Below, in pieces: positions 1 to 64,000 of a stretch of DNA of 64,000 nt; within the stretch, counting starts at the first letter, position 1; every line of letters starts with the position of its first letter. The notes beneath the pieces were generated by a model, which saw nothing but the letters and a program-made list of their open reading frames with translations, was not told the DNA's origin and made no database searches. The stretch is from Eubacteriales bacterium (GTDB lineage: Bacteria; Bacillota; Clostridia; Lachnospirales; Lachnospiraceae). Made by a program: the position numbers and the translations under genes. The stretch is from NCBI GenBank assembly GCA_030524715.1, contig JAUNGB010000007.1, positions 1-64,000 of the forward strand, in the 5' to 3' direction.

Positions 1-8
1 TTTGTCAT
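1..8 (-). CDS. Start of a divergent gene cut by the window edge
   Basis: Only the start is inside the window. Read on the minus strand, an AGGAGG at 21-16 lies seven bases before an ATG at 8-6, followed by ACA. Nothing can be said of the product beyond an initial Met-Thr. It is transcribed away from the giant surface-protein gene, so it shares the intergenic region 9-253 with it; a regulator would be a natural neighbour but this is not visible. Confidence 0.4.
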
Positions 9-81
9 AAGAGAACCTCCTTTAGAAGTGATGAAAAGAAATGATTGATAGATGTGTTTTTAACAATTAAGAGAGAATTTT

Positions 82-98
82 GACCATAACCAATGGTC
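82..98. promoter_or_regulatory. Inverted repeat in the divergent intergenic region
   Basis: GACCAT at 82-87 and ATGGTC at 93-98 form a perfect 6-bp inverted repeat with a 5-bp spacer. It lies between the divergent gene at the left edge and the giant gene at 890. It could be a repressor operator for either; no partner copy was seen elsewhere in the window. Confidence 0.25.
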
Positions 99-253
99 TG
101 ATAAAGAAATTACATAAAAACTGTAAGGAAACTATAACATACCGGAACGATAGATGCAAGAATTATCTTGAAAAATAAAAACCGTGTGTTCCTGTTTGTA
201 CCGTAGATATGAATGGAAATTTGTATTGAGCAGGCTGATCTGTAAACAGCAAT

Positions 254-326
254 ACATTTTGTGCAGATTTTTTACATCTTGTGCAAATTTCTTTGATGGA
301 GAAAGCAGGATATGTTAAAGTATAAA
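254..326 (+). promoter_or_regulatory. Direct-repeat operator and promoter of giant gene 1
   Basis: ACATTTTGTGCA at 254-265 and ACATCTTGTGCA at 274-285 are direct repeats (11 of 12 bases the same) with starts 20 bp apart, the arrangement used by LytTR-type response regulators of the AgrA/VirR kind. A -10-like TATGTT follows at 311-316, 37 bp after the start of the second repeat; TATAAA at 321-326 is an alternative. No good -35 is visible, which fits an activator-dependent promoter. The same layout recurs before giant gene 2 (11098-11160). That a LytTR protein binds here is an inference. Confidence 0.5.
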
Positions 327-401
327 TAAAGCAATATAAAAGTAAAATAACCTATCCGTGTTTGAATTATTCTCAGTTATGGGAGGGAATGGAGAATAGT
401 T

Positions 402-518
402 ATGGGAAAGGGAATCTGGAATTTCAGGGGAATCCCAGATATAACAGGAGACAGGACAGATATGGGAAATTATATGACAGATATGAGGGATTTAAATCAG
501 GTAAAAGATATGAGATGA
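402..518 (+). CDS. Possible 38-aa leader ORF of giant gene 1
   Basis: An ATG at 402 is preceded by GGAG at 391-394 with seven bases between, and the frame runs 38 codons to TGA at 516-518. The peptide is charged, begins MGKGIWNF and has no signal peptide. It sits in the long purine-rich leader downstream of the putative promoter. It may be a regulatory leader peptide or chance; no homology is recognised. Confidence 0.25.
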   Translation: MGKGIWNFRGIPDITGDRTDMGNYMTDMRDLNQVKDMR

Positions 519-626
519 GAGATGGCTCGCGGGCGAGTCTTGAAGATATTTGATATAGGTTAAGATTAATATTAATGACGAGTTAAGAAAGTGGGAAGAT
601 AATATGATGAATGTGAAGAGGAAAAT

Positions 627-651
627 CTCCCTGTACATTATTAATGTAGGG
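627..651 (+). other. Leader hairpin before the G9 tract
   Basis: TACATT and AATGTA around an ATT loop, extended by CCC and GGG with a two-base bulge, form a hairpin just 5' of the G9 tract. It is one of three stem structures in this leader, together with an imperfect GGTACCGA/TCGGACC pairing after the G tract and the terminator. This suggests a structured regulatory RNA. Confidence 0.35.
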
Positions 652-659
652 ATAGCTCT

Positions 660-668
660 GGGGGGGGG
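660..668 (+). repeat. Homopolymeric G9 tract in leader 1
   Basis: Nine consecutive G residues lie 30 bases upstream of the terminator hairpin and 221 bases upstream of the giant gene start. Homopolymer G runs of this length are prone to slipped-strand mispairing. An identical-length run sits at the matching place before giant gene 2 (11337-11345). Confidence 0.8.
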
Positions 669-697
669 TACCGAAGCAATTTGTTTCTCGGACCGTC

Positions 698-725
698 AGA
701 CAGGCAGGATAAGCCTGTCTTTTTT
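698..725 (+). terminator. Leader intrinsic terminator before giant gene 1
   Basis: AGACAGGC at 698-705 and GCCTGTCT at 713-720 form a perfect 8-bp stem with a 7-base loop, followed immediately by five T residues. It is 164 bases upstream of the giant gene on the same strand and no other strong promoter was seen between, so it probably works as an attenuator. Confidence 0.7.
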
Positions 726-889
726 GGATGGGATAAATGTTGTATTAAGAGGCGTATGCCGCCTGCGGTTTTTCCGTGGGTGCGCTGCGCCTTTTTATGT
801 TGCACTAAAGACCGTTTTACAGACCGTATGAACAGACCTGCGGCAGAAATTTTATAGACAGAATAACGGATGTAAGGAGGTTATAATAA

Positions 890-3800
890 ATGAAAATAAC
901 GAAAAAAAGAAAGGGTTCAGCGGCGCTTGCGGTGCTGCTGGCAGTAATAATGACGATCCAGACGGGAATTCCCGTGTCTGCGGCAGACGACTCTGTGTTG
1001 CTGTTTACGGAAGGAGATTCGGCAGAAAGCGCCGTTTCCCTTGGAGCACAGGAGGGATCAGCGGGATTTTCATCGGAAGCCCTGACTGACGTTCCGGAGG
1101 AAACGCCGTCAGAAAGCTTGGCGGAAACACCGGAGAAAGTACCGGAAGAAGCACCAACGGAGACTCCTGCGGAAGACGTGGATGTTTTCACGGAAGGAAA
1201 TACGGCAGAGACTCCGGATAATACCCCCGCCGAGTCTCCTGATGAAAACTCTGGTGAAGTTCCGGCGGAGATGTCAGAAATTTCGGCGGGAGAGGAATTG
1301 ACGGACGGGACGGAGGAAACGGAGATCTTTTCAGCGGAGGAAAGCGCCGAAGAGACAGCGCTTCTGGCAGCTGGCTCTCTGACGCTGGATGCCTCTGAGG
1401 GAAATATAGGGCTGGATGTGGATGATAATGGTAATACGACCTGGTATCAGACAACTGGGTACACATTTCCGTCTCCCAGTTATTGGCACTCTTATACCGG
1501 GACGGTCACGATCACGGGAACAGGAAATGCCCAGTTGTCAATTCATGGAGGAAAACATACGGTTATATTGGATAATGTCGGCCTGAAGCCTCTAGGAAGG
1601 CAGGATACATCAGGTTCAGCCAGACCTGCGGTAGCCATTTACAGTGGAAGTACGGTTAATCTGGAGATTAGAGGGGACTGCACATTTAAGGGCAGTTCCA
1701 GTTACTATGATCCAACAGGAGAGTATAGCAGTCTTGAAGGCCTCCGTATAGATGACAACAGCCACCTGACGATTTCCGGAAGCGGTACTCTTCAGATTAA
1801 CGGAGGTGATTCTCTTACTAAAAAATCCGGGGTAGGCTCCAGAGGAATATGCATAACACAAAAAAGCAGCCTGAATATTGGAGGGGATGTTGAAGTAAAT
1901 ATATCCGGGGGGAATATGACAGATGAATATAAGGAAACTACACCGGGGCGTGGCATGTATATTAATAATTATTCTTCGTTTTCTTTTTCCGGTAAAAAGC
2001 TAAGCATAGAGGGGCGGTCAGGGGTAAATGTTTTAAACAATAGTTCGTTTACACTCTCAGCCGGAGAGACGAAGGTAACGAGCAGGCTGACGGATGAAGC
2101 TGCTGTCGATGGTAGCTCTGGTTCAGCCCTGGCAGTTCCTCAGGAGGGTTATTCTGTGCGGATAAAGAAAGGAAACGCAACCTCATGGTCTACGTCTTCC
2201 GTTTCAATCGCCACATCTGAAAAAGAGCGTTCTCTGGAAGTAAGCTTTGATCAAACCAAGTATTCTGTAACGCTGCAGAGTGATGGAAACGGCGCTTCGC
2301 AAGGCGGCAGCTATCTTCCGGGAACCGAAGTCTCTATCAGCGCGGGAACCAAAGAGGGATATGGATTTGAACATTGGGAAAGCAGTGGCTCCGGAAGCTT
2401 TAAAAACTCTCGCAGCGCAGATACAGTCTTTATCATGCCGGCAGAAAATGTGACCATTCAGGCGGTTTTTGCAGAACTGCGTACACTGACGGTAGAAGGC
2501 GGAACGGTAAACGGCCAAACCTCTGTTAAAGGGATCCCCGGCTCACAGGTAACTATTGAACTGGGGAAGGTTGCTCAGGGCATGGCATTCCTGAACTGGG
2601 AGCTTACCGGCGGAGGAAGCCTTTCTAATGCGAAAACTACGTCCCCTGTCTATACCTTCGGAGAAGTGGATGGAACAGTAAGCGCCAAGACAGTCGAAGG
2701 AGAAGAATTGAGAGATTTTGTGGTTGCAGGCACAGATGGAAGCTATAATTATAATTTTAATTCGTCGAATGGGCAAGGACGCCTGGAAATCACCGGAAGC
2801 GGGACATACTTTATCTACATGAGATCAGGAGTTAATACCACTTCAGATCGGATTTACGTGGGCGATAAGGCAAGCCCGACCATTGTCCTGAATGATATTA
2901 ATATTGATAGTACTGGCAAAGGCAATTCCCCTTTGAGCATATTATCTTCCGGAACCGTTACATTGAAGCTCAACGGAACGAATATGCTTTCATATAACGG
3001 AGGGTCAAATGGCCTTGGTGTTACTTTACAAAAGAATAACAGTGGAACCCTGATTATTACCAGCCTGGAGGGGGACGGAAAGACTTCGGGAGAACTGAAT
3101 GTGATTACTACTTCCTATAGCGCAGTAGCAATTGGCAATCACAATAATTCATGCACTAACATAAAAATCCGGGGCGGTACGATTAATGCCAAAGCTCCAG
3201 AAAAACCGGCTATCGGAGTGGGATACGTCGGTGGTAGTGATTCGCTTAGGGATATTGAGATCACCGGAGGGAAGGTAACGCTTACAGGAGGTTCTACAAC
3301 TAATAAGGCAATTGGAGTTTGGAATGCTAGCGATAAAAAGGACATTAACCTTGATAACTTTATTTCCGGAATTACTGTTGCGGACGATGCCCTGATCAAA
3401 CAGGGAGATGGCAGCGCCTCGGAACCTACGGATGCTTCTGCTGTGGTAAAAGGTACGAAGCGGTATGTGGAGATTACTTTTGGAGACGATATCGGTTCCA
3501 CAGTCACAGGAGTCAGCGTCACACCGAACAGGTTATCCATAGATGCGGGAGAGACACAGCAGTTTTCGGCTGAGGTATCGGGTGGAAGCAATATCGTCAG
3601 TCGAAACGTAACCTGGTCTGTATCCGGAAATACCAGCAAGTCCACCGCGATTGACGGCAATGGCTTTCTCACGGTGGGAGCCGATGAAACAGCAACGGAA
3701 CTGACGGTTACCGCAGCTTCCGAAGTTAATAGCCAGAAGACAGGAACCGCTTCCGTGACGGTGATTCCATTACTTATTACTTTGGAAGATTACCAGATGG

Positions 3801-6800
3801 AACTGTCTATGGAAAGCTGGATAGTAGACACTGATCCAAAGAAACCGCAGGCTAAGGTCAACGGCGTAGATGAAAAAAACCTTAACATCACCTACAGCTA
3901 TCTGGAAAAAGGGGGCGATCAATGGACAAATGAGATACCAACTAAGGCAGGAACCTATCTGGTTAAAGCCCGTTTTAAAAGTGATACGTATTCGGGAGAG
4001 AAAACCGCAGAGTTTAAGATAGCTGAGGCGTCTCTTACACTTGATAGTGCGGTGTTGGTTGAAAGAACCTATGACAGTGAACTGAAATCTGCCGAGGTAA
4101 AGGAAGTAATCTTTGGCGGGCTTGCAAATGGGGAAACGCTGCAATTGGGAACAGATTATAGTGCGGAAGCGGTTTATGAAGATGCGGATGCGGGAACAAA
4201 TAAGCCTGCGACGGTTATGGTTACTTTAGAAGATTCCGAAAAGACCGCAAAGTATTTGTTGGGAACAGGTACGACAGGTATTTTGTCCGCAACCGGAACA
4301 GTTAATCCAAAGGAGGTTACAAATCCGACCATTCAACTGAACAAAGAGAGTTATGAATGCAACGGCACACCAGTAGAACCGACGGTCGTTTCCGTAAAAG
4401 ACGGGGACACGGTAATTCCCGATACGGAATATATTGTAGAATATGAAAATAATACAGAGCCGGGAACGGGTACTGTCAAGATCGTCAACCGTAACGGAGG
4501 AAATTATACGGTGAGCGGCTCCGTTACCTTTTCCATTACCTGTGAACACAGCCAGTATGACGAAAATGGCTTCTGCGAAGGCTGTCAGAGCTACTATCAG
4601 CCTGCCGCAGAGAAGGATGGAGTATATGAGATCAGTAATGCGGGACAGCTTTATTGGTTTTCGGCTCTGGTAAGGGGAGATAACACCCATGCGGAATTTG
4701 ATAACATTATAGTTCCGGCGTCCGGAGTCTACGCTGTAATTACCAACTCGATCACTATCCCGGGGAGCAAGAGCGCCGACTGGGTGCCGATCGGCACTAA
4801 GGAAAAGGTATTTAGCGGAAGCTTTGACGGAGGGCAGCAGAAGCTGGAAGGACTGCCGGGAATGCTGTTCGGCACAGTGAAGAATGCATCCCTTACCAAT
4901 ATTTGTATTGAGAGTGGGAACTTCAGCGAAAATCAGCAATACGCTGAGCATACCGGTTCTATTGCGGGAACGATTGAGAACAGTACGTTGATAAACAGCT
5001 ACAGCAAGGCCGTGTTCACAGGCAGCGCCGAAAGTTCCAAGGACGTGGGCGGTCTTATAGGAAAGGCGTGCGGAACGATCAGTAACTGCTATTTTGCAGG
5101 AACGCTGAACGGAACCGCAGGAACTACCGGCGGTCTGGTGGGAAGCTCCTGGGGGGACAGCCAACACCTGACCATGAAAAACTGCTATGTATACAGCGAC
5201 GGCATTTCCGGCACCGGTCCTTATATCGGGGCTGTTATCGGCTGGTATCATACTAACAGCAGTGTTTCCAATTGTTACTACTATGTGGAAGGCGGAGAAA
5301 GCCTGAAGGCTGCCGGGGCCGGAGATGGTGGTGATCCTGAACAGACAGAGAGAAAAGACAAAACACAGTTTTCCGGCGGAGAGACAGCGTGGCTGCTTAA
5401 CAGCGGAAAGTCTGACGGTACACAGGCATGGTACCAGAAAATCGACAGCGACGCTTTGCCGGTTCTCCAGAAAACAAGCGACAATACCGTTTATAAATTA
5501 AGCTGTACTTTTTATGGCCCGGATTCAACATCTGAGGAAATAACAGTAAAAACAGTATATTCCAACAGTAATTCTGAACAGGAGACAGCGTTCCCGGAGA
5601 ACCCGGAAACAGATTATCGGTGGGTTTGGTATACTGATGCCCAATATAGCGGCGAAGCAGTGGAAAAGGCACATGTGTCTGTTGATGGTAATAAATATTA
5701 CGCTAAAAGGGAACCGATTGCTTACAAGGTGACGCTGCATACAAACGGAGGAACAATCTCGGAAGGTAAGAATGTGACTAGCTATACCTACGGTCAGGGT
5801 GTATCTCTGCCTACGGCAAGCGACATGAGCAATGATGGTTATACGTTTATAGGCTGGTATAAGGACAGTTCCTACAAGAATGGTCCGGTCGAAGAGATCA
5901 GCAGCACCGATACCGGCGATAAGGAATATTATGCGAAGTGGCTTTCCGCAAACTCATCCGTAACGGAGGTTTCCATCAGTGGCACTGCCGGAGTAATAGA
6001 CGGCACTGAAATCACAGTCGTCCTGCCTTTTGGGACAGATTCTTTGCCTACGAATGGTGGTTCGGTATTGATAACGCCGGCGACTGGCGCCAAAGTCACA
6101 TCCGGCCCAGATACCAATGACAATGGAGCAACCTGGACCTTTACTGTGACCGCGCAGGACGGGACAACAACAAAAGACTACACGCTCCATGTATCTATAG
6201 CAGAAGATCCGGCAACGGAAAACCGCGCGGATGTAGAAGCAGCAAAGGCTATGATTGAGGAACACGACTGGACGGTTTCCCAGACAACAGCAAGCACAGA
6301 GGACACAGTAAAAGAATGGATTAAACAGCAACTTGCGGGCATGAGCCTGAACGGCGTAGACTATATAGTTGAGATGAACAGTCTCACAGCCGCGGAAGAA
6401 GGAACCGCAGCTGACCGGGATGGTACGAACGGAACCTTTGCCTTTACCGTGAATCTCTCGAAAGGGGAGGACACCGGGGACATCGCCACCAGTACCTATG
6501 CAGAAGCCAGTGTTTCTGTGACAACAGGCGTCATTACCGCCACTCCTTATACTAAGTGGACGGTCACAGTCAATGCCGGAAATGGCGGAACTGTCAGCGG
6601 AGGCGGAACATATGAAGAAAACAGCACCGTAACACTGACTGTTGATCCTAATAACGGCTACCGGTTTATAGAATGGAGAGAAGATGGCAAAACTGTCAGC
6701 ACGGAAATGAAATTCTCCTTTAAAGTAACCAGTGACCGTACACTGACCGCTGTCTTTAAAGAAGAGACTTACCAAGTGACGTTGTACACAAACGGAGGAA

Positions 6801-9800
6801 CAATTTCGGAAGGCAAGGATGTGTCCAGTTATACCTACGGTCAGGGTGTATCCCTGCCTACGGCAAGCGACATGAGCAATCCAGGATATACGTTCATGGG
6901 ATGGTATGAGGACAGTTCCTACAAGAATGGCCCGGTCGAAGAGATCAGCAATACCGATACCGGCGATAAGGAATACTTTGCGAAGTGGCTTTCCGCGGAC
7001 GCATCCGTAACGGAGGTTTCCGTCAGCGGCACTGCCGGAGTAATAGGCGGCGCGGAGATCACAGTCGTCCTGCCTTTCGGGACAGATTCTTTGCCTACAG
7101 ACAGTAGCGCGATATCGGTAACGCCAGCGACCGGTGCTAAAGTCACATCCGGCCCCAATACCGATGACGAGGGAGCAACCTGGACCTTTACCGTGACTGC
7201 GCAGGACGGGACAACAAAAGACTATACGATCCATGTATCTATAGCAGAAGATCCGGCAAAGAAAAACCGCGTGGATATAGAAGCGGCAAAGGCTTTGATC
7301 GAGGGACGCAACTGGACGGTTCCCCAGGCGACGGCAAACACTGAAGAGACAGTAAAAGAATGGATCGAACAGCAGCTTAAAGAGCAGCTTGCGGGCATGA
7401 ACCTGAACGACGTAGACTATACAGTTAAGATGAACAGCTTCATGGCTGCGTCAGAAGGAACCGCCGCCGACCGTGACGGTACGAACGGAGCCTTTACCTT
7501 TACCGTGAAGCTTTCAAAAGGGGAGAACACGGGAAATATTGCTACCAGCACCTATGCAGAAGCCAGTGTTTCTGTGACAACAGGCGTTATTACCGCTACT
7601 CCTTATACCAAGTGGACGGTTACAGTCAATGCCGGGTATGGCGGAACCGCCAGCGGAGGCGGAACATATGAAGAAAACAGCACCGTAACACTGACTGTTG
7701 ATCCTAATAACGGCTACCGGTTTATAGAATGGAGAGAAGACGGTAAAACTGTCAGCACGGAAACGAAATTCTCCTTTACTGTAACCAGTGACCGTACACT
7801 GACCGCTGTTTTTAAAGAAGAGACTTACCAAGTGACGCTGCACACAAACGGAGGGACAATCTCAGAAGAGAAGAATGTGACCAGTTATACCTACGGTCAG
7901 GGTGTATCCCTGCCTACAGAAAACGATCTGAGCAATCCGGGATATACGTTCATAGGCTGGTATGAGGACAGTTCCTACAAGAATGGCCCGGTTGAAGAGA
8001 TTAGTAGTATCGATACCGGCGATAAGGAATTCTTTGCAAAATGGCTTTCCGCGGATGCATCTGTAACGGAGGTTTCCATTAGTGGTACTGCCGGAACGAT
8101 AAGCGGCACGGAAATCACAGTCGTTCTGCCTTTCGGAACAGCATCCCTGCCTACGGACAGCAATACGGTATCGGTAACGCCAGCAGACGGTGCCAATGTC
8201 ACCTCCGGCCCAGATACAAATGACGGCGGAAAAACCTGGACCTTTACCGTGACCGCGCAGGACGAGACAACAGCAAAAGACTACACGATCCATGCATTTA
8301 TAGCAGAAGATCCGGCAATGGAAAACCGTGCGGATGTGGAAACAGCAAAAACTCTGATTGTGGGACGCGACTGGACGGTTCCCCAGACAACAGCAAACAC
8401 CGAGGACACAGTAAAAGAATGGATTAAACAGCAGCTTGCGGGCATGAGCCTGAACGGTGTAGACTATATAGTTGAGATGAACAGTCTTACAGCCGCGTCA
8501 GAAGGAACCGCAACCGACCGGGACGGTACGAACGGAACCTTTGCATTTACCGTGAATCTCTCGAAAGGGGAGGACACCAAGGACATCGCCACCAGCACCT
8601 ATGCAGAAGCCAATGCCTCTGTGACAACAGGCGTCATTACCGCCACTTCCTATACCAAGTGGACGGTCACAGTCAATGCCGGGTATGGCGGAACTGTCAG
8701 CGGAGGCGGAACATATGAAGAGAACAGCACTGTAACACTGACTGCTGTACCCAATAGCGGCTACCGGTTTATAGGTTGGAAGGAAGGCGGCAAAACTGTA
8801 AGCACAGAAGCGGAAATTTCCTTTACTGTAACTAAAGACCGTACGCTGACCGCTGTTTTTGAAGAAATATATTATCCTCCGGTGATTACTCCAAGTCCAA
8901 CCCCGTTGCCGCCGTCCGGATGGCTCCACCGTCCGGACGGCGGCATCCAGACGCCGAACGGGACGGTAATCCAGCCAGGCGGAACTATTATTCTGCCGGA
9001 TGGGACGGAATTGAAACCGGATGAGGACGGAAACAAACCTGAGATTAGTAAAGACGGAACAGTTACGGATATCAACGGAACCGCGATTAAGCCGGATGGA
9101 ACCATTATTCTTCCCGGCGAAGATAAAGAATCTGACAAGGATAACACCATTGTAGAACAGGGAGAGGGAACGAAAGCGCCAATCTATGATCCGGAGACCG
9201 GAAACGTCACCGTACAGGACGGAAACCAGGTAACTTTGCCCGATGGAACAAAGGTGACGCCACCTGCCGGTTCCACCGTCCAGCCGGACGGAAGCATCCG
9301 TACTCCGGATGGAACGACCACGAAACCTGACGGCACTGTTATCGATCCTGATGGAACGACCAGCAAACCCGATGGCACCGTCATCGATCCTGATGGGACG
9401 ACCACGAAACCTGACGGCACCGTCATCGACCCCGACGGAACTATCCACAACACGGACGGAAGCGTACAGTCCGCAGACGGAACGTATCTCCGCCCGGCAA
9501 CCCCGTGGCTGGAAAGCGCGGAGGTATTTGCCACAGGCAATCAGGTACGGGCAGTCCTTTCCGGCCCGGCTGCAGGAGCTGAGGGATATGATTATGTTAT
9601 CAGCAAAAATATCAACTGCATCAGAGATAAAGACTACCTTGCTGTCAGCAAGAATATCCTTCTGACAAAAACGGATTTCCGGTATATTCCGAAAGGAACT
9701 TATTATGTATACTGTCATGCGTGGATACGGGGCGCTGACGGAAAGAAGGTATTTGGAAACTGGTCTAATTATAAAACCGTAACAGTGACTGCGACTACTC

Positions 9801-10114
9801 CGGCAACGCCGAAAATCACAGGGGTAAAGGTGAAAGGCAGTACGGTTTCCGTTACCTATACCCAATGTAAAGCGGCCGCAGGCTATGATGTGGTACTGGG
9901 GAAAGCGGCAAGGAAGGTATACGGAGAACTTCGTCCGGTAAACTACGGAACATTAGTAAAGAAGGTTAAAAACGGTAAAACAGTAACGGTAACCTTTAAA
10001 AATGTGAAAGCCGGAACCTACTATGCAGGTCTCCATGCATGGAACCGAACCAGTACTGACGGAAAGAAGGTCTTCAGCCCCTGGTCTAATGTGCGGAAGA
10101 TTGTCGTAAAATAA
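890..10114 (+). CDS. Giant secreted multidomain surface protein (3074 aa)
   Basis: The start is set by AAGGAGG a few bases before ATG 890. Residues 1-31 are a signal peptide (KKRK, hydrophobic core, cleavage near PVSA). Residues ~40-160 are Glu/Thr/Pro-rich and acidic. Two beta-helix-like segments (~160-440, ~605-865) surround InlB-like repeats. A Big_2-type Ig domain (~870-960), MBG/YDG-like domains (~960-1150), a small FCEGC Cys cluster (~1217) and GLUG motifs (~1380-1470) follow. Residues ~1613-2660 hold three ~350-aa tandem units, each with an InlB-type GWYxDSSY motif, a TKDYTxHxxIAED segment and a second InlB-like repeat ending in TAVFxE. A Pro-rich linker, PDGT-rich repeats (~2680-2870) and two Fn3-like domains (ending WSNVRKIVVK) close it. 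There is no LPXTG sorting signal. Role: probably adhesion or matrix; the ligand is unknown. Confidence 0.85.
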   Translation: MKITKKRKGSAALAVLLAVIMTIQTGIPVSAADDSVLLFTEGDSAESAVSLGAQEGSAGFSSEALTDVPEETPSESLAETPEKVPEEAPTETPAEDVDVFTEGNTAETPDNTPAESPDENSGEVPAEMSEISAGEELTDGTEETEIFSAEESAEETALLAAGSLTLDASEGNIGLDVDDNGNTTWYQTTGYTFPSPSYWHSYTGTVTITGTGNAQLSIHGGKHTVILDNVGLKPLGRQDTSGSARPAVAIYSGSTVNLEIRGDCTFKGSSSYYDPTGEYSSLEGLRIDDNSHLTISGSGTLQINGGDSLTKKSGVGSRGICITQKSSLNIGGDVEVNISGGNMTDEYKETTPGRGMYINNYSSFSFSGKKLSIEGRSGVNVLNNSSFTLSAGETKVTSRLTDEAAVDGSSGSALAVPQEGYSVRIKKGNATSWSTSSVSIATSEKERSLEVSFDQTKYSVTLQSDGNGASQGGSYLPGTEVSISAGTKEGYGFEHWESSGSGSFKNSRSADTVFIMPAENVTIQAVFAELRTLTVEGGTVNGQTSVKGIPGSQVTIELGKVAQGMAFLNWELTGGGSLSNAKTTSPVYTFGEVDGTVSAKTVEGEELRDFVVAGTDGSYNYNFNSSNGQGRLEITGSGTYFIYMRSGVNTTSDRIYVGDKASPTIVLNDINIDSTGKGNSPLSILSSGTVTLKLNGTNMLSYNGGSNGLGVTLQKNNSGTLIITSLEGDGKTSGELNVITTSYSAVAIGNHNNSCTNIKIRGGTINAKAPEKPAIGVGYVGGSDSLRDIEITGGKVTLTGGSTTNKAIGVWNASDKKDINLDNFISGITVADDALIKQGDGSASEPTDASAVVKGTKRYVEITFGDDIGSTVTGVSVTPNRLSIDAGETQQFSAEVSGGSNIVSRNVTWSVSGNTSKSTAIDGNGFLTVGADETATELTVTAASEVNSQKTGTASVTVIPLLITLEDYQMELSMESWIVDTDPKKPQAKVNGVDEKNLNITYSYLEKGGDQWTNEIPTKAGTYLVKARFKSDTYSGEKTAEFKIAEASLTLDSAVLVERTYDSELKSAEVKEVIFGGLANGETLQLGTDYSAEAVYEDADAGTNKPATVMVTLEDSEKTAKYLLGTGTTGILSATGTVNPKEVTNPTIQLNKESYECNGTPVEPTVVSVKDGDTVIPDTEYIVEYENNTEPGTGTVKIVNRNGGNYTVSGSVTFSITCEHSQYDENGFCEGCQSYYQPAAEKDGVYEISNAGQLYWFSALVRGDNTHAEFDNIIVPASGVYAVITNSITIPGSKSADWVPIGTKEKVFSGSFDGGQQKLEGLPGMLFGTVKNASLTNICIESGNFSENQQYAEHTGSIAGTIENSTLINSYSKAVFTGSAESSKDVGGLIGKACGTISNCYFAGTLNGTAGTTGGLVGSSWGDSQHLTMKNCYVYSDGISGTGPYIGAVIGWYHTNSSVSNCYYYVEGGESLKAAGAGDGGDPEQTERKDKTQFSGGETAWLLNSGKSDGTQAWYQKIDSDALPVLQKTSDNTVYKLSCTFYGPDSTSEEITVKTVYSNSNSEQETAFPENPETDYRWVWYTDAQYSGEAVEKAHVSVDGNKYYAKREPIAYKVTLHTNGGTISEGKNVTSYTYGQGVSLPTASDMSNDGYTFIGWYKDSSYKNGPVEEISSTDTGDKEYYAKWLSANSSVTEVSISGTAGVIDGTEITVVLPFGTDSLPTNGGSVLITPATGAKVTSGPDTNDNGATWTFTVTAQDGTTTKDYTLHVSIAEDPATENRADVEAAKAMIEEHDWTVSQTTASTEDTVKEWIKQQLAGMSLNGVDYIVEMNSLTAAEEGTAADRDGTNGTFAFTVNLSKGEDTGDIATSTYAEASVSVTTGVITATPYTKWTVTVNAGNGGTVSGGGTYEENSTVTLTVDPNNGYRFIEWREDGKTVSTEMKFSFKVTSDRTLTAVFKEETYQVTLYTNGGTISEGKDVSSYTYGQGVSLPTASDMSNPGYTFMGWYEDSSYKNGPVEEISNTDTGDKEYFAKWLSADASVTEVSVSGTAGVIGGAEITVVLPFGTDSLPTDSSAISVTPATGAKVTSGPNTDDEGATWTFTVTAQDGTTKDYTIHVSIAEDPAKKNRVDIEAAKALIEGRNWTVPQATANTEETVKEWIEQQLKEQLAGMNLNDVDYTVKMNSFMAASEGTAADRDGTNGAFTFTVKLSKGENTGNIATSTYAEASVSVTTGVITATPYTKWTVTVNAGYGGTASGGGTYEENSTVTLTVDPNNGYRFIEWREDGKTVSTETKFSFTVTSDRTLTAVFKEETYQVTLHTNGGTISEEKNVTSYTYGQGVSLPTENDLSNPGYTFIGWYEDSSYKNGPVEEISSIDTGDKEFFAKWLSADASVTEVSISGTAGTISGTEITVVLPFGTASLPTDSNTVSVTPADGANVTSGPDTNDGGKTWTFTVTAQDETTAKDYTIHAFIAEDPAMENRADVETAKTLIVGRDWTVPQTTANTEDTVKEWIKQQLAGMSLNGVDYIVEMNSLTAASEGTATDRDGTNGTFAFTVNLSKGEDTKDIATSTYAEANASVTTGVITATSYTKWTVTVNAGYGGTVSGGGTYEENSTVTLTAVPNSGYRFIGWKEGGKTVSTEAEISFTVTKDRTLTAVFEEIYYPPVITPSPTPLPPSGWLHRPDGGIQTPNGTVIQPGGTIILPDGTELKPDEDGNKPEISKDGTVTDINGTAIKPDGTIILPGEDKESDKDNTIVEQGEGTKAPIYDPETGNVTVQDGNQVTLPDGTKVTPPAGSTVQPDGSIRTPDGTTTKPDGTVIDPDGTTSKPDGTVIDPDGTTTKPDGTVIDPDGTIHNTDGSVQSADGTYLRPATPWLESAEVFATGNQVRAVLSGPAAGAEGYDYVISKNINCIRDKDYLAVSKNILLTKTDFRYIPKGTYYVYCHAWIRGADGKKVFGNWSNYKTVTVTATTPATPKITGVKVKGSTVSVTYTQCKAAAGYDVVLGKAARKVYGELRPVNYGTLVKKVKNGKTVTVTFKNVKAGTYYAGLHAWNRTSTDGKKVFSPWSNVRKIVVK
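5727..8868 (+). repeat. Three ~1.05-kb tandem repeats inside giant gene 1
   Basis: Units begin near 5727, 6777 and 7833 and encode ~350 aa each. Each contains an InlB-like repeat (GYTFxGWYxDSSYKNGP), a T-A-rich Ig-like segment with TWTFTVTAQD, an alpha/beta segment with DWTV-type sequence, and a second InlB-like repeat with GYRFIxW. DNA identity between units is high over long runs, so copy number may change by recombination. Confidence 0.8.
9308..9433 (+). repeat. 42-bp minisatellite (3 units) in giant gene 1
   Basis: Three consecutive 42-bp units encode the 14-aa motif DGTTxKPDGTVIDP. They are part of a longer Pro/Asp/Gly/Thr-rich stalk-like region. The same three units lie at 17008-17133 in giant gene 2. 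Confidence 0.85.
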
Positions 10115-10205
10115 AAATAGTGAAAATGCTGCAACAGCAAGCCTTACTGCTTAAAATGACTTCTTAATCACAAATGAGATTGAACGCTCTATCAGATGAA
10201 AAAAT

Positions 10206-10245
10206 GCGGAGCCGGAAACCTGTAAATATAGGTTTCCGGCTCCGC
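10206..10245 (+). terminator. Terminator-like hairpin after giant gene 1
   Basis: A 16-bp perfect stem starting GCGGAGCC at 10206 with an 8-base AT-rich loop ends at 10245. It lies 91 bases after the stop codon. There is no strong T run after it, so termination efficiency is uncertain; the hairpin could also protect mRNA ends. A copy is at 17906-17945. Confidence 0.6.
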
Positions 10246-10379
10246 GATGTTTCAGTATTGGAAAAATCCACACTGCTTCTGACGGCAAAATTTATCAGGT
10301 TGACTTTTAATTTGCGAGTTTTACATCTCTAAATGACTTCCCGATCACGAATGAGAATGAACGCTTTATTCTTCCATAG
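10246..10379. other. Non-coding stretch with a degenerate copy of the 3'-flank repeat
   Basis: The bases at 10331-10367 are a diverged copy (about 31 of 37 bases) of the 3' flank found at 10154-10190 and 17854-17890. It lies just past the stop of the convergent acetyltransferase gene. Nothing else is recognised here. Confidence 0.5.
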
Positions 10380-11006
10380 TCATTCCATTTCATTATTGTT
10401 TTGCTCTGGAATCGGCTCATATTCGTTCAGATCATCCTCTGTAATTTCCCGGATCACTTTACAAGGAACGCCTGCTGCGAAGCACATAGGTGGAATGTCT
10501 TTGGTGACAACGCTTCCTGCGCCAATTACTGAACCCTTTCCAACCGTTATACCAGCGCTGATCACAACATTGCTTCCAATCCATACATAGTCCTCAATTA
10601 CAACTTTTTTGCAATACATTTCTCCATGTGTACGTGCTTTATAGTGCAGCGGATGATTTGTTGTACTAATTGTGACATTCGGTGCAATCAGTACGCCTTT
10701 GCCAATCGTTATTTCATAATCGTCAACTAATGTAAGGTTAGAATTAATATATGTTCCATCCCCAATTGAAACTGTATTCCCCATTGCAAGTGTCAGCGGC
10801 GGTTCAATCCATACATTATCCCCACAAAATGCAAATAAATTTTTCAAAATCTCGTTTCTTTTTTTCGTATCAGTCGCTCTTGTTTGATTGAAGTCCTGGC
10901 ATAGCCCTCTGGCGTATATCTGTTGGTTCATATTTTCACCTGTATCAATCCACAGCAGGCCGGCGGCTCTCCGTTCAGCCATTGTTAATTTGTCAGTATC
11001 GTTCAT
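10380..11006 (-). CDS. Sugar O-acetyltransferase, LacA/Maa family
   Basis: This 208-aa protein belongs to the hexapeptide-repeat acetyltransferases that move acetyl from acetyl-CoA to a sugar hydroxyl (galactoside or maltose type). It has the N-terminal helical Maa domain (MAERRAAGLLW, residues ~9-60), then left-handed beta-helix repeats such as IGDGTYINSN and VIGAGSVVTKDIP. The catalytic His lies in TTNHPL (~residue 115). The length is normal for the family. A GGAGGAA ribosome site precedes the ATG. It lies alone between the two giant genes on the opposite strand; whether it modifies their glycans is unknown, and free-sugar detoxification is the usual role. Confidence 0.85.
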   Translation of the reverse strand: MNDTDKLTMAERRAAGLLWIDTGENMNQQIYARGLCQDFNQTRATDTKKRNEILKNLFAFCGDNVWIEPPLTLAMGNTVSIGDGTYINSNLTLVDDYEITIGKGVLIAPNVTISTTNHPLHYKARTHGEMYCKKVVIEDYVWIGSNVVISAGITVGKGSVIGAGSVVTKDIPPMCFAAGVPCKVIREITEDDLNEYEPIPEQNNNEME

Positions 11007-11097
11007 AAATTATTCCTCCGTTGTTCCTTTTTTGTTCATTATACCATGCTTTGTTTCTAAGTAAAGCGGACATAAGATGAAAAAACGGATAAGATTT

Positions 11098-11160
11098 ACA
11101 TCTTGTGTTGATTTCTTGCATTTCATGCAAGCAGAATTGACTTTCCCTTCAAACTACAAT
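11098..11160 (+). promoter_or_regulatory. Direct-repeat operator and promoter of giant gene 2
   Basis: ACATCTTGTGTT at 11098-11109 and GCATTTCATGCA at 11118-11129 repeat the boxes seen at 254-285, again with starts 20 bp apart but less well conserved. TACAAT at 11155-11160 is a good -10 and lies 37 bp after the start of the second box, the same as for giant gene 1. A TTGACT at 11137 is too close to serve as its -35. A shared LytTR-like activator is the simplest reading. Confidence 0.45.
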
Positions 11161-11190
11161 AAATTTATTTTAAAGAATAGAAGAAATCCG

Positions 11191-11216
11191 CGTAGTTTTA
11201 GACCGTAGTTTTAGAT
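11191..11216 (+). repeat. 13-bp tandem repeat in leader 2
   Basis: CGTAGTTTTAGAC at 11191-11203 and CGTAGTTTTAGAT at 11204-11216 are adjacent copies. They lie between CCGCG (11188-11192) and CGCGG (11218-11222), which could pair and present the repeats in a loop. This is just downstream of the predicted promoter. Confidence 0.5.
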
Positions 11217-11276
11217 GCGCGGTCCGGGAAACGAAACAAAACCCAATTAATTCTAAATTTATTACAGAGAGAGGAT

Positions 11277-11432
11277 ATGGGAAGCATGGGAGCAAAATTT
11301 AGATATGGGAAATGGAAATTTAAAGCGATAATTACAGGGGGGGGGTATTCAGAGTACCTTCCTTCCATAAATAAAGGAGATAATTCTGTCTTTTTTGCTT
11401 TATTTTATTATAGAACGCTGAATACAGGGTAG
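11277..11432 (+). CDS. Candidate 51-aa leader ORF gated by the G9 tract
   Basis: From ATG 11277 (AGAGAGG just upstream, rather close; ATG 11286 is an alternative) the frame reads GGG GGG GGG through the tract at 11337-11345 and stops at TAG 11430-11432, inside the 5' stem of the terminator. With one G fewer or one more, the frame would stop at TAA codons near 11370-11377, well before the hairpin. So only the present register would bring a ribosome onto the terminator. The peptide is not recognised; a role in attenuation is an inference. Confidence 0.3.
   Translation: MGSMGAKFRYGKWKFKAIITGGGYSEYLPSINKGDNSVFFALFYYRTLNTG
11337..11345 (+). repeat. Homopolymeric G9 tract in leader 2
   Basis: Nine G residues, the same length as the run at 660-668, lie 68 bases upstream of a leader terminator and 181 bases upstream of giant gene 2. 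GGTA just after it can pair with TACC at 11354-11357, and CCTTCC follows, so the G run may also take part in alternative folds. Confidence 0.8.
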
Positions 11433-11457
11433 CGATACCCTGTGTTTGGCGTTTTTT
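11414..11457 (+). terminator. Leader intrinsic terminator before giant gene 2
   Basis: ACAGGGTA (11424-11431) and TACCCTGT (11436-11443) pair around a GCGA tetraloop, and AACGC (11414-11418) pairs with GCGTT (11449-11453). Six T residues follow at 11452-11457. It lies 70 bases before the gene on the same strand, so it is a candidate attenuator, matching the one at 698-725. Confidence 0.75.
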
Positions 11458-11526
11458 CTTTCATTAGGAAAGTTTTGCCTGTGACAACATGCATTTATAC
11501 AAAAATCAATAAGGAGGAAAAGCAAA

Positions 11527-14500
11527 ATGAATAAAAATCAGCAAAAATTCAGAAGGTATTTGTGTATTCTGCTGGCAATCCTTCTGGTATTTACAATGAT
11601 TCCTGTAAATGGAAACGGTACGGTTTCTGCTGCAGAATTATTCAGCGACAGTGAAGCCACTGCGGAGATACCGGAAATTTCAGCCCCGGAGAATGAGATA
11701 GGGGAAAGCGAGGAAATGCTCTCTCCGGATGCGCTATTTTCATCCGGGCAGGAGGAAACGACAGAATTTAAAGAGGAAGAAGGCTCTTTTGGAGCGGGAA
11801 CCTGCAGCCCGGAGGAAGTGCAGGAAATGATAAGCGCTCTGCCTTCCGTTGAGGAAATTTCTGTTATGGAAGAAGAAAACCGACTGGCAGCTTATGAACA
11901 GGTACAGGCAGCCTATGATGCCTGGCTGTCTCTGACGGAGGAAGAACAGGCAGAAATAGAAGAGGCGGAAGCCGTCTTTGAAGAGTTGTTTGCATATTTC
12001 AACAGTCAGGTTATACTGCTGGACGCCGGAGACGGTACTTGCTGGACAGATGGACTGAGTGCGCAGCCGGATGGATATACGGTAAGTGAGGACGGTAATA
12101 CGATTACAATTACCACTGCTGAGGGACTGGCATGGCTGGCAGTTCTGGTAAACGACGCAAATGGACAAACTCGTGATAACTTCAAAGACAAAACGGTGAA
12201 ATTAGATGCGGATATTGATTTATCCGGTAAAATGTGGACACCGATTGGTGTTTATAATACGAGTATGTCAAACAGTTTCCCCTTTTCCGGTACATTCGAC
12301 GGAAATGGACATACAATTTCTAATATGACAGTTGAATCTGATTCATTGAAGGCAGTTGGATTGTTCGGATATACATCCCAGAGTGAGATTAAAAACCTGA
12401 CGCTCATGACACCTTCGGTAAATCAAAAGGTATCCGGCAATGTATATGCGGGAGGCGTTGTGGGTTATGCTGTCAGTTCAAAGGGAATTTCAGCATGTGC
12501 GGTGGTGAACGGAGAAATTTCAGCAGAAGGAACAAAAGAAACAAATGTCGGGGGCATTGTGGGATATGCAAACAGTGTAACGGCTGTATCCGTCTGCTAT
12601 AATCAAAATACCAAAGTAACAACTACAGCTTCCGGAACCGTTTACCGGGGAGGGGTAGTTGGATATGAGCGGAGTAAAAGTCCGCTGTCTTCTTATTCCT
12701 ATGTACCAGAGGACCGCAGCCTTAAAGTATGCGGTGGCAGATTTTCGGGTCAGTATTGTGCTTATTTAGGAGAGACAGAAACAGACAGAACTGCTGGGGC
12801 ATCTGGTGGTGAGCGCAGCTTTTCTGAAGAGCAGTTTTCTGACGGTACAGTGGCGTATTTCCTGCGGACAGGTTTTTATTCAAATGTATCGTATGAAATA
12901 TGGGGACAGAAAGTGGGAACAGATTCACTTCCCGGCTGGAACAGCGAAGAAAATGTGGATTGTTTGGATTATATCTGTAAGGTTGATGGAACATATAAAA
13001 GGGTATTTATTTATTTTAACGCATTATCCCAAAACGAAGCAGGCGCGTATCTTATAAAGGATGCTGTGGACTGGGCGGCTTTTGTAAAATTAGTAAAAAA
13101 AGATGGAAAGACAGATGCGGATGCGGAAGTTCAGGAAAATGCCGTTATAGACTTTTCCCAGTTCGGTACACTTATGAATTTCAGTACCTACAGTTATATG
13201 ATGATTGCCGATCCGTATACTTCTGCTTCTTATACTGGTACATTTAACGGCAACGGGTGTACCATTCGCGGAGTGCGCTTTGATGGGACATCTCAGTTTG
13301 CTTTGTTCGGAAATATTGGTGAGGGAGGTACAGTCAGAGGAATTAATCTGGAATCTCCGGAGATTGCTTCTACAGGAGCTAATGTTGCCGGAATTGCCTG
13401 TTATAGTTATGGTACCATTGAAGACTGTCATGTGAAAGGCGGCTCTATTACCAGCAGCAGCGGCCCGGTAGCCGGAATTGCTGCAAATGGCTATGGTGTA
13501 ATAAGAGGATGTACCAACAGTGCAGATATTACAGCCTTGTCTAATGTAGGCGGAATTGTAGGAAGTTCTACCAGTGGTACGGGCGCTACGTCTGCTGATA
13601 ACCCTCTAATTATCGAGAGATGCAGCAACAGCGGCAATATCACTGCAACCCAGATTGTTTATAATAATTACTGGTCTTATGCAGGCGGAATATTTGGCGG
13701 AAGAGGAATGTTTAACAGGTCTCAGCCGTATTTTAAAATTAATTGCTGCTATAATACCGGAAACATTACGGGAGTCGGATATATTGGCGGAACTGCGGGA
13801 TATTCTTACGGAGATAAATATGCTGAAATAACGAATTGCTATAATACGGGAACAATAGGAGCATTGGATACTACGATAACACATGCGGCGGGAATTTCAG
13901 GTTGTTCTGGAACTGTGAAAAATTGTTATAATACAGGTCTGGTATATGGCTCAACCTATGCCCAGCCTATTAAAGCAACTGGCGAACAGACATTCTCTTC
14001 CAATATCAACAGCTATGCTTTGGAAAATTGTGTGATAACAAACTATACCGGAACGCTGTATTACGGAAGCGAAGACGGAAATCAAGCAAATAATACAAAA
14101 GGCAAACGGACAGCGGAACAGTTTGTTTCCGGAGAAGTCGCTTACCAGCTTCAAAATGGGCAGGACGATCCGACTACCCAGGTTTGGAGTCAGGAAATCG
14201 GTCAGGATGCAAGTCCTGTTTTGGAAAGTACGTATCCGGTTGTACAGATTACCGTTTACCTGATTGATGAAAATGGAGGCGATTCAAGGGTTCTTGCATA
14301 CTGCTATGCAAATGCCGGCAGTACGCTTAAGGAGTATCCTTCCGATGATACAGTACTTTATACATTTTATTCCGATCAGGAATGTACAACTGAAATCAAT
14401 ACGGCAACTCAGACTTACAGTGCGGACACCGATATTTACGCAAAACAGACAGAGAAAACAGAATTGACGATTACCGGAGTGACCGTAACAGGCGCAGAGA

Positions 14501-17500
14501 AGGAATATGATGGAAATCCTGTTTCTTATTCCGGTACCCCTCAGGCGACTGATAAGAATGATACAGAGGTACCCGGTCTGGAATACACTTATACATGGTA
14601 CCGTGTAGAAGACAGTGGAACTACTGTACTGTTGTCAAAAGTGCCTTCTGACGCAGGTTCTTATAAACTGGTAGTGACGCCTGACAACGGACAGTATATT
14701 GGTAAACAGGAAATCCTTTTTACCATTAAGCCCAGGAAAATTGAGAATGCTCAGGTATCAGCCTCGGGAGAATACACCTATAACGGTCAAGCGCAGAAAC
14801 CAACGATAACAGTTGTTTTGCCCGGTGATCCGGAACTTACAGATGAGGATTATGACCTTACTTATTCTAACTCAAATGGAGGGGAAGGCAATCTGATAAA
14901 TGCGGGTACCGTGACTGCAACCGTTACTTTTAAAGGAAATTACAGCGGTACCGTAACCGGAACATTTGAAATCAAAAAATCGGTACTTACGATCCAGAGC
15001 GCGGAAATTACTAAAAAAATATATGACGGCAAAACGGCTGCAAAGGTGAGCGGACTTACATGGAATGGGCTCATGAATCAAGATACACTGACAGAAGGAA
15101 CCGATTATATGGTATCGGCGCTTTACGATTCTGCCGGTGCAGGTGACAACCATACTGTAACCGTGACTGTTACATTGCAGGATACGGCAAAGGCAGGCAA
15201 TTATCAAATCGCTCCTTCTTATTCTTATGAATGTACAGGGCAGACTATTGAAAAAGCGCAGTTGACAATTAAAGCAAATGATAACGCGATTATCTATGGA
15301 GACGAACCAGCCGGAGCAGGAGTTGCTTACACAGGCTTTGTAAATGGGGAAACGGAGTCCGTATTAACAGGACAGTTATCGTATTCTTATAACTATCAAC
15401 AGTTTGGAAACACAGGCAATTATACAATTACTCCGGAGGGAATCACTTCAGAGAATTATGCCATTGCATTTGAAGATGGTACTCTGACGGTGGAACCCCG
15501 TGAAGTGAGTCTTACATGGAATAATACAGAAGACCGTACCTATAACGATGGAAAAGGCGACATTACTGCAACAGCCGGAAATCTTGTAAACGATGACGAA
15601 ATTGGCGTAACGGTTTCTGGTGGAGAGACTGACAACAAAAATGCTTCAGATACTCCGTATACGGCAAAAGCCACCGGGCTTACAGGGGATAAGGTATCCA
15701 ACTATAAGCTGCCGGAAAATTGCGAGATCAACTACACCATCGGAAAAGCACCTTCCAGACTGAATGCATCGGAAAGCGCGTACAATTTAAAAATTGGTGA
15801 GAGTGCGGAAGTATCCATAACCAACAACTCAGAAGCGGCATTGTCCTATAGCTCCGACAATGAAGAAGTGGCAACTGTTTCCAAAGAGGGAGATAAGATA
15901 ACCATAAAAGCAGTTGGAAAAGGAACTGCTGTAATTACAATCACTTCGTCGGAGACAGATAATTATCAATCCGGTATCCTTACCATAACGGTGAATGTCG
16001 GGCTTCTGACCGGAACGGCGAGCGTGACAATGGCAGACTGGACCTATAACGAAACGCCCAGCGACCCGGTACCGTCATCTGAAACCAACGGAACCGACCA
16101 TGTGACCTATCTCTACAAGGAAAAGAATTCAGATGACAACAGCTATTCGAAAGAGAAGCCCGTCAATGCAGGGGAATATACCGTGCAGGCCACCTTTGAG
16201 GAATCTGGCGATTACGGAACGGTCATTGTAACCTGCGATTTCAAGATCCTGAAAGCGGAGCTTACCTTAAGCGTTTCCGATGAGAGCTTTTCTTCTGGTT
16301 CTACGGGAAAGGTAACGCCGACCCTGAAAGACAGTAAAGGAAATGCGGTAACGGTGGGCCAGGTAACCTATACGATAACCTGGTACAGGGATAAAGAATG
16401 CAAAACGCTTTACGGTGACGGAACGGCTGCGCCGTCCTCCGGCGGTACTTATTATGCCAAGGTAACGATCAGCGGATTCGAAGATATGAATTATACGATT
16501 GATACGAAAACTGCAGAAGCGGTATCCAAGGTAACCATTTCCTATCCATATTATCCTCCGGTGACCACCCCAAGTCCAACCCCGTCGCCGACGCCTGTTC
16601 CGGATGAGTATCCGGATGGCTCCACCGTCCAGCCGGACGGAAGTATTCAGACGCCGGACGGAACGGTGATCAGGCCGGACGGAACCATTGTCCTGCCGGA
16701 TGGAATGGAATTGAAGCCGGATGAGGACGGAAACAAACCTGAGATTAGTAAAGACGGAACAGTTACGGATATCAACGGAACCGCGATTAAGCCGGATGGA
16801 ACCATTATTCTTCCCGGCGAAGATAAAGAATCTGACAAGGATAACACCATTGTAGAACAGGGAGAGGGAACGAAAGCGCCAATCTATGATCCGGAGACCG
16901 GAAACGTCACCGTACAGGACGGAAACCAGGTAACTTTGCCCGATGGAACAAAGGTGACGCCACCTGCCGGTTCCACCGTCCAGCCGGACGGAAGCATCCG
17001 TACTCCGGATGGAACGACCACGAAACCTGACGGCACTGTTATCGATCCTGATGGAACGACCAGCAAACCCGATGGCACCGTCATCGATCCTGATGGGACG
17101 ACCACGAAACCTGACGGCACCGTCATCGACCCCGACGGAACTATCCACAACACGGACGGAAGCGTACAGTCCGCAGACGGAACGTATCTCCGCCCGGCAA
17201 CCCCGTGGCTGGAAAGCGCGGAGGTATTTGCCACAGGCAATCAGGTACGGGCAGTCCTTTCCGGCCCGGCTGCAGGAGCTGAGGGATATGATTATGTTAT
17301 CAGCAAAAATATCAACTGCATCAGAGATAAAGACTACCTTGCTGTCAGCAAGAATATCCTTCTGACAAAAACGGATTTCCGGTATATTCCGAAAGGAACT
17401 TATTATGTATACTGTCATGCGTGGATACGGGGCGCTGACGGAAAGAAGGTATTTGGAAACTGGTCTAATTATAAAACCGTAACAGTGACTGCGACTACTC

Positions 17501-17814
17501 CGGCAACGCCGAAAATCACAGGGGTAAAGGTGAAAGGCAGTACGGTTTCCGTTACCTATACCCAATGTAAAGCGGCCGCAGGCTATGATGTGGTACTGGG
17601 GAAAGCGGCAAGGAAGGTATACGGAGAACTTCGTCCGGTAAACTACGGAACATTAGTAAAGAAGGTTAAAAACGGTAAAACAGTAACGGTAACCTTTAAA
17701 AATGTGAAAGCCGGAACCTACTATGCAGGTCTCCATGCATGGAACCGAACCAGTACTGACGGAAAGAAGGTCTTCAGCCCCTGGTCTAATGTGCGGAAGA
17801 TTGTCGTAAAATAA
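11527..17814 (+). CDS. Giant secreted multidomain surface protein (2095 aa)
   Basis: AAGGAGG lies about nine bases before ATG 11527. Residues 1-35 are a signal peptide (cleavage near TVSA). An acidic Glu-rich segment (~37-160) includes a short helical stretch LTEEEQAEIEEAE. Many GLUG-type motifs (GGIVGYANS, GGVVGYERS, GGIFGGRG) fill ~195-900. An InlB-like repeat (~905-975), several MBG/YDG-like domains (~978-1430, 1500-1575) with KEYDGNPVSYSG and KIYDGKTAAKV motifs, and a Big_2-like Ig domain (~1415-1495) follow. After a Pro-rich linker (~1677) the PDGT stalk and two Fn3-like C-terminal domains are identical to those of giant gene 1. No LPXTG motif or terminal membrane anchor is present, so the shared C-terminus may itself mediate wall attachment (inference). 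Confidence 0.85.
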   Translation: MNKNQQKFRRYLCILLAILLVFTMIPVNGNGTVSAAELFSDSEATAEIPEISAPENEIGESEEMLSPDALFSSGQEETTEFKEEEGSFGAGTCSPEEVQEMISALPSVEEISVMEEENRLAAYEQVQAAYDAWLSLTEEEQAEIEEAEAVFEELFAYFNSQVILLDAGDGTCWTDGLSAQPDGYTVSEDGNTITITTAEGLAWLAVLVNDANGQTRDNFKDKTVKLDADIDLSGKMWTPIGVYNTSMSNSFPFSGTFDGNGHTISNMTVESDSLKAVGLFGYTSQSEIKNLTLMTPSVNQKVSGNVYAGGVVGYAVSSKGISACAVVNGEISAEGTKETNVGGIVGYANSVTAVSVCYNQNTKVTTTASGTVYRGGVVGYERSKSPLSSYSYVPEDRSLKVCGGRFSGQYCAYLGETETDRTAGASGGERSFSEEQFSDGTVAYFLRTGFYSNVSYEIWGQKVGTDSLPGWNSEENVDCLDYICKVDGTYKRVFIYFNALSQNEAGAYLIKDAVDWAAFVKLVKKDGKTDADAEVQENAVIDFSQFGTLMNFSTYSYMMIADPYTSASYTGTFNGNGCTIRGVRFDGTSQFALFGNIGEGGTVRGINLESPEIASTGANVAGIACYSYGTIEDCHVKGGSITSSSGPVAGIAANGYGVIRGCTNSADITALSNVGGIVGSSTSGTGATSADNPLIIERCSNSGNITATQIVYNNYWSYAGGIFGGRGMFNRSQPYFKINCCYNTGNITGVGYIGGTAGYSYGDKYAEITNCYNTGTIGALDTTITHAAGISGCSGTVKNCYNTGLVYGSTYAQPIKATGEQTFSSNINSYALENCVITNYTGTLYYGSEDGNQANNTKGKRTAEQFVSGEVAYQLQNGQDDPTTQVWSQEIGQDASPVLESTYPVVQITVYLIDENGGDSRVLAYCYANAGSTLKEYPSDDTVLYTFYSDQECTTEINTATQTYSADTDIYAKQTEKTELTITGVTVTGAEKEYDGNPVSYSGTPQATDKNDTEVPGLEYTYTWYRVEDSGTTVLLSKVPSDAGSYKLVVTPDNGQYIGKQEILFTIKPRKIENAQVSASGEYTYNGQAQKPTITVVLPGDPELTDEDYDLTYSNSNGGEGNLINAGTVTATVTFKGNYSGTVTGTFEIKKSVLTIQSAEITKKIYDGKTAAKVSGLTWNGLMNQDTLTEGTDYMVSALYDSAGAGDNHTVTVTVTLQDTAKAGNYQIAPSYSYECTGQTIEKAQLTIKANDNAIIYGDEPAGAGVAYTGFVNGETESVLTGQLSYSYNYQQFGNTGNYTITPEGITSENYAIAFEDGTLTVEPREVSLTWNNTEDRTYNDGKGDITATAGNLVNDDEIGVTVSGGETDNKNASDTPYTAKATGLTGDKVSNYKLPENCEINYTIGKAPSRLNASESAYNLKIGESAEVSITNNSEAALSYSSDNEEVATVSKEGDKITIKAVGKGTAVITITSSETDNYQSGILTITVNVGLLTGTASVTMADWTYNETPSDPVPSSETNGTDHVTYLYKEKNSDDNSYSKEKPVNAGEYTVQATFEESGDYGTVIVTCDFKILKAELTLSVSDESFSSGSTGKVTPTLKDSKGNAVTVGQVTYTITWYRDKECKTLYGDGTAAPSSGGTYYAKVTISGFEDMNYTIDTKTAEAVSKVTISYPYYPPVTTPSPTPSPTPVPDEYPDGSTVQPDGSIQTPDGTVIRPDGTIVLPDGMELKPDEDGNKPEISKDGTVTDINGTAIKPDGTIILPGEDKESDKDNTIVEQGEGTKAPIYDPETGNVTVQDGNQVTLPDGTKVTPPAGSTVQPDGSIRTPDGTTTKPDGTVIDPDGTTSKPDGTVIDPDGTTTKPDGTVIDPDGTIHNTDGSVQSADGTYLRPATPWLESAEVFATGNQVRAVLSGPAAGAEGYDYVISKNINCIRDKDYLAVSKNILLTKTDFRYIPKGTYYVYCHAWIRGADGKKVFGNWSNYKTVTVTATTPATPKITGVKVKGSTVSVTYTQCKAAAGYDVVLGKAARKVYGELRPVNYGTLVKKVKNGKTVTVTFKNVKAGTYYAGLHAWNRTSTDGKKVFSPWSNVRKIVVK

Positions 17815-17945
17815 AAATAGTGAAAATGCTGCAACAGCAAGCCTTACTGCTTAAAATGACTTCTTAATCACAAATGAGATTGAACGCTCTATCAGATGAA
17901 AAAATGCGGAGCCGGAAACCTGTAGATATAGGTTTCCGGCTCCGC
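16717..17945 (+). repeat. Long direct repeat, copy B (3' end of giant gene 2)
   Basis: This copy matches 9017-10245 in direct orientation at a 7700-bp offset. Homologous recombination between the copies would delete the acetyltransferase, leader 2 and most of giant gene 2 while leaving giant gene 1 intact. A tandem duplication could arise the same way. Confidence 0.9.
17906..17945 (+). terminator. Terminator-like hairpin after giant gene 2
   Basis: Same 16-bp stem as at 10206-10245, with one loop base changed. It lacks a clear T run. Identity with the other copy ends exactly at its 3' edge. Confidence 0.6.
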
Positions 17946-18011
17946 ACCGTTTCAGACAAACGCAATTCTTAATGGAGGTTTGAACGATATAAAAATCTAG
18001 CGAAAATAGAC

Positions 18012-18040
18012 TTGTAAATTATTTTAAACCAGGTTACAAT
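18012..18040 (+). promoter_or_regulatory. Promoter for hicAB
   Basis: TTGTAA at 18012-18017 and TACAAT at 18035-18040 are separated by 17 bp. It lies about 120 bases before the hicA GTG start. Confidence 0.55.
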
Positions 18041-18159
18041 TATAATTACTATAAAACCATTTTTTATCCCAAAGATGTAAACGGATGAAAATATTTTATA
18101 AATATGTGTATATTACAATTATTAAGAAAGGCAAGGGCTTAGCGGAAAGGAGTAGGAAG

Positions 18160-18408
18160 GTGCCGACAGTAGATAAAATTTTGCAAGAAATTATGAGTGG
18201 GACAAAAGACAAAAGTATACGCTTTTTAGAGTTACAAAAACTTCTTGAAACGCTGGGCTTTCAGTGTAGAATAAAAGGAGATCATTTTATATATTATAAA
18301 AATGGGATTGATGAAATCATCAATATCCAGCCGGATGGAAATAAGGCTAAACCATATCAGGTAAAACAAGTAAGGAACTTAATATTAAAATATCAAATGG
18401 AGGTATAG
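18160..18408 (+). CDS. hicA: HicA-family mRNA interferase toxin
   Basis: An 82-aa protein with the HicA double-stranded-RNA-binding-like fold, which cleaves mRNA when free of antitoxin. The catalytic His is in KGDHFIYYKNG (family motif GSHHxY-like), and the C-terminal KPYQVKQVRNLI segment matches the family. The start is the GTG at 18160, seven bases after AAGGAG; a longer frame from 18085 would add 25 residues with no ribosome site and exceed family length. It is three bases upstream of hicB, the usual toxin-first order. Confidence 0.85.
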   Translation: MPTVDKILQEIMSGTKDKSIRFLELQKLLETLGFQCRIKGDHFIYYKNGIDEIINIQPDGNKAKPYQVKQVRNLILKYQMEV

Positions 18409-18411
18409 GGC

Positions 18412-18621
18412 ATGCATAAATATGAGAGAATTATATACTGGTCTGAAGCTGATCAGAAATTTATTGTTGAGGTTCCAGAGCTTGCCGGGTGCATGGCCGA
18501 TGGAGTGACAGCCGCCGAAGCGTTGGGAAATGCAGAAATTATTATTTCTGAATGGTTGGAAACGGCCAAAGAAATCGGGCGAGAAATTCCAACCGCGAAA
18601 GGGCGCTTGATGTACGCATAA
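18412..18621 (+). CDS. hicB: HicB-family antitoxin, short form
   Basis: This 69-aa protein has the partial RNase H-like HicB fold: WSEADQKFIVEVPELAGCMADG, then AAEALGNAEIIISEWLETA. It neutralises HicA by binding it. A GGAGG overlaps the end of hicA. It lacks the C-terminal helix-turn-helix or ribbon-helix-helix domain found in longer HicB proteins, so it may not repress its own promoter alone. Confidence 0.85.
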   Translation: MHKYERIIYWSEADQKFIVEVPELAGCMADGVTAAEALGNAEIIISEWLETAKEIGREIPTAKGRLMYA

Positions 18622-18661
18622 GAAATGCTTGAACAAGGAATGGAGCAAATAAAAAATAAAA

Positions 18662-18704
18662 TTAGCACTCACCTCTTGACAGTGCTAACAATATGTGCTA
18701 TATT
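18662..18704 (+). promoter_or_regulatory. CIRCE element and promoter of hsp20
   Basis: TTAGCACTC (18662-18670), nine bases, then CAGTGCTAA (18680-18688) matches the HrcA-binding CIRCE consensus with one mismatch (C for G at 18680). It overlaps a very good promoter: TTGACA at 18676-18681, 17 bp, TATATT at 18699-18704. HrcA bound here would block RNA polymerase until heat or misfolded protein titrates the chaperones. The mismatch creates the last-but-one base of the -35. Confidence 0.9.
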
Positions 18705-18810
18705 ACGTATAGAACAAAGAAAGAAGCAATCAGAATATTAATTCCGTCGGCAGAACCGCCGGGAAAATGAAAACTGCGTTATAGTCTGATTGGTGAAAGG
18801 AGATAAAACA

Positions 18811-19242
18811 ATGATGCCGAGTATTTTTAGAGATGATTTATGGAACGACTGGATGAATTTTTCTTTTCCTGAGACAGGAAGAAAGGACTATGGGAAGCCA
18901 AATGATACGATCATGAAGACAGATGTGAAGGATTCCGGACAGGAATATGAAGTAGAGATTGAACTGCCAGGCTTTAAGAAAGAGGAAGTACGGGTAGAGC
19001 TTAAAGAAGGCAACCTTACAGTAAGCGCTGCTAAGGAATCGGCCGCCGAGCAGAAGGAGGCAGGCAGCAAGTATGTCAGGAAGGAACGGTACACCGGCAA
19101 TATGAGCCGAAGCTTTTACGTAGGTGAAGCAGTGACACAGAATGAAATCCGCGCAAGATTTGAGAATGGGATCCTGACGCTGTATATTCCGAAAAAAGAT
19201 CCGAAAAAGGTGGAAGAGAAGCGTTATATCACCATTGAATAA
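18811..19242 (+). CDS. Small heat-shock protein, Hsp20/alpha-crystallin
   Basis: This 143-aa ATP-independent holdase binds unfolding proteins. The alpha-crystallin domain covers ~30-130: VEIELPGFKKEEVRVELKEGNLTVSA, then IRARFENGILTLYIPKK, with the C-terminal EEKRYITIE. The start is ATG 18811, eight bases after AAAGGAG; an in-frame upstream GTG at 18790 lies before that site. It is a single gene between a CIRCE promoter and a strong terminator, so it is expected to be HrcA-regulated. Confidence 0.9.
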   Translation: MMPSIFRDDLWNDWMNFSFPETGRKDYGKPNDTIMKTDVKDSGQEYEVEIELPGFKKEEVRVELKEGNLTVSAAKESAAEQKEAGSKYVRKERYTGNMSRSFYVGEAVTQNEIRARFENGILTLYIPKKDPKKVEEKRYITIE

Positions 19243-19288
19243 TCTATAAAATGAATAATCAATAAAAAATTACAGCGACGTAAATGAA

Positions 19289-19336
19289 ACAGCCGAAGCC
19301 GGGACAACTTAAGTCCCTCGCTTCGGCTGTTTTTTT
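19289..19336 (+). terminator. Terminator of hsp20
   Basis: ACAGCCGAAGC pairs with GCTTCGGCTGT, with an inner GGGAC/GTCCC stem, followed by a run of seven T. A strong intrinsic terminator. Confidence 0.9.
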
Positions 19337-19408
19337 ATATCAGGAAGATACCCCATCGTTGTGCAATATAGAAAAAAAAGTAAGGTGATTCTTTGGTAAG
19401 TAGTGATA

Positions 19409-19437
19409 TTGACAATAATTCTAAAGTCTGATACTAT
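19409..19437 (+). promoter_or_regulatory. Promoter of the catabolic operon
   Basis: TTGACA at 19409-19414 and TACTAT at 19432-19437 are separated by 17 bp. It is the only strong promoter seen before the transporter genes. A palindrome lies just downstream (19451-19460). Confidence 0.7.
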
Positions 19438-19446
19438 TTCCATATA

Positions 19447-19464
19447 AAGTCGTACGTACGTCTA
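19447..19464. promoter_or_regulatory. Palindrome downstream of the operon promoter
   Basis: The perfect palindrome CGTACGTACG occupies 19451-19460, beginning 14 bases after the -10, where a repressor would block elongation or open-complex escape. GntR-family operators often have GT(n)AC symmetry, so the GntR protein encoded at 31190 is the likely binder (inference). Confidence 0.45.
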
Positions 19465-19496
19465 ATGTCTATCAACCATTATACATATCTATGAGT

Positions 19497-19575
19497 GCGT
19501 ATAGGAAAGAAATTCCTGTAAAAGTACTTCGCGAAGCGGGAAATATCTCCTGCGGGAAAGAATTTTCCTATACGC
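19497..19575 (+). promoter_or_regulatory. Structured 5' leader of the catabolic operon
   Basis: GCGTATAGGAAA (19497-19508) is perfectly complementary to TTTCCTATACGC (19564-19575), closing a 55-base internal region. Inside, TTCCTG can pair with CGGGAA around a CTTCGCGAAG hairpin, or GCGGGA can pair with TCCTGC; the two are mutually exclusive. The ribosome site AAGGAGAGG begins within ten bases of the closing stem. No known riboswitch class is recognised. Confidence 0.45.
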
Positions 19576-19594
19576 TCCGGAAAAGGAGAGGGAT

Positions 19595-20887
19595 ATGAAG
19601 AAAAGAATTGCAGCGCTTATGATGGCGGGAATTATGGTATTGGGTAACAGCAGTATCGCTTTTGCTGAAGAAACTTCTTCCGGCGAAGGAAGCAGGAAAA
19701 TCAGCATTCTTACGTGGAGTGAGAGCGAGTGCCAGATTTATGCGGAGTCTTTTAATAAGATTTATCCGGACATTGAGGTGGAGATCATTCTTGCTGACAA
19801 CGGGGATGTCTACAGCAAGTTGGTTTCTATGGCATCTGCAGGAGAACAGATGCCGGATCTGGCATATGTGGAGATGAATACCCGCGGACAGCATCTTGCC
19901 CTTGATATCTGGGAAGATTTGTCCCAGGAACCCTATGGGTTCGACGGCTCCGCGCTGGAGGATTCCCTGAGCCAGGTTATTCGGGATCAGGACGGACGGG
20001 TCTGTATTGTGGAGCAGAATTACAACCCGGCGGGGATGCTCTATCGAAGAAGCCTTGCGGAACAATATCTGGGAACCTCGGATATGGAAGAGATCATGGA
20101 AATGATTCCTGACTGGGATGCCTTCTGTGAAGTGGGAGCGAAAATTTACGAAGAATCCGGCGGAAGCGTACGCGCCCTGCCCGGCCTGGATGAGATCAAC
20201 TGGATGATCGACAGCCAGTATACGGATAACGTTTATGATGCGGAATCAAATACCCTTTATCTTACCGATTATTTTACCTACATGTTTGATATTATGACGA
20301 AGCTTCGGGATAACAACTGCGTAGGAAAAGTGAACCGTTGGAGTACGGACTGGAATGCTTCCTATAATAATGGTACGGTTGTCTTCTGGCAGTTTGCGCC
20401 ATGGAGCGCCACCGGCGCGGTGAAGCCTAACGCAGAAGAACTGTCCGGCGATTTTTCAGTCATAAAGGCGCCCGGCGGCGCTTACTATCTGGGCGGTACC
20501 GGATGGGGAATGCTGGCGGACGGAGCCAATAAAGAGGACGCATGGCTGTTTATGGAACACTGCCTCCTGTCGGAAGAGGGCGTGGAAGAAGCAATGGATG
20601 AGATGGAAATGCTTACGCCTCTGAAGGGGTATTATGAGAGCCATCCGGATGCAACCAGCGAAGATGAGTTTTTCAACGGACAGAATGTAAATAAATATCT
20701 GCTGGAGGAAGTGGCTTCCGATATGACACTGAGAGCGCCCAGCGCCTATGACGGTTCCATTAAGACCGTTACGGCGACGGTCATGGGAATGATCCAGGAC
20801 GACGAAGGGATGACCTGTGAGGATGCGGTTGCGGCAGCCATGGATGAAATTACAATGCTGCTTCCGGGAGATGTGACGGTAGAATAA
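19595..20887 (+). CDS. ABC transporter extracellular solute-binding protein (sugar type)
   Basis: A 430-aa family-1 binding protein for an ABC importer. Residues 1-24 are a signal peptide (MKKRIAALMMAG...AFA). The mature part starts with SRKISILTWSESE and shows the usual family features: DLAYVEMNTRGQHL, NNGTVVFWQFAPW, GGTGWGMLADGANKEDAWLFMEH. Odd point: there is no Cys after the signal core, so it lacks the lipobox that anchors most Gram-positive binding proteins. AAGGAGAGG precedes ATG 19595. It is first in an operon with two permeases and ten further genes up to the regulator; the substrate is probably a sugar conjugate. Confidence 0.9.
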   Translation: MKKRIAALMMAGIMVLGNSSIAFAEETSSGEGSRKISILTWSESECQIYAESFNKIYPDIEVEIILADNGDVYSKLVSMASAGEQMPDLAYVEMNTRGQHLALDIWEDLSQEPYGFDGSALEDSLSQVIRDQDGRVCIVEQNYNPAGMLYRRSLAEQYLGTSDMEEIMEMIPDWDAFCEVGAKIYEESGGSVRALPGLDEINWMIDSQYTDNVYDAESNTLYLTDYFTYMFDIMTKLRDNNCVGKVNRWSTDWNASYNNGTVVFWQFAPWSATGAVKPNAEELSGDFSVIKAPGGAYYLGGTGWGMLADGANKEDAWLFMEHCLLSEEGVEEAMDEMEMLTPLKGYYESHPDATSEDEFFNGQNVNKYLLEEVASDMTLRAPSAYDGSIKTVTATVMGMIQDDEGMTCEDAVAAAMDEITMLLPGDVTVE

Positions 20888-20913
20888 AGCAGTGCGCCGG
20901 ACGGAGGTGAGCT

Positions 20914-21876
20914 ATGGAAAAAACGTTGTTGACCCACAGGAAGCTTACGCTGAATGAGCGTACGAGCCGTAAGGGTATCTGGTTTGTTCTGCCTTTTGTG
21001 ATCCTGTATGCGGTATTTAATTTATTTCCCCTTTTATACACGCTGTATCTGAGCTTTTATTCCTGGGACGGCATCGGCACAAAGGCTTTTGTCGGTATAT
21101 CCAATTATTTGAAGATATTTAAAGCCGACCGTCTTTTCTGGACCAGCTTTAAAAATGTTTTTCTGATCGTGATAGGTTATCTGCCGGTAACTTTGCTCCT
21201 GGCCTTCGTTGTGGCGGTTTTGCTGTATTCAAAAAATCTGAAGCTTCGCAGAACTTTTCAGACCTGTATGTTTCTTCCGTATGTGGTCGTACCCGTAGCG
21301 GTGGGGATGCTCTTTTCCATGCTGTTTGGGTGGCAGTCAGGGACAGTGAACGCACTTCTTATGAAGCTTCATATTATTTCTGAACCCATTGACTGGCTGG
21401 GAAGCCAGACATATGCCAGAGGCGTGGTGATCCTTCTGCAGATATGGAAAACGTTCGGGTATGTGACGACGCTGTATCTGTCCGCACTGACCAGCCTTCC
21501 CTCAGATGTAATGGACGCTGCTGCCATTGACGGGTGCAAATTTAAAAATCTGCTGTTCCATGTGATACTGCCGATGCTGAAGGAGATCACCATGTTTATC
21601 GTCATTACCACCCTGATTGACGGGCTGCAGCTTTTTGACGCAGTGAAGGTATTATTTACGGCGGGCAATACGGGAGCCGCCATTGGAGGGCCGGGAAGGA
21701 CTTGCCTTACGCCGGTGTGGTATCTGTATTATACAGCCTTTGGAAGCAGCGCCACAAGGAACTTTGGATATGCATCCGCCATCAGTTATGTGTTGTTTGC
21801 GGTGATCATGCTTTTTTCTGTAATCGTCATGATCCCCAACCTTCGCAGCGTAAAAAAAGACAGACGACAACAATAA
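20914..21876 (+). CDS. ABC sugar transporter permease (MalF/UgpA type)
   Basis: This 320-aa membrane protein has about six transmembrane helices, starting with WFVLPFVILYAVFNLFPLLYTLY. The EAA-loop that contacts the ATPase is AAAIDGCKFKNLLFHVILPML near residue 210. It follows the binding protein by 26 bp and precedes the second permease by 12 bp. No ATPase gene is in the operon, so a shared MsmX/UgpC-like ATPase from elsewhere is expected. Confidence 0.9.
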   Translation: MEKTLLTHRKLTLNERTSRKGIWFVLPFVILYAVFNLFPLLYTLYLSFYSWDGIGTKAFVGISNYLKIFKADRLFWTSFKNVFLIVIGYLPVTLLLAFVVAVLLYSKNLKLRRTFQTCMFLPYVVVPVAVGMLFSMLFGWQSGTVNALLMKLHIISEPIDWLGSQTYARGVVILLQIWKTFGYVTTLYLSALTSLPSDVMDAAAIDGCKFKNLLFHVILPMLKEITMFIVITTLIDGLQLFDAVKVLFTAGNTGAAIGGPGRTCLTPVWYLYYTAFGSSATRNFGYASAISYVLFAVIMLFSVIVMIPNLRSVKKDRRQQ

Positions 21877-21888
21877 GAGGTGAATGGA

Positions 21889-22713
21889 ATGATTCTTGGC
21901 AATAAACGAAAAAGAGCGCTGGTATACATCCTGCTGCTTTTGATTTCTCTGATCTGCTTATATCCGTTTTATATGATGCTGATCATGGGAACATATTCCA
22001 CCTATGATATTGGAAAAAGCGCCAGTATGCTGCCTGGCTCCTACCTGCTGGAAAATCTGAAAACAGTGTTTGAAAACGGTTTTATGATTTTTTATAAGAA
22101 CAGCTTTTACATAGCGATTTTTACAACGGTCATCACCTTGATCGTCAGCGCCCTTACAGGCTATGGGCTTGGGAAATTTGAATTTCCCGGTTCCCGGTTC
22201 CTGATGATCTTTATTGTTATAGCTATGATGATCCCCTCCCAGGTGGGGATCATCGGCTATATGATCGAAATCCGCTATCTGGGACTTGGGGGCACCAGGG
22301 AGGCGATCATTCTATATTATGCGGCCAACTGTTTCGGATCCTTTTGGATCACGCAGTATGTGAAAACCAATGTTCCCACGGAGGTACTGGAAAGCGCCCG
22401 CATTGACGGAAGCGGTGAATGGCGTATTTTCTGCCAGATCGTGGTTCCGTTTATTAAGCCGGCTCTGATGACCCTGGCGATTTTACAGTTTATGTGGAAC
22501 TGGAATAACTATATGCTTCCTCTTGTACTGCTCAATGATGTAGACCTGTATCCGGTAACGCTGGGAATTTCCCGGCTGGCAACGCAGTACGCCACCAACT
22601 ATGGGGCGCAGATCTGCGCGCTGTCTCTTGGAACTATCCCTCTGATCCTGATTTTTATCTTCGGTTCCAGATATTTTATTTCCGGCCTTACGGCAGGAGC
22701 TGTAAAGGGCTGA
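21889..22713 (+). CDS. ABC sugar transporter permease (MalG/UgpE type)
   Basis: A 274-aa second permease with about six transmembrane helices (VYILLLLISLICLYPFYMML first). The EAA-loop is ESARIDGSGEWRIFCQIVVPFIKP. ATG 21889 is chosen because AGAGG lies eight bases upstream; an in-frame GTG at 21880 is part of that site. It pairs with the MalF-like permease to form the importer channel. Confidence 0.9.
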   Translation: MILGNKRKRALVYILLLLISLICLYPFYMMLIMGTYSTYDIGKSASMLPGSYLLENLKTVFENGFMIFYKNSFYIAIFTTVITLIVSALTGYGLGKFEFPGSRFLMIFIVIAMMIPSQVGIIGYMIEIRYLGLGGTREAIILYYAANCFGSFWITQYVKTNVPTEVLESARIDGSGEWRIFCQIVVPFIKPALMTLAILQFMWNWNNYMLPLVLLNDVDLYPVTLGISRLATQYATNYGAQICALSLGTIPLILIFIFGSRYFISGLTAGAVKG

Positions 22714-22801
22714 GAAAAGCGGGCGGTATGCGGAAGCACAATAATTAAAAAACACAGTAATAAAAAATAAGAACAAAAACTATTCAGGAGGAATGAAAAC
22801 A

Positions 22802-23665
22802 ATGGCAAAAATGGCAAAGCTTGGGCTGCAGACCTGCAACGTACAAAACAATATGAGAAAAGATCCGATCCATACGTTTCGTGAAATTGCGGCGGCGGGA
22901 TACAGGTACGTGGAGGTGTCCAATTTTGATACCGTACATGACAAGGGGGCGGGATTTCATATGCCCGCTTCGGAACTGAATAAATTTTTGGACGATATTG
23001 GAGTAAAGATCGTTTCCATTATGTTTGATCCCTTTGACGATCTGGACGAGATGTGCGAATACCAGTGTGAGATCGGAAACCACAACGTGGTTTTTTCAAG
23101 AGATTATTATCAGAACCGGGAAGATGTATTAAGGCGGGCTGAGTGGCTGAACGAAACAGGAAAAATCTGTGCGAAGCACGGCATTTCTTTCCATTATCAT
23201 AATCATTTCCATGAATTTATGACACTTCCGGGAGAGGAAAAAACAATCTGGCAGATGCTTATGGAAAATACGGATCCGGAGCTGGTGAAGGTGGAAGTGG
23301 ATACCTTCTGGGTGATGAGAGGCGGAGTGGATCCGGCGGAACTGATCAGGAGCCTTGGCAGGAGAATTACCATGATTCATCAGAAGGATTACGCCAAGGG
23401 CCACGGCCACGAAATCTATCTTCCGGCCAGGGTGATTCCGGGAGAAGAAATGTGTCGTCCGGTTTATGACCGCATTGAGAACAAAGACACTTTCTGCGAG
23501 ATCGGATGGGGAATTATGGATATCCAGAAGATCATTGATGCAGGAAATGAAAGCGGCGTGCTGGAATATTTTATTCTGGAGCAGGACTGGACAAAGCTGG
23601 ATGAGTTTGAAAGTATCCGTATGAGTTATGAGGGAATGAAGCAGTTCCATGGCATTGAAATGTAA
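22802..23665 (+). CDS. Xylose-isomerase-like TIM-barrel protein 1
   Basis: A 287-aa sugar phosphate isomerase/epimerase family protein (AP_endonuc_2 fold). Such enzymes use a divalent metal held by Glu, Asp, His and Glu to isomerise, epimerise or eliminate on keto-sugars. Visible motifs: HYHNHFHEF (~137), KVEVDTFWVMRGG (~164), IHQKDYAKG (~192) and a late EQD. ATG 22802 is ten bases after AGGAGG; the ATG at 22793 is only one base from it. It is next to a Gfo/Idh/MocA gene, a pairing typical of keto-sugar catabolism and of 3-keto-glycoside cleavage systems. Confidence 0.85.
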   Translation: MAKMAKLGLQTCNVQNNMRKDPIHTFREIAAAGYRYVEVSNFDTVHDKGAGFHMPASELNKFLDDIGVKIVSIMFDPFDDLDEMCEYQCEIGNHNVVFSRDYYQNREDVLRRAEWLNETGKICAKHGISFHYHNHFHEFMTLPGEEKTIWQMLMENTDPELVKVEVDTFWVMRGGVDPAELIRSLGRRITMIHQKDYAKGHGHEIYLPARVIPGEEMCRPVYDRIENKDTFCEIGWGIMDIQKIIDAGNESGVLEYFILEQDWTKLDEFESIRMSYEGMKQFHGIEM

Positions 23666-23713
23666 CGGACGTTTGACGTATGGAAAATATTTGAGGAAGA
23701 AGGGAGAGTTGCT

Positions 23714-24862
23714 ATGAATAACAGAGTAGGGGTGATCGGCTGCGGCAACATTGCGCAGGTTTATCTGGAGGATTTTGAAAAAAGCTACCGCAGACAGATA
23801 ACGGTGGCAGCCTGCGCGGATATTGTTCCGGAAAAAGCCAGGGAAACAGCGGAGAAATATGGCGTGCCCAAGGCATGTACGCCAGAAGAACTGGTCCGGC
23901 TTCCGGAAGTGGACATTGTTCTGAATCTGACGGTGCCTGCCGTCCACAACAGCATAAATCGGATGGCATTGGAAGCCGGAAAGCATGTATATTGTGAAAA
24001 GCCTCTGGCGCTTTCCCTGGAGGATGCAAAGGTAACCCTGGATCTGGCAAAAAAGAAGGGACTGCGGGTGGCCTGCGCGCCGGATACCATTCTGGGGCCT
24101 GCCATACAGACCAGCCGGAAGCTTTTGGACGACGGATGGATAGGAACCCCGTTTGCGGCTTCCACAAACATCACAGGCTGGGGCCCTGAAACGTGGCATC
24201 CCAATCCGGGATTTTTCTATCAGTACGGAGGAGGCCCTCTGCTTGATATGGGTCCTTATGCGGTGGCCGCTCTTGTAAATCTGTTCGGTCCCATGAAGCG
24301 TATGCAGTGTATTGCCACGAAAGCACTGGATGAGCGGATGATCTACTCTGATCCCAGGAAAGGGGAAAGGATTCCTGTGGAGGTTCCCACCCATTATTCC
24401 GGGAGCGCTCAGATGGCCAATGGTGTAGTAGTAGGTATGACTATGAGTTTCGATACCTGGAAATCCAGTCTTCCCCCACTGGAAATTTATGGAACTGAGG
24501 GAACTCTTCAGGTTCCCCATCCTGCGGATTTTGCGGGGAAAATACGTCTTTACCGGGCAAACGGCATCATCGATGAGCTGGAAGGACGCGGAGCGGTGGA
24601 GGAAAAAGACCGTTGGTATGAGATTCCGGCGATTCTTGGAGGCTCTGTGGGAAACCGCCGGGGAATCGGCGTAGCAGATCTGGCGGCAGCTATACGGCAG
24701 GGGAGGCCCCACAGGACAGGGGAAGATTTCATACTGCACTGCACGGAAATACTTCTGTCATTTGACCAGGCGGTAAAGGACGGCGGCGCTTATGAATTTA
24801 CAACTGTATGCAAACGGCCGGAAAGGATGCCTACAGGGCTTGAGATCGGACAGGTAGATTGA
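23714..24862 (+). CDS. Gfo/Idh/MocA-family oxidoreductase 1
   Basis: A 382-aa NAD(P)-dependent dehydrogenase. The N-terminal Rossmann fold carries GVIGCGNIAQVY, the conserved CEKPLALS motif lies near residue 97, and the C-terminal substrate domain has LLDMGPYAVAAL. Members oxidise or reduce a hydroxyl on sugars, inositols or glycosides. An AGGGAGAG ribosome site precedes ATG 23714. It lies between a TIM-barrel isomerase and an amidohydrolase. The exact substrate cannot be read from sequence. Confidence 0.88.
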   Translation: MNNRVGVIGCGNIAQVYLEDFEKSYRRQITVAACADIVPEKARETAEKYGVPKACTPEELVRLPEVDIVLNLTVPAVHNSINRMALEAGKHVYCEKPLALSLEDAKVTLDLAKKKGLRVACAPDTILGPAIQTSRKLLDDGWIGTPFAASTNITGWGPETWHPNPGFFYQYGGGPLLDMGPYAVAALVNLFGPMKRMQCIATKALDERMIYSDPRKGERIPVEVPTHYSGSAQMANGVVVGMTMSFDTWKSSLPPLEIYGTEGTLQVPHPADFAGKIRLYRANGIIDELEGRGAVEEKDRWYEIPAILGGSVGNRRGIGVADLAAAIRQGRPHRTGEDFILHCTEILLSFDQAVKDGGAYEFTTVCKRPERMPTGLEIGQVD

Positions 24863-24883
24863 GAAAGAGACAGGAGATAACAG

Positions 24884-26233
24884 ATGAGGACATGGATTAG
24901 AAATGCAAAGGCAATCGTTACAGTAGATGAAGAAGACCGGGTGCTGGCTGATGCCGGTATTCTGATCGAAGACGGTATAATTCTCCAGGTGGATGGGGAA
25001 AGATATTCCGCCGATCAGGTGATCGACGCAGAAGGGTGTATTATCTATCCGGGACTTATCAATACCCATCACCATTTGTATCAGACCTTTACCAGGAACC
25101 TTCCGCAGGTACAGAGAATGGAACTGTTTCCCTGGCTGAAAGCATTGTATGAGATCTGGCGTGGGCTGAATGAGGCGTGTATTTATTCCAGTTCTCTGGT
25201 AGGCATGGGAGAGCTTATGAAATATGGATGTACTACCTGTATGGATCATCATTATGTATTTCCGAAAATCGGTTCGGAGCATTTTATCGATCAGCAGTTC
25301 CTGGCGGCGGATGAACTGGGAATTCGTTTTCACGCTACCCGGGGAAGTATGTCCAGGGGAGTCAGCGACGGCGGCCTTCCGCCGGATGACCTGGTACAGA
25401 ATTTGGATACAATTCTAAAGGACAGTGAGAGGCTTGTAAAAAAATATCATGACCCGGCGCCCTTTTCCATGCATCAGGTAGCTCTGGCGCCGTGTTCTCC
25501 CTTCAGTGTTACAACAGAGCTTCTTAAGGAATCCGCAGCCTTGGCGAGGCAGCTGAAGGTACGGCTTCACACTCATCTTTGCGAGACAAAGGATGAAGAA
25601 CGCTTCTGCCTGGGGATGGTAGGGATGCGCCCACTGGAATATATGGAATCCTGCGGCTGGGTTGGTCCGGATGTGTGGTTTGCCCACGGAATTTATTTTA
25701 ACGAAGAGGAATTGCGGCTTCTCGTGGATACAGGCACAGGAGTGGCTCATTGTCCTGCTTCCAATATGAAGCTGGCTTCCGGTGTATGTCAGCTTCCGAG
25801 AATGCTGGAACTGGGAATTCCCACAGGACTGGCGGCAGACGGGAGCGCAAGCAATGACTGCTCCAATCTGATGGAAGAGATCAGGCTTTCCTATCTTCTG
25901 CACCGGCTTTCTTCCAGCGGGAAGGCGCCTACAGGATACGAGATCCTGAAACTCGCCACCAGAGGAAGCGCCGCGGTTCTTGGAAGAAATGATATCGGTT
26001 CGCTAGAAAAAGGAAAAGCGGCAGATCTGTTTATGATCGACACAAATCTGCTGGAATGCGTGGGGGCGGATTACGATCCGGCAAACCTTTTAGGCACGGT
26101 GGGGTATCACCGTCCGGCGAAGCTGGTTATGGTACAGGGAAACATTGTTGCCCGTGATGGAAGACTGGTAAACATCGACGAAGAGAAGGTTTCCGTGGAC
26201 GCCAGAAGACTGGTGCGGCAGCTTTTGACGTAA
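24884..26233 (+). CDS. Amidohydrolase, 8-oxoguanine deaminase-like
   Basis: A 449-aa member of the amidohydrolase superfamily (TrzA/AtzB/8-oxoguanine deaminase group). Metal ligands are visible as NTHHHLYQ (~63), HTHLCETKDE (~230), FAHGIYF (~266) and LAADGSASNDCSN (~317). The TRNLPQ...LFPWLKALYEIWRGL and TTCMDHHYVFP segments match 8-oxoguanine deaminases, which convert 8-oxoguanine to urate and ammonia. Members of this group also deaminate other amino-heterocycles, so the true substrate may differ. It follows the first oxidoreductase by 21 bp. Confidence 0.8.
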   Translation: MRTWIRNAKAIVTVDEEDRVLADAGILIEDGIILQVDGERYSADQVIDAEGCIIYPGLINTHHHLYQTFTRNLPQVQRMELFPWLKALYEIWRGLNEACIYSSSLVGMGELMKYGCTTCMDHHYVFPKIGSEHFIDQQFLAADELGIRFHATRGSMSRGVSDGGLPPDDLVQNLDTILKDSERLVKKYHDPAPFSMHQVALAPCSPFSVTTELLKESAALARQLKVRLHTHLCETKDEERFCLGMVGMRPLEYMESCGWVGPDVWFAHGIYFNEEELRLLVDTGTGVAHCPASNMKLASGVCQLPRMLELGIPTGLAADGSASNDCSNLMEEIRLSYLLHRLSSSGKAPTGYEILKLATRGSAAVLGRNDIGSLEKGKAADLFMIDTNLLECVGADYDPANLLGTVGYHRPAKLVMVQGNIVARDGRLVNIDEEKVSVDARRLVRQLLT

Positions 26234-26289
26234 GAGATACGTGTATAAGAAATACAGTGGTTTTGGAGTGTTTTCAGGAGGGGAGTTAT

Positions 26290-27342
26290 ATGGTAAAAAT
26301 AGGAATCATCGGATGCGGCAAAATTGCGCAGATCCGTCATATTCCGGAATATATTCAAAATCCGGACGCAAAAATCATTGGCTTTTATGATCTGAACAGG
26401 GAACGCGCCGGGAAACTGGCAGCCAGGTACGGGGCGGCGGCGTATGATTCCGTGGAAGAACTCCTGGCGGATCCCGGGATAGACGCGGTTTCCGTCTGCA
26501 CGGCAAATCATGCCCATGGCCCCATCACCATCGCGGCATTAAGGGCAGGAAAGCATGTATTATGTGAAAAACCCATGGCTGTCACAGAAGAAGAATGTGA
26601 ACAGATGGTGGAGGAAGCCAGAAAAGCCGGAAAATTCTTGATGATAGGGCAAAACCAGCGGCTTGCCCGGGTTCATGTAAAGGCCCGGGAGCTGATCAGG
26701 CAGGGGGAAATCGGAAAAATATTGACTGCCCGGACAAGCTTTGGGCACGGCGGACCGGAAAGCTGGTCTGTGGATTCGGGAAAAGGGACCTGGTTCTTTG
26801 ACAAAGACAAGGCGGTTATGGGGGCAATGGCAGACCTGGGGATTCACAAAACGGATCTTTTGCAATATCTCTGCGGCGGCACCATCCGCCGGGTAACTGC
26901 CAGGACTGCCACTCTGGATAAGCGTTACGAAGACGGAACTCCCATCAGTGTGGAGGACAACGGATTCTGCATTTATGAAATGGATAACCATGTATTTGCC
27001 TATATGAACGCTTCCTGGACCTGTTATGGGAAGGAAGAGAATTCCACCGTATTATACGGAACAGAGGGAACCCTGCGTATCTGCGACGATCCTGCGCATT
27101 CAATCGTGCTGATCAAAAAGAACGGGGAACGGTATCTGTATGACGTGGAACCCATCCAGACAAACCATTCCCAGAGCCGTTCGGGGGTGATCGATCTCTG
27201 GATAGACAGCCTTGTCCGCCGGAAAAAGCCAGAAATTTCTGGAGAAAGCGTACTGCCGGCCATGCGCGCGGTGTTCGGCGCAATGGTCTCTGCCAGGGAA
27301 GGAAGAACCGTTGAGGTTAATCAACAGGAGGTGAGGGAATGA
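26290..27342 (+). CDS. Gfo/Idh/MocA-family oxidoreductase 2
   Basis: A 350-aa second NAD(P)-dependent dehydrogenase. Rossmann motif IGIIGCGKIAQIRHIPEY at the N-terminus, CEKPMAV near residue 94, and MADLGIHKTDLL in the C-terminal domain. It is only distantly like oxidoreductase 1, suggesting separate steps (for example oxidation of a glycoside and reduction of the released keto-sugar). ATG 26290 follows AGGAGGGGAG. The stop overlaps the start of the next TIM-barrel gene, implying translational coupling. Confidence 0.88.
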   Translation: MVKIGIIGCGKIAQIRHIPEYIQNPDAKIIGFYDLNRERAGKLAARYGAAAYDSVEELLADPGIDAVSVCTANHAHGPITIAALRAGKHVLCEKPMAVTEEECEQMVEEARKAGKFLMIGQNQRLARVHVKARELIRQGEIGKILTARTSFGHGGPESWSVDSGKGTWFFDKDKAVMGAMADLGIHKTDLLQYLCGGTIRRVTARTATLDKRYEDGTPISVEDNGFCIYEMDNHVFAYMNASWTCYGKEENSTVLYGTEGTLRICDDPAHSIVLIKKNGERYLYDVEPIQTNHSQSRSGVIDLWIDSLVRRKKPEISGESVLPAMRAVFGAMVSAREGRTVEVNQQEVRE

Positions 27343-28256
27343 AGCTCGGGCTGCTTACATCGATTTTGGACGGATGGAGTTTTGAGGAAGCGGTAGATCT
27401 TGCCTCGGATATGGGATTTTCCTGCCTGGAGGCTGCCTGCTGGCCGAAAGGGGAGGCGAAACGCCGTTATGCGGGGGTCAGCCACATTGATTGTGAACGG
27501 ATATGTAAAGATCCCGGCTATGCGTCCTATGTGAAAGAATATGCAGGAGAAAAAAACATTTCGATTTCGGCGCTGGCTTTTTATCCGAATCCTATGGATG
27601 CCAATCCGTCTGTCCGGGAAGAGGCAGTCCGCCACCTGAAGCGGGTGATTCAGGCTGCTTCCATCCTTGACGTGAATGTGGTTACTACGTTTATCGGAAA
27701 AAATCAGTATCGGACAGTGGAAGAAAATATAGAATTATTTGCCGGAACCTGGGAAGGGCTCATTGCCATGGCAGGAAAGCTGGGAGTAAAAATAGCGATT
27801 GAAAACTGTCCTATGCTGTTTGGCCCGGATCAGTGGCCGGGCGGACAGAATCTCATGTGTACGCCTGTGATTTTCCGCAGGCTGTTCCAACGGATTCCGG
27901 CGGAAAATTTCGGGCTGAATTTTGATCCCAGCCACTTTGTCTGGCAAGGGCTGGACTATATAAAAACCGTTTATGAATTTCAGGACCGGATTTTCCATAT
28001 TCATTTCAAGGATATCAAACTGTATACTGATAAGCTGAAGGAATGCGGCGTTCTGGCATATCCCCTGGAATACATGTCTCCTAAGCTTCCCGGGCTCGGG
28101 GATGTGGACTGGGGCGGGTTTATCAGCGCACTCAACGACATCCGGTACGAAGGCAGCGCGGTGATCGAGATAGAGGATAAGGCTTTTGAAGGCTCCAGAG
28201 AGGAAATCCTGCGTTCCATCGCATTATCAAAACGATACTTGTCGCAATATCTGTAA
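27339..28256 (+). CDS. Xylose-isomerase-like TIM-barrel protein 2
   Basis: A 305-aa sugar phosphate isomerase/epimerase. The canonical metal site is complete: IENCPM (Glu, ~148), FDPSHFVWQG (Asp/His, ~190), FHIHFKDIK (His, ~220) and IEIEDKAF (Glu, ~280). The first ATG overlaps the previous stop (ATGA). It forms a second oxidoreductase/isomerase pair in the same operon. Confidence 0.87.
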   Translation: MKLGLLTSILDGWSFEEAVDLASDMGFSCLEAACWPKGEAKRRYAGVSHIDCERICKDPGYASYVKEYAGEKNISISALAFYPNPMDANPSVREEAVRHLKRVIQAASILDVNVVTTFIGKNQYRTVEENIELFAGTWEGLIAMAGKLGVKIAIENCPMLFGPDQWPGGQNLMCTPVIFRRLFQRIPAENFGLNFDPSHFVWQGLDYIKTVYEFQDRIFHIHFKDIKLYTDKLKECGVLAYPLEYMSPKLPGLGDVDWGGFISALNDIRYEGSAVIEIEDKAFEGSREEILRSIALSKRYLSQYL

Positions 28257-28311
28257 ACTACAGAAAACAAAGCGGGCGGCGGATGTCCGCGTAAGATCGG
28301 GAGGAAGAATA

Positions 28312-28953
28312 ATGGAATTTTTATCTTATGATCCATGGGCAAACGTATACTCCAGAAACGGGTATATGGCGGACGAACTGCGGGAGGGTCTGCATAAAAC
28401 TATACGCCGGAATAATCCGGAGCTGGCTGTCAGGATTGCCTATGAAATGTACATTACAAGCGAACAGATGGAGGATATGCTGTGGAGACGCCTGGCAATC
28501 ATGTCCGTGGAGGATATCGGGCTGGCGGATCCTATGGCTCCGGTGGTAGTAGATACTCTGGAAAGAATGAGGAAGCTTCATCCGTACAATGATATCGACC
28601 GGGCGACTTATTTTGCGCAGGCAATCCGTTATCTTTGCAAGAGCGAAAAGGATCTGACCTGCGGTATCCTGATGGGAAAAATCCGAAAGGAATTTGAAAG
28701 GGGGATTTTTCCGGAAATTCCAAAAGAGGCTTATGACATGCACTGCAAAAAAGGAAGAGACGTGGGAAAGAAAATGTCTGATTTCCTGCAGGAGGGAAAT
28801 GTGGTAGATCCGCCTTCCATATATTACGAGGCGAAAGAGTATAAGGAACTTGAGAAAAGCCTTTTGGAAATGACCCGTGAGGAGATGAACGGGACAGCAG
28901 AGAAGAAGGAACTGGATGTGCAGCCCTTTGAGGTTGCTCCATACTTTATATGA
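28312..28953 (+). CDS. Free-standing MgsA/RarA C-terminal-like protein
   Basis: A 213-aa protein resembling only the C-terminal oligomerisation part of the MgsA/RarA clamp-loader-like ATPases: WRRLAIMSVEDIGLADPMA is the family hallmark. There is no Walker A or B and no AAA+ domain. ATG 28312 is chosen for the GGGAGGAAG just before it. It is tightly embedded between a TIM barrel and an amidohydrolase (12 bp to the latter), so it probably serves the catabolic operon, not replication. Its function there is unknown. Confidence 0.65.
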   Translation: MEFLSYDPWANVYSRNGYMADELREGLHKTIRRNNPELAVRIAYEMYITSEQMEDMLWRRLAIMSVEDIGLADPMAPVVVDTLERMRKLHPYNDIDRATYFAQAIRYLCKSEKDLTCGILMGKIRKEFERGIFPEIPKEAYDMHCKKGRDVGKKMSDFLQEGNVVDPPSIYYEAKEYKELEKSLLEMTREEMNGTAEKKELDVQPFEVAPYFI

Positions 28954-28965
28954 TAAGGGAGGAAA

Positions 28966-30252
28966 ATGATCGGATTTATGAGCAGTATTGTTTTAAAGAA
29001 TATTGATAAAATTGTAAGCGGAGATATCCGGCAGGGAATCCTTCCGGGAGACTGCATTGTGGTGAGGGAAGGGATCATCGCGGAGGTCGGCTATGAAAAA
29101 GACCTGGATACCAGCGGTATTGAGACGGTTGTGGATGTAGACGGACAAATCGTATGCCCGGGCTTTATCGACTGCCATATCCATAATACGCTGGATGATT
29201 ACGCGCCTCAGCGAGGTGCGGTGGGATGCTATTCGGACGCGCTTTATGGAGGAACCACCAGCATGATATCCGAAGGGGAGCAGGGACCCGGCTGGCCGAG
29301 ATTTTATGACGACCCGGTGGGGTGCAAGGCGGCGGCTATCATGGCAAAACGTGTGTTTGACCGATATCGTCCGGGAGGCGGTTTAAAGTTCCACGGAGGG
29401 GCGCTGGTACTGGTACATGGCCTTACGGAACAGGATTTTAAGGAAATGCACGACGCCGGGGTTTGGCTGATTGCTGAAATCGGGGGAGGCGGCCTGTCCG
29501 ATCCCCGGGAGGTGGAACCTATGCTGGAATGGGCGCGTAAATATGGATTTTTCTATTCCGTGCATCTGGCCCCTCCCTCCATTCCCGGTTCGTCGTGGGT
29601 CACCTCCGAGGAAATCCTGAAGCTGAAGCCTGATAAAGTGGCTCATACAAACGGAGGGTCAACCGGCGTTTCCTTTGACCATATCCAGCGATTGATGGAT
29701 GAGAGTGAGATTCCCCTGGAACTGGTGGTAAACGGAAATTTTGTGAACTTTAACAAAATGATGCGTCATATGGATGCGAAGAACGAGCTGGATCGTCTTG
29801 TCTTTGGAAGCGACGCGCCTACGGGACAGGCATCCCTTTCCGGGGCTATGAACCGTGCCATCGTAAAAGCTTCTTCACTCAATGATGTTCCGGCATGGAA
29901 GTGCATTGCCATGGCAACGGGCAATACGGCAGATCTGTATGGATTGAATACCGGAAAAATAGAAGCGGGAAGAGAGGCGGATCTTCAGGTAATCGACTGC
30001 CCGCCCGGTTCCTGCGGAACGGACGCGTTAAAGGCCATTGAATGCGGGGATCCCTTTGGAAATTCCATGGTGATCGTAGACGGAAGGATCGTTGCGTATC
30101 GCGGTAAGGATTCCAGGCCTACGGCAAGATACTGTTTGGTAAACGGGCAGAAAGCTTTTGTTTCCGGAATTACGGAACACCTTTTCTTTCCACCGCAGCC
30201 CGGCAGGCATTATGAGGGAATGAGCGCCCAGACAACGTTCGGACGTCTCTGA
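28966..30252 (+). CDS. Amidohydrolase, enamidase-like
   Basis: A 428-aa amidohydrolase resembling enamidase of nicotinate fermentation (Eubacterium barkeri), which hydrolyses a cyclic enamide and opens the ring. Shared landmarks: FIDCHIHNTLDDYAPQ (metal HxH), LYGGTTSMIS, KFHGGALVL (carrying the bridging Lys region), IPGSSWVTSEEI, KVAHTNGGSTGVS (His) and VFGSDAPTGQ (Asp). A later in-frame ATG at 28978 is possible, since GGGAGG lies only three bases before 28966. Ring opening of an N-heterocycle is inferred from the family. Confidence 0.78.
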   Translation: MIGFMSSIVLKNIDKIVSGDIRQGILPGDCIVVREGIIAEVGYEKDLDTSGIETVVDVDGQIVCPGFIDCHIHNTLDDYAPQRGAVGCYSDALYGGTTSMISEGEQGPGWPRFYDDPVGCKAAAIMAKRVFDRYRPGGGLKFHGGALVLVHGLTEQDFKEMHDAGVWLIAEIGGGGLSDPREVEPMLEWARKYGFFYSVHLAPPSIPGSSWVTSEEILKLKPDKVAHTNGGSTGVSFDHIQRLMDESEIPLELVVNGNFVNFNKMMRHMDAKNELDRLVFGSDAPTGQASLSGAMNRAIVKASSLNDVPAWKCIAMATGNTADLYGLNTGKIEAGREADLQVIDCPPGSCGTDALKAIECGDPFGNSMVIVDGRIVAYRGKDSRPTARYCLVNGQKAFVSGITEHLFFPPQPGRHYEGMSAQTTFGRL

Positions 30253-30263
30253 AGGAGGAAGTC

Positions 30264-31010
30264 ATGTATCGGAAAATCAACGAATTAACCTGGGATACGG
30301 TGGCTTCACTGGATCCTGAATCTGTATTTTATGTTCTGCCGGTAGGCTCTCTGGAACAGCATGGCCGCGCACTGCCGCTGGGAACAGACGACCTGATCCT
30401 GACAAGCTCTCTGGAGGCCGCGGCCGGCCGTGCCAGACTTCAGAACTGCTTTTTGCAGCTTCCGAATATTCATTATGGAAACAGCTATGAGCACATGGAT
30501 TTCGCAGGCACAGTAACCCTTGGGTGCGGCCTGCTGGCCAAAATGGTGGAGTCGGTAATGGAATCCATGAACAGGCACGGATTTCGCCGCCTGATCGTGA
30601 TCAATTCCCACGGAGGCAACACAGCGGTCTTTCAGGCGTACGCACAGGAATGGGAACAGAAATTCGGCGTACGGATGTACACAGTGAATTTCTTTGGTTC
30701 AGAGTTTTTCAAGGACGCTCAGCCGATGCTTCAGACCTCCCTGGAAAATGAAATCCACGGAGGCGAACTGGAGGCTTCTTATATCAGTTATGCTTATCCG
30801 GAATTATTTCATAAAGAAATGGCGGTTCCTGAAAGGGATGTGACGGTCAGCCTGAAGGAATATCATCCCGGATGGCTGACGCGGGATTTGTCTCCGGATA
30901 ATGGCCTCCTTGGAATGGCTTCCCGTGCGGATACCGGGAAAGGTGAAAAGCTGTATGAATATATGGCGGAAAAGCTGAAGAACTATCTGGAGCTGTTCGA
31001 CCGCATGTAA
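30264..31010 (+). CDS. Creatininase-family amidohydrolase
   Basis: A 248-aa creatininase-family protein. Metal-binding motifs: LPVGSLEQHGRALPLGTD (Glu, His, Asp; ~28), INSHGGNTA (His, ~114) and IHGGELEAS (Glu, ~165). The family includes creatinine amidohydrolase, FAPy deformylase, MftE and 3-dehydro-scyllo-inosose hydrolase, all acting on C-N or C-C bonds of small rings or formamides. AAGGAGG precedes ATG 30264, 11 bp after the enamidase-like gene. It is the last structural gene of the operon. Confidence 0.82.
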   Translation: MYRKINELTWDTVASLDPESVFYVLPVGSLEQHGRALPLGTDDLILTSSLEAAAGRARLQNCFLQLPNIHYGNSYEHMDFAGTVTLGCGLLAKMVESVMESMNRHGFRRLIVINSHGGNTAVFQAYAQEWEQKFGVRMYTVNFFGSEFFKDAQPMLQTSLENEIHGGELEASYISYAYPELFHKEMAVPERDVTVSLKEYHPGWLTRDLSPDNGLLGMASRADTGKGEKLYEYMAEKLKNYLELFDRM

Positions 31011-31011
31011 G

Positions 31012-31053
31012 GCGTTCAGAATCAACTGGAAAGGCGTTCAAAATCAATTGGAA
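31012..31053 (+). repeat. Tandem 20/21-bp repeats after the creatininase gene
   Basis: GGCGTTCAGAATCAACTGGA (from 31012) is followed directly by GGCGTTCAAAATCAATTGGA (from 31033), with two differences. They lie immediately downstream of the stop codon. Function unknown; possibly the trace of a slippage duplication or a regulator-binding array. Confidence 0.6.
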
Positions 31054-31067
31054 ATATTTGCATTTTC

Positions 31068-31115
31068 TATTATTTTAAGCTAAAATAATATTCGGGGCAA
31101 AAAATATTTTGCCCC
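31068..31115. promoter_or_regulatory. Two palindromes before gntR
   Basis: TATTATTTTA, three bases, TAAAATAATA (31068-31090) is a perfect 10-bp inverted repeat; GGGGCAAAA, four bases, TTTTGCCCC (31094-31115) is a perfect 9-bp one. Neither is followed by a clear T run. They may end the operon transcript or be operators of the GntR gene. Confidence 0.5.
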
Positions 31116-31123
31116 TACAATAT

Positions 31124-31157
31124 CGGATTGCTATGCATAGTGTGCACCGGCAATCCG
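31124..31157. promoter_or_regulatory. Inverted repeat just upstream of gntR
   Basis: CGGATTGC (31124-31131) and GCAATCCG (31150-31157) are perfect complements 18 bases apart and enclose the palindrome CTATGCATAG (31131-31140). It lies 33 bases before the gntR start, a good position for autoregulation. Confidence 0.4.
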
Positions 31158-31189
31158 CAAAAAATAGAAAAGGTACATGAGGTTTGGAT

Positions 31190-31918
31190 ATGAATAAGCT
31201 GATAAAAGAACGATCTCTGGCAAGGCAAGCTTATGATCAGTTAATCGAAATGATCAGAAGCATGAAGCCGGGGCAGAACAGGTTACCCTCTGAGGACGAA
31301 CTTTCCAAGTCTATGGGTATCAGCAGGGCTACGGTACGGGAAGCTCTGAAAAGTCTGATGCTGGACAAATTGATCACAACCGTTCATGGAAGGGGAACAT
31401 TCGCGCATCCTTCCGTATTACAGTTAAATGAACGGATCGACCGAAGAAGTGATTTTTTTAAAATGCTGAACGAGCAGTATGCTAATACAAGCGTGGATAT
31501 CCAGTGGAAGAATCATGTGCCGGGAAATGCGTTGTGCAAGGCTGTTTTCGGAGAGCAGGAAGAGGATTTCCTGGAGTCCTTCTGGTCCTATATTGCAGAT
31601 GACAGGAAAATGCTGTTCTGCCATTTCTATTTTCCGCAGACCTATCTGAAAAAAATTCCGGCGGAAAGGGAGATTTTTGTGTCTCTTCCAAAGTATAGTG
31701 AAGCCTGTATGAAAGAACCTATTGTTTACTGTTCCATGAAGCCGAGGATCCGCTACAGCCAATCAGCCGCCGAGTATTTTTCTCTTCCGGCTGTTACGCC
31801 CCTGCAGTGCTGGGAAGAGAAGATTTATGATATTGAAGACCGGCTGGTGGGTGTGGGAGAGGTATTTATGCACCCGGAAAATATGGAAGTTTCTGTTGTG
31901 ACAAAATTTGAATTTTAA
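31190..31918 (+). CDS. GntR-family regulator (HutC/UTRA-like)
   Basis: A 242-aa transcription regulator. The N-terminal winged helix has RLPSEDELSKSMGISRATVREALKSL (~30-56) and a wing TVHGRGTF. The C-terminal part resembles a UTRA effector-binding domain, ending in VGVGEVFMHPENMEVSV. ATG 31190 lies seven bases after GAGG; an in-frame TTG at 31184 is less likely. Its position at the end of the catabolic operon suggests it senses an operon intermediate and binds sites such as 19451-19460. Confidence 0.85.
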   Translation: MNKLIKERSLARQAYDQLIEMIRSMKPGQNRLPSEDELSKSMGISRATVREALKSLMLDKLITTVHGRGTFAHPSVLQLNERIDRRSDFFKMLNEQYANTSVDIQWKNHVPGNALCKAVFGEQEEDFLESFWSYIADDRKMLFCHFYFPQTYLKKIPAEREIFVSLPKYSEACMKEPIVYCSMKPRIRYSQSAAEYFSLPAVTPLQCWEEKIYDIEDRLVGVGEVFMHPENMEVSVVTKFEF

Positions 31919-31953
31919 GACAAATACGCTTTGACGCGTATCCGTAAGAAGTT

Positions 31954-31985
31954 AAATCCCCTGTGGCTTGCCGCGGGGGATTTAT
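31954..31985 (+). terminator. Terminator after gntR
   Basis: AAATCCCC (31954-31961) and GGGGATTT (31976-31983) form the stem with a GGC/GCC inner pairing; an AT-rich tail follows. It closes the operon. Confidence 0.6.
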
Positions 31986-32013
31986 TATTCTATCCAACTG
32001 TAACAATTACCTG

Positions 32014-32058
32014 CATGTCAGCTAAGAGACGAACCTACATGTCGGCTAAGAGATGAAC
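32014..32058. repeat. 21-bp direct repeat pair
   Basis: CATGTCAGCTAAGAGACGAA (32014) and CATGTCGGCTAAGAGATGAA (32038) are near-identical copies with a 24-bp period. They lie between the gntR terminator and the GNAT promoter. Origin unknown; I see no further copy in the window. Confidence 0.6.
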
Positions 32059-32060
32059 TA

Positions 32061-32089
32061 TTGAGCAGTTGATTTTTTTGTGCTATAAT
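32061..32089 (+). promoter_or_regulatory. Promoter of the GNAT gene
   Basis: TTGAGC at 32061-32066, 17 bp, TATAAT at 32084-32089, with an extended TG at 32081-32082. Confidence 0.7.
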
Positions 32090-32137
32090 GCGGAAGAAGA
32101 ATACAGGAACAAAGAAAAATGAAAGGGAGCGGAGAAT

Positions 32138-32626
32138 GTGATCAGAGCAGCGAGAACGGAAGAGCTTGATGCCATTATGGGGATTTATGCGGACGCCAGA
32201 GCGTTTATGGCCTCAAATGGAAATTCGGCGCAATGGGCCAACGGATATCCCCGGCGGGATATGATCGAAGAGGATCTGGCCAGAGGACAGCTTTATGTTT
32301 ATGAGACGGAAGAAGGGGAGATCGGCGGGGTATTCGTATTCTTTACAGGAGAAGAACCTGCCTACCAGAATATATGGGACGGAAACTGGCTGAACGACAA
32401 GCCTTACGGCACACTGCACAGGATCGCGGTTTCCCGTCACGGAGAGGGCATTGCCTCGAAGTGTGTGCAATGGTGTTATGAACAGTGCCTGAACATGCGT
32501 GGCGACACCCATGAAAAAAACCTGAGTATGCAGCGGCTTTTTGCAAAAAACGGTTTTGTAAGATGCGGCCTTATCATGGCAGAGGACGGTACCGAGCGCA
32601 TCGCCTACCAGAAAACCGCCTATTAG
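32138..32626 (+). CDS. GNAT-family N-acetyltransferase
   Basis: A 162-aa acetyltransferase of the GCN5-related fold, moving acetyl from acetyl-CoA to an amine. The beta-strand IGGVFVFFTG, the LHRIAVSRHGEGIASKCVQWC segment (acetyl-CoA loop) and a C-terminal MQRLFAKNGFVRCGLI match the fold. It starts with GTG 32138; GGGAG and GGAG lie upstream. The acceptor is unknown. Confidence 0.8.
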   Translation: MIRAARTEELDAIMGIYADARAFMASNGNSAQWANGYPRRDMIEEDLARGQLYVYETEEGEIGGVFVFFTGEEPAYQNIWDGNWLNDKPYGTLHRIAVSRHGEGIASKCVQWCYEQCLNMRGDTHEKNLSMQRLFAKNGFVRCGLIMAEDGTERIAYQKTAY

Positions 32627-32720
32627 AATACAGCCCATTAGAAAACCGTTTATCAGAAAACGGGCAGCGGGCAGGCGGGACACGTCCAAAACAGAATGAG
32701 TTAATAAAAGGAGTTCTTTG

Positions 32721-34520
32721 ATGAACATTATCAATATTGAACATATCAGCAAAATATTCGGAGAAAAAACAGTCTTTGAGGATGCCTCCTTCGGCATTCA
32801 TGAGGGGGATAAGATCGGGATCGTGGGAATTAACGGTACGGGAAAAACAACGCTGCTTCGTATGGCAGCCGGATTGGAGGAACCGGACGAAGGGCAGATC
32901 ATCCGCCATAATAACCTGAAGATCGCCTACCTTCCCCAGAATCCCGTATTTCCCGCAGACGCCACTGTGCTTTCGTACGCCCAGGACGGCAAAGAAGACT
33001 GGAAGGTGCAGAGCAATTTAAACCAGCTTGGGATTACGGAATATGATACCCGTATCGAGCATTTGTCCGGCGGGCAGAAGAGAAAGGTTGCGCTGGCGAA
33101 GGTGCTGGCGGAGGATTTTGACATACTTTTGCTGGATGAACCCACCAACCATCTGGATGAAAGCATGGTCATATGGCTTGAGGAATACCTGCGGAGCTTT
33201 AAGGGGACGATACTGATGGTGACCCACGACAGGTATTTCCTGGACCAGGTGACCAATAAGATCCTGGAGATCAGCCACGGAAAGATATACGGCTATGATT
33301 CCAATTATTCCGGATTTCTGGAGCTGAAGGCAGAGCGGGAGGAAATGGAGCTTGCCTCTGAACGTAAGCGGCAGAGTATCCTGCGCATGGAGATCGAATG
33401 GGCGAAGCGGGGCTGCCGGGCAAGAAGCACCAAGCAGCGCGCAAGGCTGGAACGGCTGGAAGCCTTAAAGAACGGCGCGGCTCCCATACAGGATCAGACT
33501 GTGGAACTGGATTCCATTGAGACGAGGATGGGCAAAAAGACCATAGAACTTCATCACCTGGGCAAACGCTTTGGAGAGAAGGTTATTCTGGAGGATTACA
33601 GCTATATTTTCTTAAAAAACCAAAAGGTGGGGATCATCGGCCCCAACGGCTGCGGTAAATCCACCTTTGTAAAAATGATCGCCGGACTGGCGGAACCGGA
33701 TCATGGAAGCATAGAGACGGGAGAAACCATCCGCATCGGCTATCTCGCCCAGGAAGAGCAGCACATGGATGAAAAGCAGCGGGTCATTGACTATGTAAAG
33801 GATATCGGCGAGTACATTACCACAAAAGAGGGAAAGATCAGCGCCTCCCAGATGCTGGAGCGCTTTCTGTTCACCCCTGATATGCAGTACGCCCCCATCG
33901 GGAAGCTTTCCGGCGGAGAAAAAAGGCGCCTGTATCTGCTGGGCGTCCTATGCGGGAATATGAATGTCCTGATCCTGGATGAGGCAGGCAATAACCTGGA
34001 TATCCCCACCCTTACCATTCTGGAGGATTATCTGAACTCCTTTTCCGGAATTGTGATCACGGTGTCCCATGACCGGTATTTTCTGGACAATGTGGCGGAC
34101 AGGATTCTGGAATTTGAGGGAAACGGGCAGATCTGCCAGTATGAAGGAGGCTATACGGATTACCGGGAGGCAAAAAGTAAAAAGGCGGCGGACAACGGGA
34201 GTACGGCAGCGCCTGACAGCGGCCGGAATACGCAGGAGGAATCCCGTTCATCCGGGAAGGACTGGAAACAGAACCGTCCGTCAAAATTAAAATTTACATT
34301 TAAAGAACAGCGGGAATATGAAACCATCGACGGGGATATTGCCGCCCTTGAAGAAAAAATTGCAAAGCTTGACGCCGATATCTTGGCAAACGCCACAAAC
34401 TCCGGTAAGCTTAACGAGCTGACGGCCCAAAAAACTCTGGCGGAGGCGGAGCTTGACGCCAAAATGGACCGTTGGGTATATTTAAATGATCTGGCAGAGA
34501 GAATTGAAGCCCAGGGATAA
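32721..34520 (+). CDS. ABC-F family ATPase
   Basis: A 599-aa soluble protein with two ABC ATPase domains and no membrane part. Walker A motifs GINGTGKTT (~36) and GPNGCGKST (~303), signatures LSGGQKRK and LSGGEKRR, and Walker B LLLDEPTNHLD and LILDEAGNNLD are visible. ABC-F proteins act on the ribosomal E site in translation or antibiotic protection. In the second Walker B the usual PTNHLD is AGNNLD, a clear deviation. The C-terminal region (~545-599) is a coiled coil. ATG 32721 follows AAAAGGAG. Confidence 0.88.
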   Translation: MNIINIEHISKIFGEKTVFEDASFGIHEGDKIGIVGINGTGKTTLLRMAAGLEEPDEGQIIRHNNLKIAYLPQNPVFPADATVLSYAQDGKEDWKVQSNLNQLGITEYDTRIEHLSGGQKRKVALAKVLAEDFDILLLDEPTNHLDESMVIWLEEYLRSFKGTILMVTHDRYFLDQVTNKILEISHGKIYGYDSNYSGFLELKAEREEMELASERKRQSILRMEIEWAKRGCRARSTKQRARLERLEALKNGAAPIQDQTVELDSIETRMGKKTIELHHLGKRFGEKVILEDYSYIFLKNQKVGIIGPNGCGKSTFVKMIAGLAEPDHGSIETGETIRIGYLAQEEQHMDEKQRVIDYVKDIGEYITTKEGKISASQMLERFLFTPDMQYAPIGKLSGGEKRRLYLLGVLCGNMNVLILDEAGNNLDIPTLTILEDYLNSFSGIVITVSHDRYFLDNVADRILEFEGNGQICQYEGGYTDYREAKSKKAADNGSTAAPDSGRNTQEESRSSGKDWKQNRPSKLKFTFKEQREYETIDGDIAALEEKIAKLDADILANATNSGKLNELTAQKTLAEAELDAKMDRWVYLNDLAERIEAQG

Positions 34521-34585
34521 TAAAGATAATAGGATAACAAAGATAATAGGGATAGTAAGGATATTAAGGAAAAGGGGAATTCACC

Positions 34586-35098
34586 ATGGCAAAGCATCCC
34601 ATGACAACATTGTGCTATGTGGAAAAAGACGATGCCTATCTGATGATGCATCGGATTTCCAAGAAAAATGATGTAAATAAAGACAAATGGATCGGTATCG
34701 GCGGGCATTTCGAGGAAGGGGAAAGCCCGGAGGACTGCCTGCTCCGGGAGGCATATGAGGAGACAGGGCTTACTCTTACTTCCTGGCAGTTCTGCGGAAT
34801 CGTGACCTTCACCCTGGAGGGCTACGGAACAGAATATATGTGCCTGTATACCGCGGACGGCTTTGAGGGAACCCTGAAGGAATGCGATGAAGGAACCCTG
34901 GAATGGATTCCCAAAAAAGATCTTTTAAGCCTGAATTTATGGGTAGGGGATCTGATCTTTTTAAAGCTTTTAAGAGATAAGGCACCCTTCTTTTCCCTGA
35001 AGCTTGTTTATCGGGGAGAGGAACTGACAGAGGCGGTTCTGGACGGAAAGGAGATTCCTCTTCCACTGGTACTGTCCGGCTATTCAGACACTTTATAG
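34586..35098 (+). CDS. NUDIX hydrolase (MutT-like)
   Basis: A 170-aa NUDIX protein. The box GHFEEGESPEDCLLREAYEE starts at ~residue 37 and continues TGL, fitting GX5EX7REUXEEXGU. It resembles 8-oxo-dGTP diphosphatase-like enzymes (ECDEGTLEWIPKKDLLSLNLW in the second half). Such enzymes clean oxidised nucleotides, but substrate cannot be fixed from sequence. The upstream gap is an A/G-rich GATAATAGG-like low-complexity stretch. Confidence 0.85.
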   Translation: MAKHPMTTLCYVEKDDAYLMMHRISKKNDVNKDKWIGIGGHFEEGESPEDCLLREAYEETGLTLTSWQFCGIVTFTLEGYGTEYMCLYTADGFEGTLKECDEGTLEWIPKKDLLSLNLWVGDLIFLKLLRDKAPFFSLKLVYRGEELTEAVLDGKEIPLPLVLSGYSDTL

Positions 35099-35177
35099 GA
35101 TTATTTAGACATTGGATTATTCAGACACATTACCTATATAACTATAGGATAAAGAAATGAAATCAGGAGGAATTAAA

Positions 35178-36200
35178 ATGGCAGAATTAGTAAAAGTCGT
35201 TGTGGACGCCATGGGTGGGGACAACGCACCGGTGGAACCGATTAAAGGAGCCGTAGAGGCAGTGAAGGAACGGACGGATATTCAGGTGATCCTCACCGGC
35301 CGGCAGCAGGTGATCGAGAAGGAGCTTGCCAAATATCCCGACTATCCCAAAGACAGGATCCGGATCGTGGATGCTTCTGAAGTGATCGAGACGGCAGAGC
35401 CTCCGGTTTATGCTATCCGTAAGAAAAAAGATTCATCAATTGTGGTGGGATTGAATATGGTTAAGAAACAGGAGGCGGACGCTTTTGTTTCCTCCGGAAG
35501 CACAGGAGCCGTTCTTGTGGGCGGACAGGTTATCGTAGGAAGAAGTAAGGGCGTGGAGCGGCCGCCCCTTGCGCCGCTGATACCTACCAAAGACGGAGTC
35601 GCTCTTTTGATCGACTGCGGCGCCAACGTGGACGCACGTCCGTCTCATCTGGTGCAGTTCGCCAAAATGGGTTCCATTTATATGGAACATGTGGTAGGAG
35701 TGAAAAATCCCCGGGTAGCCATCGTAAATAACGGCGCGGAGGAAGAGAAGGGAAATGCCCTTGTAAAAGAAACTTTCCCGCTCCTGAAGGAATGTCAGGG
35801 AATCAATTTTATCGGAAGCATTGAGGCAAGGGATATTCCCGCAGGATATGCGGACGTGATCGTCTGCGAGGCATTTGTGGGAAATGTGATCCTGAAGCTT
35901 TATGAAGGCGTGGGAGCAACCCTGATCAAAAAGATCAAAGAAGGAATGATGTCCAGCCTGCGCAGTAAGATCGGAGCCCTTTTAGTGAAGCCGGCCTTAA
36001 AGGAAACACTGAAAACCTTTGACGCCAGCGAGCATGGGGGAGCGCCGCTTCTGGGCTTAAAGGGCCTGGTAGTCAAGACCCACGGAAGCGCCGTCGCAGT
36101 GGAAATCAAAAACGCCATTTACCAGTGTGTCCAGTTTAAGCAGCAGAAGATCAATGAGAAAATCGCAGAACGGCTGAACGAACCTGCCAAGCAGGAGTAG
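35178..36200 (+). CDS. plsX: Phosphate acyltransferase PlsX
   Basis: A 340-aa enzyme that converts acyl-ACP to acyl-phosphate, the first step of phospholipid synthesis in Gram-positives. The N-terminus VDAMGGDNAP and later FVSSGSTGAVL, DCGANVDARP and GFVGNV-type CEAFVGNVILK segments are typical. ATG 35178 follows AGGAGG; the upstream in-frame ATG 35157 would place that ribosome site inside the gene. It is followed by acpP, whose product carries the acyl group. Confidence 0.95.
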   Translation: MAELVKVVVDAMGGDNAPVEPIKGAVEAVKERTDIQVILTGRQQVIEKELAKYPDYPKDRIRIVDASEVIETAEPPVYAIRKKKDSSIVVGLNMVKKQEADAFVSSGSTGAVLVGGQVIVGRSKGVERPPLAPLIPTKDGVALLIDCGANVDARPSHLVQFAKMGSIYMEHVVGVKNPRVAIVNNGAEEEKGNALVKETFPLLKECQGINFIGSIEARDIPAGYADVIVCEAFVGNVILKLYEGVGATLIKKIKEGMMSSLRSKIGALLVKPALKETLKTFDASEHGGAPLLGLKGLVVKTHGSAVAVEIKNAIYQCVQFKQQKINEKIAERLNEPAKQE

Positions 36201-36294
36201 GCCTTTCCCTTTGGGGACTTTTCTGTATATAGATTTTGTAAATGAATTTTGTATATGGATTGAAACGGATTGAAACAAGGAAGGAGCTATGGTA

Positions 36295-36525
36295 ATGGAG
36301 CTTGAGAAGCTGAAGGCCATTATTGGAGATGTCATGAACACTGATCCCGCCGACATTACGGAGGAAACCACATTTGTGGATGATCTTGGGGCGGACTCTC
36401 TTGACGTTTTCCAGATCATTATGGGAATCGAGGAAGAGTATGACATTGAGATCGATAATGAAATTGTAGATCAGATTCAGTCTGTGCAGGATGCCGTGGA
36501 CGCGATCCGCCGGATAACAGGCTGA
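36295..36525 (+). CDS. acpP: Acyl carrier protein
   Basis: A 76-aa acyl carrier. GADSLDVFQ holds the Ser that receives 4'-phosphopantetheine. ATG 36295 is eight bases after AAGGAG; ATG 36289 would be only two away. It sits between plsX and rnc, the common Firmicutes order. Confidence 0.93.
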   Translation: MELEKLKAIIGDVMNTDPADITEETTFVDDLGADSLDVFQIIMGIEEEYDIEIDNEIVDQIQSVQDAVDAIRRITG

Positions 36526-36616
36526 TAAAAAAAGGAGACAGGAATCCCGGATTCCCATATGGCGGCGGGAGGCCAGAAGGCCGGAAGGCATTCCTGGATT
36601 CAGATTGGAGATAAAA

Positions 36617-37327
36617 GTGAGCAGACAGACACAGAAATTAGAACATACTATCGGATACATTTTTACGGACAAAAAGCTTTTGGAGCAGGCGCTGACACAC
36701 AGTTCCTATGCAAACGAAAAGAAGCTTGGAAAGCTGGGATGCAATGAACGCCTGGAATTTCTGGGGGATGCGGTGCTGGAGCTGATCAGCAGCGATTTTC
36801 TTTTTGCAAGATTTCCGGATCTGCCGGAGGGAGAACTGACGAAAAAAAGAGCAAGTCTGGTATGTGAACCCAGTCTTGCTTATTGCGCGCGGGAGTTTGG
36901 GCTTCCCAAATATCTTCTTCTTGGGAAGGGGGAGGATATGACCGGAGGCAGGAATCGGGATTCCATTGTCTCAGACGCAACGGAGGCTTTGCTGGGCGCC
37001 ATCTATCTGGATGGTGGTTTTGCTAGCGCGAAGGAGTTTGTGCAGAATTTTATCCTGAATGATATTGAGCATAAGCAGCTCTTTTTTGATAGCAAGACCA
37101 TCTTGCAGGAAATCGTCCAGGAGGACGGCGCCAAGACCGTCGAATACCAGCTTTTGAGGGAAGAGGGTCCGGACCATGATAAAAAATTTACGGTAAATGT
37201 AGTGATCAGCGGCAAGGTTATGGGGACAGGAGTCGGACATACGAAAAAGGCCGCGGAACAGGCAGCCGCCTACAAGGCGATCCGTAAGATAAAACAGCAG
37301 GTGGAATATGTATCTGAAAAACATTGA
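36617..37327 (+). CDS. rnc: Ribonuclease III
   Basis: A 236-aa double-strand RNA endonuclease. The signature NERLEFLGDAVLELISSD (~residue 38) carries the catalytic acidic residues, with DATEALLGAIYLD later, and a C-terminal dsRNA-binding domain (GHTKKAAEQAAAYKAI). GTG 36617 follows GGAG by six bases; a TTG at 36605 overlaps that site. It overlaps the start of smc by 20 bp. Confidence 0.93.
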   Translation: MSRQTQKLEHTIGYIFTDKKLLEQALTHSSYANEKKLGKLGCNERLEFLGDAVLELISSDFLFARFPDLPEGELTKKRASLVCEPSLAYCAREFGLPKYLLLGKGEDMTGGRNRDSIVSDATEALLGAIYLDGGFASAKEFVQNFILNDIEHKQLFFDSKTILQEIVQEDGAKTVEYQLLREEGPDHDKKFTVNVVISGKVMGTGVGHTKKAAEQAAAYKAIRKIKQQVEYVSEKH

Positions 37328-40300
37328 GGTATACGGCTTTAAATCCTTTGCCCAGAAGATCAACTTTGAATTTCATAATGGCATTACCGGTATTGTAGGT
37401 CCTAACGGCAGCGGAAAGAGCAACGTGGGGGACGCGGTGCGGTGGGTGCTGGGAGAGCAGAGCGCCAGGCAGCTCCGGGGCGGCAATATGCAGGATGTTA
37501 TTTTTTCCGGAACAGAAACGCGCAAGCCCCTAAGCTTTGCCTCAGTGGCAATTACGCTGGATAATGCGGACCATCAGCTCCCTGTTGATTATAACGAGGT
37601 TACCATTACGAGAAGGCTTTACCGCTCCGGGGAAAGCGAGTATCTGATCAACGGGAGCGCCTGCCGTCTCAGGGACATTAATGAGATGTTTTATGATACA
37701 GGGATCGGCAAAGAGGGCTATTCTATCATCGGCCAGGGGCAGATCGACAAGATCCTAAGCGGCAAGCCGGAGGACCGCCGTGAGCTGTTTGACGAAGCCG
37801 CGGGAATCGTGAAATTTAAACGGAGAAAAAACACGACCCTGAAAAAGCTGGAAGAGGAACACCAGAACCTTGTCCGTGTCACCGATATTTTAAGCGAACT
37901 GACGAAGCAGCTTGGCCCTCTGGAAAAACAGTCCGAGGCGGCCAGAATCTATCTTGCCAGGCGGGATGTGCTGCGGGAACTGGATGTGAATCTCTTTCTT
38001 TTGGATTATGCGCATATTGGAGAGCTTTTAAAGGAACTGGAGGAAAAAAGCCGTACTGCCGGGGAAGAACTGGAGAAGACAAAGGATGCCTATGACCAGA
38101 CCAGAGTGGAATATGAGCGTCTGGAACAGGAACTGGAGGAACTGAACGGCAGGCTTGACGCCCTCCGTGAAGAGATGCAGCAGAACGCTCTTTTGAAGCA
38201 GCAGTATGAGGGCCAGATCAATGTCCTGAACGAGCAGATTTCCTCCGGGAAGCAGAATGACGAGCATTACAGGACGCGTCTGAAAACCATTGAAGAAGAA
38301 ACCGCGCGCCGGACTGAAGAGAAGAAGGAACTGGAGGAACAAAAGACGGTCCTCCGGGAAAGCCTCAGGGAAATCCGTGAAAAGCTGAAGCTGGAGCAGA
38401 CGCACATGGAAGACCTTATGTCCCGGGTGGAGGAATGCTCTCATGCAGTGGAAGAGGGCAAAAACGAGATCATCGAAATCCTGAACAGACGGGCGACCAC
38501 CAAAGGGAAGGCTCAGCGTTTTGACACAATGATGGAGCAGATGGACATCCGCAAGGCGCAGATCAGCCAGAGCATCCTCCGCTTAAAAAGCGAAGAGGAA
38601 GAACAGGCCACCATCCGAAAAAAAGCCGTGGCGGAATATGAAACCATCACTTCTCTTATTAAATCCATGAATGACGAGTGCGTCCGCCTGGATGAATCCG
38701 TACATAAGCTGCAGGAGGAATTAAAAGAGCAGAATGCCCGGATGGAGATCGGGCAGACAGCTTATCACAGGGAGGAATCCCGTCTGGAATCCCTGCGCAA
38801 TATTACCGAGCGCTACGACGGATACGGGAACAGCATCCGCCGTGTGATGGAGCAGAAGGAGAAGGTACCCGGCATCCGGGGAGTTGTGGCGGACATTATC
38901 CAGGTAAATAAAGACTATGAGCTTGCCATCGAGACAGCTCTTGGGGGAAGTATCCAGAATATCGTCACGGATAATGAGCAGACCGCAAAGCAGATGATCG
39001 GTTTTTTGAAGAAGAACCGTTATGGACGGGCCACCTTTTTGCCTCTTTCCAATATGAATGCAAGGGGCGGCTTCCAGCAGCGGGATGTCCTTAAAGAACC
39101 GGGGGTTATCGGTATTGCGAGCGATCTGGTAAGCGCTGACGCAGAGTATGACGGCCTTGTAAAATATCTTCTGGGCAGGGTGTTGGTAGTGGATGACATT
39201 GACCATGCCATCGCCATCGGCAAAAAATACCGCCATACGCTCCGCATGGTCACTATTGAGGGAGAATCCCTGAATCCCGGCGGTTCCATGACAGGAGGCG
39301 CTTTTAAAAATAACAGCAACCTTCTGGGCCGGCGGCGTGAGATCGAGGAATTGGAGCACAGCGTTAAGGCGCTGAAGCATGACATGGAGGAAATGCAGAA
39401 GTCCATCGACGAAAACCGCAGCAAGCGTAATGTCATCCGTGATACTATCGCGGATTTTCAGGAAAAACTCCGGCTTCAGTACGTAGCCCAGAACACTGCC
39501 AGGATGAATCTTGAGCAGATTGACGAGAAAGCGAAGGAAATGCAGGAAAGCTATACCAGAATACACAGAGAACAGGCGGAACTGAAACGCCAGGTTCAGG
39601 AGCTGGAAGCTGACCATCGGGATATTTCCACGGAGTTGGAAAAGTCCGAAAGGGACGAAAAGGAGCTGGAGGACTTTATCAGCGCCAAACAATTGGAACT
39701 GGAAGAGCTCCGCACTGAGGAAAGCGTAAAGACAAAGGAACTGGAAGAAATCCGTCTGGAGGCTTCTGCACTGGAACAGAAAGAAAGCTTTGTCCGGGAG
39801 AATCTTTCCAGGCTGGCTGCCGAACTGGAAACCTTTCTGACAGAAAAAGAAGAAATCTGCGAAAACCTCCTGCACAGCGCGGAGGAAATGCAGAAAAAAC
39901 AGGAATCCATTGAAGAACTGAATGACGCCATTGCCGCCTGCTCACAAAAGGAGAAAGACTCTCAGGCTCAGTCGGAAGAATGGCAGAAAGAAAAGGAAGC
40001 GCGCAATGCCGGGCATAAGGCATTTTTTGAGAAGAGGGACGAGCTTTCCGGGCGAATCAGCCTTTTGGATAAAGAATGCTTCCGGTTAAAGAGCCAGGCG
40101 GAAAAGCTGGAGGAACAGAAAGAATCCCAGATATCCTATATGTGGGAGGAATATGAGATTACCCCCAACAATGCGCAGCAGTACAGGAAAGAGGAATGGA
40201 ATGACCGCCAGGAAATGAAAAAGGAGATCAGCCGGATCAAGGAGGAAATCCGCAGCCTTGGCCCGGTCAATGTGAACGCTATTGAGGATTATAAGAATCT

Positions 40301-40868
40301 TCTGGAACGCCATACCTTCCTGTCTGGCCAGTATGAGGATCTGACGACCGCAGAGGAAACTCTTAAAAAGATCATTCAGGAACTTGACGAAGGGATGCGC
40401 CGTCAGTTTACGGAGAAATTCCACGATATCCAGAAGGAGTTTGATAAGGCGTTCAAGGAGCTTTTCGGAGGCGGAAAGGGAACGTTGGAGCTTGCTGAGG
40501 ACGAGGATATTCTGGAAGCGGGCATTAAGATCATTTCCCAGCCCCCGGGTAAAAAGCTCCAGAATATGATGCAGCTTTCCGGAGGGGAAAAGGCGCTGAC
40601 AGCCATCGCACTGCTTTTTGCCATTCAGAACCTGAAGCCCTCCCCGTTCTGTCTCCTTGATGAGATCGAGGCCGCCCTGGATGATTCTAATGTGGGAAGA
40701 TTTGCCGCCTATTTACAGAAGTTGACGAAAAATACACAATTTATTATAATAACACACAGACGGGGTACCATGAACGCCGCGGACAGGCTTTATGGCATCA
40801 CGATGCAGGAAAAAGGGGTATCCACCCTGGTTTCCGTAGATTTGGTAGAAAGCCAGTTGACCAAATAG
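37308..40868 (+). CDS. smc: Chromosome segregation protein SMC
   Basis: This 1186-aa ATPase compacts and separates chromosomes with ScpA/ScpB. It has Walker A GPNGSGKSN (~32), two long coiled coils (~165-500 and ~670-1000), a hinge (~510-660, with GGSIQNIVTDNEQTAK), the LSGGEKALTAIALLFA signature (~1090) and Walker B CLLDEIEAALDD. The length is usual. The ATG lies within the end of rnc, so translation is probably coupled. Confidence 0.95.
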   Translation: MYLKNIEVYGFKSFAQKINFEFHNGITGIVGPNGSGKSNVGDAVRWVLGEQSARQLRGGNMQDVIFSGTETRKPLSFASVAITLDNADHQLPVDYNEVTITRRLYRSGESEYLINGSACRLRDINEMFYDTGIGKEGYSIIGQGQIDKILSGKPEDRRELFDEAAGIVKFKRRKNTTLKKLEEEHQNLVRVTDILSELTKQLGPLEKQSEAARIYLARRDVLRELDVNLFLLDYAHIGELLKELEEKSRTAGEELEKTKDAYDQTRVEYERLEQELEELNGRLDALREEMQQNALLKQQYEGQINVLNEQISSGKQNDEHYRTRLKTIEEETARRTEEKKELEEQKTVLRESLREIREKLKLEQTHMEDLMSRVEECSHAVEEGKNEIIEILNRRATTKGKAQRFDTMMEQMDIRKAQISQSILRLKSEEEEQATIRKKAVAEYETITSLIKSMNDECVRLDESVHKLQEELKEQNARMEIGQTAYHREESRLESLRNITERYDGYGNSIRRVMEQKEKVPGIRGVVADIIQVNKDYELAIETALGGSIQNIVTDNEQTAKQMIGFLKKNRYGRATFLPLSNMNARGGFQQRDVLKEPGVIGIASDLVSADAEYDGLVKYLLGRVLVVDDIDHAIAIGKKYRHTLRMVTIEGESLNPGGSMTGGAFKNNSNLLGRRREIEELEHSVKALKHDMEEMQKSIDENRSKRNVIRDTIADFQEKLRLQYVAQNTARMNLEQIDEKAKEMQESYTRIHREQAELKRQVQELEADHRDISTELEKSERDEKELEDFISAKQLELEELRTEESVKTKELEEIRLEASALEQKESFVRENLSRLAAELETFLTEKEEICENLLHSAEEMQKKQESIEELNDAIAACSQKEKDSQAQSEEWQKEKEARNAGHKAFFEKRDELSGRISLLDKECFRLKSQAEKLEEQKESQISYMWEEYEITPNNAQQYRKEEWNDRQEMKKEISRIKEEIRSLGPVNVNAIEDYKNLLERHTFLSGQYEDLTTAEETLKKIIQELDEGMRRQFTEKFHDIQKEFDKAFKELFGGGKGTLELAEDEDILEAGIKIISQPPGKKLQNMMQLSGGEKALTAIALLFAIQNLKPSPFCLLDEIEAALDDSNVGRFAAYLQKLTKNTQFIIITHRRGTMNAADRLYGITMQEKGVSTLVSVDLVESQLTK

Positions 40869-40884
40869 AAGAGGAGGGGTAACC

Positions 40885-41820
40885 ATGTCAGAGGAAAAGA
40901 AAGGGTTTTTTAAGCGGCTGGTAAGCGGACTTACGAAAACAAGAGACAATATCGTCAAGGGATTTGACTCTATTTTCAGCGGATATTCCAGCATCGACGA
41001 GGATTTTTACGAAGAGCTGGAGGAGATTCTGGTTATGGGAGATATCGGGATCAACGCCACATCCTCCATCCTGGAAAATTTGAAAAAACAGGTAGCGGAA
41101 AGGCATATCAAGGATCCCATGGAATGCAGACAGCTTCTGATCGACAGTATCAAGGAGCAGATGCGTGTGGACAGCACAGAATACGAGTTTGAAAACCGCA
41201 AATCCGTTATTCTGGTGATCGGCGTTAACGGCGTGGGCAAGACGACCTCTGTGGGCAAGCTTGCAGGCAAACTTAAGGACCAGGGGAAAAAGGTGATCCT
41301 GGCCGCAGCGGATACCTTCCGTGCAGCGGCAGGGGAGCAGCTTACCCAGTGGGCGAACCGCGCAGGCGTCGAGATCATAGGAGGACAGCCCGGCGCAGAC
41401 CCGGCGTCTGTGGTATATGACGCGGTGGCGGCAGCCAAGGCAAGAAACGCCGACGTGCTTTTATGCGATACGGCGGGACGTCTTCATAATAAAAAGAATC
41501 TTATGGAGGAACTGCGTAAGATTTACCGTATTCTTGAACGGGAATACCCGGAGGCTTATCTGGAAACCCTGGTTGTTCTGGACGGAACTACCGGGCAGAA
41601 CGCTCTGGTACAGGCAAAGCAGTTTGCAGAGGTCGCCAACGTAAACGGTATCATTTTGACCAAGCTGGACGGCACCGCCAAGGGCGGCATTGCCGTTGCG
41701 ATCCAGTCAGAGCTGGATATTCCTGTAAAATATATCGGAGTGGGAGAAAGTATCGACGACCTGCAGAAATTTGATGCCGATGCTTTTGTAAACGCCCTGT
41801 TTGACACAGGAGAGAAGTAA
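40885..41820 (+). CDS. ftsY: Signal recognition particle receptor FtsY
   Basis: A 311-aa GTPase receptor that docks the SRP-ribosome complex at the membrane. NG domain with GVNGVGKTTSVGKLAGK (G1), DTAGR (G3) and TKLDGTAKGG (G4). The N-terminal acidic A domain is very short. It follows smc by 16 bp, the conserved order. Confidence 0.95.
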   Translation: MSEEKKGFFKRLVSGLTKTRDNIVKGFDSIFSGYSSIDEDFYEELEEILVMGDIGINATSSILENLKKQVAERHIKDPMECRQLLIDSIKEQMRVDSTEYEFENRKSVILVIGVNGVGKTTSVGKLAGKLKDQGKKVILAAADTFRAAAGEQLTQWANRAGVEIIGGQPGADPASVVYDAVAAAKARNADVLLCDTAGRLHNKKNLMEELRKIYRILEREYPEAYLETLVVLDGTTGQNALVQAKQFAEVANVNGIILTKLDGTAKGGIAVAIQSELDIPVKYIGVGESIDDLQKFDADAFVNALFDTGEK

Positions 41821-41876
41821 AATATCCCGCTGCCCGCGGGAATAAAAAATTACGGCAGACGAGGAGGAAGATTATT

Positions 41877-43088
41877 ATGCTTACATTGGAGAGCTTCGAG
41901 GAAGCGTCAGAAATTGTTAAAAAAGTAACCCAGGAGACCAAGCTTATCAAAAGCAGCTATTTTTCAGATTTAACAGGAAATAAGGTATTTTTTAAGCCGG
42001 AAAATATGCAGCGCACAGGCGCATATAAGGTGCGCGGGGCATATTATAAGATCAGCACCCTCACAGAGGAAGAAAGGGAAAAAGGACTGATAGCCGCATC
42101 TGCGGGAAACCATGCCCAGGGAGTCGCTTATGCGGCCCACAGATTCGGGGTAAAGGCAGTGATCGTAATGCCCAATACCACGCCGCTTATTAAAGTAGAA
42201 AGAACGAAAAGCTATGGCGCTGAGGTCATTCTTTACGGGGATGTTTATGATGAGGCCTGCGCTTATGCTCTGGATCTTGCGGAAAAAGAGGGTTATACCT
42301 TTATCCATCCCTTTGACGATCTGGCAGTGGCCACCGGCCAGGGAACCATTGCCATGGAGATCATCCAGGAACTTCCCCTGGTGGATTATATTCTTGTTCC
42401 GGTAGGAGGCGGCGGGCTTGCCACAGGCGTATCTACTCTGGCAAAGCTTTTAAACCCGCATATTAAAGTCATCGGCGTGGAGCCGGGGGGAGCGGCGTGC
42501 CTTCGGGCTTCTCTTGCAAAGGGCGAGGTAGTAACTCTTCCCCAGGTAAATACCATTGCGGACGGCACGGCAGTACAGACTCCGGGGGAAAAGATTTTTC
42601 CGTATCTTCAGGAAAATCTGGACAGTGTCATTACCGTGGAGGATGATGAACTGATCGTGGCTTTCCTTGATATGGTCGAAAACCATAAGATGATCGTAGA
42701 AAATTCCGGGCTTCTGACAGTAGCGGCGCTCCGTCATCTGGATTTTAAGAATAAAAAGGTGGTATCCATCTTAAGCGGCGGAAACATGGATGTGATCACC
42801 ATGTCCTCTGTAGTACAGCACGGACTGATCCAGCGGGACCGTATCTTTACCGTATCTGTCCTGATCCCGGACAAAGCCGGAGAGTTGGTGCGCGTGGCGA
42901 CTATTATTGCGGAAAAGCAGGGAAATGTCATCAAGCTTGACCATAACCAGTTTGTCAGCACCAACCGTAATGCGGCAGTGGAATTGAAGATTACCATGGA
43001 AGCTTTCGGAACGGAGCATAAGAATGAGATCGTTAAAGCCCTGGAGGATGCGGGCTGCAGGCCGAGGGTTATCCGTACAAGCCTGTAA
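41877..43088 (+). CDS. ilvA: Threonine ammonia-lyase with ACT domain
   Basis: A 403-aa PLP enzyme turning threonine into 2-oxobutanoate and ammonia. The PLP Lys is in RTGAYKVRGAYYKI (~residue 51), the phosphate loop is VGGGGLATG (~181), and a C-terminal ACT-like domain starts near VSVLIPDKAGELV (~330). The single short ACT-like domain is like the catabolic/allosteric TdcB-type Gram-positive form, so tdcB is an alternative name. GGAGGAAG precedes the ATG, and a strong terminator follows. Confidence 0.88.
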   Translation: MLTLESFEEASEIVKKVTQETKLIKSSYFSDLTGNKVFFKPENMQRTGAYKVRGAYYKISTLTEEEREKGLIAASAGNHAQGVAYAAHRFGVKAVIVMPNTTPLIKVERTKSYGAEVILYGDVYDEACAYALDLAEKEGYTFIHPFDDLAVATGQGTIAMEIIQELPLVDYILVPVGGGGLATGVSTLAKLLNPHIKVIGVEPGGAACLRASLAKGEVVTLPQVNTIADGTAVQTPGEKIFPYLQENLDSVITVEDDELIVAFLDMVENHKMIVENSGLLTVAALRHLDFKNKKVVSILSGGNMDVITMSSVVQHGLIQRDRIFTVSVLIPDKAGELVRVATIIAEKQGNVIKLDHNQFVSTNRNAAVELKITMEAFGTEHKNEIVKALEDAGCRPRVIRTSL

Positions 43089-43198
43089 CCGGAGGAAAGC
43101 AGATATTCGCATTCCGCTTTGCCGCATGCTTATCTGCCTTCAAATCCATTTCTGTGGGATACATGGGGCGGCTTTGTCTGACGTACAGGATATACAGC

Positions 43199-43269
43199 AA
43201 AAACTTCCGGGAAAAATCCCGGAAGTTTTTTGTAAGAGAATCCTATTATATATTTTTATTATAGGATTC
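43199..43269. terminator. Bidirectional terminator between ilvA and the DUF362 gene
   Basis: CTTCCGGGA (43204-43212) pairs with TCCCGGAAG (43217-43225), flanked by A5 and T6, so it can end transcription from both sides. A second hairpin, GAATCCTAT (43238-43246) with ATAGGATTC (43261-43269), lies before the stop of the convergent gene. Confidence 0.85.
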
Positions 43270-43284
43270 CGGAGAGATTTTGGT

Positions 43285-44394
43285 TTATTTCACTTCGATC
43301 AGCTCATATTCATCTGTTCCCAGTCCGATTTTCTTGGCGTGGGCGATGCTGGTTCTCCAGTTGGTGGTAGGGAACACTGCGCTGAAATGGTCATGGCCTT
43401 CATGGTCGGCTTCTGAAAGGCTGGTATTGGCGATGATCGGCTGGGCGTTGACCGCATCCGCGCAGGCAATATCCAGGGCGACCGGGTCAAAGGAAGCGAA
43501 AAAGCCCACATCCGGTACGATCGCCGCGTCGTTCTCCCCATGGCAGTCGCAGTACGGGGATACGTCGATGACAAGGCTGATATGGAAATGCGGACGTCCT
43601 GACAGTACTGCCTTGGAATATTCCGCGATCTTGCAGTTTAAGATGTCATTGGATTCGTCAGAAGCGGCGCAGACAGCATCTTTGGGACAGACGCCGATGC
43701 ATCTGCCGCAGCCCACGCATTTATCATGGTCGATACTTGCCTTGCCGTCTGTAAAAAACGGGGCGTCATGGGCGCAGATCTTAGCGCAGCGCTTGCAGCC
43801 GATACAAAGCTCCTGGTCAACGTGAGGCTTTCCTGCGCTGTGCATTTCCATTTTGCCTGCGCGGGAGCCGCAGCCCATCCCGATATTTTTCAGGGCGCCG
43901 CCGAAGCCGGTTGCCTCATGTCCTTTAAAGTGAGTCAGGGAAATAAAGACGTCGGCGTCCATGATCGCGCGTCCGATCTTTGCCTCTTTTATGTATTCGC
44001 CGCCCTCTACCGGGACATACTCTTCATCGGTACCCTTCAATCCGTCGGCAATAATAACATGGCAGCCGGTGGAGAAGGGGGAAAATCCGTTCGTGTAGGC
44101 ACTGTCCAGGTGATCCAGGGCATTTTTGCGTCCGCCCACATACAGGGTATTACAGTCTGTAAGGAACGGCCTGCCGCCCAGTTCCTTTACCACATCCGCC
44201 ACTGCTTTTGCGTAATTGGGGCGCAGAAAAGCAAGGTTGCCGGGCTCGCCGAAATGAATTTTGATGGCTGTATATTTCCCGTCAAAGTCGATATTGCCGA
44301 TCCCTGCCTTTTTGATCAGACGCTCCAATTTGTTCAGAAGACCGTCGTTGAATCCGGTCCGCATATTGGTGTAATAAACTTTTGCTTTTTCCAT
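43285..44394 (-). CDS. DUF362 ferredoxin-like protein
   Basis: A 369-aa protein with an N-terminal DUF362 domain (KVYYTNMRTG, IKIHFGEPGN, FLTDCNTLYVGG, THFKGHEATGFGGALKNIGMG) and a 2x[4Fe-4S] ferredoxin domain (CIGCKRCAKIC and CVGCGRCIGVCPKDAV, ~residues 190-235). Such proteins probably pass electrons, but their partner reaction is not established. The ATG at 44394 is ten bases after AGGAGG (minus strand); the ATG at 44403 is too close. Confidence 0.82.
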   Translation of the reverse strand: MEKAKVYYTNMRTGFNDGLLNKLERLIKKAGIGNIDFDGKYTAIKIHFGEPGNLAFLRPNYAKAVADVVKELGGRPFLTDCNTLYVGGRKNALDHLDSAYTNGFSPFSTGCHVIIADGLKGTDEEYVPVEGGEYIKEAKIGRAIMDADVFISLTHFKGHEATGFGGALKNIGMGCGSRAGKMEMHSAGKPHVDQELCIGCKRCAKICAHDAPFFTDGKASIDHDKCVGCGRCIGVCPKDAVCAASDESNDILNCKIAEYSKAVLSGRPHFHISLVIDVSPYCDCHGENDAAIVPDVGFFASFDPVALDIACADAVNAQPIIANTSLSEADHEGHDHFSAVFPTTNWRTSIAHAKKIGLGTDEYELIEVK

Positions 44395-44536
44395 GCGGTT
44401 CATTCCTCCTTGTGGTTCTGTTTTACATTTTACATAATGCTTCACATGAATTTTACATTAATATAAGAAGAATAATACAGGAAGAGGCTAAAATAATCAA
44501 GCGGAATCTTAGAACGTGTTTGCAGAAACAGTAACG

Positions 44537-44564
44537 CCGGGTTTGTAAAAGTTTTTTAACCCGG
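44537..44564. promoter_or_regulatory. Inverted repeat in the divergent region
   Basis: CCGGGTT (44537-44543) and AACCCGG (44558-44564) are a perfect 7-bp inverted repeat 14 bases apart. It lies 11 bases upstream of the -35 at 44575, a typical place for a regulator. Confidence 0.4.
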
Positions 44565-44574
44565 GAGATAATGC

Positions 44575-44603
44575 TTGATTTTGTGGACTGCTTGGGGTAT
44601 ATT
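44575..44603 (+). promoter_or_regulatory. Promoter of the BMP-type protein gene
   Basis: TTGATT at 44575-44580, 17 bp, TATATT at 44598-44603. It confirms that translation cannot begin at the upstream in-frame ATG 44571. Confidence 0.65.
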
Positions 44604-44705
44604 GAAACTGGTTCCGGCAAAATGGGAACATTGACCAATGTAATGGAGCCGACTGCTGCGATTCACCCAGACAGTTGCAATTTCCAGAGAATATGGAGGA
44701 TATCT

Positions 44706-46625
44706 ATGAATTCAGAAGACTATAATAAGGCGTATAAAGCCGGGAAAAAGGATTACCAGTCCCGTGTGATGAGAGGGCTTGTGCCTACTCTGAAGGTATT
44801 GGATGACATTCTGCCGCCCAGAGGCAATTATTCCGAGGTTCCTCTTGGGCTTGTCCAGATCCCCATGGATCAGATTGTGGGAACAAAGACAGGCGGAAGA
44901 AGCAATGCGTTTGCCGGAAATTTCATGCCAATCTTAAGGGAGGACACCGAGTTTGCCCGGAAGTGGGCGGCTTTGTGCAACAGCCATATCACAGAGGGAA
45001 TCAGGGATCCCATCAAGGCCTATGAATATATGAACGAATTTTACGTGGAAGAAGGAAACAAGCGCGTAAGCGTACTGAAATATTATGACGCGGTTTCCAT
45101 TCCCGGATATGTAACAAGAATCCTGCCCCGGAGGACAGAAGAAAAACAGAATAAGCTTTACTACGAATTTGTTGATTTTTACAATCTTTCCCAGATAAAC
45201 TACATCTGGTTTTCCAAGCTTGGAAGCTTTGCAAAGCTGCAGGCCGCAGTGGGGAAAAAGGCACAGGAGGTCTGGACGGACGAGGACAGGATGAATTTCA
45301 GTTCCACTTATACCAGATTTACTGTGGAATTTGAAGCGAAGGGCGGCAAAAAGCTGTCCATTACCCCGGGGGACGCCTTTCTGGCGTTTATCACCCTGTA
45401 CGGCTATGATGAGATCAGCGGGAAAACCTCTAACGAGATCAGGGAGCTGGTAACCAAAAGCTGGGAGGAATTTATGCTGAGGGAGGAAGATGAAGAGATC
45501 GAACTGAAGATGGATCCGGGCGAAGAGAAGAAGAAGCTTTTAAACCGTCTCCTGCCCTTAAGCTCCCCGAAGCTGAAGATTGCTTTCATCTACGAAAAGA
45601 CACCCACCTCTTCCGCATGGACCTATGCCCATGAGCTTGGCCGCCTCCATCTGGAACAGACCTTCCCGGATGAGGTAAGCACCACCTATTATGAAAATGT
45701 TACGCAGGAAACAGCCGGGGACGTCATTGACGACGCGATTTTAACAAAGGGCTGCAATATTATTTTTACCACCACTCCGGCCTTTGTACAGGCGAGCGTT
45801 AAAGCAGCTATTGCCAATCCGGAGGTCCGTATTTTAAACTGCTCCTTAAATACCTCCCACAGATATATCCGGACATATTATGCGAGGATGCATGAGGCGA
45901 AATTCCTGATGGGAGCTATTGCGGGAGCCATGACGGAAAATAACCGTGTGGGTTATATCGCGGATTATCCGATCTTTGGTTCCATTGCCAATATCAATGC
46001 TTTTGCGCTGGGCGCGAAAATGATCAACCCAAGAGCAGAGGTCTATCTGGAATGGTCTACTGTGAAGGATGCAGACATTTATGAAAACCTCCGCCAGAAT
46101 AATGTAAGCGTGGTTTCCGGAAAGGACATGGTGATCCCCGAGGATGCTTCCCGGTATTTCGGTATCTACCGTCTGGAAAACGGTTTTCCGAGAAGCCTTG
46201 CCATGCCTCTGTGGCATTGGGGGAAGTTTTATGAAAGGCTGGTCCGCACCATCATGGACGGAGCCTGGAAATACGACGACAGTTCTACCTCTGTAAAGGC
46301 GATCAATTACTGGTGGGGAATGTCCTCGGGCGTAGTGGATGTCATCTGTTCCCAGAATCTTCCTATTGGAACGAAACGTCTGGTAGATCTTTTGAAGGAT
46401 ACCATCCGTACCGGAGAGTTTAATCCGTTTTCCGGTATTTTGTATTCACAGACCGGGGTTGTACAGGAGGATCCCAACCGCAGCCTTACTCCTGAAGAGA
46501 TCGTTACCATGGACTGGCTGGCAGAGAATGTGATCGGGACGATCCCGAAGGCAAAAGAGCTGCAGGAGAATGCAAAGCCGGTAGTATCCCAGCAGGGCGT
46601 GAAAGCACCGGCTGCTGAAGAGTAA
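44706..46625 (+). CDS. Cytosolic BMP-type binding protein with ParB-like N-terminal part
   Basis: A 639-aa protein in two parts. Residues ~40-160 look like a ParB/Srx-type domain: VPLGLVQIPMDQIVG, then EEGNKRVSVLKYYDAV. Residues ~290-600 are a BMP/PnrA-like periplasmic-binding fold (LKIAFIYEKTPTSSAWTYAHELG, NIIFTTTPAFVQAS, FLMGAIAGAM, GYIADYPIFGSIANINAFALG). The PnrA family binds nucleosides, and Med-type members are intracellular. There is no signal peptide or lipobox, so it should stay in the cytoplasm. GGAGG precedes ATG 44706. Function unknown; a nucleoside-sensing regulator is one possibility. Confidence 0.7.
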   Translation: MNSEDYNKAYKAGKKDYQSRVMRGLVPTLKVLDDILPPRGNYSEVPLGLVQIPMDQIVGTKTGGRSNAFAGNFMPILREDTEFARKWAALCNSHITEGIRDPIKAYEYMNEFYVEEGNKRVSVLKYYDAVSIPGYVTRILPRRTEEKQNKLYYEFVDFYNLSQINYIWFSKLGSFAKLQAAVGKKAQEVWTDEDRMNFSSTYTRFTVEFEAKGGKKLSITPGDAFLAFITLYGYDEISGKTSNEIRELVTKSWEEFMLREEDEEIELKMDPGEEKKKLLNRLLPLSSPKLKIAFIYEKTPTSSAWTYAHELGRLHLEQTFPDEVSTTYYENVTQETAGDVIDDAILTKGCNIIFTTTPAFVQASVKAAIANPEVRILNCSLNTSHRYIRTYYARMHEAKFLMGAIAGAMTENNRVGYIADYPIFGSIANINAFALGAKMINPRAEVYLEWSTVKDADIYENLRQNNVSVVSGKDMVIPEDASRYFGIYRLENGFPRSLAMPLWHWGKFYERLVRTIMDGAWKYDDSSTSVKAINYWWGMSSGVVDVICSQNLPIGTKRLVDLLKDTIRTGEFNPFSGILYSQTGVVQEDPNRSLTPEEIVTMDWLAENVIGTIPKAKELQENAKPVVSQQGVKAPAAEE

Positions 46626-46686
46626 GGGAAATGTCGGCGGCCGTTTATCAGGCGGTACCGTACATAAACCTGAATAGCTGCAATCA

Positions 46687-46709
46687 AACCACCAGTTGAA
46701 CCGGTGGTT
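46687..46709 (+). other. Hairpin between the BMP-type gene and the phosphoesterase
   Basis: AACCACC (46687-46693) pairs with GGTGGTT (46703-46709). The stem lies 62 bases after the stop codon with no T run. It may be an intergenic repeat, but no second copy was seen. Confidence 0.4.
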
Positions 46710-46750
46710 GTTGACTTAGCTGCATTTACTCAGGAAGGATTTTAAAATAA

Positions 46751-47374
46751 ATGAAAATACTCGCAATAGCAGATGAAGAGTCCAGATATCTGTGGGATTT
46801 TTTTGAAAAAAGTAAGCTGGAGGGAATTGACCTGATCATTTCCTGCGGGGATCTGGATCCCCATTATCTGTCATTTCTTGCAACGCTGACTTCGATTCCT
46901 GTACTGTATGTACATGGAAACCACGATGCCAAATACGAGAAAGTACCGCCGGAAGGGTGTATTTGTATTGAAGATACCATTTATGTTCATGAGGGAGTCC
47001 GTATTCTCGGCCTGGGCGGTTCCATGAGGTACCGCCCGGGGGAACATCAATATACGGACCGGGAGATGAACCGGAGGGTCCGGAAGCTGTGGCCGAAGCT
47101 TTTGTGGCACCACGGATTTGATATTTTAGTAACTCATGCGCCCGCGTATCAGCTCAATGACGGCAGAGACTTACCCCACCAGGGCTTTAAGGCGTTCCTG
47201 AAGCTGATCGAGAAATACAAGCCGAAGTTTTTCCTTCACGGACATGTGCATATGTCCTACGGAAGAGAACATAAGCGTTACGACAAATATCAGGACACGC
47301 ATGTGATCAATGCTTTTGAGCGGTGCATTTTTGAATTTGAGGATGATGACCCCAAGAATCACCTGACCCGCTGA
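46751..47374 (+). CDS. Metallophosphoesterase
   Basis: A 207-aa calcineurin-like phosphoesterase. Metal-binding motifs are in order: SCGDLDPHY (~32), VHGNHDA (~55), VTHAPAYQLNDG (~125) and LHGHVHMSYG (~158). The first motif (usually D-x-H) reads ADEESRY, so the two N-terminal ligands are replaced or altered. AGGAAGGA lies 13 bases before the ATG, a rather long gap. Confidence 0.82.
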   Translation: MKILAIADEESRYLWDFFEKSKLEGIDLIISCGDLDPHYLSFLATLTSIPVLYVHGNHDAKYEKVPPEGCICIEDTIYVHEGVRILGLGGSMRYRPGEHQYTDREMNRRVRKLWPKLLWHHGFDILVTHAPAYQLNDGRDLPHQGFKAFLKLIEKYKPKFFLHGHVHMSYGREHKRYDKYQDTHVINAFERCIFEFEDDDPKNHLTR

Positions 47375-47432
47375 TAACAGCAAGTATTAAGAAATATATT
47401 AAGAAAAAACAGCAGGTGTCAAGAAAAAACAC

Positions 47433-47461
47433 TTGACAGACATCAGGAAATACGTTATGAT
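47433..47461 (+). promoter_or_regulatory. Promoter of the ylxM-ffh-rpsP operon
   Basis: TTGACA at 47433-47438, 17 bp, TATGAT at 47456-47461. It starts a transcript of at least ylxM to queA; gaps between genes are short with no terminator seen. Confidence 0.75.
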
Positions 47462-47495
47462 AGCCAAGGTAACATCAGATGGAGACAGAATAAGT

Positions 47496-47819
47496 ATGGA
47501 AAAATTTGTAGAACAGGCTCTGTTATATGATTTTTACGGAGAGCTTCTCACGAAGCGCCAGCAGCAGGTATATGAGAGCGTGGTCCTGGAGGATTATTCC
47601 CTCAGTGAGGTGGCGGAGGAATTGGAGATCAGCCGTCAGGGCGTACATGATATGATCAAGCGCTGCAACAGGATTCTTGAGGACTATGAGAACAAGCTTC
47701 ATCTGGTTGAGAAATTCCTGAATATCCGCCGTCAGGTACAGAGGATACACAGCCTGGCAGGACAGTATCAGGCACGGGAGATCGAAGAAATCTCCAAAGA
47801 GATATTAGAGGAGTTATAA
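47496..47819 (+). CDS. ylxM: SRP-associated helix-turn-helix protein YlxM
   Basis: A 107-aa protein of the YlxM/p13 family, which stands beside ffh in most Firmicutes and modulates the signal recognition particle. A helix-turn-helix is visible as [26 protein letters not shown]. The start MEKFVEQ at 47496 fits the family; an earlier in-frame TTG at 47433 is part of the promoter. It ends three bases before ffh. Confidence 0.9.
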
Positions 47820-47822
47820 TAC

Positions 47823-49169
47823 ATGGCATTTGAAAGCTTGACTGAAAAATTACAAAATGTATTCAAAAAGCTGAGAAGCAAGGGACGTCTGACAGAAGAG
47901 GATGTTAAGGTCGCCCTTAAGGAAGTCAAGATGGCTCTTCTGGAAGCGGACGTTAATTTTAAGGTGGTGAAGCAGTTCACCAAGTCCGTACAGGAGCGGG
48001 CGGTAGGCCAGGACGTAATGAACGGGCTGAATCCGGGCCAGATGGTGATCAAGATCGTAAACGACGAGCTTGTAAGCCTGATGGGCAGCGAGACTACCGA
48101 GCTTCCTATTAAGCCGGGCAATGACATTACTGTTCTGATGATGGCAGGCCTGCAGGGCGCAGGTAAGACCACAACCGCCGCCAAGCTTGCAGGGAAGCTG
48201 AAATCCAAGGGTAAACGGCCTCTTTTAGTTGCCTGTGACGTCTACCGTCCGGCTGCGATCACGCAGCTTCAGGTAAACGGTGAGAAGCAGGGCGTGGAGG
48301 TGTTCTCCATGGGTGATAAGCAGAGTCCTGTGAATATCGCCAGGGCAGCAGTAGAGTATGCCAGGGCGCATCAGCTGAATGTTGTGATGATCGATACGGC
48401 AGGCCGTCTCCACATCGATGAAAATATGATGCAGGAGCTTGCAGATATAAAAGAAAACGTTCACGTAGACGCCACGCTTTTAGTGGTGGATGCCATGACC
48501 GGACAGGATGCGGTAAACGTCGCCAAAACCTTTACGGATAAGGTCGGCATCGACGGAGTGATCCTTACCAAGATGGATGGCGACACCAGAGGCGGCGCGG
48601 CCCTTTCCATTAAGGCGGTTACAGGTAAGCCAATCTACTATGTGGGCATGGGTGAGAAGCTTTCGGATCTGGAGCAGTTCTATCCGGAGCGTATGGCATC
48701 CCGGATCCTTGGAATGGGAGACGTCATGAGCCTGATCGAGAAGGTGGAAGCCTCTGTAGACCAGGAGCAGGCCCAGGAGATGCAGAAGAAGTTAAAGAAG
48801 ATGGATTTCGACTTTAACGATTATCTCACCAGTATGGAACAGATGAACAAAATGGGAGGCATCGGAAGTATCCTGAATATGCTGCCGGGGATCGGCGGCA
48901 AGATGAAGGATATCGAAGGTATGATCGATGAAAAGGCTCTGGACAGAACCAAGTCCATTATCCTTTCCATGACTCCTAAGGAGCGCAGCAACCCGGGTAT
49001 CCTGAACGTATCCCGTAAGAACCGCATCGCAAAGGGCGCAGGCGTGGATATTTCAGAGGTGAACCGTCTTGTGAAGCAGTTTGAGCAGAGCAAGAAGATG
49101 ATGAAACAAATGCCTGGTCTTGCAGGCGGTAAAGCTGGTAAAAGAGGCGGCTTCAAGCTTCCTTTTTAA
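47823..49169 (+). CDS. ffh: Signal recognition particle protein Ffh
   Basis: A 448-aa SRP54 GTPase. N domain, [17 protein letters not shown] (G1, ~107), DTAGRLHID (G3), [10 protein letters not shown] (G4), then a Met-rich M domain (~300-440; [27 protein letters not shown]) that binds SRP RNA and signal peptides. It works with FtsY (40885). Confidence 0.96.
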
Positions 49170-49210
49170 ATATAAAAATTAATTTAAACAAATACATGGA
49201 GGAAAACAAA

Positions 49211-49456
49211 ATGGCAGTTAAAATCAGATTAAGAAGAATGGGACAGAAAAAAGCACCTTACTATAGAATCGTCGTTGCAGATTCCCGCAGCAAACGTGAC
49301 GGAAGATGCATCGAAGAGATCGGAACCTATGATCCCAACATCGAGCCAAGCGCATACAAGGTAGACGAGGAAGCTGCAAAGAAATGGCTCGCAGCAGGTG
49401 CACAGCCTACAGAGGTTGTCGCAAGAATCTTCAAGGCAGCCGGCATTGAAAAATAA
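49211..49456 (+). CDS. rpsP: Ribosomal protein S16
   Basis: An 81-aa 30S ribosomal protein: [26 protein letters not shown] matches the family start (first 20 residues [20 protein letters not shown]). GGAGG lies before ATG 49211; an ATG at 49196 overlaps that site. Followed by khpA, the usual order. Confidence 0.96.
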
Positions 49457-49518
49457 TTGGAATACCGGACTGGTATTTCTGTGGGGTCCCTTACAGGGCC
49501 AATACGGGGAGGCATGTA

Positions 49519-49749
49519 ATGAAAGAATTAGTTGAAGTAATTGCAAAATCTCTTGTGGAAAATCCGGATGAGGTAGTCGTTACAGAAACCGAGAAAGAAG
49601 ACGCAGTCATTATCGAATTGAAGGTTGGTCCTGCTGATATGGGCAAGGTTATCGGCCGGCAGGGCAGAATCGCCAAGGCTATCCGTACGGTAGTTAAGGC
49701 AGCTTCTTCAAAGAGCAGCAAAAAAGTGATTGTAGATATTCTGCAATAA
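49519..49749 (+). CDS. khpA: KH-domain RNA-binding protein KhpA
   Basis: A 76-aa single KH domain with the motif VIGRQGRIAKAIR (GxxG). KhpA (YlqC) pairs with KhpB/Jag to bind RNA and affects cell elongation in Gram-positives. GGGGAGG precedes the ATG. Confidence 0.92.
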   Translation: MKELVEVIAKSLVENPDEVVVTETEKEDAVIIELKVGPADMGKVIGRQGRIAKAIRTVVKAASSKSSKKVIVDILQ

Positions 49750-49830
49750 TTAAGAGATCAGGAGCTGTGGATACCATGGCTCCTGATTTTGTGGAATACA
49801 GAGATTTTTTACAGAACGGGGTATTTTATT

Positions 49831-50337
49831 ATGGAAGATTTATTAAAGGTAGGTGTGATCACAACCACCCACGGCGTCCGCGGAGAAGTGAAGGTGTTTC
49901 CCACCACGGATAATGCGGAACGCTTTCTTGATCTGGATTATGTGCTTCTGGATACCGGAAAGGAGCTTCGCAGGCTGGATATCCGGAACGTAAGATTCTT
50001 TAAGAACCTTGCGATCCTGAAATTTAAAGGAATCGACAATATTAACGATATTGAAATGTACAAGGGAAGGGATCTTTGGATCCCCCGTGAGGAAGGCCAG
50101 GAGCTCGGTGAGAATGAATACTACATTGCAGACCTTCTGGATATGGAAGTGGTGCTTGAGGACGGAAGCAAATTTGGCATCCTCAAAGACGTTATGGAGA
50201 CGGGGGCCAATGATGTCTATGTGGTGGAAACCACGGACGGAAGAGAGGTCCTGCTTCCTGCTATCAGTGAATGCATCAGGGATGTAAATCCTGAAGAAAA
50301 TAAAATGACCGTACATTTGATGAAGGGGCTTTTGTAA
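49831..50337 (+). CDS. rimM: 16S rRNA processing protein RimM
   Basis: A 168-aa 30S assembly factor. It has VGVITTTHGVRGEVKVFPTTD at the start (motif HGVRGEVKV) and the PRC-barrel domain (NEYYIADLLDMEVV, LLPAISECIRDVN). ATG 49831 fits family length; a longer in-frame ATG at 49789 has no ribosome site. Its stop abuts the trmD start. Confidence 0.93.
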   Translation: MEDLLKVGVITTTHGVRGEVKVFPTTDNAERFLDLDYVLLDTGKELRRLDIRNVRFFKNLAILKFKGIDNINDIEMYKGRDLWIPREEGQELGENEYYIADLLDMEVVLEDGSKFGILKDVMETGANDVYVVETTDGREVLLPAISECIRDVNPEENKMTVHLMKGLL

Positions 50338-51093
50338 ATGAATTTTCATGTATTGACCTTATTTCCGGAAATGATCCTTCAGGGAATGAATACCAGTATC
50401 ATCGGGCGGGCCATTGCTAACGGATATCTCTCCCTTGAAGCGGTCAATATCCGGGATTATGCCTTTAACAAGCACCAGAAGGTGGATGATTATCCCTATG
50501 GCGGGGGAGCGGGAATGCTGATGCAGGCAGAGCCTGTCTATCTGGCGTGGGAAGCTGTGGCCAGACGCATCGGCCGCAGGCCCCGGGTAGTCTATCTTAC
50601 GCCTCAGGGAAGCGTGTTTAACCAGAGTATGGCACGGGAAATGGCCAAGGAAGAGGATCTGGTCTTTTTGTGCGGTCACTATGAAGGGATCGATGAGCGT
50701 GTTCTGGAAGAGATCGTGACGGATTATGTTTCTATCGGGGATTACGTGCTGACAGGGGGAGAGCTTCCCGCCATGGTGATGATGGACTCTGTTGCCCGCA
50801 TGGTGCCGGGTGTTTTGAGCAACCATGAATCCGGGGAGACCGAATCCTTTGCCGGGAATCTTCTGGAATATCCCCAGTACAGCCGTCCGGAGGAATGGCA
50901 CGGTAAAAAGGTTCCGGAGGTGCTGCTGTCAGGACATCATGCCAATATTGAAAAATGGCGCCGGGAACAGTCGATCCTCCGCACCGCCAAACGTCGCCCG
51001 GATCTTCTGAAAAAAGCAGAGCTGACAAACAAAGAATGGAACGAGATACGTCAGTGGAAGAAGCAGCAGAAAACTGATGCCGATCAGGAATGA
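50338..51093 (+). CDS. trmD: tRNA (guanine37-N1)-methyltransferase TrmD
   Basis: A 251-aa SPOUT methyltransferase placing m1G37 in tRNA to prevent frameshifting. VLTLFPEM, DDYPYGGGAGMLM, LCGHYEGIDERV and SIGDYVLTGGELPAM (trefoil knot binding AdoMet) are visible. It starts directly after rimM. rplS, often the next gene, is absent. Confidence 0.96.
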   Translation: MNFHVLTLFPEMILQGMNTSIIGRAIANGYLSLEAVNIRDYAFNKHQKVDDYPYGGGAGMLMQAEPVYLAWEAVARRIGRRPRVVYLTPQGSVFNQSMAREMAKEEDLVFLCGHYEGIDERVLEEIVTDYVSIGDYVLTGGELPAMVMMDSVARMVPGVLSNHESGETESFAGNLLEYPQYSRPEEWHGKKVPEVLLSGHHANIEKWRREQSILRTAKRRPDLLKKAELTNKEWNEIRQWKKQQKTDADQE

Positions 51094-51111
51094 AATAAAA
51101 GGAGTTTTGTT

Positions 51112-52137
51112 ATGAAAACAGCGGATTTTTATTATGATCTTCCTCAGGAGCTGATCGCGCAGGACCCTCTTGAGGACAGAAGCGCATCCAGGCTTCTGCA
51201 TTTGTCTCTTGAGGACGGAAGCATAGAGCACCGTCATTTTACGGATATTCTGGAATATCTGCAAAAGGGAGACTGCCTGGTTATCAATGATACGAAGGTT
51301 ATTCCCGCACGTCTGTACGGACATAAAGAGGAAACAGGAGCCGTTATTGAAATCCTGCTCCTGAAAAGAAAAGAAAAGGATATCTGGGAATGTCTGGTAA
51401 AACCCGGCAAAAAGGCACGTTCGGGCGCGAGGATCAGCTTTGGGGACGGCATCTTAAAGGGAGAAATCCTTAAGGTGGCGGAGGACGGCAACCGTATGAT
51501 CCGGTTTGAATACGAGGGTATTTTTGAAGAGATTCTGGACAGGCTGGGGGAGATGCCTCTGCCTCCCTATATTACCCACAAGCTTCAGGACAAAAACCGT
51601 TACCAGACCGTATATGCCAAACATGAAGGCTCTGCGGCAGCGCCCACGGCAGGTCTGCATTTTACCAGGGAACTTCTTGATAAGGTAAAGGAAAAGGGCG
51701 TAAATATTGCCCATGTGACGCTCCATGTAGGCCTTGGAACCTTCCGTCCGGTGAAGGTGGACGATGTGGAGCAGCACCACATGCATTCGGAATTTTATGT
51801 AGTGGAAGAGGATCAGGCAAAGCTTGTGAACGATACAAAGAAAAACGGCGGAAGAGTGGTCGCCGTGGGAACCACAAGCTGCCGTACTCTGGAAGCGGCG
51901 TCAGGAGAGGATGGAATCCTTCGTGCCGGAAGCGGCTGGACAGATATTTTTATCTATCCGGGCTATCATTTTAAAATGATCGACGGCCTGATCACAAATT
52001 TCCACCTGCCGGAATCCACGCTTCTTATGCTGGTATCGGCCCTTGCCGGAAAAGAGAACATCATGAGGGCTTACGAGGAAGCAGTAAAGGAACGGTACAG
52101 ATTTTTTTCGTTTGGCGACGCCACGCTGTTACTTTGA
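51112..52137 (+). CDS. queA: tRNA ribosyltransferase-isomerase QueA
   Basis: A 341-aa enzyme using S-adenosylmethionine to make epoxyqueuosine in t[18 protein letters not shown] starts the protein; [24 protein letters not shown]-like [15 protein letters not shown] and [11 protein letters not shown] are family motifs. AAAAGGAG precedes the ATG. It lies 18 bp after trmD and 13 bp before the antiporter operon. Confidence 0.95.
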
Positions 52138-52150
52138 ACAAGGAGGACAT

Positions 52151-52633
52151 ATGTATCTGCTGTACTTTATATTATGGATTGTTTTCAACGGGAATTTTAC
52201 CCTGGAAATCTGCCTGTTCGGTATTGTGATCGCCGCAGCGGTATTCGCCTTTACCTGTAAATTTATGGATTACAGTATTCAGAAAGAAATAGCGAATATT
52301 AAAAAAATCCCGAAGTTTTTCCGGTATGTCTGTGTTCTTGTTATTGAAATCGTGAAGGCGAACTTTGCGGTCATCCATTTGATCCTGTCAGAAAAAGAAG
52401 AGATACAGCCTGCGCTGGTAAGCTTTAAATCTGATATGAAAACAGCTTCGGGAAAGGCGTTTCTGGCAAATGCCATTACCCTTACCCCGGGAACGATCAC
52501 CGTATCTCTGGAGGATTCGGAGTATGTGGTCCACTGTCTGGATGAGGATCTTGCCGTCGGCATGGCGGATTCTGCCTTTGTAAACATGCTGGATGAGCTT
52601 GAAGGCAAGCCGCCGCTAGGCCCGCGCTCATGA
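52151..52633 (+). CDS. mrpE: Na+/H+ antiporter subunit MrpE-like
   Basis: A 160-aa membrane protein with about three N-terminal helices (YLLYFILWIVFNGNFTLEICLFG) and a C-terminal soluble part with ANAITLTPGTITVSL, the MnhE signature. ATG 52151 follows AAGGAGG. First gene of the Mrp/Mbh-type operon. Confidence 0.9.
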   Translation: MYLLYFILWIVFNGNFTLEICLFGIVIAAAVFAFTCKFMDYSIQKEIANIKKIPKFFRYVCVLVIEIVKANFAVIHLILSEKEEIQPALVSFKSDMKTASGKAFLANAITLTPGTITVSLEDSEYVVHCLDEDLAVGMADSAFVNMLDELEGKPPLGPRS

Positions 52634-52697
52634 GCATGCGGCAGAGCGGAATGCGAATGCCTGATCCGTTTTACAAATAGAGAAGGAGGAAATAAGG

Positions 52698-53030
52698 ATG
52701 CATAGCGGAATTCCTGTTTTAGAACGGGCCTATGAGATACTTTTTACAGGGGCGCTGATCTTTCTGGCCATTATGGTGGTCCTGTGCCTGATCCGCGCCA
52801 TTATCGGTCCCCGTATCGCAGACCGTATCGTATCGGTAAATATGATGAGCACGATGGTCCTTGTTATGATCGGTATCCTGGCATTAATGCTCAATGAAGG
52901 ATATCTTGTGGATATCTGCCTGATCTATGCCATGATAAGCTTTCTGGCCGTAGTGGTCCTGACCAAGGTATATCTGGGCGTATACCGGGAAAAGAAAGAA
53001 AAGGAGGAGAAAGAGCATGGCAGTGATTGA
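52698..53030 (+). CDS. mrpF: Na+/H+ antiporter subunit MrpF-like
   Basis: A 110-aa subunit with three helices; RAIIGPRIADRIVSVNMM is the MnhF motif. It overlaps mrpG by 14 bp. AGAAGGAGG precedes the ATG. Confidence 0.9.
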   Translation: MHSGIPVLERAYEILFTGALIFLAIMVVLCLIRAIIGPRIADRIVSVNMMSTMVLVMIGILALMLNEGYLVDICLIYAMISFLAVVVLTKVYLGVYREKKEKEEKEHGSD

Positions 53031-53394
53031 ATGGATCCGTTTTCTGGCAGGGGCCGCCTTTCTTTTGTTCGGGCTGGGCATTTTTGTGATCGAGATGATC
53101 GGCGTTTTCCGATTCAATTATGTACTGAACAGAATGCATGCGGCCGCCATGGGGGATACCCTTGGGATCGGCTTTTCCCTGGTGGGGCTTATTATTATGT
53201 GCGGCTTTAGCTTTACCTCTTTAAAGCTGTTCTTTGTGGTGGTGTTTCTCTGGTTTTCGTCCCCTGCTTCCTCACATCTGATCGCCAGGCTGGAGGTTTC
53301 TACAGACGAAGAACAGGAAAAGCATTACCGCACCGTCCCTTTAAAGGAACTGGAACAGGAAAAGCAGAGGGAAAAGACAGGAGAGGAGGCCTGA
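53017..53394 (+). CDS. mrpG: Na+/H+ antiporter subunit MrpG-like
   Basis: A 125-aa subunit with three helices; GVFRFNYVLNRMHAAAMGDTLG is characteristic of MnhG. A hydrophilic Glu/Lys-rich tail (~95-125) follows. Confidence 0.9.
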   Translation: MAVIEWIRFLAGAAFLLFGLGIFVIEMIGVFRFNYVLNRMHAAAMGDTLGIGFSLVGLIIMCGFSFTSLKLFFVVVFLWFSSPASSHLIARLEVSTDEEQEKHYRTVPLKELEQEKQREKTGEEA

Positions 53395-53395
53395 C

Positions 53396-53755
53396 ATGCA
53401 GATATTCACTTATATTTTACTTGGATTTCTGGTGGTATGCGCCATATCCGTAAGCCTGTCCAAAAATCTTCTGAATTCTATTTTGATCTTTATGTCCTAC
53501 AGCCTGATCATGTCTGTGATCTGGATCCTTCTGGAATCTCCGGATCTTGCGATCACAGAAGCCGCGGTAGGGGCGGGGATCACCAGCATTTTGTTTTTTA
53601 TTACACTGAAAAAGATCCATGCGATCGTGGAAACGGATAAAGACGAAGAAGCGGCGGATACAGAAGCACTGACAGCCGACGAAAAGACGGCGGCCGTATC
53701 AGGGCAGGCCGCGGAATTATCGGAAACAGGACAGGGGGAGAAAAAGGATGAGTAA
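53396..53755 (+). CDS. DUF4040/MbhD-like antiporter subunit
   Basis: A 119-aa protein like the MbhD subunit, equivalent to part of the C-terminus of canonical MrpA. It has three helices; ESPDLAITEAAVGAGITSILFF is the hallmark. A long acidic tail (~78-119) is unlike the short archaeal form. It overlaps the next gene by 8 bp. Confidence 0.85.
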   Translation: MQIFTYILLGFLVVCAISVSLSKNLLNSILIFMSYSLIMSVIWILLESPDLAITEAAVGAGITSILFFITLKKIHAIVETDKDEEAADTEALTADEKTAAVSGQAAELSETGQGEKKDE

Positions 53756-54716
53756 AAAAGTACCGGAAGAAAAATACAAAAAAACGCTGTCCAGCCGTCT
53801 TGAAGAGTGGTTTTATGGTACCCGCGATCCTTTTTTGGATACCTTGAATATGAAACCGCAGAAACCTTTTACTGAGGATCGGCAGACGGTAAAGAAGAGG
53901 ACAGAGGAAAAGAAAAAAATATTTGAGCGCATTTACGACCTGAACAGCAATAAGGAGGTGCGGATCTTCCGTGTGTCTTACAGAGTATTCAGCGTGCTTT
54001 TCTGTCTGTTTCTGGTGTTTATGCTGCTCAGCGCGGTATCCCATCTGCCGCCCTACGGAAACGCGTCTAATCCTGTAAATAATGAGGTGTCCCGCCGGTA
54101 TATTGAAAACGGCTTGCAGGAAACGGGAGCAGTGAATATTGTCACGGGAATGATCCTGGACTACCGTGCCTTTGATACCCTGGGAGAATCCCATGTACTG
54201 TTTATCGCAACCTGTACGGTACTGATCCTTCTGCGCATCGACGATAAGAAAAAGGGCTATGACGGCTATAAAATGGAAAACGACCGTATCCACGAGCCGA
54301 AAAATGACGTGATCCTTCAGACAGTAGCCAGGATTCTGGTCCCGCCGATTTTTATATTCGGCATTTATATTATTCTCGGAGGCCATCTGGGGCCGGGAGG
54401 CGGCTTTTCCGGAGGCGCTGTGATCGGCGCGGGACTGATCTTATATCTGAATGCCTTTGGCTTTGCCAAAACCGAGCGGTTCTTTAATCAGAAAACCTAC
54501 AAGAGGCTGAGCTTCTGTGCTTTGGGGTGCTATTGCCTTGCCAAGAGCTATTCCTTTTTCACCGGGGCCAATCACATAGAAAGCGTGATCCCTCTTGGAA
54601 CGCCGGGCGCGATCTTAAGCAGCGGACTGATTCTTATTTTGAATATCTGCGTAGGGGTTGTGGTGGCCGGTACTATGTACACCTTTTACGTTATGTTCAG
54701 AAAAGGAGGGTATTGA
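53748..54716 (+). CDS. mrpB: MbhE-MrpB fusion-like antiporter subunit
   Basis: A 322-aa protein. The N-terminal ~65 residues are hydrophilic (KKTEEKKKIFERIYDL-like). A helix near 80-105 and an ETGAVNIVTGMILDYRAFDTLGE segment correspond to MbhE plus the start of MnhB, and the MnhB domain (ILGGHLGPGGGFSGGAVIGAG) lies at ~195-320. In archaeal Mbh these are separate genes, so this looks like a fusion. The N-terminal extension is unusual. Confidence 0.82.
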   Translation: MSKKVPEEKYKKTLSSRLEEWFYGTRDPFLDTLNMKPQKPFTEDRQTVKKRTEEKKKIFERIYDLNSNKEVRIFRVSYRVFSVLFCLFLVFMLLSAVSHLPPYGNASNPVNNEVSRRYIENGLQETGAVNIVTGMILDYRAFDTLGESHVLFIATCTVLILLRIDDKKKGYDGYKMENDRIHEPKNDVILQTVARILVPPIFIFGIYIILGGHLGPGGGFSGGAVIGAGLILYLNAFGFAKTERFFNQKTYKRLSFCALGCYCLAKSYSFFTGANHIESVIPLGTPGAILSSGLILILNICVGVVVAGTMYTFYVMFRKGGY

Positions 54717-54717
54717 T

Positions 54718-55095
54718 ATGGATTTTTCAAACCTTCTGAATAACTATGGAGAAGCGGTTTCCATGATCCTTTTCGGAATCGGCTTTTCCAATCTGCTTCT
54801 GCAGAAAAACCTGATCAAGAAGATCATCGGCTTTAATATCATGGATACGGCCGTATACCTGTTCCTTGCCCTGAAAGGCTACGTGGCAGGACGTAAGGCC
54901 CCCATTGTCGTCGACGGGGTACAGAGTGTGGAGGCATACATTAACCCGATTCCAAGCGGGCTGGTGCTCACAGGCATTGTTGTTTCCGTATCTGTGACTG
55001 CGCTGATGCTTTCTCTGACCATCCGCCTGTACCGCAGGTATCATACGCTGGATCTTGACGAGATATCCACCCGGCTGAAAAGGGAGGGATTGTGA
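54718..55095 (+). CDS. mrpC: Na+/H+ antiporter subunit MrpC-like
   Basis: A 125-aa NuoK-like subunit with three helices (VSMILFGIGFSNLLLQKNLIKKIIGFNIMDTAVYLF, and IPSGLVLTGIVVSVSVTALMLSL). ATG 54718 follows AAAGGAGGG; the stop overlaps the mrpD start in TGATG. Confidence 0.9.
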   Translation: MDFSNLLNNYGEAVSMILFGIGFSNLLLQKNLIKKIIGFNIMDTAVYLFLALKGYVAGRKAPIVVDGVQSVEAYINPIPSGLVLTGIVVSVSVTALMLSLTIRLYRRYHTLDLDEISTRLKREGL

Positions 55096-56603
55096 TGCAG
55101 TTTGTACAGAATTTTCCGTTTATCACCATCATTCTCTCTCTGTTTTCCGGCCCTCTTTCCTCTGTTATCAGCGGAAAAAAGGCGAAATGGTTAAATCTGG
55201 CTGTCATTTCTGTTATCGGGATCATGTCGGCCGCCGTACTTGCATTTACCATACGTTCCGGTGAATCCTATGTTTATATGATGGGTCATTTTCCGGCGCC
55301 ATGGGGAAACGAAATCCGCGTGGGTATTCTGGAAGCGGCCATGGCAGTCTTTTTCTGCATTATCATGCTGCTGAGTATGATGGGCGGGCAGTATGAAAGA
55401 GAGCGGGAGCTGGAGGAATCCAAATCCAACCTGTATTATGTTATGGTAAATCTCCTGCTCTGTTCTTTGCTGGCGCTGATCTATACCAACGACCTTTTTA
55501 CCGCTTATGTATTTGTGGAGATCAACACGATTTCCGCCTGCGGGCTGATTATGATCAAACAAAACGGGCGGACCATTGAGGCTGCCGCCAGATATATGAT
55601 CATGAGCCTTCTGGGCTCCGGACTTCTGCTTCTTGGGATCTGCTTTTTATATGATCTGACAGGCCATCTTCTGATGAGCAATATTCAGGAGCAGGTGCAG
55701 CTTCTGGCTCAGACGGGGGAATACCACATTCCTCTGCTGGTGTCCCTTGGCCTGATGTCTGTGGGACTGGCCATCAAAAGCGCGCTGTTTCCATTCCATA
55801 CATGGCTTCCGGATGCTTATGGATATTCCACCCTGTCCTCCGCGGCTATTTTATCCTCGCTGGTTTCCAAGGGATATATTTTCCTTTTGGTAAAGATTTT
55901 TTACCGTGTGGTGGGATTTGATATCGTGCGTGACAGCAAAGTTATCAATGTCCTGTTTGTATTCGGTATTGCAGGTATGATCATGGGATCCGTGGACGCC
56001 ATCCGCGAAAACAATATCCGGAGGATGATCGCTTATTCCTCTGTGGCGCAGATCGGTTATATCTATATGGGCTTCGGCCTTGGAACGGCAGCCGGGGTAA
56101 CGGCAAGCATTTACCATGTCGTTTCCCATGCGGCGACAAAATCTCTTCTGTTTGTGGCAGCCTCCGGAATTACGGACGCCTCCGGGGACAGTACGGATTT
56201 TTTTGACCTGACAGGAGCCGGATACCGTAACAAGCTGGCGGGAGTCGCCTTTACCGTGGGTTCCTTGTCCATGGTGGGCATCCCCATGTTTTCCGGATTT
56301 ATTTCCAAGCTTTTGTTTGCCCAGGCAGCGGTGGCAAGCCCGAATAAATCCATCCCCACGTTGATCGCGCTGGCGATCAGCACCATCCTGAATGCGGTCT
56401 ACTTTATGAAAACCGTGATCCGTCTTTACACGCCTGAAAAGAAAGCGGTGATAGAAAGAAAGAATTTCAGAACCATCACCATGAGGGAAGAGCCGGTGAA
56501 ATCCGCAGCCCTGGTTTTCTTTATTATTTTAAATCTGCTGCTGGGACTGTCTTCCGATCCTGTTATGGAACTGATCAGAAACGGTCTTGAGATGTTTTCA
56601 TAG
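55095..56603 (+). CDS. mrpD: Proton-translocating antiporter subunit, MrpD-like (copy 1)
   Basis: A 502-aa NuoM/N-like protein with about 14 helices. Key ion-path sites: a Glu in YVFVEINTISACGLIM (helix 5) and Lys in GLAIKSALFPFHTWLPDAYG (helix 7) and SLVSKGYIFLL (helix 8). First of four related subunits in a row. GGGAGGG precedes ATG 55095; a GTG at 55092 is also possible. Confidence 0.9.
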   Translation: MQFVQNFPFITIILSLFSGPLSSVISGKKAKWLNLAVISVIGIMSAAVLAFTIRSGESYVYMMGHFPAPWGNEIRVGILEAAMAVFFCIIMLLSMMGGQYERERELEESKSNLYYVMVNLLLCSLLALIYTNDLFTAYVFVEINTISACGLIMIKQNGRTIEAAARYMIMSLLGSGLLLLGICFLYDLTGHLLMSNIQEQVQLLAQTGEYHIPLLVSLGLMSVGLAIKSALFPFHTWLPDAYGYSTLSSAAILSSLVSKGYIFLLVKIFYRVVGFDIVRDSKVINVLFVFGIAGMIMGSVDAIRENNIRRMIAYSSVAQIGYIYMGFGLGTAAGVTASIYHVVSHAATKSLLFVAASGITDASGDSTDFFDLTGAGYRNKLAGVAFTVGSLSMVGIPMFSGFISKLLFAQAAVASPNKSIPTLIALAISTILNAVYFMKTVIRLYTPEKKAVIERKNFRTITMREEPVKSAALVFFIILNLLLGLSSDPVMELIRNGLEMFS

Positions 56604-56615
56604 GAGGACAGAAAC

Positions 56616-58217
56616 ATGAATGGTTGGATTTTGCTTCCGGTATTTCTGCCGGCGGCAGCCGGAATACTTCTGCTGGCATCCTCTTTCCGTGAGCACCTGA
56701 AGAATCCGGAAAAGGGACAGAGTACAGATAAAGTACAGCCGGACAGGGACAGTCTTAGAAAGCTTCACATGTTTGTGGGAGCCGTGCTTATCATTTCCGC
56801 GGCTATTGCGGTTTTGGCCGGGGTAAGCGGGGAGCACAGCGTCACGCTTTTTTATCTGATGGAAAATATTCCTGTTTATTTCAGGATCGACAACATAGGC
56901 CGGCTTTTTTCCATTACTACGAGTATTGTCTGGGTTCTGGCGGGTTTTTATGCCTTTGTTTATATGGAGCATGAGGGGGAGGAAAAGAGGTTTTTCGGCT
57001 TTTATCTGTTGGTGTACGGAATCCTCATGGCTTTGGATTTTGCAGGAAACCTTGTGACCCTGTACTTTTTCTACGAGCTGATGACGCTGGCTTCCATGCC
57101 CATGGTTTTGCATAACGGCTCCAAAGAAGCGATCATGGCGGCGCTGAAGTACCTGTTTTATTCCATGTGCGGAGCCTATCTGGGATTATTTGGGATTTTC
57201 TTTTTGTACCGTTACTGCGATACGCTGGCCTTCCTGCCGGGAGGGAACCTGAACCCTTCGCTGGTTCAGGGACATGAGACGATTTTGCTGATCGCGGTAT
57301 TCTGTATGCTGGTGGGCTTTGGCGCAAAGGCGGGCATGCTGCCCCTTCACGCGTGGCTTCCCGCCGCCCATCCCGTAGCTCCGTCTCCGGCTTCCGCGGT
57401 ATTGTCGGGCATTATCGTCAAGTCGGGTGTGCTTGCGGCAGTCCGGACGGTCTACTATGTGGTGGGAACAGAGTTCCTGCGGGGAACCTGGGTGCAGACA
57501 GCATGGATCGTTTTAACGCTTCTGACGGTCTTTATGGGTTCTATGCTGGCCTTTCGGGAGCCTGTTTTTAAGAAGCGTCTGGCATATTCCACGGTCAGCC
57601 AGGTATCGTATATTTTGTTCGGGCTTGCCCTGATGGAGCCGTCCGCTATGACAGGGGCGCTTTTGCATACGGTATTTCATGCCTTTATCAAGTGCGGGCT
57701 TTTTCTGACGGCCGGGGCGTTTATTTTTAAATGCCATAAGACAAGAGTTGACGAGCTTAAGGGAATCGGCAAAGAAATGCCTGTGACACTCTGGTGCTAT
57801 GCCTTTTCGTCCCTTGCCCTTATCGGAATCCCTCCTGCCAGCGGCTTTGTGAGCAAATGGTATCTTGCTCAGGGCGCTTTGGACGCAAACGTGGGAGTAT
57901 TCCGCTATCTGGGTCCCGCGGTGCTTTTGATAAGCGCGCTTCTTACGGCAGGATATCTGCTTCCTGTTGCCATGCAGGGATTTTTCCCCGGAAGGGAAGC
58001 GGGGAAAGATGTACAGGCAGCTAAAAGTACAGCACAGACAGGATCCGACGGAAAATCAGGAAGGATGCGGCAGACGGCTGTTCAGGCAAAAAAATCAGAG
58101 CCTGCTGTGGGAATGCTTCTCCCTTTGATCATCCTGGCGGCTCTTTCCGTACTCCTTGGAATTCTGCCGAATCCGCTTATTGATTTTATCAGCCGGACTG
58201 TTTCCGGCTTAATGTAG
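56616..58217 (+). CDS. Antiporter-like NuoL/M/N-family subunit (copy 2)
   Basis: A 533-aa homologue with about 14 helices. YFFYELMTLASMPMV (Glu), GFGAKAGMLPLHAWLPAAHPVAPSP (Lys) and IIVKSGVLAAV (Lys) keep the ion-path residues. Hydrophilic insertions lie near residues 25-45 and 455-495 (GREAGKDVQAAKS). AGGAGGA precedes the ATG. Confidence 0.87.
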   Translation: MNGWILLPVFLPAAAGILLLASSFREHLKNPEKGQSTDKVQPDRDSLRKLHMFVGAVLIISAAIAVLAGVSGEHSVTLFYLMENIPVYFRIDNIGRLFSITTSIVWVLAGFYAFVYMEHEGEEKRFFGFYLLVYGILMALDFAGNLVTLYFFYELMTLASMPMVLHNGSKEAIMAALKYLFYSMCGAYLGLFGIFFLYRYCDTLAFLPGGNLNPSLVQGHETILLIAVFCMLVGFGAKAGMLPLHAWLPAAHPVAPSPASAVLSGIIVKSGVLAAVRTVYYVVGTEFLRGTWVQTAWIVLTLLTVFMGSMLAFREPVFKKRLAYSTVSQVSYILFGLALMEPSAMTGALLHTVFHAFIKCGLFLTAGAFIFKCHKTRVDELKGIGKEMPVTLWCYAFSSLALIGIPPASGFVSKWYLAQGALDANVGVFRYLGPAVLLISALLTAGYLLPVAMQGFFPGREAGKDVQAAKSTAQTGSDGKSGRMRQTAVQAKKSEPAVGMLLPLIILAALSVLLGILPNPLIDFISRTVSGLM

Positions 58218-58232
58218 AAAGGGGGAGAAGTA

Positions 58233-59708
58233 ATGAATGCAGGTATTATGGTAGCGGTGGTGCTTCTTCCGGTTTTCGGAGGGGCGTTGATTCCCATACT
58301 CCCCTTTAAAAAGCGCGTACACATGGCTGTTTACGTGGAGACACTGGTCCTGGTAAATTCTCTCCTGATACTGGCTATGCTTTTAAACCGGCCTTCTGAG
58401 GCGTTTGTGCTGTTCCGTTTTACCGGGAACCTGAGCGTCAGTTTCCGGCTGGACGGGCTTGGAACGGTGTTTCTGGCAATCCTTTCCGCACTGTGGCCTC
58501 TTGCGGTCTTATATTCCTTTGAATATATGAAGCACGAGGGCCATGAGAAATATTTCTTTATGTTTTATGTGATCACCTTTGGCGTGACCGTGGGCATTGC
58601 CCTGGCAGAAGATATCCTGACCATGTATTTCTTTTACGAAATGCTGACTCTTGTGACCCTTCCTCTTGTGATGCACACCCTGAAAAGAGAGGCGATCCTG
58701 GCGGCGCGTACTTATTTGTATTATTCTCTCGGCGGCGCGGCGTTTGCCTTTATCGGAATGATCTTCATCCTGACCTACGGAACCACTCTGGACTTTGTAC
58801 CGGGCGGAGTTCTTGATCCGGCGCAGATAGGAGATAAGACAAATGTACTGCTGCTGGTTTATGTGATGTGCGTCTGCGGCTTCAGTGTAAAGGCTGCCAT
58901 GTGGCCCTTCTCTTCCTGGCTTCCCAAGGCAGGCGCGGCGCCCACTCCTGTGACGGCGCTGCTCCATGCAGTGGCAGTGGTAAAGGCAGGGGCCTTTGCG
59001 GTCATGCGCGTGACCTACTACAGCTTTGGGACAGACCTTCTGCGGGGAACCTGGGCACAGAAGACAGTGCTGACGCTTACGATCATTACCATTGTATACG
59101 GCTGCAGCCGCGCATTAAAGGAAACTCATATCAAACGGCGGCTGGCGTGGTCTACGGTCAGCAACCTTTCGTATATCCTGTTCGGCACTGCGCTGATGAC
59201 GCCCCTCGGCCTCGCGGGAGCCTTAAGCCATATGATCGCGCATGCAATCATGAAAATCTGCGCGTTCTTCTGCGCGGGGGCTGTTATTTATAAAACGGGA
59301 CGCAATTATATCCATGAGTTGGACGGTTTTGGGAGAAAGATGCCGAAGGTATTTACTGCCTTTACCATATCCGGTCTGGCGCTGATGGGCGTGCCCGGGC
59401 TTTGCGGCTTTATCGGCAAATGGAATCTGGCAAAGGCCGCTGTGGAAAGTGAAACGGTCCTCGGGTATATCGGAGTGGCCGCTCTGCTGGTTTCCGCGAT
59501 TCTGACGGCTATTTACATGCTGTCGGTTTCCGTGAGGGCATTTTTCCCGGGAAAGGATTTTGATTACAATACCATTGCGGATGTAAAAGATCCCAATTGG
59601 ATGATGATCCTGCCGTTATACCTGTTCGTCGCGGCCATGTTCTTTTTGGGACTGCATTCCCAGCCGGTGATTCATGCGTTGGAATCGGTGGTTTCGGTAA
59701 TAAAATAG
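58233..59708 (+). CDS. Antiporter-like NuoL/M/N-family subunit (copy 3)
   Basis: A 491-aa homologue with about 14 helices. YFFYEMLTLVTLPLVMH (Glu), GFSVKAAMWPFSSWLPKAG (Lys) and VAVVKAGAFAVMR (Lys) are kept. The HPVAPAP segment of its neighbours is replaced by AGAAPTPV. The AAAGGGGGAG ribosome site precedes ATG 58233. Confidence 0.87.
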   Translation: MNAGIMVAVVLLPVFGGALIPILPFKKRVHMAVYVETLVLVNSLLILAMLLNRPSEAFVLFRFTGNLSVSFRLDGLGTVFLAILSALWPLAVLYSFEYMKHEGHEKYFFMFYVITFGVTVGIALAEDILTMYFFYEMLTLVTLPLVMHTLKREAILAARTYLYYSLGGAAFAFIGMIFILTYGTTLDFVPGGVLDPAQIGDKTNVLLLVYVMCVCGFSVKAAMWPFSSWLPKAGAAPTPVTALLHAVAVVKAGAFAVMRVTYYSFGTDLLRGTWAQKTVLTLTIITIVYGCSRALKETHIKRRLAWSTVSNLSYILFGTALMTPLGLAGALSHMIAHAIMKICAFFCAGAVIYKTGRNYIHELDGFGRKMPKVFTAFTISGLALMGVPGLCGFIGKWNLAKAAVESETVLGYIGVAALLVSAILTAIYMLSVSVRAFFPGKDFDYNTIADVKDPNWMMILPLYLFVAAMFFLGLHSQPVIHALESVVSVIK

Positions 59709-59724
59709 GAGGGAGGAAGAGAAG

Positions 59725-61782
59725 ATGAATGAATTATTGGCAGTACTTGTGTTTTTTCCATTTATTGGCGGACTCCTTTCCTATACGATCGGAAGGAAAA
59801 ATGAAAGCCTGAGAGATTACGCGGCAAAAACAGTGACGGTTGCCGAGTTTATTCTGGCGGCAGGTATTGCGCTCTGTTATCGGGGAAGCCTTGGCAGTCC
59901 AGTTCTTGCGCAGATAAGGCTGCCTGAAATCTGCGGCTTCGGGCTGCATTTTACACTGGACGGCTTCCGGGTGATCTACGGGCTGATCGCCGCTCTCATG
60001 TGGATGATGGTGACGCTGCTGTCCGAAGAGTATTTTCTCCATCACCAAAACAGGAACCGTTTTTATCTGTTTTTGCTGCTGACCCTTGGCGCGACTATGG
60101 GGGTGTTTTTGTCGGCAGACCTGTTTACAACCTTCATATTCTTTGAGATCATGTCCTTTACCTCCTATGTCTGGGTTGCCCAGGAGGAAAATGAACCGTC
60201 CCTTGAGGCTGCGGCAACGTATCTGGCAGTGGCGGTGATCGGAGGACTTGTGATGCTCATGGGAATTTTTATTCTCTATCACGAGCTTGGAACACTGGAA
60301 ATTTCGCAGCTTTTCACTCTTGCCGAAGCATATCCGGATAAAGGGCTGCTCTATGCGGCGGGCGCGTGTATGCTGGTGGGCTTTGGCGCAAAGGCGGGCG
60401 CTTTTCCTCTGCATATCTGGCTTCCCAAGGCACATCCGGTGGCTCCTGCCCCGGCAAGTGCGCTTCTGTCCGGTATTTTGACAAAAACCGGTATTTTCGG
60501 GATTCTTCTTATCAGCGGAAATCTGTTCCTGCATGACGGGGCATGGGGAAGCCTGATATTGGGAATCGGCGTGCTCACCATGTTCGGAGGCGCTTTGCTT
60601 GCGGTCTTTTCCATTGATCTGAAAAGAACCCTTGCCTGCTCATCCATGTCGCAGATCGGATTTATTCTTGTGGGAATCGGGATGCAGGGACTTCTGGGGG
60701 AGGAAAATGCCCTGGCAGTTCACGGAACCATGCTGCACATGATCAATCATTCCCTGATCAAGCTGGTTCTGTTTATGGCGGCGGGCGTCGTTTTTATGAA
60801 CAGCCATGCGTTAGATTTAAATGAGATCAGAGGCTTCGGACGGAAAAAACCTCTTTTAAAAGGTATCTTCCTGGTAGGCGCGCTGGCCATCGGCGGCATT
60901 CCGTTTTTCGGCGGCTATGTCAGCAAGACGCTGCTTCATGAGAGTATCCTGGAATACGGTTCCGGCTGGCTGATCCGTGCAGTAGAATATATCTTCCTGT
61001 TCAGCGGCGGGCTGACTGTGGCATATATGACGAAACTGTTTGCCGCGATCTTTATAGAAAAGAACCCAAACGGCGAGCTGCAGCGTAAATATGACCATAT
61101 GAAAAAGTATATGAACCCGCAGAGCACCGCGGCGCTGGCGGGCAGCGCGGGAATCCTGCTGATCTGGGGACTGTTCCCCCACAGTATTATGGATAAGGCG
61201 GCGGAAGCGGGACAGGGGCTTGTGCATCTGGAACAGGCAGGCCATAGGGTCGCTTATTTCAGCATGGAGAATCTGTCCGGCGCACTGATATCCGTGTGCA
61301 TCGGCGCATTGGTGTACTTTGTGGTGATCCGGGGCTTCCTGATGAAAAAATCCTCAAAAGGAACCGCCGTTTATATCAACCCGTGGCCCCAATGGCTTGA
61401 TATGGAAAATCTCATCTACCGTCCGGTCTTGCTTCATTTCCTTCCGTTTATCTGCAGAATTGCCTGCAGGATCATGGACAGCTTTGTGGATATGGCGGTT
61501 GTGGTATTACGAAAGACTATTTACAAAGACAGCCCGTTGCCCCATGAACGTCCGGAAGGCAACGCTTATACGGAGACAGCGGGAAGAATCCTGAACTTCC
61601 TTCTGCGTCCCCGCCGACGTAAGGGAGAGGACGCCCCCAAGAAGGATTATGTGCATATTCTGGCAGTCCGCAACGAGGTCTTTAAGGAAACCAACAAGAT
61701 CATCCAGCGGAGCCTGTCCTTCGGCCTGATGCTGTTCGGAATCGGCCTGTGCCTGACATTGATCTATATCATCTGGCTGTAA
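59725..61782 (+). CDS. NuoL/MrpA-type large subunit (copy 4)
   Basis: A 685-aa homologue. The antiporter core (~1-470) has FIFFEIMSFTSYVW (Glu), GFGAKAGAFPLHIWLPKAHPVAPAP (Lys) and GILTKTGIFG (Lys). A C-terminal ~200-residue extension with helices near 510-530 and 660-685 follows, as in the NuoL/MrpA type. It likely takes the place of the MrpA N-terminal part, whose C-terminal parts are encoded separately at 53396-54716. Last gene of the operon. Confidence 0.87.
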   Translation: MNELLAVLVFFPFIGGLLSYTIGRKNESLRDYAAKTVTVAEFILAAGIALCYRGSLGSPVLAQIRLPEICGFGLHFTLDGFRVIYGLIAALMWMMVTLLSEEYFLHHQNRNRFYLFLLLTLGATMGVFLSADLFTTFIFFEIMSFTSYVWVAQEENEPSLEAAATYLAVAVIGGLVMLMGIFILYHELGTLEISQLFTLAEAYPDKGLLYAAGACMLVGFGAKAGAFPLHIWLPKAHPVAPAPASALLSGILTKTGIFGILLISGNLFLHDGAWGSLILGIGVLTMFGGALLAVFSIDLKRTLACSSMSQIGFILVGIGMQGLLGEENALAVHGTMLHMINHSLIKLVLFMAAGVVFMNSHALDLNEIRGFGRKKPLLKGIFLVGALAIGGIPFFGGYVSKTLLHESILEYGSGWLIRAVEYIFLFSGGLTVAYMTKLFAAIFIEKNPNGELQRKYDHMKKYMNPQSTAALAGSAGILLIWGLFPHSIMDKAAEAGQGLVHLEQAGHRVAYFSMENLSGALISVCIGALVYFVVIRGFLMKKSSKGTAVYINPWPQWLDMENLIYRPVLLHFLPFICRIACRIMDSFVDMAVVVLRKTIYKDSPLPHERPEGNAYTETAGRILNFLLRPRRRKGEDAPKKDYVHILAVRNEVFKETNKIIQRSLSFGLMLFGIGLCLTLIYIIWL

Positions 61783-61811
61783 TGTAAAAGAGAAAGAGTG
61801 TTTATTCCCAT

Positions 61812-63191
61812 TTATTTTAAGAAAAAGTGCAGCAGCTTATTATTCTTTTCTGTATATGGCTGGTATCTCATAGGGAGATCCAGCCATGTTTTTTTATCCA
61901 CGATACTTTTATAGTGGGAGAAAGTGCGAAAACCGTCGATGCCGTGATAAGCGCCCATTCCGCTTTCGCCAAAGCCGCCGAAGCCCATTTCGCTGGTGGC
62001 AAGATGAATAATCGTATCATTGACGCAGCCTCCGCCGAAGCTGCATCGCGATGTTACTTTTCTGGCGGCTGTTTTGTCACTTGTAAAAATATAAAGGGCC
62101 AGAGGATGCGCCATGGAATTGATTTTACCGATTGCCTGGCCCAAAGAATCATAGGTCAGGACCGGAAGGATGGGACCGAAAATTTCCTCCTGCATCACCT
62201 TATCCTCAAAGGTCACAAAATCCATGATAGTGGGTTCGATCTTCAGGGCCTTCGGATCCGTCCTGCCTCCGCAGATAACCTTATCCCGGTCTATGAGCCC
62301 GGAAATTCTGTTGAAATGCTTCTCGTTGATGATCTTTCCGTAATCCTTATTGGCAAGGGGATTTTCCCCAAACTGTATTTGTGTCTGTTTCTTAAGTTCT
62401 TCTATAAGAGCGTCTTTAACAGATTTATCACAATAAATATAGTCCGGGGCGACGCAGGTCTGTCCGCAGTTTAAAAACTTGCCGAAAACGATCCGTCTTG
62501 CCGCAAGCGGGATATCCGCGCTTTTTTCTACAATACAGGGACTTTTGCCGCCAAGCTCCAGGGTTACGGGAGTCAGATGTTCCGAAGCATGTCTCATGAC
62601 CTCTTTTCCGACGCTCTGGCTTCCTGTAAAGAAAATATAATCAAAATGTCCCTTCAGCAGACTGGTATTTTCTTCCCGCCCTCCGGTAACGACCGACACG
62701 TACGGTTCCTCAAAACATATCTTAATAATTTTCTTAATGATTTCGCCGGTAAAGGGAGAATAGGCGCTCGGCTTTAAAACAACTGTGTTTCCGGCGGCAA
62801 TGGCATCCACAAGCGGATCAATGGCAAGGAGAAAAGGATAATTCCACGGACTCATGATCAGCACCGTCCCATATGGGGAAGGCTTGCGGAAGCTTCTGGA
62901 AGGAAACTGGGCGAGGGGAGTGCGTACAGTTTTTTCTCTTACAAAAGAGCGGATGTGTTTCAGCATATAATTGATTTCGCTGAGAACAAGCCCGGTTTCA
63001 CACATATAAGCCTCAAAGCTGCTTTTTCCCAGATCTTTTTGAAGGGCGTCGTTGATCTCGGCTTCATGCTGCAGGATACATGCCTTAAGCTTTTTTAAAG
63101 CATGTATCCTGTAATTCACATCCAGAGTCGCTCCGGTATAAAAAAATTCCCGCTGTTGTTCTATGATTATTTTAATTTCCTCCTGAGTCAC
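61812..63191 (-). CDS. Aldehyde dehydrogenase family protein
   Basis: A 459-aa NAD(P)-dependent aldehyde dehydrogenase of the class-3 type. The catalytic Cys lies in FGKFLNCGQTCVAPDY (~245), the general-base Glu in VTLELGGKSPCIV (~210) and the cofactor loop is FTGSQSVGKEV. It starts at GTG 63191, nine bases after AAAGGAGG (minus strand). Oxidation of aliphatic or aromatic aldehydes is inferred; substrate unknown. It converges on the antiporter operon with only 29 bp between. Confidence 0.88.
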   Translation of the reverse strand: MTQEEIKIIIEQQREFFYTGATLDVNYRIHALKKLKACILQHEAEINDALQKDLGKSSFEAYMCETGLVLSEINYMLKHIRSFVREKTVRTPLAQFPSRSFRKPSPYGTVLIMSPWNYPFLLAIDPLVDAIAAGNTVVLKPSAYSPFTGEIIKKIIKICFEEPYVSVVTGGREENTSLLKGHFDYIFFTGSQSVGKEVMRHASEHLTPVTLELGGKSPCIVEKSADIPLAARRIVFGKFLNCGQTCVAPDYIYCDKSVKDALIEELKKQTQIQFGENPLANKDYGKIINEKHFNRISGLIDRDKVICGGRTDPKALKIEPTIMDFVTFEDKVMQEEIFGPILPVLTYDSLGQAIGKINSMAHPLALYIFTSDKTAARKVTSRCSFGGGCVNDTIIHLATSEMGFGGFGESGMGAYHGIDGFRTFSHYKSIVDKKTWLDLPMRYQPYTEKNNKLLHFFLK

Positions 63192-63278
63192 CCTTATCAG
63201 CCTCCTTTACAGAGCGTGTTTGAAAATTCATTCCAGCAATCTGCATCCCCCGCTATGCGATCTGCGTTCAAATATCCG

Positions 63279-63773
63279 TTACGGCACATAGTGGATCCTT
63301 GTTTCATCATATCTGTCCTGCTGCTTTTTCTGTTCTGCCGGATAGCCGCAGGCAATAAAACAAAAGGCATACAAATGTTCCGGAAGTCCCAATACCTTTT
63401 TGGCGGCGGCCATCCTCTCTTCTCGCGGGGCTATCCCGATCCATACTGCGCCAAGTCCCAATGTATCTGCTTCCAAAAGCAGATTCTCCGTTGCCGCGCT
63501 GCAGTCGATCTGCGCATATTCCGGTGACCGGCAGTCTTTCCGGCAGCACATTACGATCCCAAGGGGCGCCCTGCGGAGCATACCTGCATATGGGCTGCAT
63601 TCTGCCAGTTCATTTAACGTATTCCGGTTCTTTACCACATACATTTCCCATGGCTGCTGGTTTTGGGCGGACGGCGCTGCCATCGCCGCACGCAGAAGCA
63701 TCTTTACCTTGCTGTCTTCAACTGCCTGCTCCGTAAATTTGCGAATACTGGTTCTGTGAAAAATTGCATCCAT
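63279..63773 (-). CDS. Nitroreductase-family FMN oxidoreductase
   Basis: A 164-aa protein of the short nitroreductase type. FHRTSIRKFTEQAV at the start binds FMN phosphate, AAPSAQNQQPWEMYVV (~33) and GLGAVWIGIAPREER (~108) are family motifs. AAAGGAGG precedes the ATG (minus strand). It is 87 bp upstream of the aldehyde dehydrogenase on the same strand and may share a transcript. Substrate unknown. Confidence 0.87.
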   Translation of the reverse strand: MDAIFHRTSIRKFTEQAVEDSKVKMLLRAAMAAPSAQNQQPWEMYVVKNRNTLNELAECSPYAGMLRRAPLGIVMCCRKDCRSPEYAQIDCSAATENLLLEADTLGLGAVWIGIAPREERMAAAKKVLGLPEHLYAFCFIACGYPAEQKKQQDRYDETRIHYVP

Positions 63774-63827
63774 TTTTTCTGCCTCCTTTATTGTAAAGAT
63801 AAAATATGACTTTGGAACTCTGGTATC

Positions 63828-63856
63828 ATATTATATTATGGACTTGAAATTGTCAA
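63828..63856 (-). promoter_or_regulatory. Promoter of the nitroreductase gene
   Basis: Read on the minus strand, TTGACA (63856-63851) is followed after 17 bp by TAATAT (63833-63828), or after 15 bp by TATAAT (63835-63830). It lies about 55 bases before the ATG. Confidence 0.6.
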
Positions 63857-64000
63857 TTCCCGATGCCCCTTCCGGAAAGCCTATAATATATGACGTGTGT
63901 AAATAATAGCCAAAAAGTCAAAATAGTACAAAAATTCGTCAGAATATCATTAGCGTTTTCTAAAAGAACTCATTATAATAAAGTCATGATCAAAAAGCTA
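63857..64000. other. AT-rich non-coding end of the window
   Basis: No gene is seen. A TATAAT near 63975-63980 (plus strand) may be the -10 of a promoter for a gene beyond the window. Confidence 0.3.

Follow-up and report, generated by a model that had tools for sequence, protein, structure and literature searches.

An operon of a Lachnospiraceae bacterium with a conserved triad of hydrolase genes and a possible role in the degradation of a glycoside with a nucleobase-like ring

Published operons for 3-keto glycoside cleavage, which oxidise, eliminate, hydrate and reduce, place two oxidoreductases and two TIM-barrel proteins next to an importer. This set, with oxidoreductases of the Gfo/Idh/MocA type or other, is found in the levoglucosan genes lgdA/B1/B2/C, in the GlycDH-AtOGE-AtHYD genes of Agrobacterium and in the puerarin operon of strain PUE. 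Anaerobes take nucleobase-like rings apart with amidohydrolases in the reductive uric acid and the xanthinase routes, and an enamidase of known structure (2VUN) belongs to the nicotinate pathway. We analysed a window of 64,000 nucleotides from a gut Eubacteriales bacterium of the Lachnospiraceae (GCA_030524715.1, contig JAUNGB010000007.1, positions 1 to 64,000). It contains an operon with the same two-plus-two enzyme set and importer which, in contrast to the published glycoside operons, also encodes a deaminase, an enamidase-like hydrolase and a creatininase-family hydrolase. Its 12 genes, A to L, are open frames and all lie on the plus strand of the window:

19409..19437, plus strand: promoter-like site (TTGACA, 17, TACTAT, TG before the -10), a consensus match only
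19448..19463, no strand: near-perfect 16-base palindrome that follows the promoter, candidate site for a regulator
19595..20887, plus strand: A, solute-binding protein (SBP_bac_8, 3.5e-20)
20914..21876, plus strand: B, importer permease (from sequence; permeases of other loci match at 26-30%)
21880..22713, plus strand: C, importer permease (from sequence; permeases of other loci match at 26-31%)
22793..23665, plus strand: D, TIM barrel, probable 3-keto-glycoside eliminase (AP_endonuc_2; AtOGE 8BVK, 5.1e-16)
23714..24862, plus strand: E, Gfo/Idh/MocA protein, probable glycoside or keto-hexose 3-dehydrogenase (GFO_IDH_MocA; DgpA1, 6.1e-22)
24884..26233, plus strand: F, 8-oxoguanine/isocytosine-type deaminase (7WW2, 1.2e-117)
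26290..27342, plus strand: G, second Gfo/Idh/MocA protein (GFO_IDH_MocA; DgpA, 6.4e-35)
27339..28256, plus strand: H, a further TIM-barrel protein, candidate 2-hydroxy-3-keto-glycal hydratase (AP_endonuc_2; 8RO4, 1.9e-6)
28312..28953, plus strand: I, stand-alone MgsA_C-like protein (MgsA_C, 32.7 against 27)
28966..30252, plus strand: J, predicted enamidase-like ring-opening hydrolase (Amidohydro_1; 2VUN, 330 bits)
30264..31010, plus strand: K, creatininase-family hydrolase (creatininase family match)
31184..31918, plus strand: L, GntR-family regulator (family scan)
31953..31984, plus strand: terminator-like stem-loop behind L, a consensus match only

The frames and family matches bear out the gene set of the original prediction, an importer, Gfo/Idh and TIM-barrel pairs, three hydrolases and a GntR regulator. 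No gap between A and K exceeds 79 bases, and the closest two genes overlap by 4 bases, with 26290 taken as the start of G and the ATG at 28312 as that of I (queries with I used the start 28306, which adds two residues). Judged by this spacing, the genes are probably co-transcribed. K and L are 173 bases apart, and L may have its own promoter. A single promoter-like site is weak evidence because 27 were found across the region where 18.7 were expected; the palindrome occurs once in the window. Of the predicted single operon under one promoter, the tight A to K block stood, with a consensus promoter in front of it. Riboswitches were searched for as a clue to the ligand; positions 18700 to 32800 of the window gave no match up to E 0.5. 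The same search in 23 loci at gathering thresholds returned only three tRNAs and one cobalamin riboswitch, located downstream of K in one locus (L128:11854-12033).

The permease assignment of B and C comes from the sequence of each and a weak likeness to transporter permeases, not from the family scan. As predicted, the operon genes A to L include no ATPase gene. A MalK-type ATPase is encoded at G000:C121:3418-4563 with no recognised permease as direct neighbour. A, B and C would import a glycoside with a nucleobase-like aglycone, driven by a shared ATPase, and L would regulate the operon.

The operon is built from two modules, D/E/G/H and F/J/K. The combination of two oxidoreductases with two TIM-barrel isomerase-like proteins is that of the four-enzyme 3-keto glycoside pathway, and the earlier assignment of the pairs to 3-keto glycoside cleavage agrees with this likeness to published operons. 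By sequence, D/E/G/H resemble characterised enzymes of such pathways and would carry out oxidation, elimination, hydration and reduction. In D, the residues H136, H138, D170, H196 and E263 are kept in 10 of 10 sequences; paired with AtOGE by order and spacing, not from a structure, they appear to be the counterparts of the metal and catalytic residues of the eliminase. The match of H to the hydratase 8RO4 is weak, and its top match is 2ZDS (5.5e-18), a structure with no assigned function. Among nine fetched neighbourhoods that lack the triad F/J/K, two had a D-Gfo-H-Gfo set and two a Gfo-D-H set.

F was predicted to be 8-oxoguanine-deaminase-like and indeed scores above the curated cut-off of the NCBIfam 8-oxoguanine deaminase model NF006055 (577.3 against 532). 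It shares with the 8-oxoguanine/isocytosine deaminases an Asp-Gly pair and, after strand 1, a glutamine of the guanine type; it differs from them in being tied to J and K. Relatives of F act on guanine and also on isocytosine, according to PMC6186785. The F sequences linked to J cluster, yet they do not form a single clade, and F was found without J in 40 of 299 genomes. The search with I gave many matches below 37 bits in frames of mostly at least 430 residues, which were read as full-length RarA/MgsA and dropped.

The closest solved relative of J is the enamidase 2VUN, with 43% identity across the aligned part. H71, H73, E171, H200, H227 and D283, which we take to be metal ligands, are common to both proteins, and by sequence the two share a fold family; an enamidase-like enzyme had been predicted. 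In a quick tree of 44 rows, however, J lies outside the 2VUN clade, from which it is set apart by 27 positions that are fixed differently, a C-terminal block and different neighbours. No NCBIfam model exceeded about 43 bits for the J of the window or 53 bits for that of L128. The first search among 61 relatives found full-length J in two genomes, the window's own and G009; the other matches listed (E 1.4e-8 or worse, partial protein) were dropped. A predicted structure of J, built on 10 sequences, was of low quality (mean pLDDT 51.5) and was left unused.

K matches the creatininase family, as had been proposed, and falls below all four curated cut-offs that were applied: creatininase (83 against 235), MftE (96 against 172), IolN (70 against 245) and ArfB (28 against 180). 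The identity of creatininase in the strict sense was rejected on the first of these scores. Across loci K is only 30-66% identical.

The neighbourhoods of J were then compared in 19 loci whose J is at least 70% identical and in 21 control loci of the neighbouring enamidase clade. L036, a duplicate of L044, was left out of the counts, and L053-L055 and L163 were kept outside both groups. F is present in 16 and K in 17 of the 19 J loci, whereas full-length F or K occurs in 0/21 controls. F, J and K are thus a conserved triad. The expected co-occurrence of the whole gene set was found for these three genes but not for D/E/G/H, which adjoin the triad in the window only (1/19) and were not found beside it in the other 18 loci; this counts in part against the original prediction. 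Minimal loci such as L045 and L051 consist of an importer plus J, F and K; L043 has J and an importer without F and without K, and L163 has a diverged second set of J, F-like and K-like genes grouped together. PnrA-type importers were found in 9/19 J loci and in two of the 21 controls (L065, L067), phosphorylase-superfamily genes in six J loci and ADP-ribosylglycohydrolase genes in two. At eight triad loci with a PnrA-type importer the available DNA had no phosphorylase or ADP-ribosylglycohydrolase match, so the compound imported there may be a free base. A comparison of base-recognition motifs of the nucleoside phosphorylases proves nothing about the base. Solved-structure searches with SIS and cupin proteins gave weak matches only. 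For E. coli yegTUV, considered as a parallel to the ADP-ribosylglycohydrolase genes, the sources consulted gave no usable function.

We infer the catalytic steps, their order and the kind of substrate from the observed gene content, conservation, clades, residues and neighbourhoods. D/E/G/H would remove the sugar by 3-keto elimination, F would swap the amino group of the released base for oxygen, J would break an enamide bond to open the ring, and the leftover lactam, ureido or amide bond would be cleaved by K. The end products would be ammonia and small acids, with no redox step in F-J-K. As the Gfo/Idh and TIM-barrel set matches 3-keto operons and F/J/K are often found beside PnrA-type importers or enzymes of N-glycosidic bonds, the substrate is best read as a nucleobase-like heterocycle that carries a sugar. 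Nothing in these results favours a C-nucleoside, an alkaloid glycoside or an oxidised nucleoside, the examples of the original prediction, in particular. We give about an even chance to the proposal that the operon takes up and degrades such a glycoside as one pathway. Vicine-type pyrimidine glucosides, formamidopyrimidines, queuine, creatinine and glycation imidazolones were considered as the base and found no support.

An unlikely but serious alternative is a xanthinase-type purine route, where F would convert guanine to xanthine and J would open xanthine to yield a ureido-imidazole carboxylate, from which K would strip the ureido group. It is in keeping with the use of guanine by F relatives, with the PnrA-type importers at triad loci and with a reaction order that agrees with the classic clostridial route as given in PMC3519856. 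Against it, none of its later genes was recognised among the named neighbours in triad loci, and J has only the low NCBIfam scores given above. The operon also differs from the reductive uric acid route, since 0/19 J loci have an XDH-type match and the score of F falls well short of the SsnA cut-off (176 against 444), and from both purine routes in that a creatininase-family enzyme is part of its set. Comparably improbable is the presence of two unrelated pathways in one operon, with D/E/G/H splitting an ordinary plant O-glycoside and F-J-K scavenging nitrogen from an unrelated free base. Both modules are found apart elsewhere and minimal triad loci exist, but the operon has a single importer and tight spacing, and F sits between E and G.

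The degradation of a pyridine with J as the nicotinate-pathway enamidase is very improbable: despite the identity to 2VUN and the common ligand residues, J forms a separate clade, and the AA_synth (19/21) and molybdenum hydroxylase (6/21) genes of the enamidase-clade loci are missing from the 19 J loci. On these two grounds this identity of J was rejected. Inositol-type catabolism with K as 3-dehydro-scyllo-inosose hydrolase, the other option of the original prediction, was dismissed as the least probable of all, since the weak matches of E, G, D, H and K to inositol models are far under the curated cut-offs (IolG 71 and 152 against 355, IolE 50 and 43 against 290, IolN as above) and F and J would have no place.

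Returning to the glycoside with a nucleobase-like ring, F-J-K is accompanied in other anaerobes by PnrA-type importers, by phosphorylase-family genes or by ADP-ribosylglycohydrolase-family genes; the front ends that remove the sugar would be exchangeable, with 3-keto elimination as the one of the window. No description of the triad was found in the literature searched, which covers a 2023 xanthinase gene report only as a citation in PMC12507026. F-J-K may be an undescribed redox-free anaerobic route for a nucleobase or modified nucleobase that has moved among Bacillota, Chloroflexota and Spirochaetota behind such front ends, of which 3-keto elimination of an N-linked glycoside would be new; this wider proposal is less probable than the single pathway.

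In conclusion, if these readings are true, F-J-K would be a compact module for the redox-free use of nucleobase-like rings from the diet or the host in gut and digester anaerobes; its carriers include Anaerotruncus colihominis DSM 17241, a type strain. It would then take its place next to the two anaerobic purine routes already in the literature, and 3-keto glycoside elimination would be extended to nitrogen-ring aglycones.

The gene calls and coordinates of the original prediction were confirmed by a sequence and family re-check of the window. The operon (19409..31918, plus strand) encodes a solute-binding protein (A), importer permeases (B, C), TIM barrels (D, H), Gfo/Idh/MocA proteins (E, G), an 8-oxoguanine-deaminase family member (F), a stand-alone MgsA_C-like protein (I), an enamidase-like protein (J), a creatininase-family protein (K) and a GntR regulator (L). 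The spacing from A to K ranges from a 4-base overlap up to 79 bases. The interval between promoter and gene A contains an inverted repeat (19497-19575) with perfect 12-base arms and 55 bases between them, for which no Rfam match was found. The surrounding genome comprises 5.28 Mb (window on contig G000:C14), and the right flank of the operon is a block conserved in the genus:

Window 32718-37327: ABC-F, Nudix and PlsX genes and the gene at 36605

Three of these, the ABC-F and PlsX genes and the one at 36605, are syntenic in five of the seven relatives fetched. Upstream of the ABC-F gene, window genes were found in none of the seven over about 8 to 13 kb (match: 60% coverage and 1e-15). The operon therefore occupies a variable site next to this conserved block. 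The window also holds two very long ORFs (890-10114, 3074 residues; 11527-17814, 2095 residues), the second with a signal-like start and, in surface-protein style, an end of PDGT-rich repeats and fibronectin-like segments.

The co-occurrence of the genes was followed with a J query aligned from the window's J and that of G009, a genome of the same genus. A single scan of species genomes gave 31 loci, 15 with J at 78% or more; together with three loci found through an F search in 299 genomes (J at 70-72%) and the window, 19 J loci were scored by tblastn (45 bits or more). F was present in 16 (missing in L042, L043 and L046) and K in 17 (missing in L043 and L050). The L042 contig stops inside a phosphorylase gene, which F adjoins in related loci; L046 stops about 0.6 kb beyond J, and its K is truncated at the end of the contig; the contig of L050 spans 5.2 kb. 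L043 is a genuine exception, lacking both F and K in the DNA examined. The triad F-J-K recurred elsewhere; D, E, G and H accompanied it in the window only.

The importers were of the PnrA/BMP type at nine loci, SBP_bac_8 at four, Peripla_BP_4 at three and the window's own at one, and none was seen in L046 and L050; phosphorylase-superfamily genes occurred at 6 of the 19, these and the importer numbers being raw counts. ADP-ribosylglycohydrolase genes were found at two loci, a SIS-domain protein at six and a GntR relative at ten, with one further partial match. Five loci carried a cupin pair, one member of which weakly matches ureidoglycolate lyase (PF04115; 23.8 bits, cut-off 23):

L044 3835-4797: cupin pair, about 160 residues each, beside a PfkB kinase; counterparts in L041, L042, L052 and L056

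The pair possibly acts further along the route, on a ureido product. At two spirochaete loci an AMP-binding acid-CoA ligase immediately follows F (L049 12635-14143; L050 2977-4482), as would suit a ring product that is an acid needing activation. A pterin-binding methyltransferase-like gene within the Leptolinea triad locus (L047 8432-9322) may point to a methylated substrate at that locus.

The neighbouring enamidase clade served as a control, with 21 loci inspected, 13 from the J scan and 8 from a separate search. None of the 21 held full-length F or K; AA_synth was present in 19 of them and a molybdenum hydroxylase in six. Since two control loci (L065, L067) have a BMP-type importer, this importer alone is not specific. 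In L163 (4609-10658), diverged J (53%), F-like (32%) and K-like (28%) genes are grouped next to BMP-type importer genes and accompanied by ornithine cyclodeaminase-family and FMN reductase genes; the same genome also carries a close triad (L131). This grouping hints that the three activities go together. F-like proteins (27-28%) were found at two of three Hadesarchaeal loci with J at 50-53%, and K at none of the three.

Across the aligned part, J is 43% identical to the solved enamidase 2VUN, and the two have in common H71, H73, E171, H200, H227 and D283, which we take to be the family metal ligands. A quick tree of 44 sequences set the enamidase clade, 2VUN included, apart by a branch of support 100 and gathered the 19 J sequences in one group (support 80). 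The clades differ at 27 fixed positions (thresholds 95% and 85%), among them Q82, R83, Q106, W110, A202 and P203, and J has an extra C-terminal block with EHLFFPP. J matches were found in 20 of 398 phylum genomes: four exceeded 830 bits, and one of these has an additional copy at 542; every other match lay between 218 and 392. The window's J clusters with L039, L040 and L056 (Oscillospiraceae-type records and Anaerotruncus; support 88), whereas the two other Blautia copies (L044, L052) cluster with L042 (support 96), which points to horizontal transfer.

F scored above the curated 8-oxoguanine deaminase cut-off. An excerpt of PMC6186785 describes relatives acting on isocytosine, guanine and 8-oxoguanine, and the available text of PMC12828455 associates a glutamine after strand 1 with guanine-type substrates; F has this glutamine within HHHLYQ. 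F is frequent beyond the triad as well, with 40 of 299 genomes, including the window's, carrying it at E <= 1e-90. In a tree of 43 sequences, with three duplicates of triad loci omitted, the 16 J-linked F required 5 changes versus 13.2 in shuffles and are clustered, but not one clade. F therefore points to a 2-amino-4-oxo ring without proving it.

D matched the Agrobacterium O-glycoside eliminase AtOGE (8BVK) at 5.1e-16. The AtOGE residues given in the available text of PMC10628242 (metal: H132, D163, H189, E233; catalytic: H134) were paired by order and spacing with H136, D170, H196, E263 and H138 of D, all of which are invariant across the 10 D sequences compared. H matched best 2ZDS, a structure without assigned function (5.5e-18), and weakly the 2-hydroxy-3-keto-glucal hydratase 8RO4 (1.9e-6); E and G matched best DgpA-type glycoside dehydrogenases. 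D/E/G/H resemble the glycoside operons described in excerpts of PMC10628242 and PMC7676230, which combine two oxidoreductases with a pair of sugar phosphate isomerase-like proteins and act through oxidation, elimination, hydration and reduction. D homologs (E <= 1e-25) occurred in 10 of 246 genomes of the order, counting the window's. Nine neighbourhoods were fetched from 12 matches outside the window: two held D, Gfo, H-like and Gfo genes together (L090, L091), two Gfo, D and an H-like gene (L094, L095) and one a single Gfo (L093); the remaining four had no partner that was recognised. F, J or K matched at 1e-6 in none of the nine.

Strong matches to I were found in one further genome among 299 (G107) and two among 246 (G530, G386), and I occurs at 79% in L048. 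The G107 homolog is surrounded by a phosphorylase, a Bmp importer, DeoC and a PfkB kinase, that of G530 (L086 5325-14178) by PTS genes, a GH4 glycosidase, a phosphorylase and a Metalloenzyme-superfamily gene, and that of G386 (L085 9661-13470) by an ADP-ribosylglycohydrolase. The genes in L086 and L085 lie in sugar-type operons, and in all five places seen I is near nucleoside or glycoside genes.

The main rival explanation is a xanthinase-type role of J. A reductive uric acid route is described and a 2023 xanthinase gene cluster cited in the available text of PMC12507026; an excerpt of PMC3519856 reported in 2012 that a xanthine-specific amidohydrolase gene was not detectable in C. acidurici. 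A role of J as nicotinate enamidase was rejected on its separate clade and different neighbourhood. Our literature search, outside which lay most subscription papers and all preprints, found no description of the triad, and the word pair enamidase and creatininase was absent from the papers covered.

We propose that in the window a nucleobase-like ring would be freed by the 3-keto elimination set D/E/G/H, a link to the triad drawn from this one genome. In other genomes it may be released by phosphorylase-family or similar enzymes, or imported free. In the simplest account, F-J-K would take this ring apart purely through hydrolysis, combined with exchangeable ways of freeing it.
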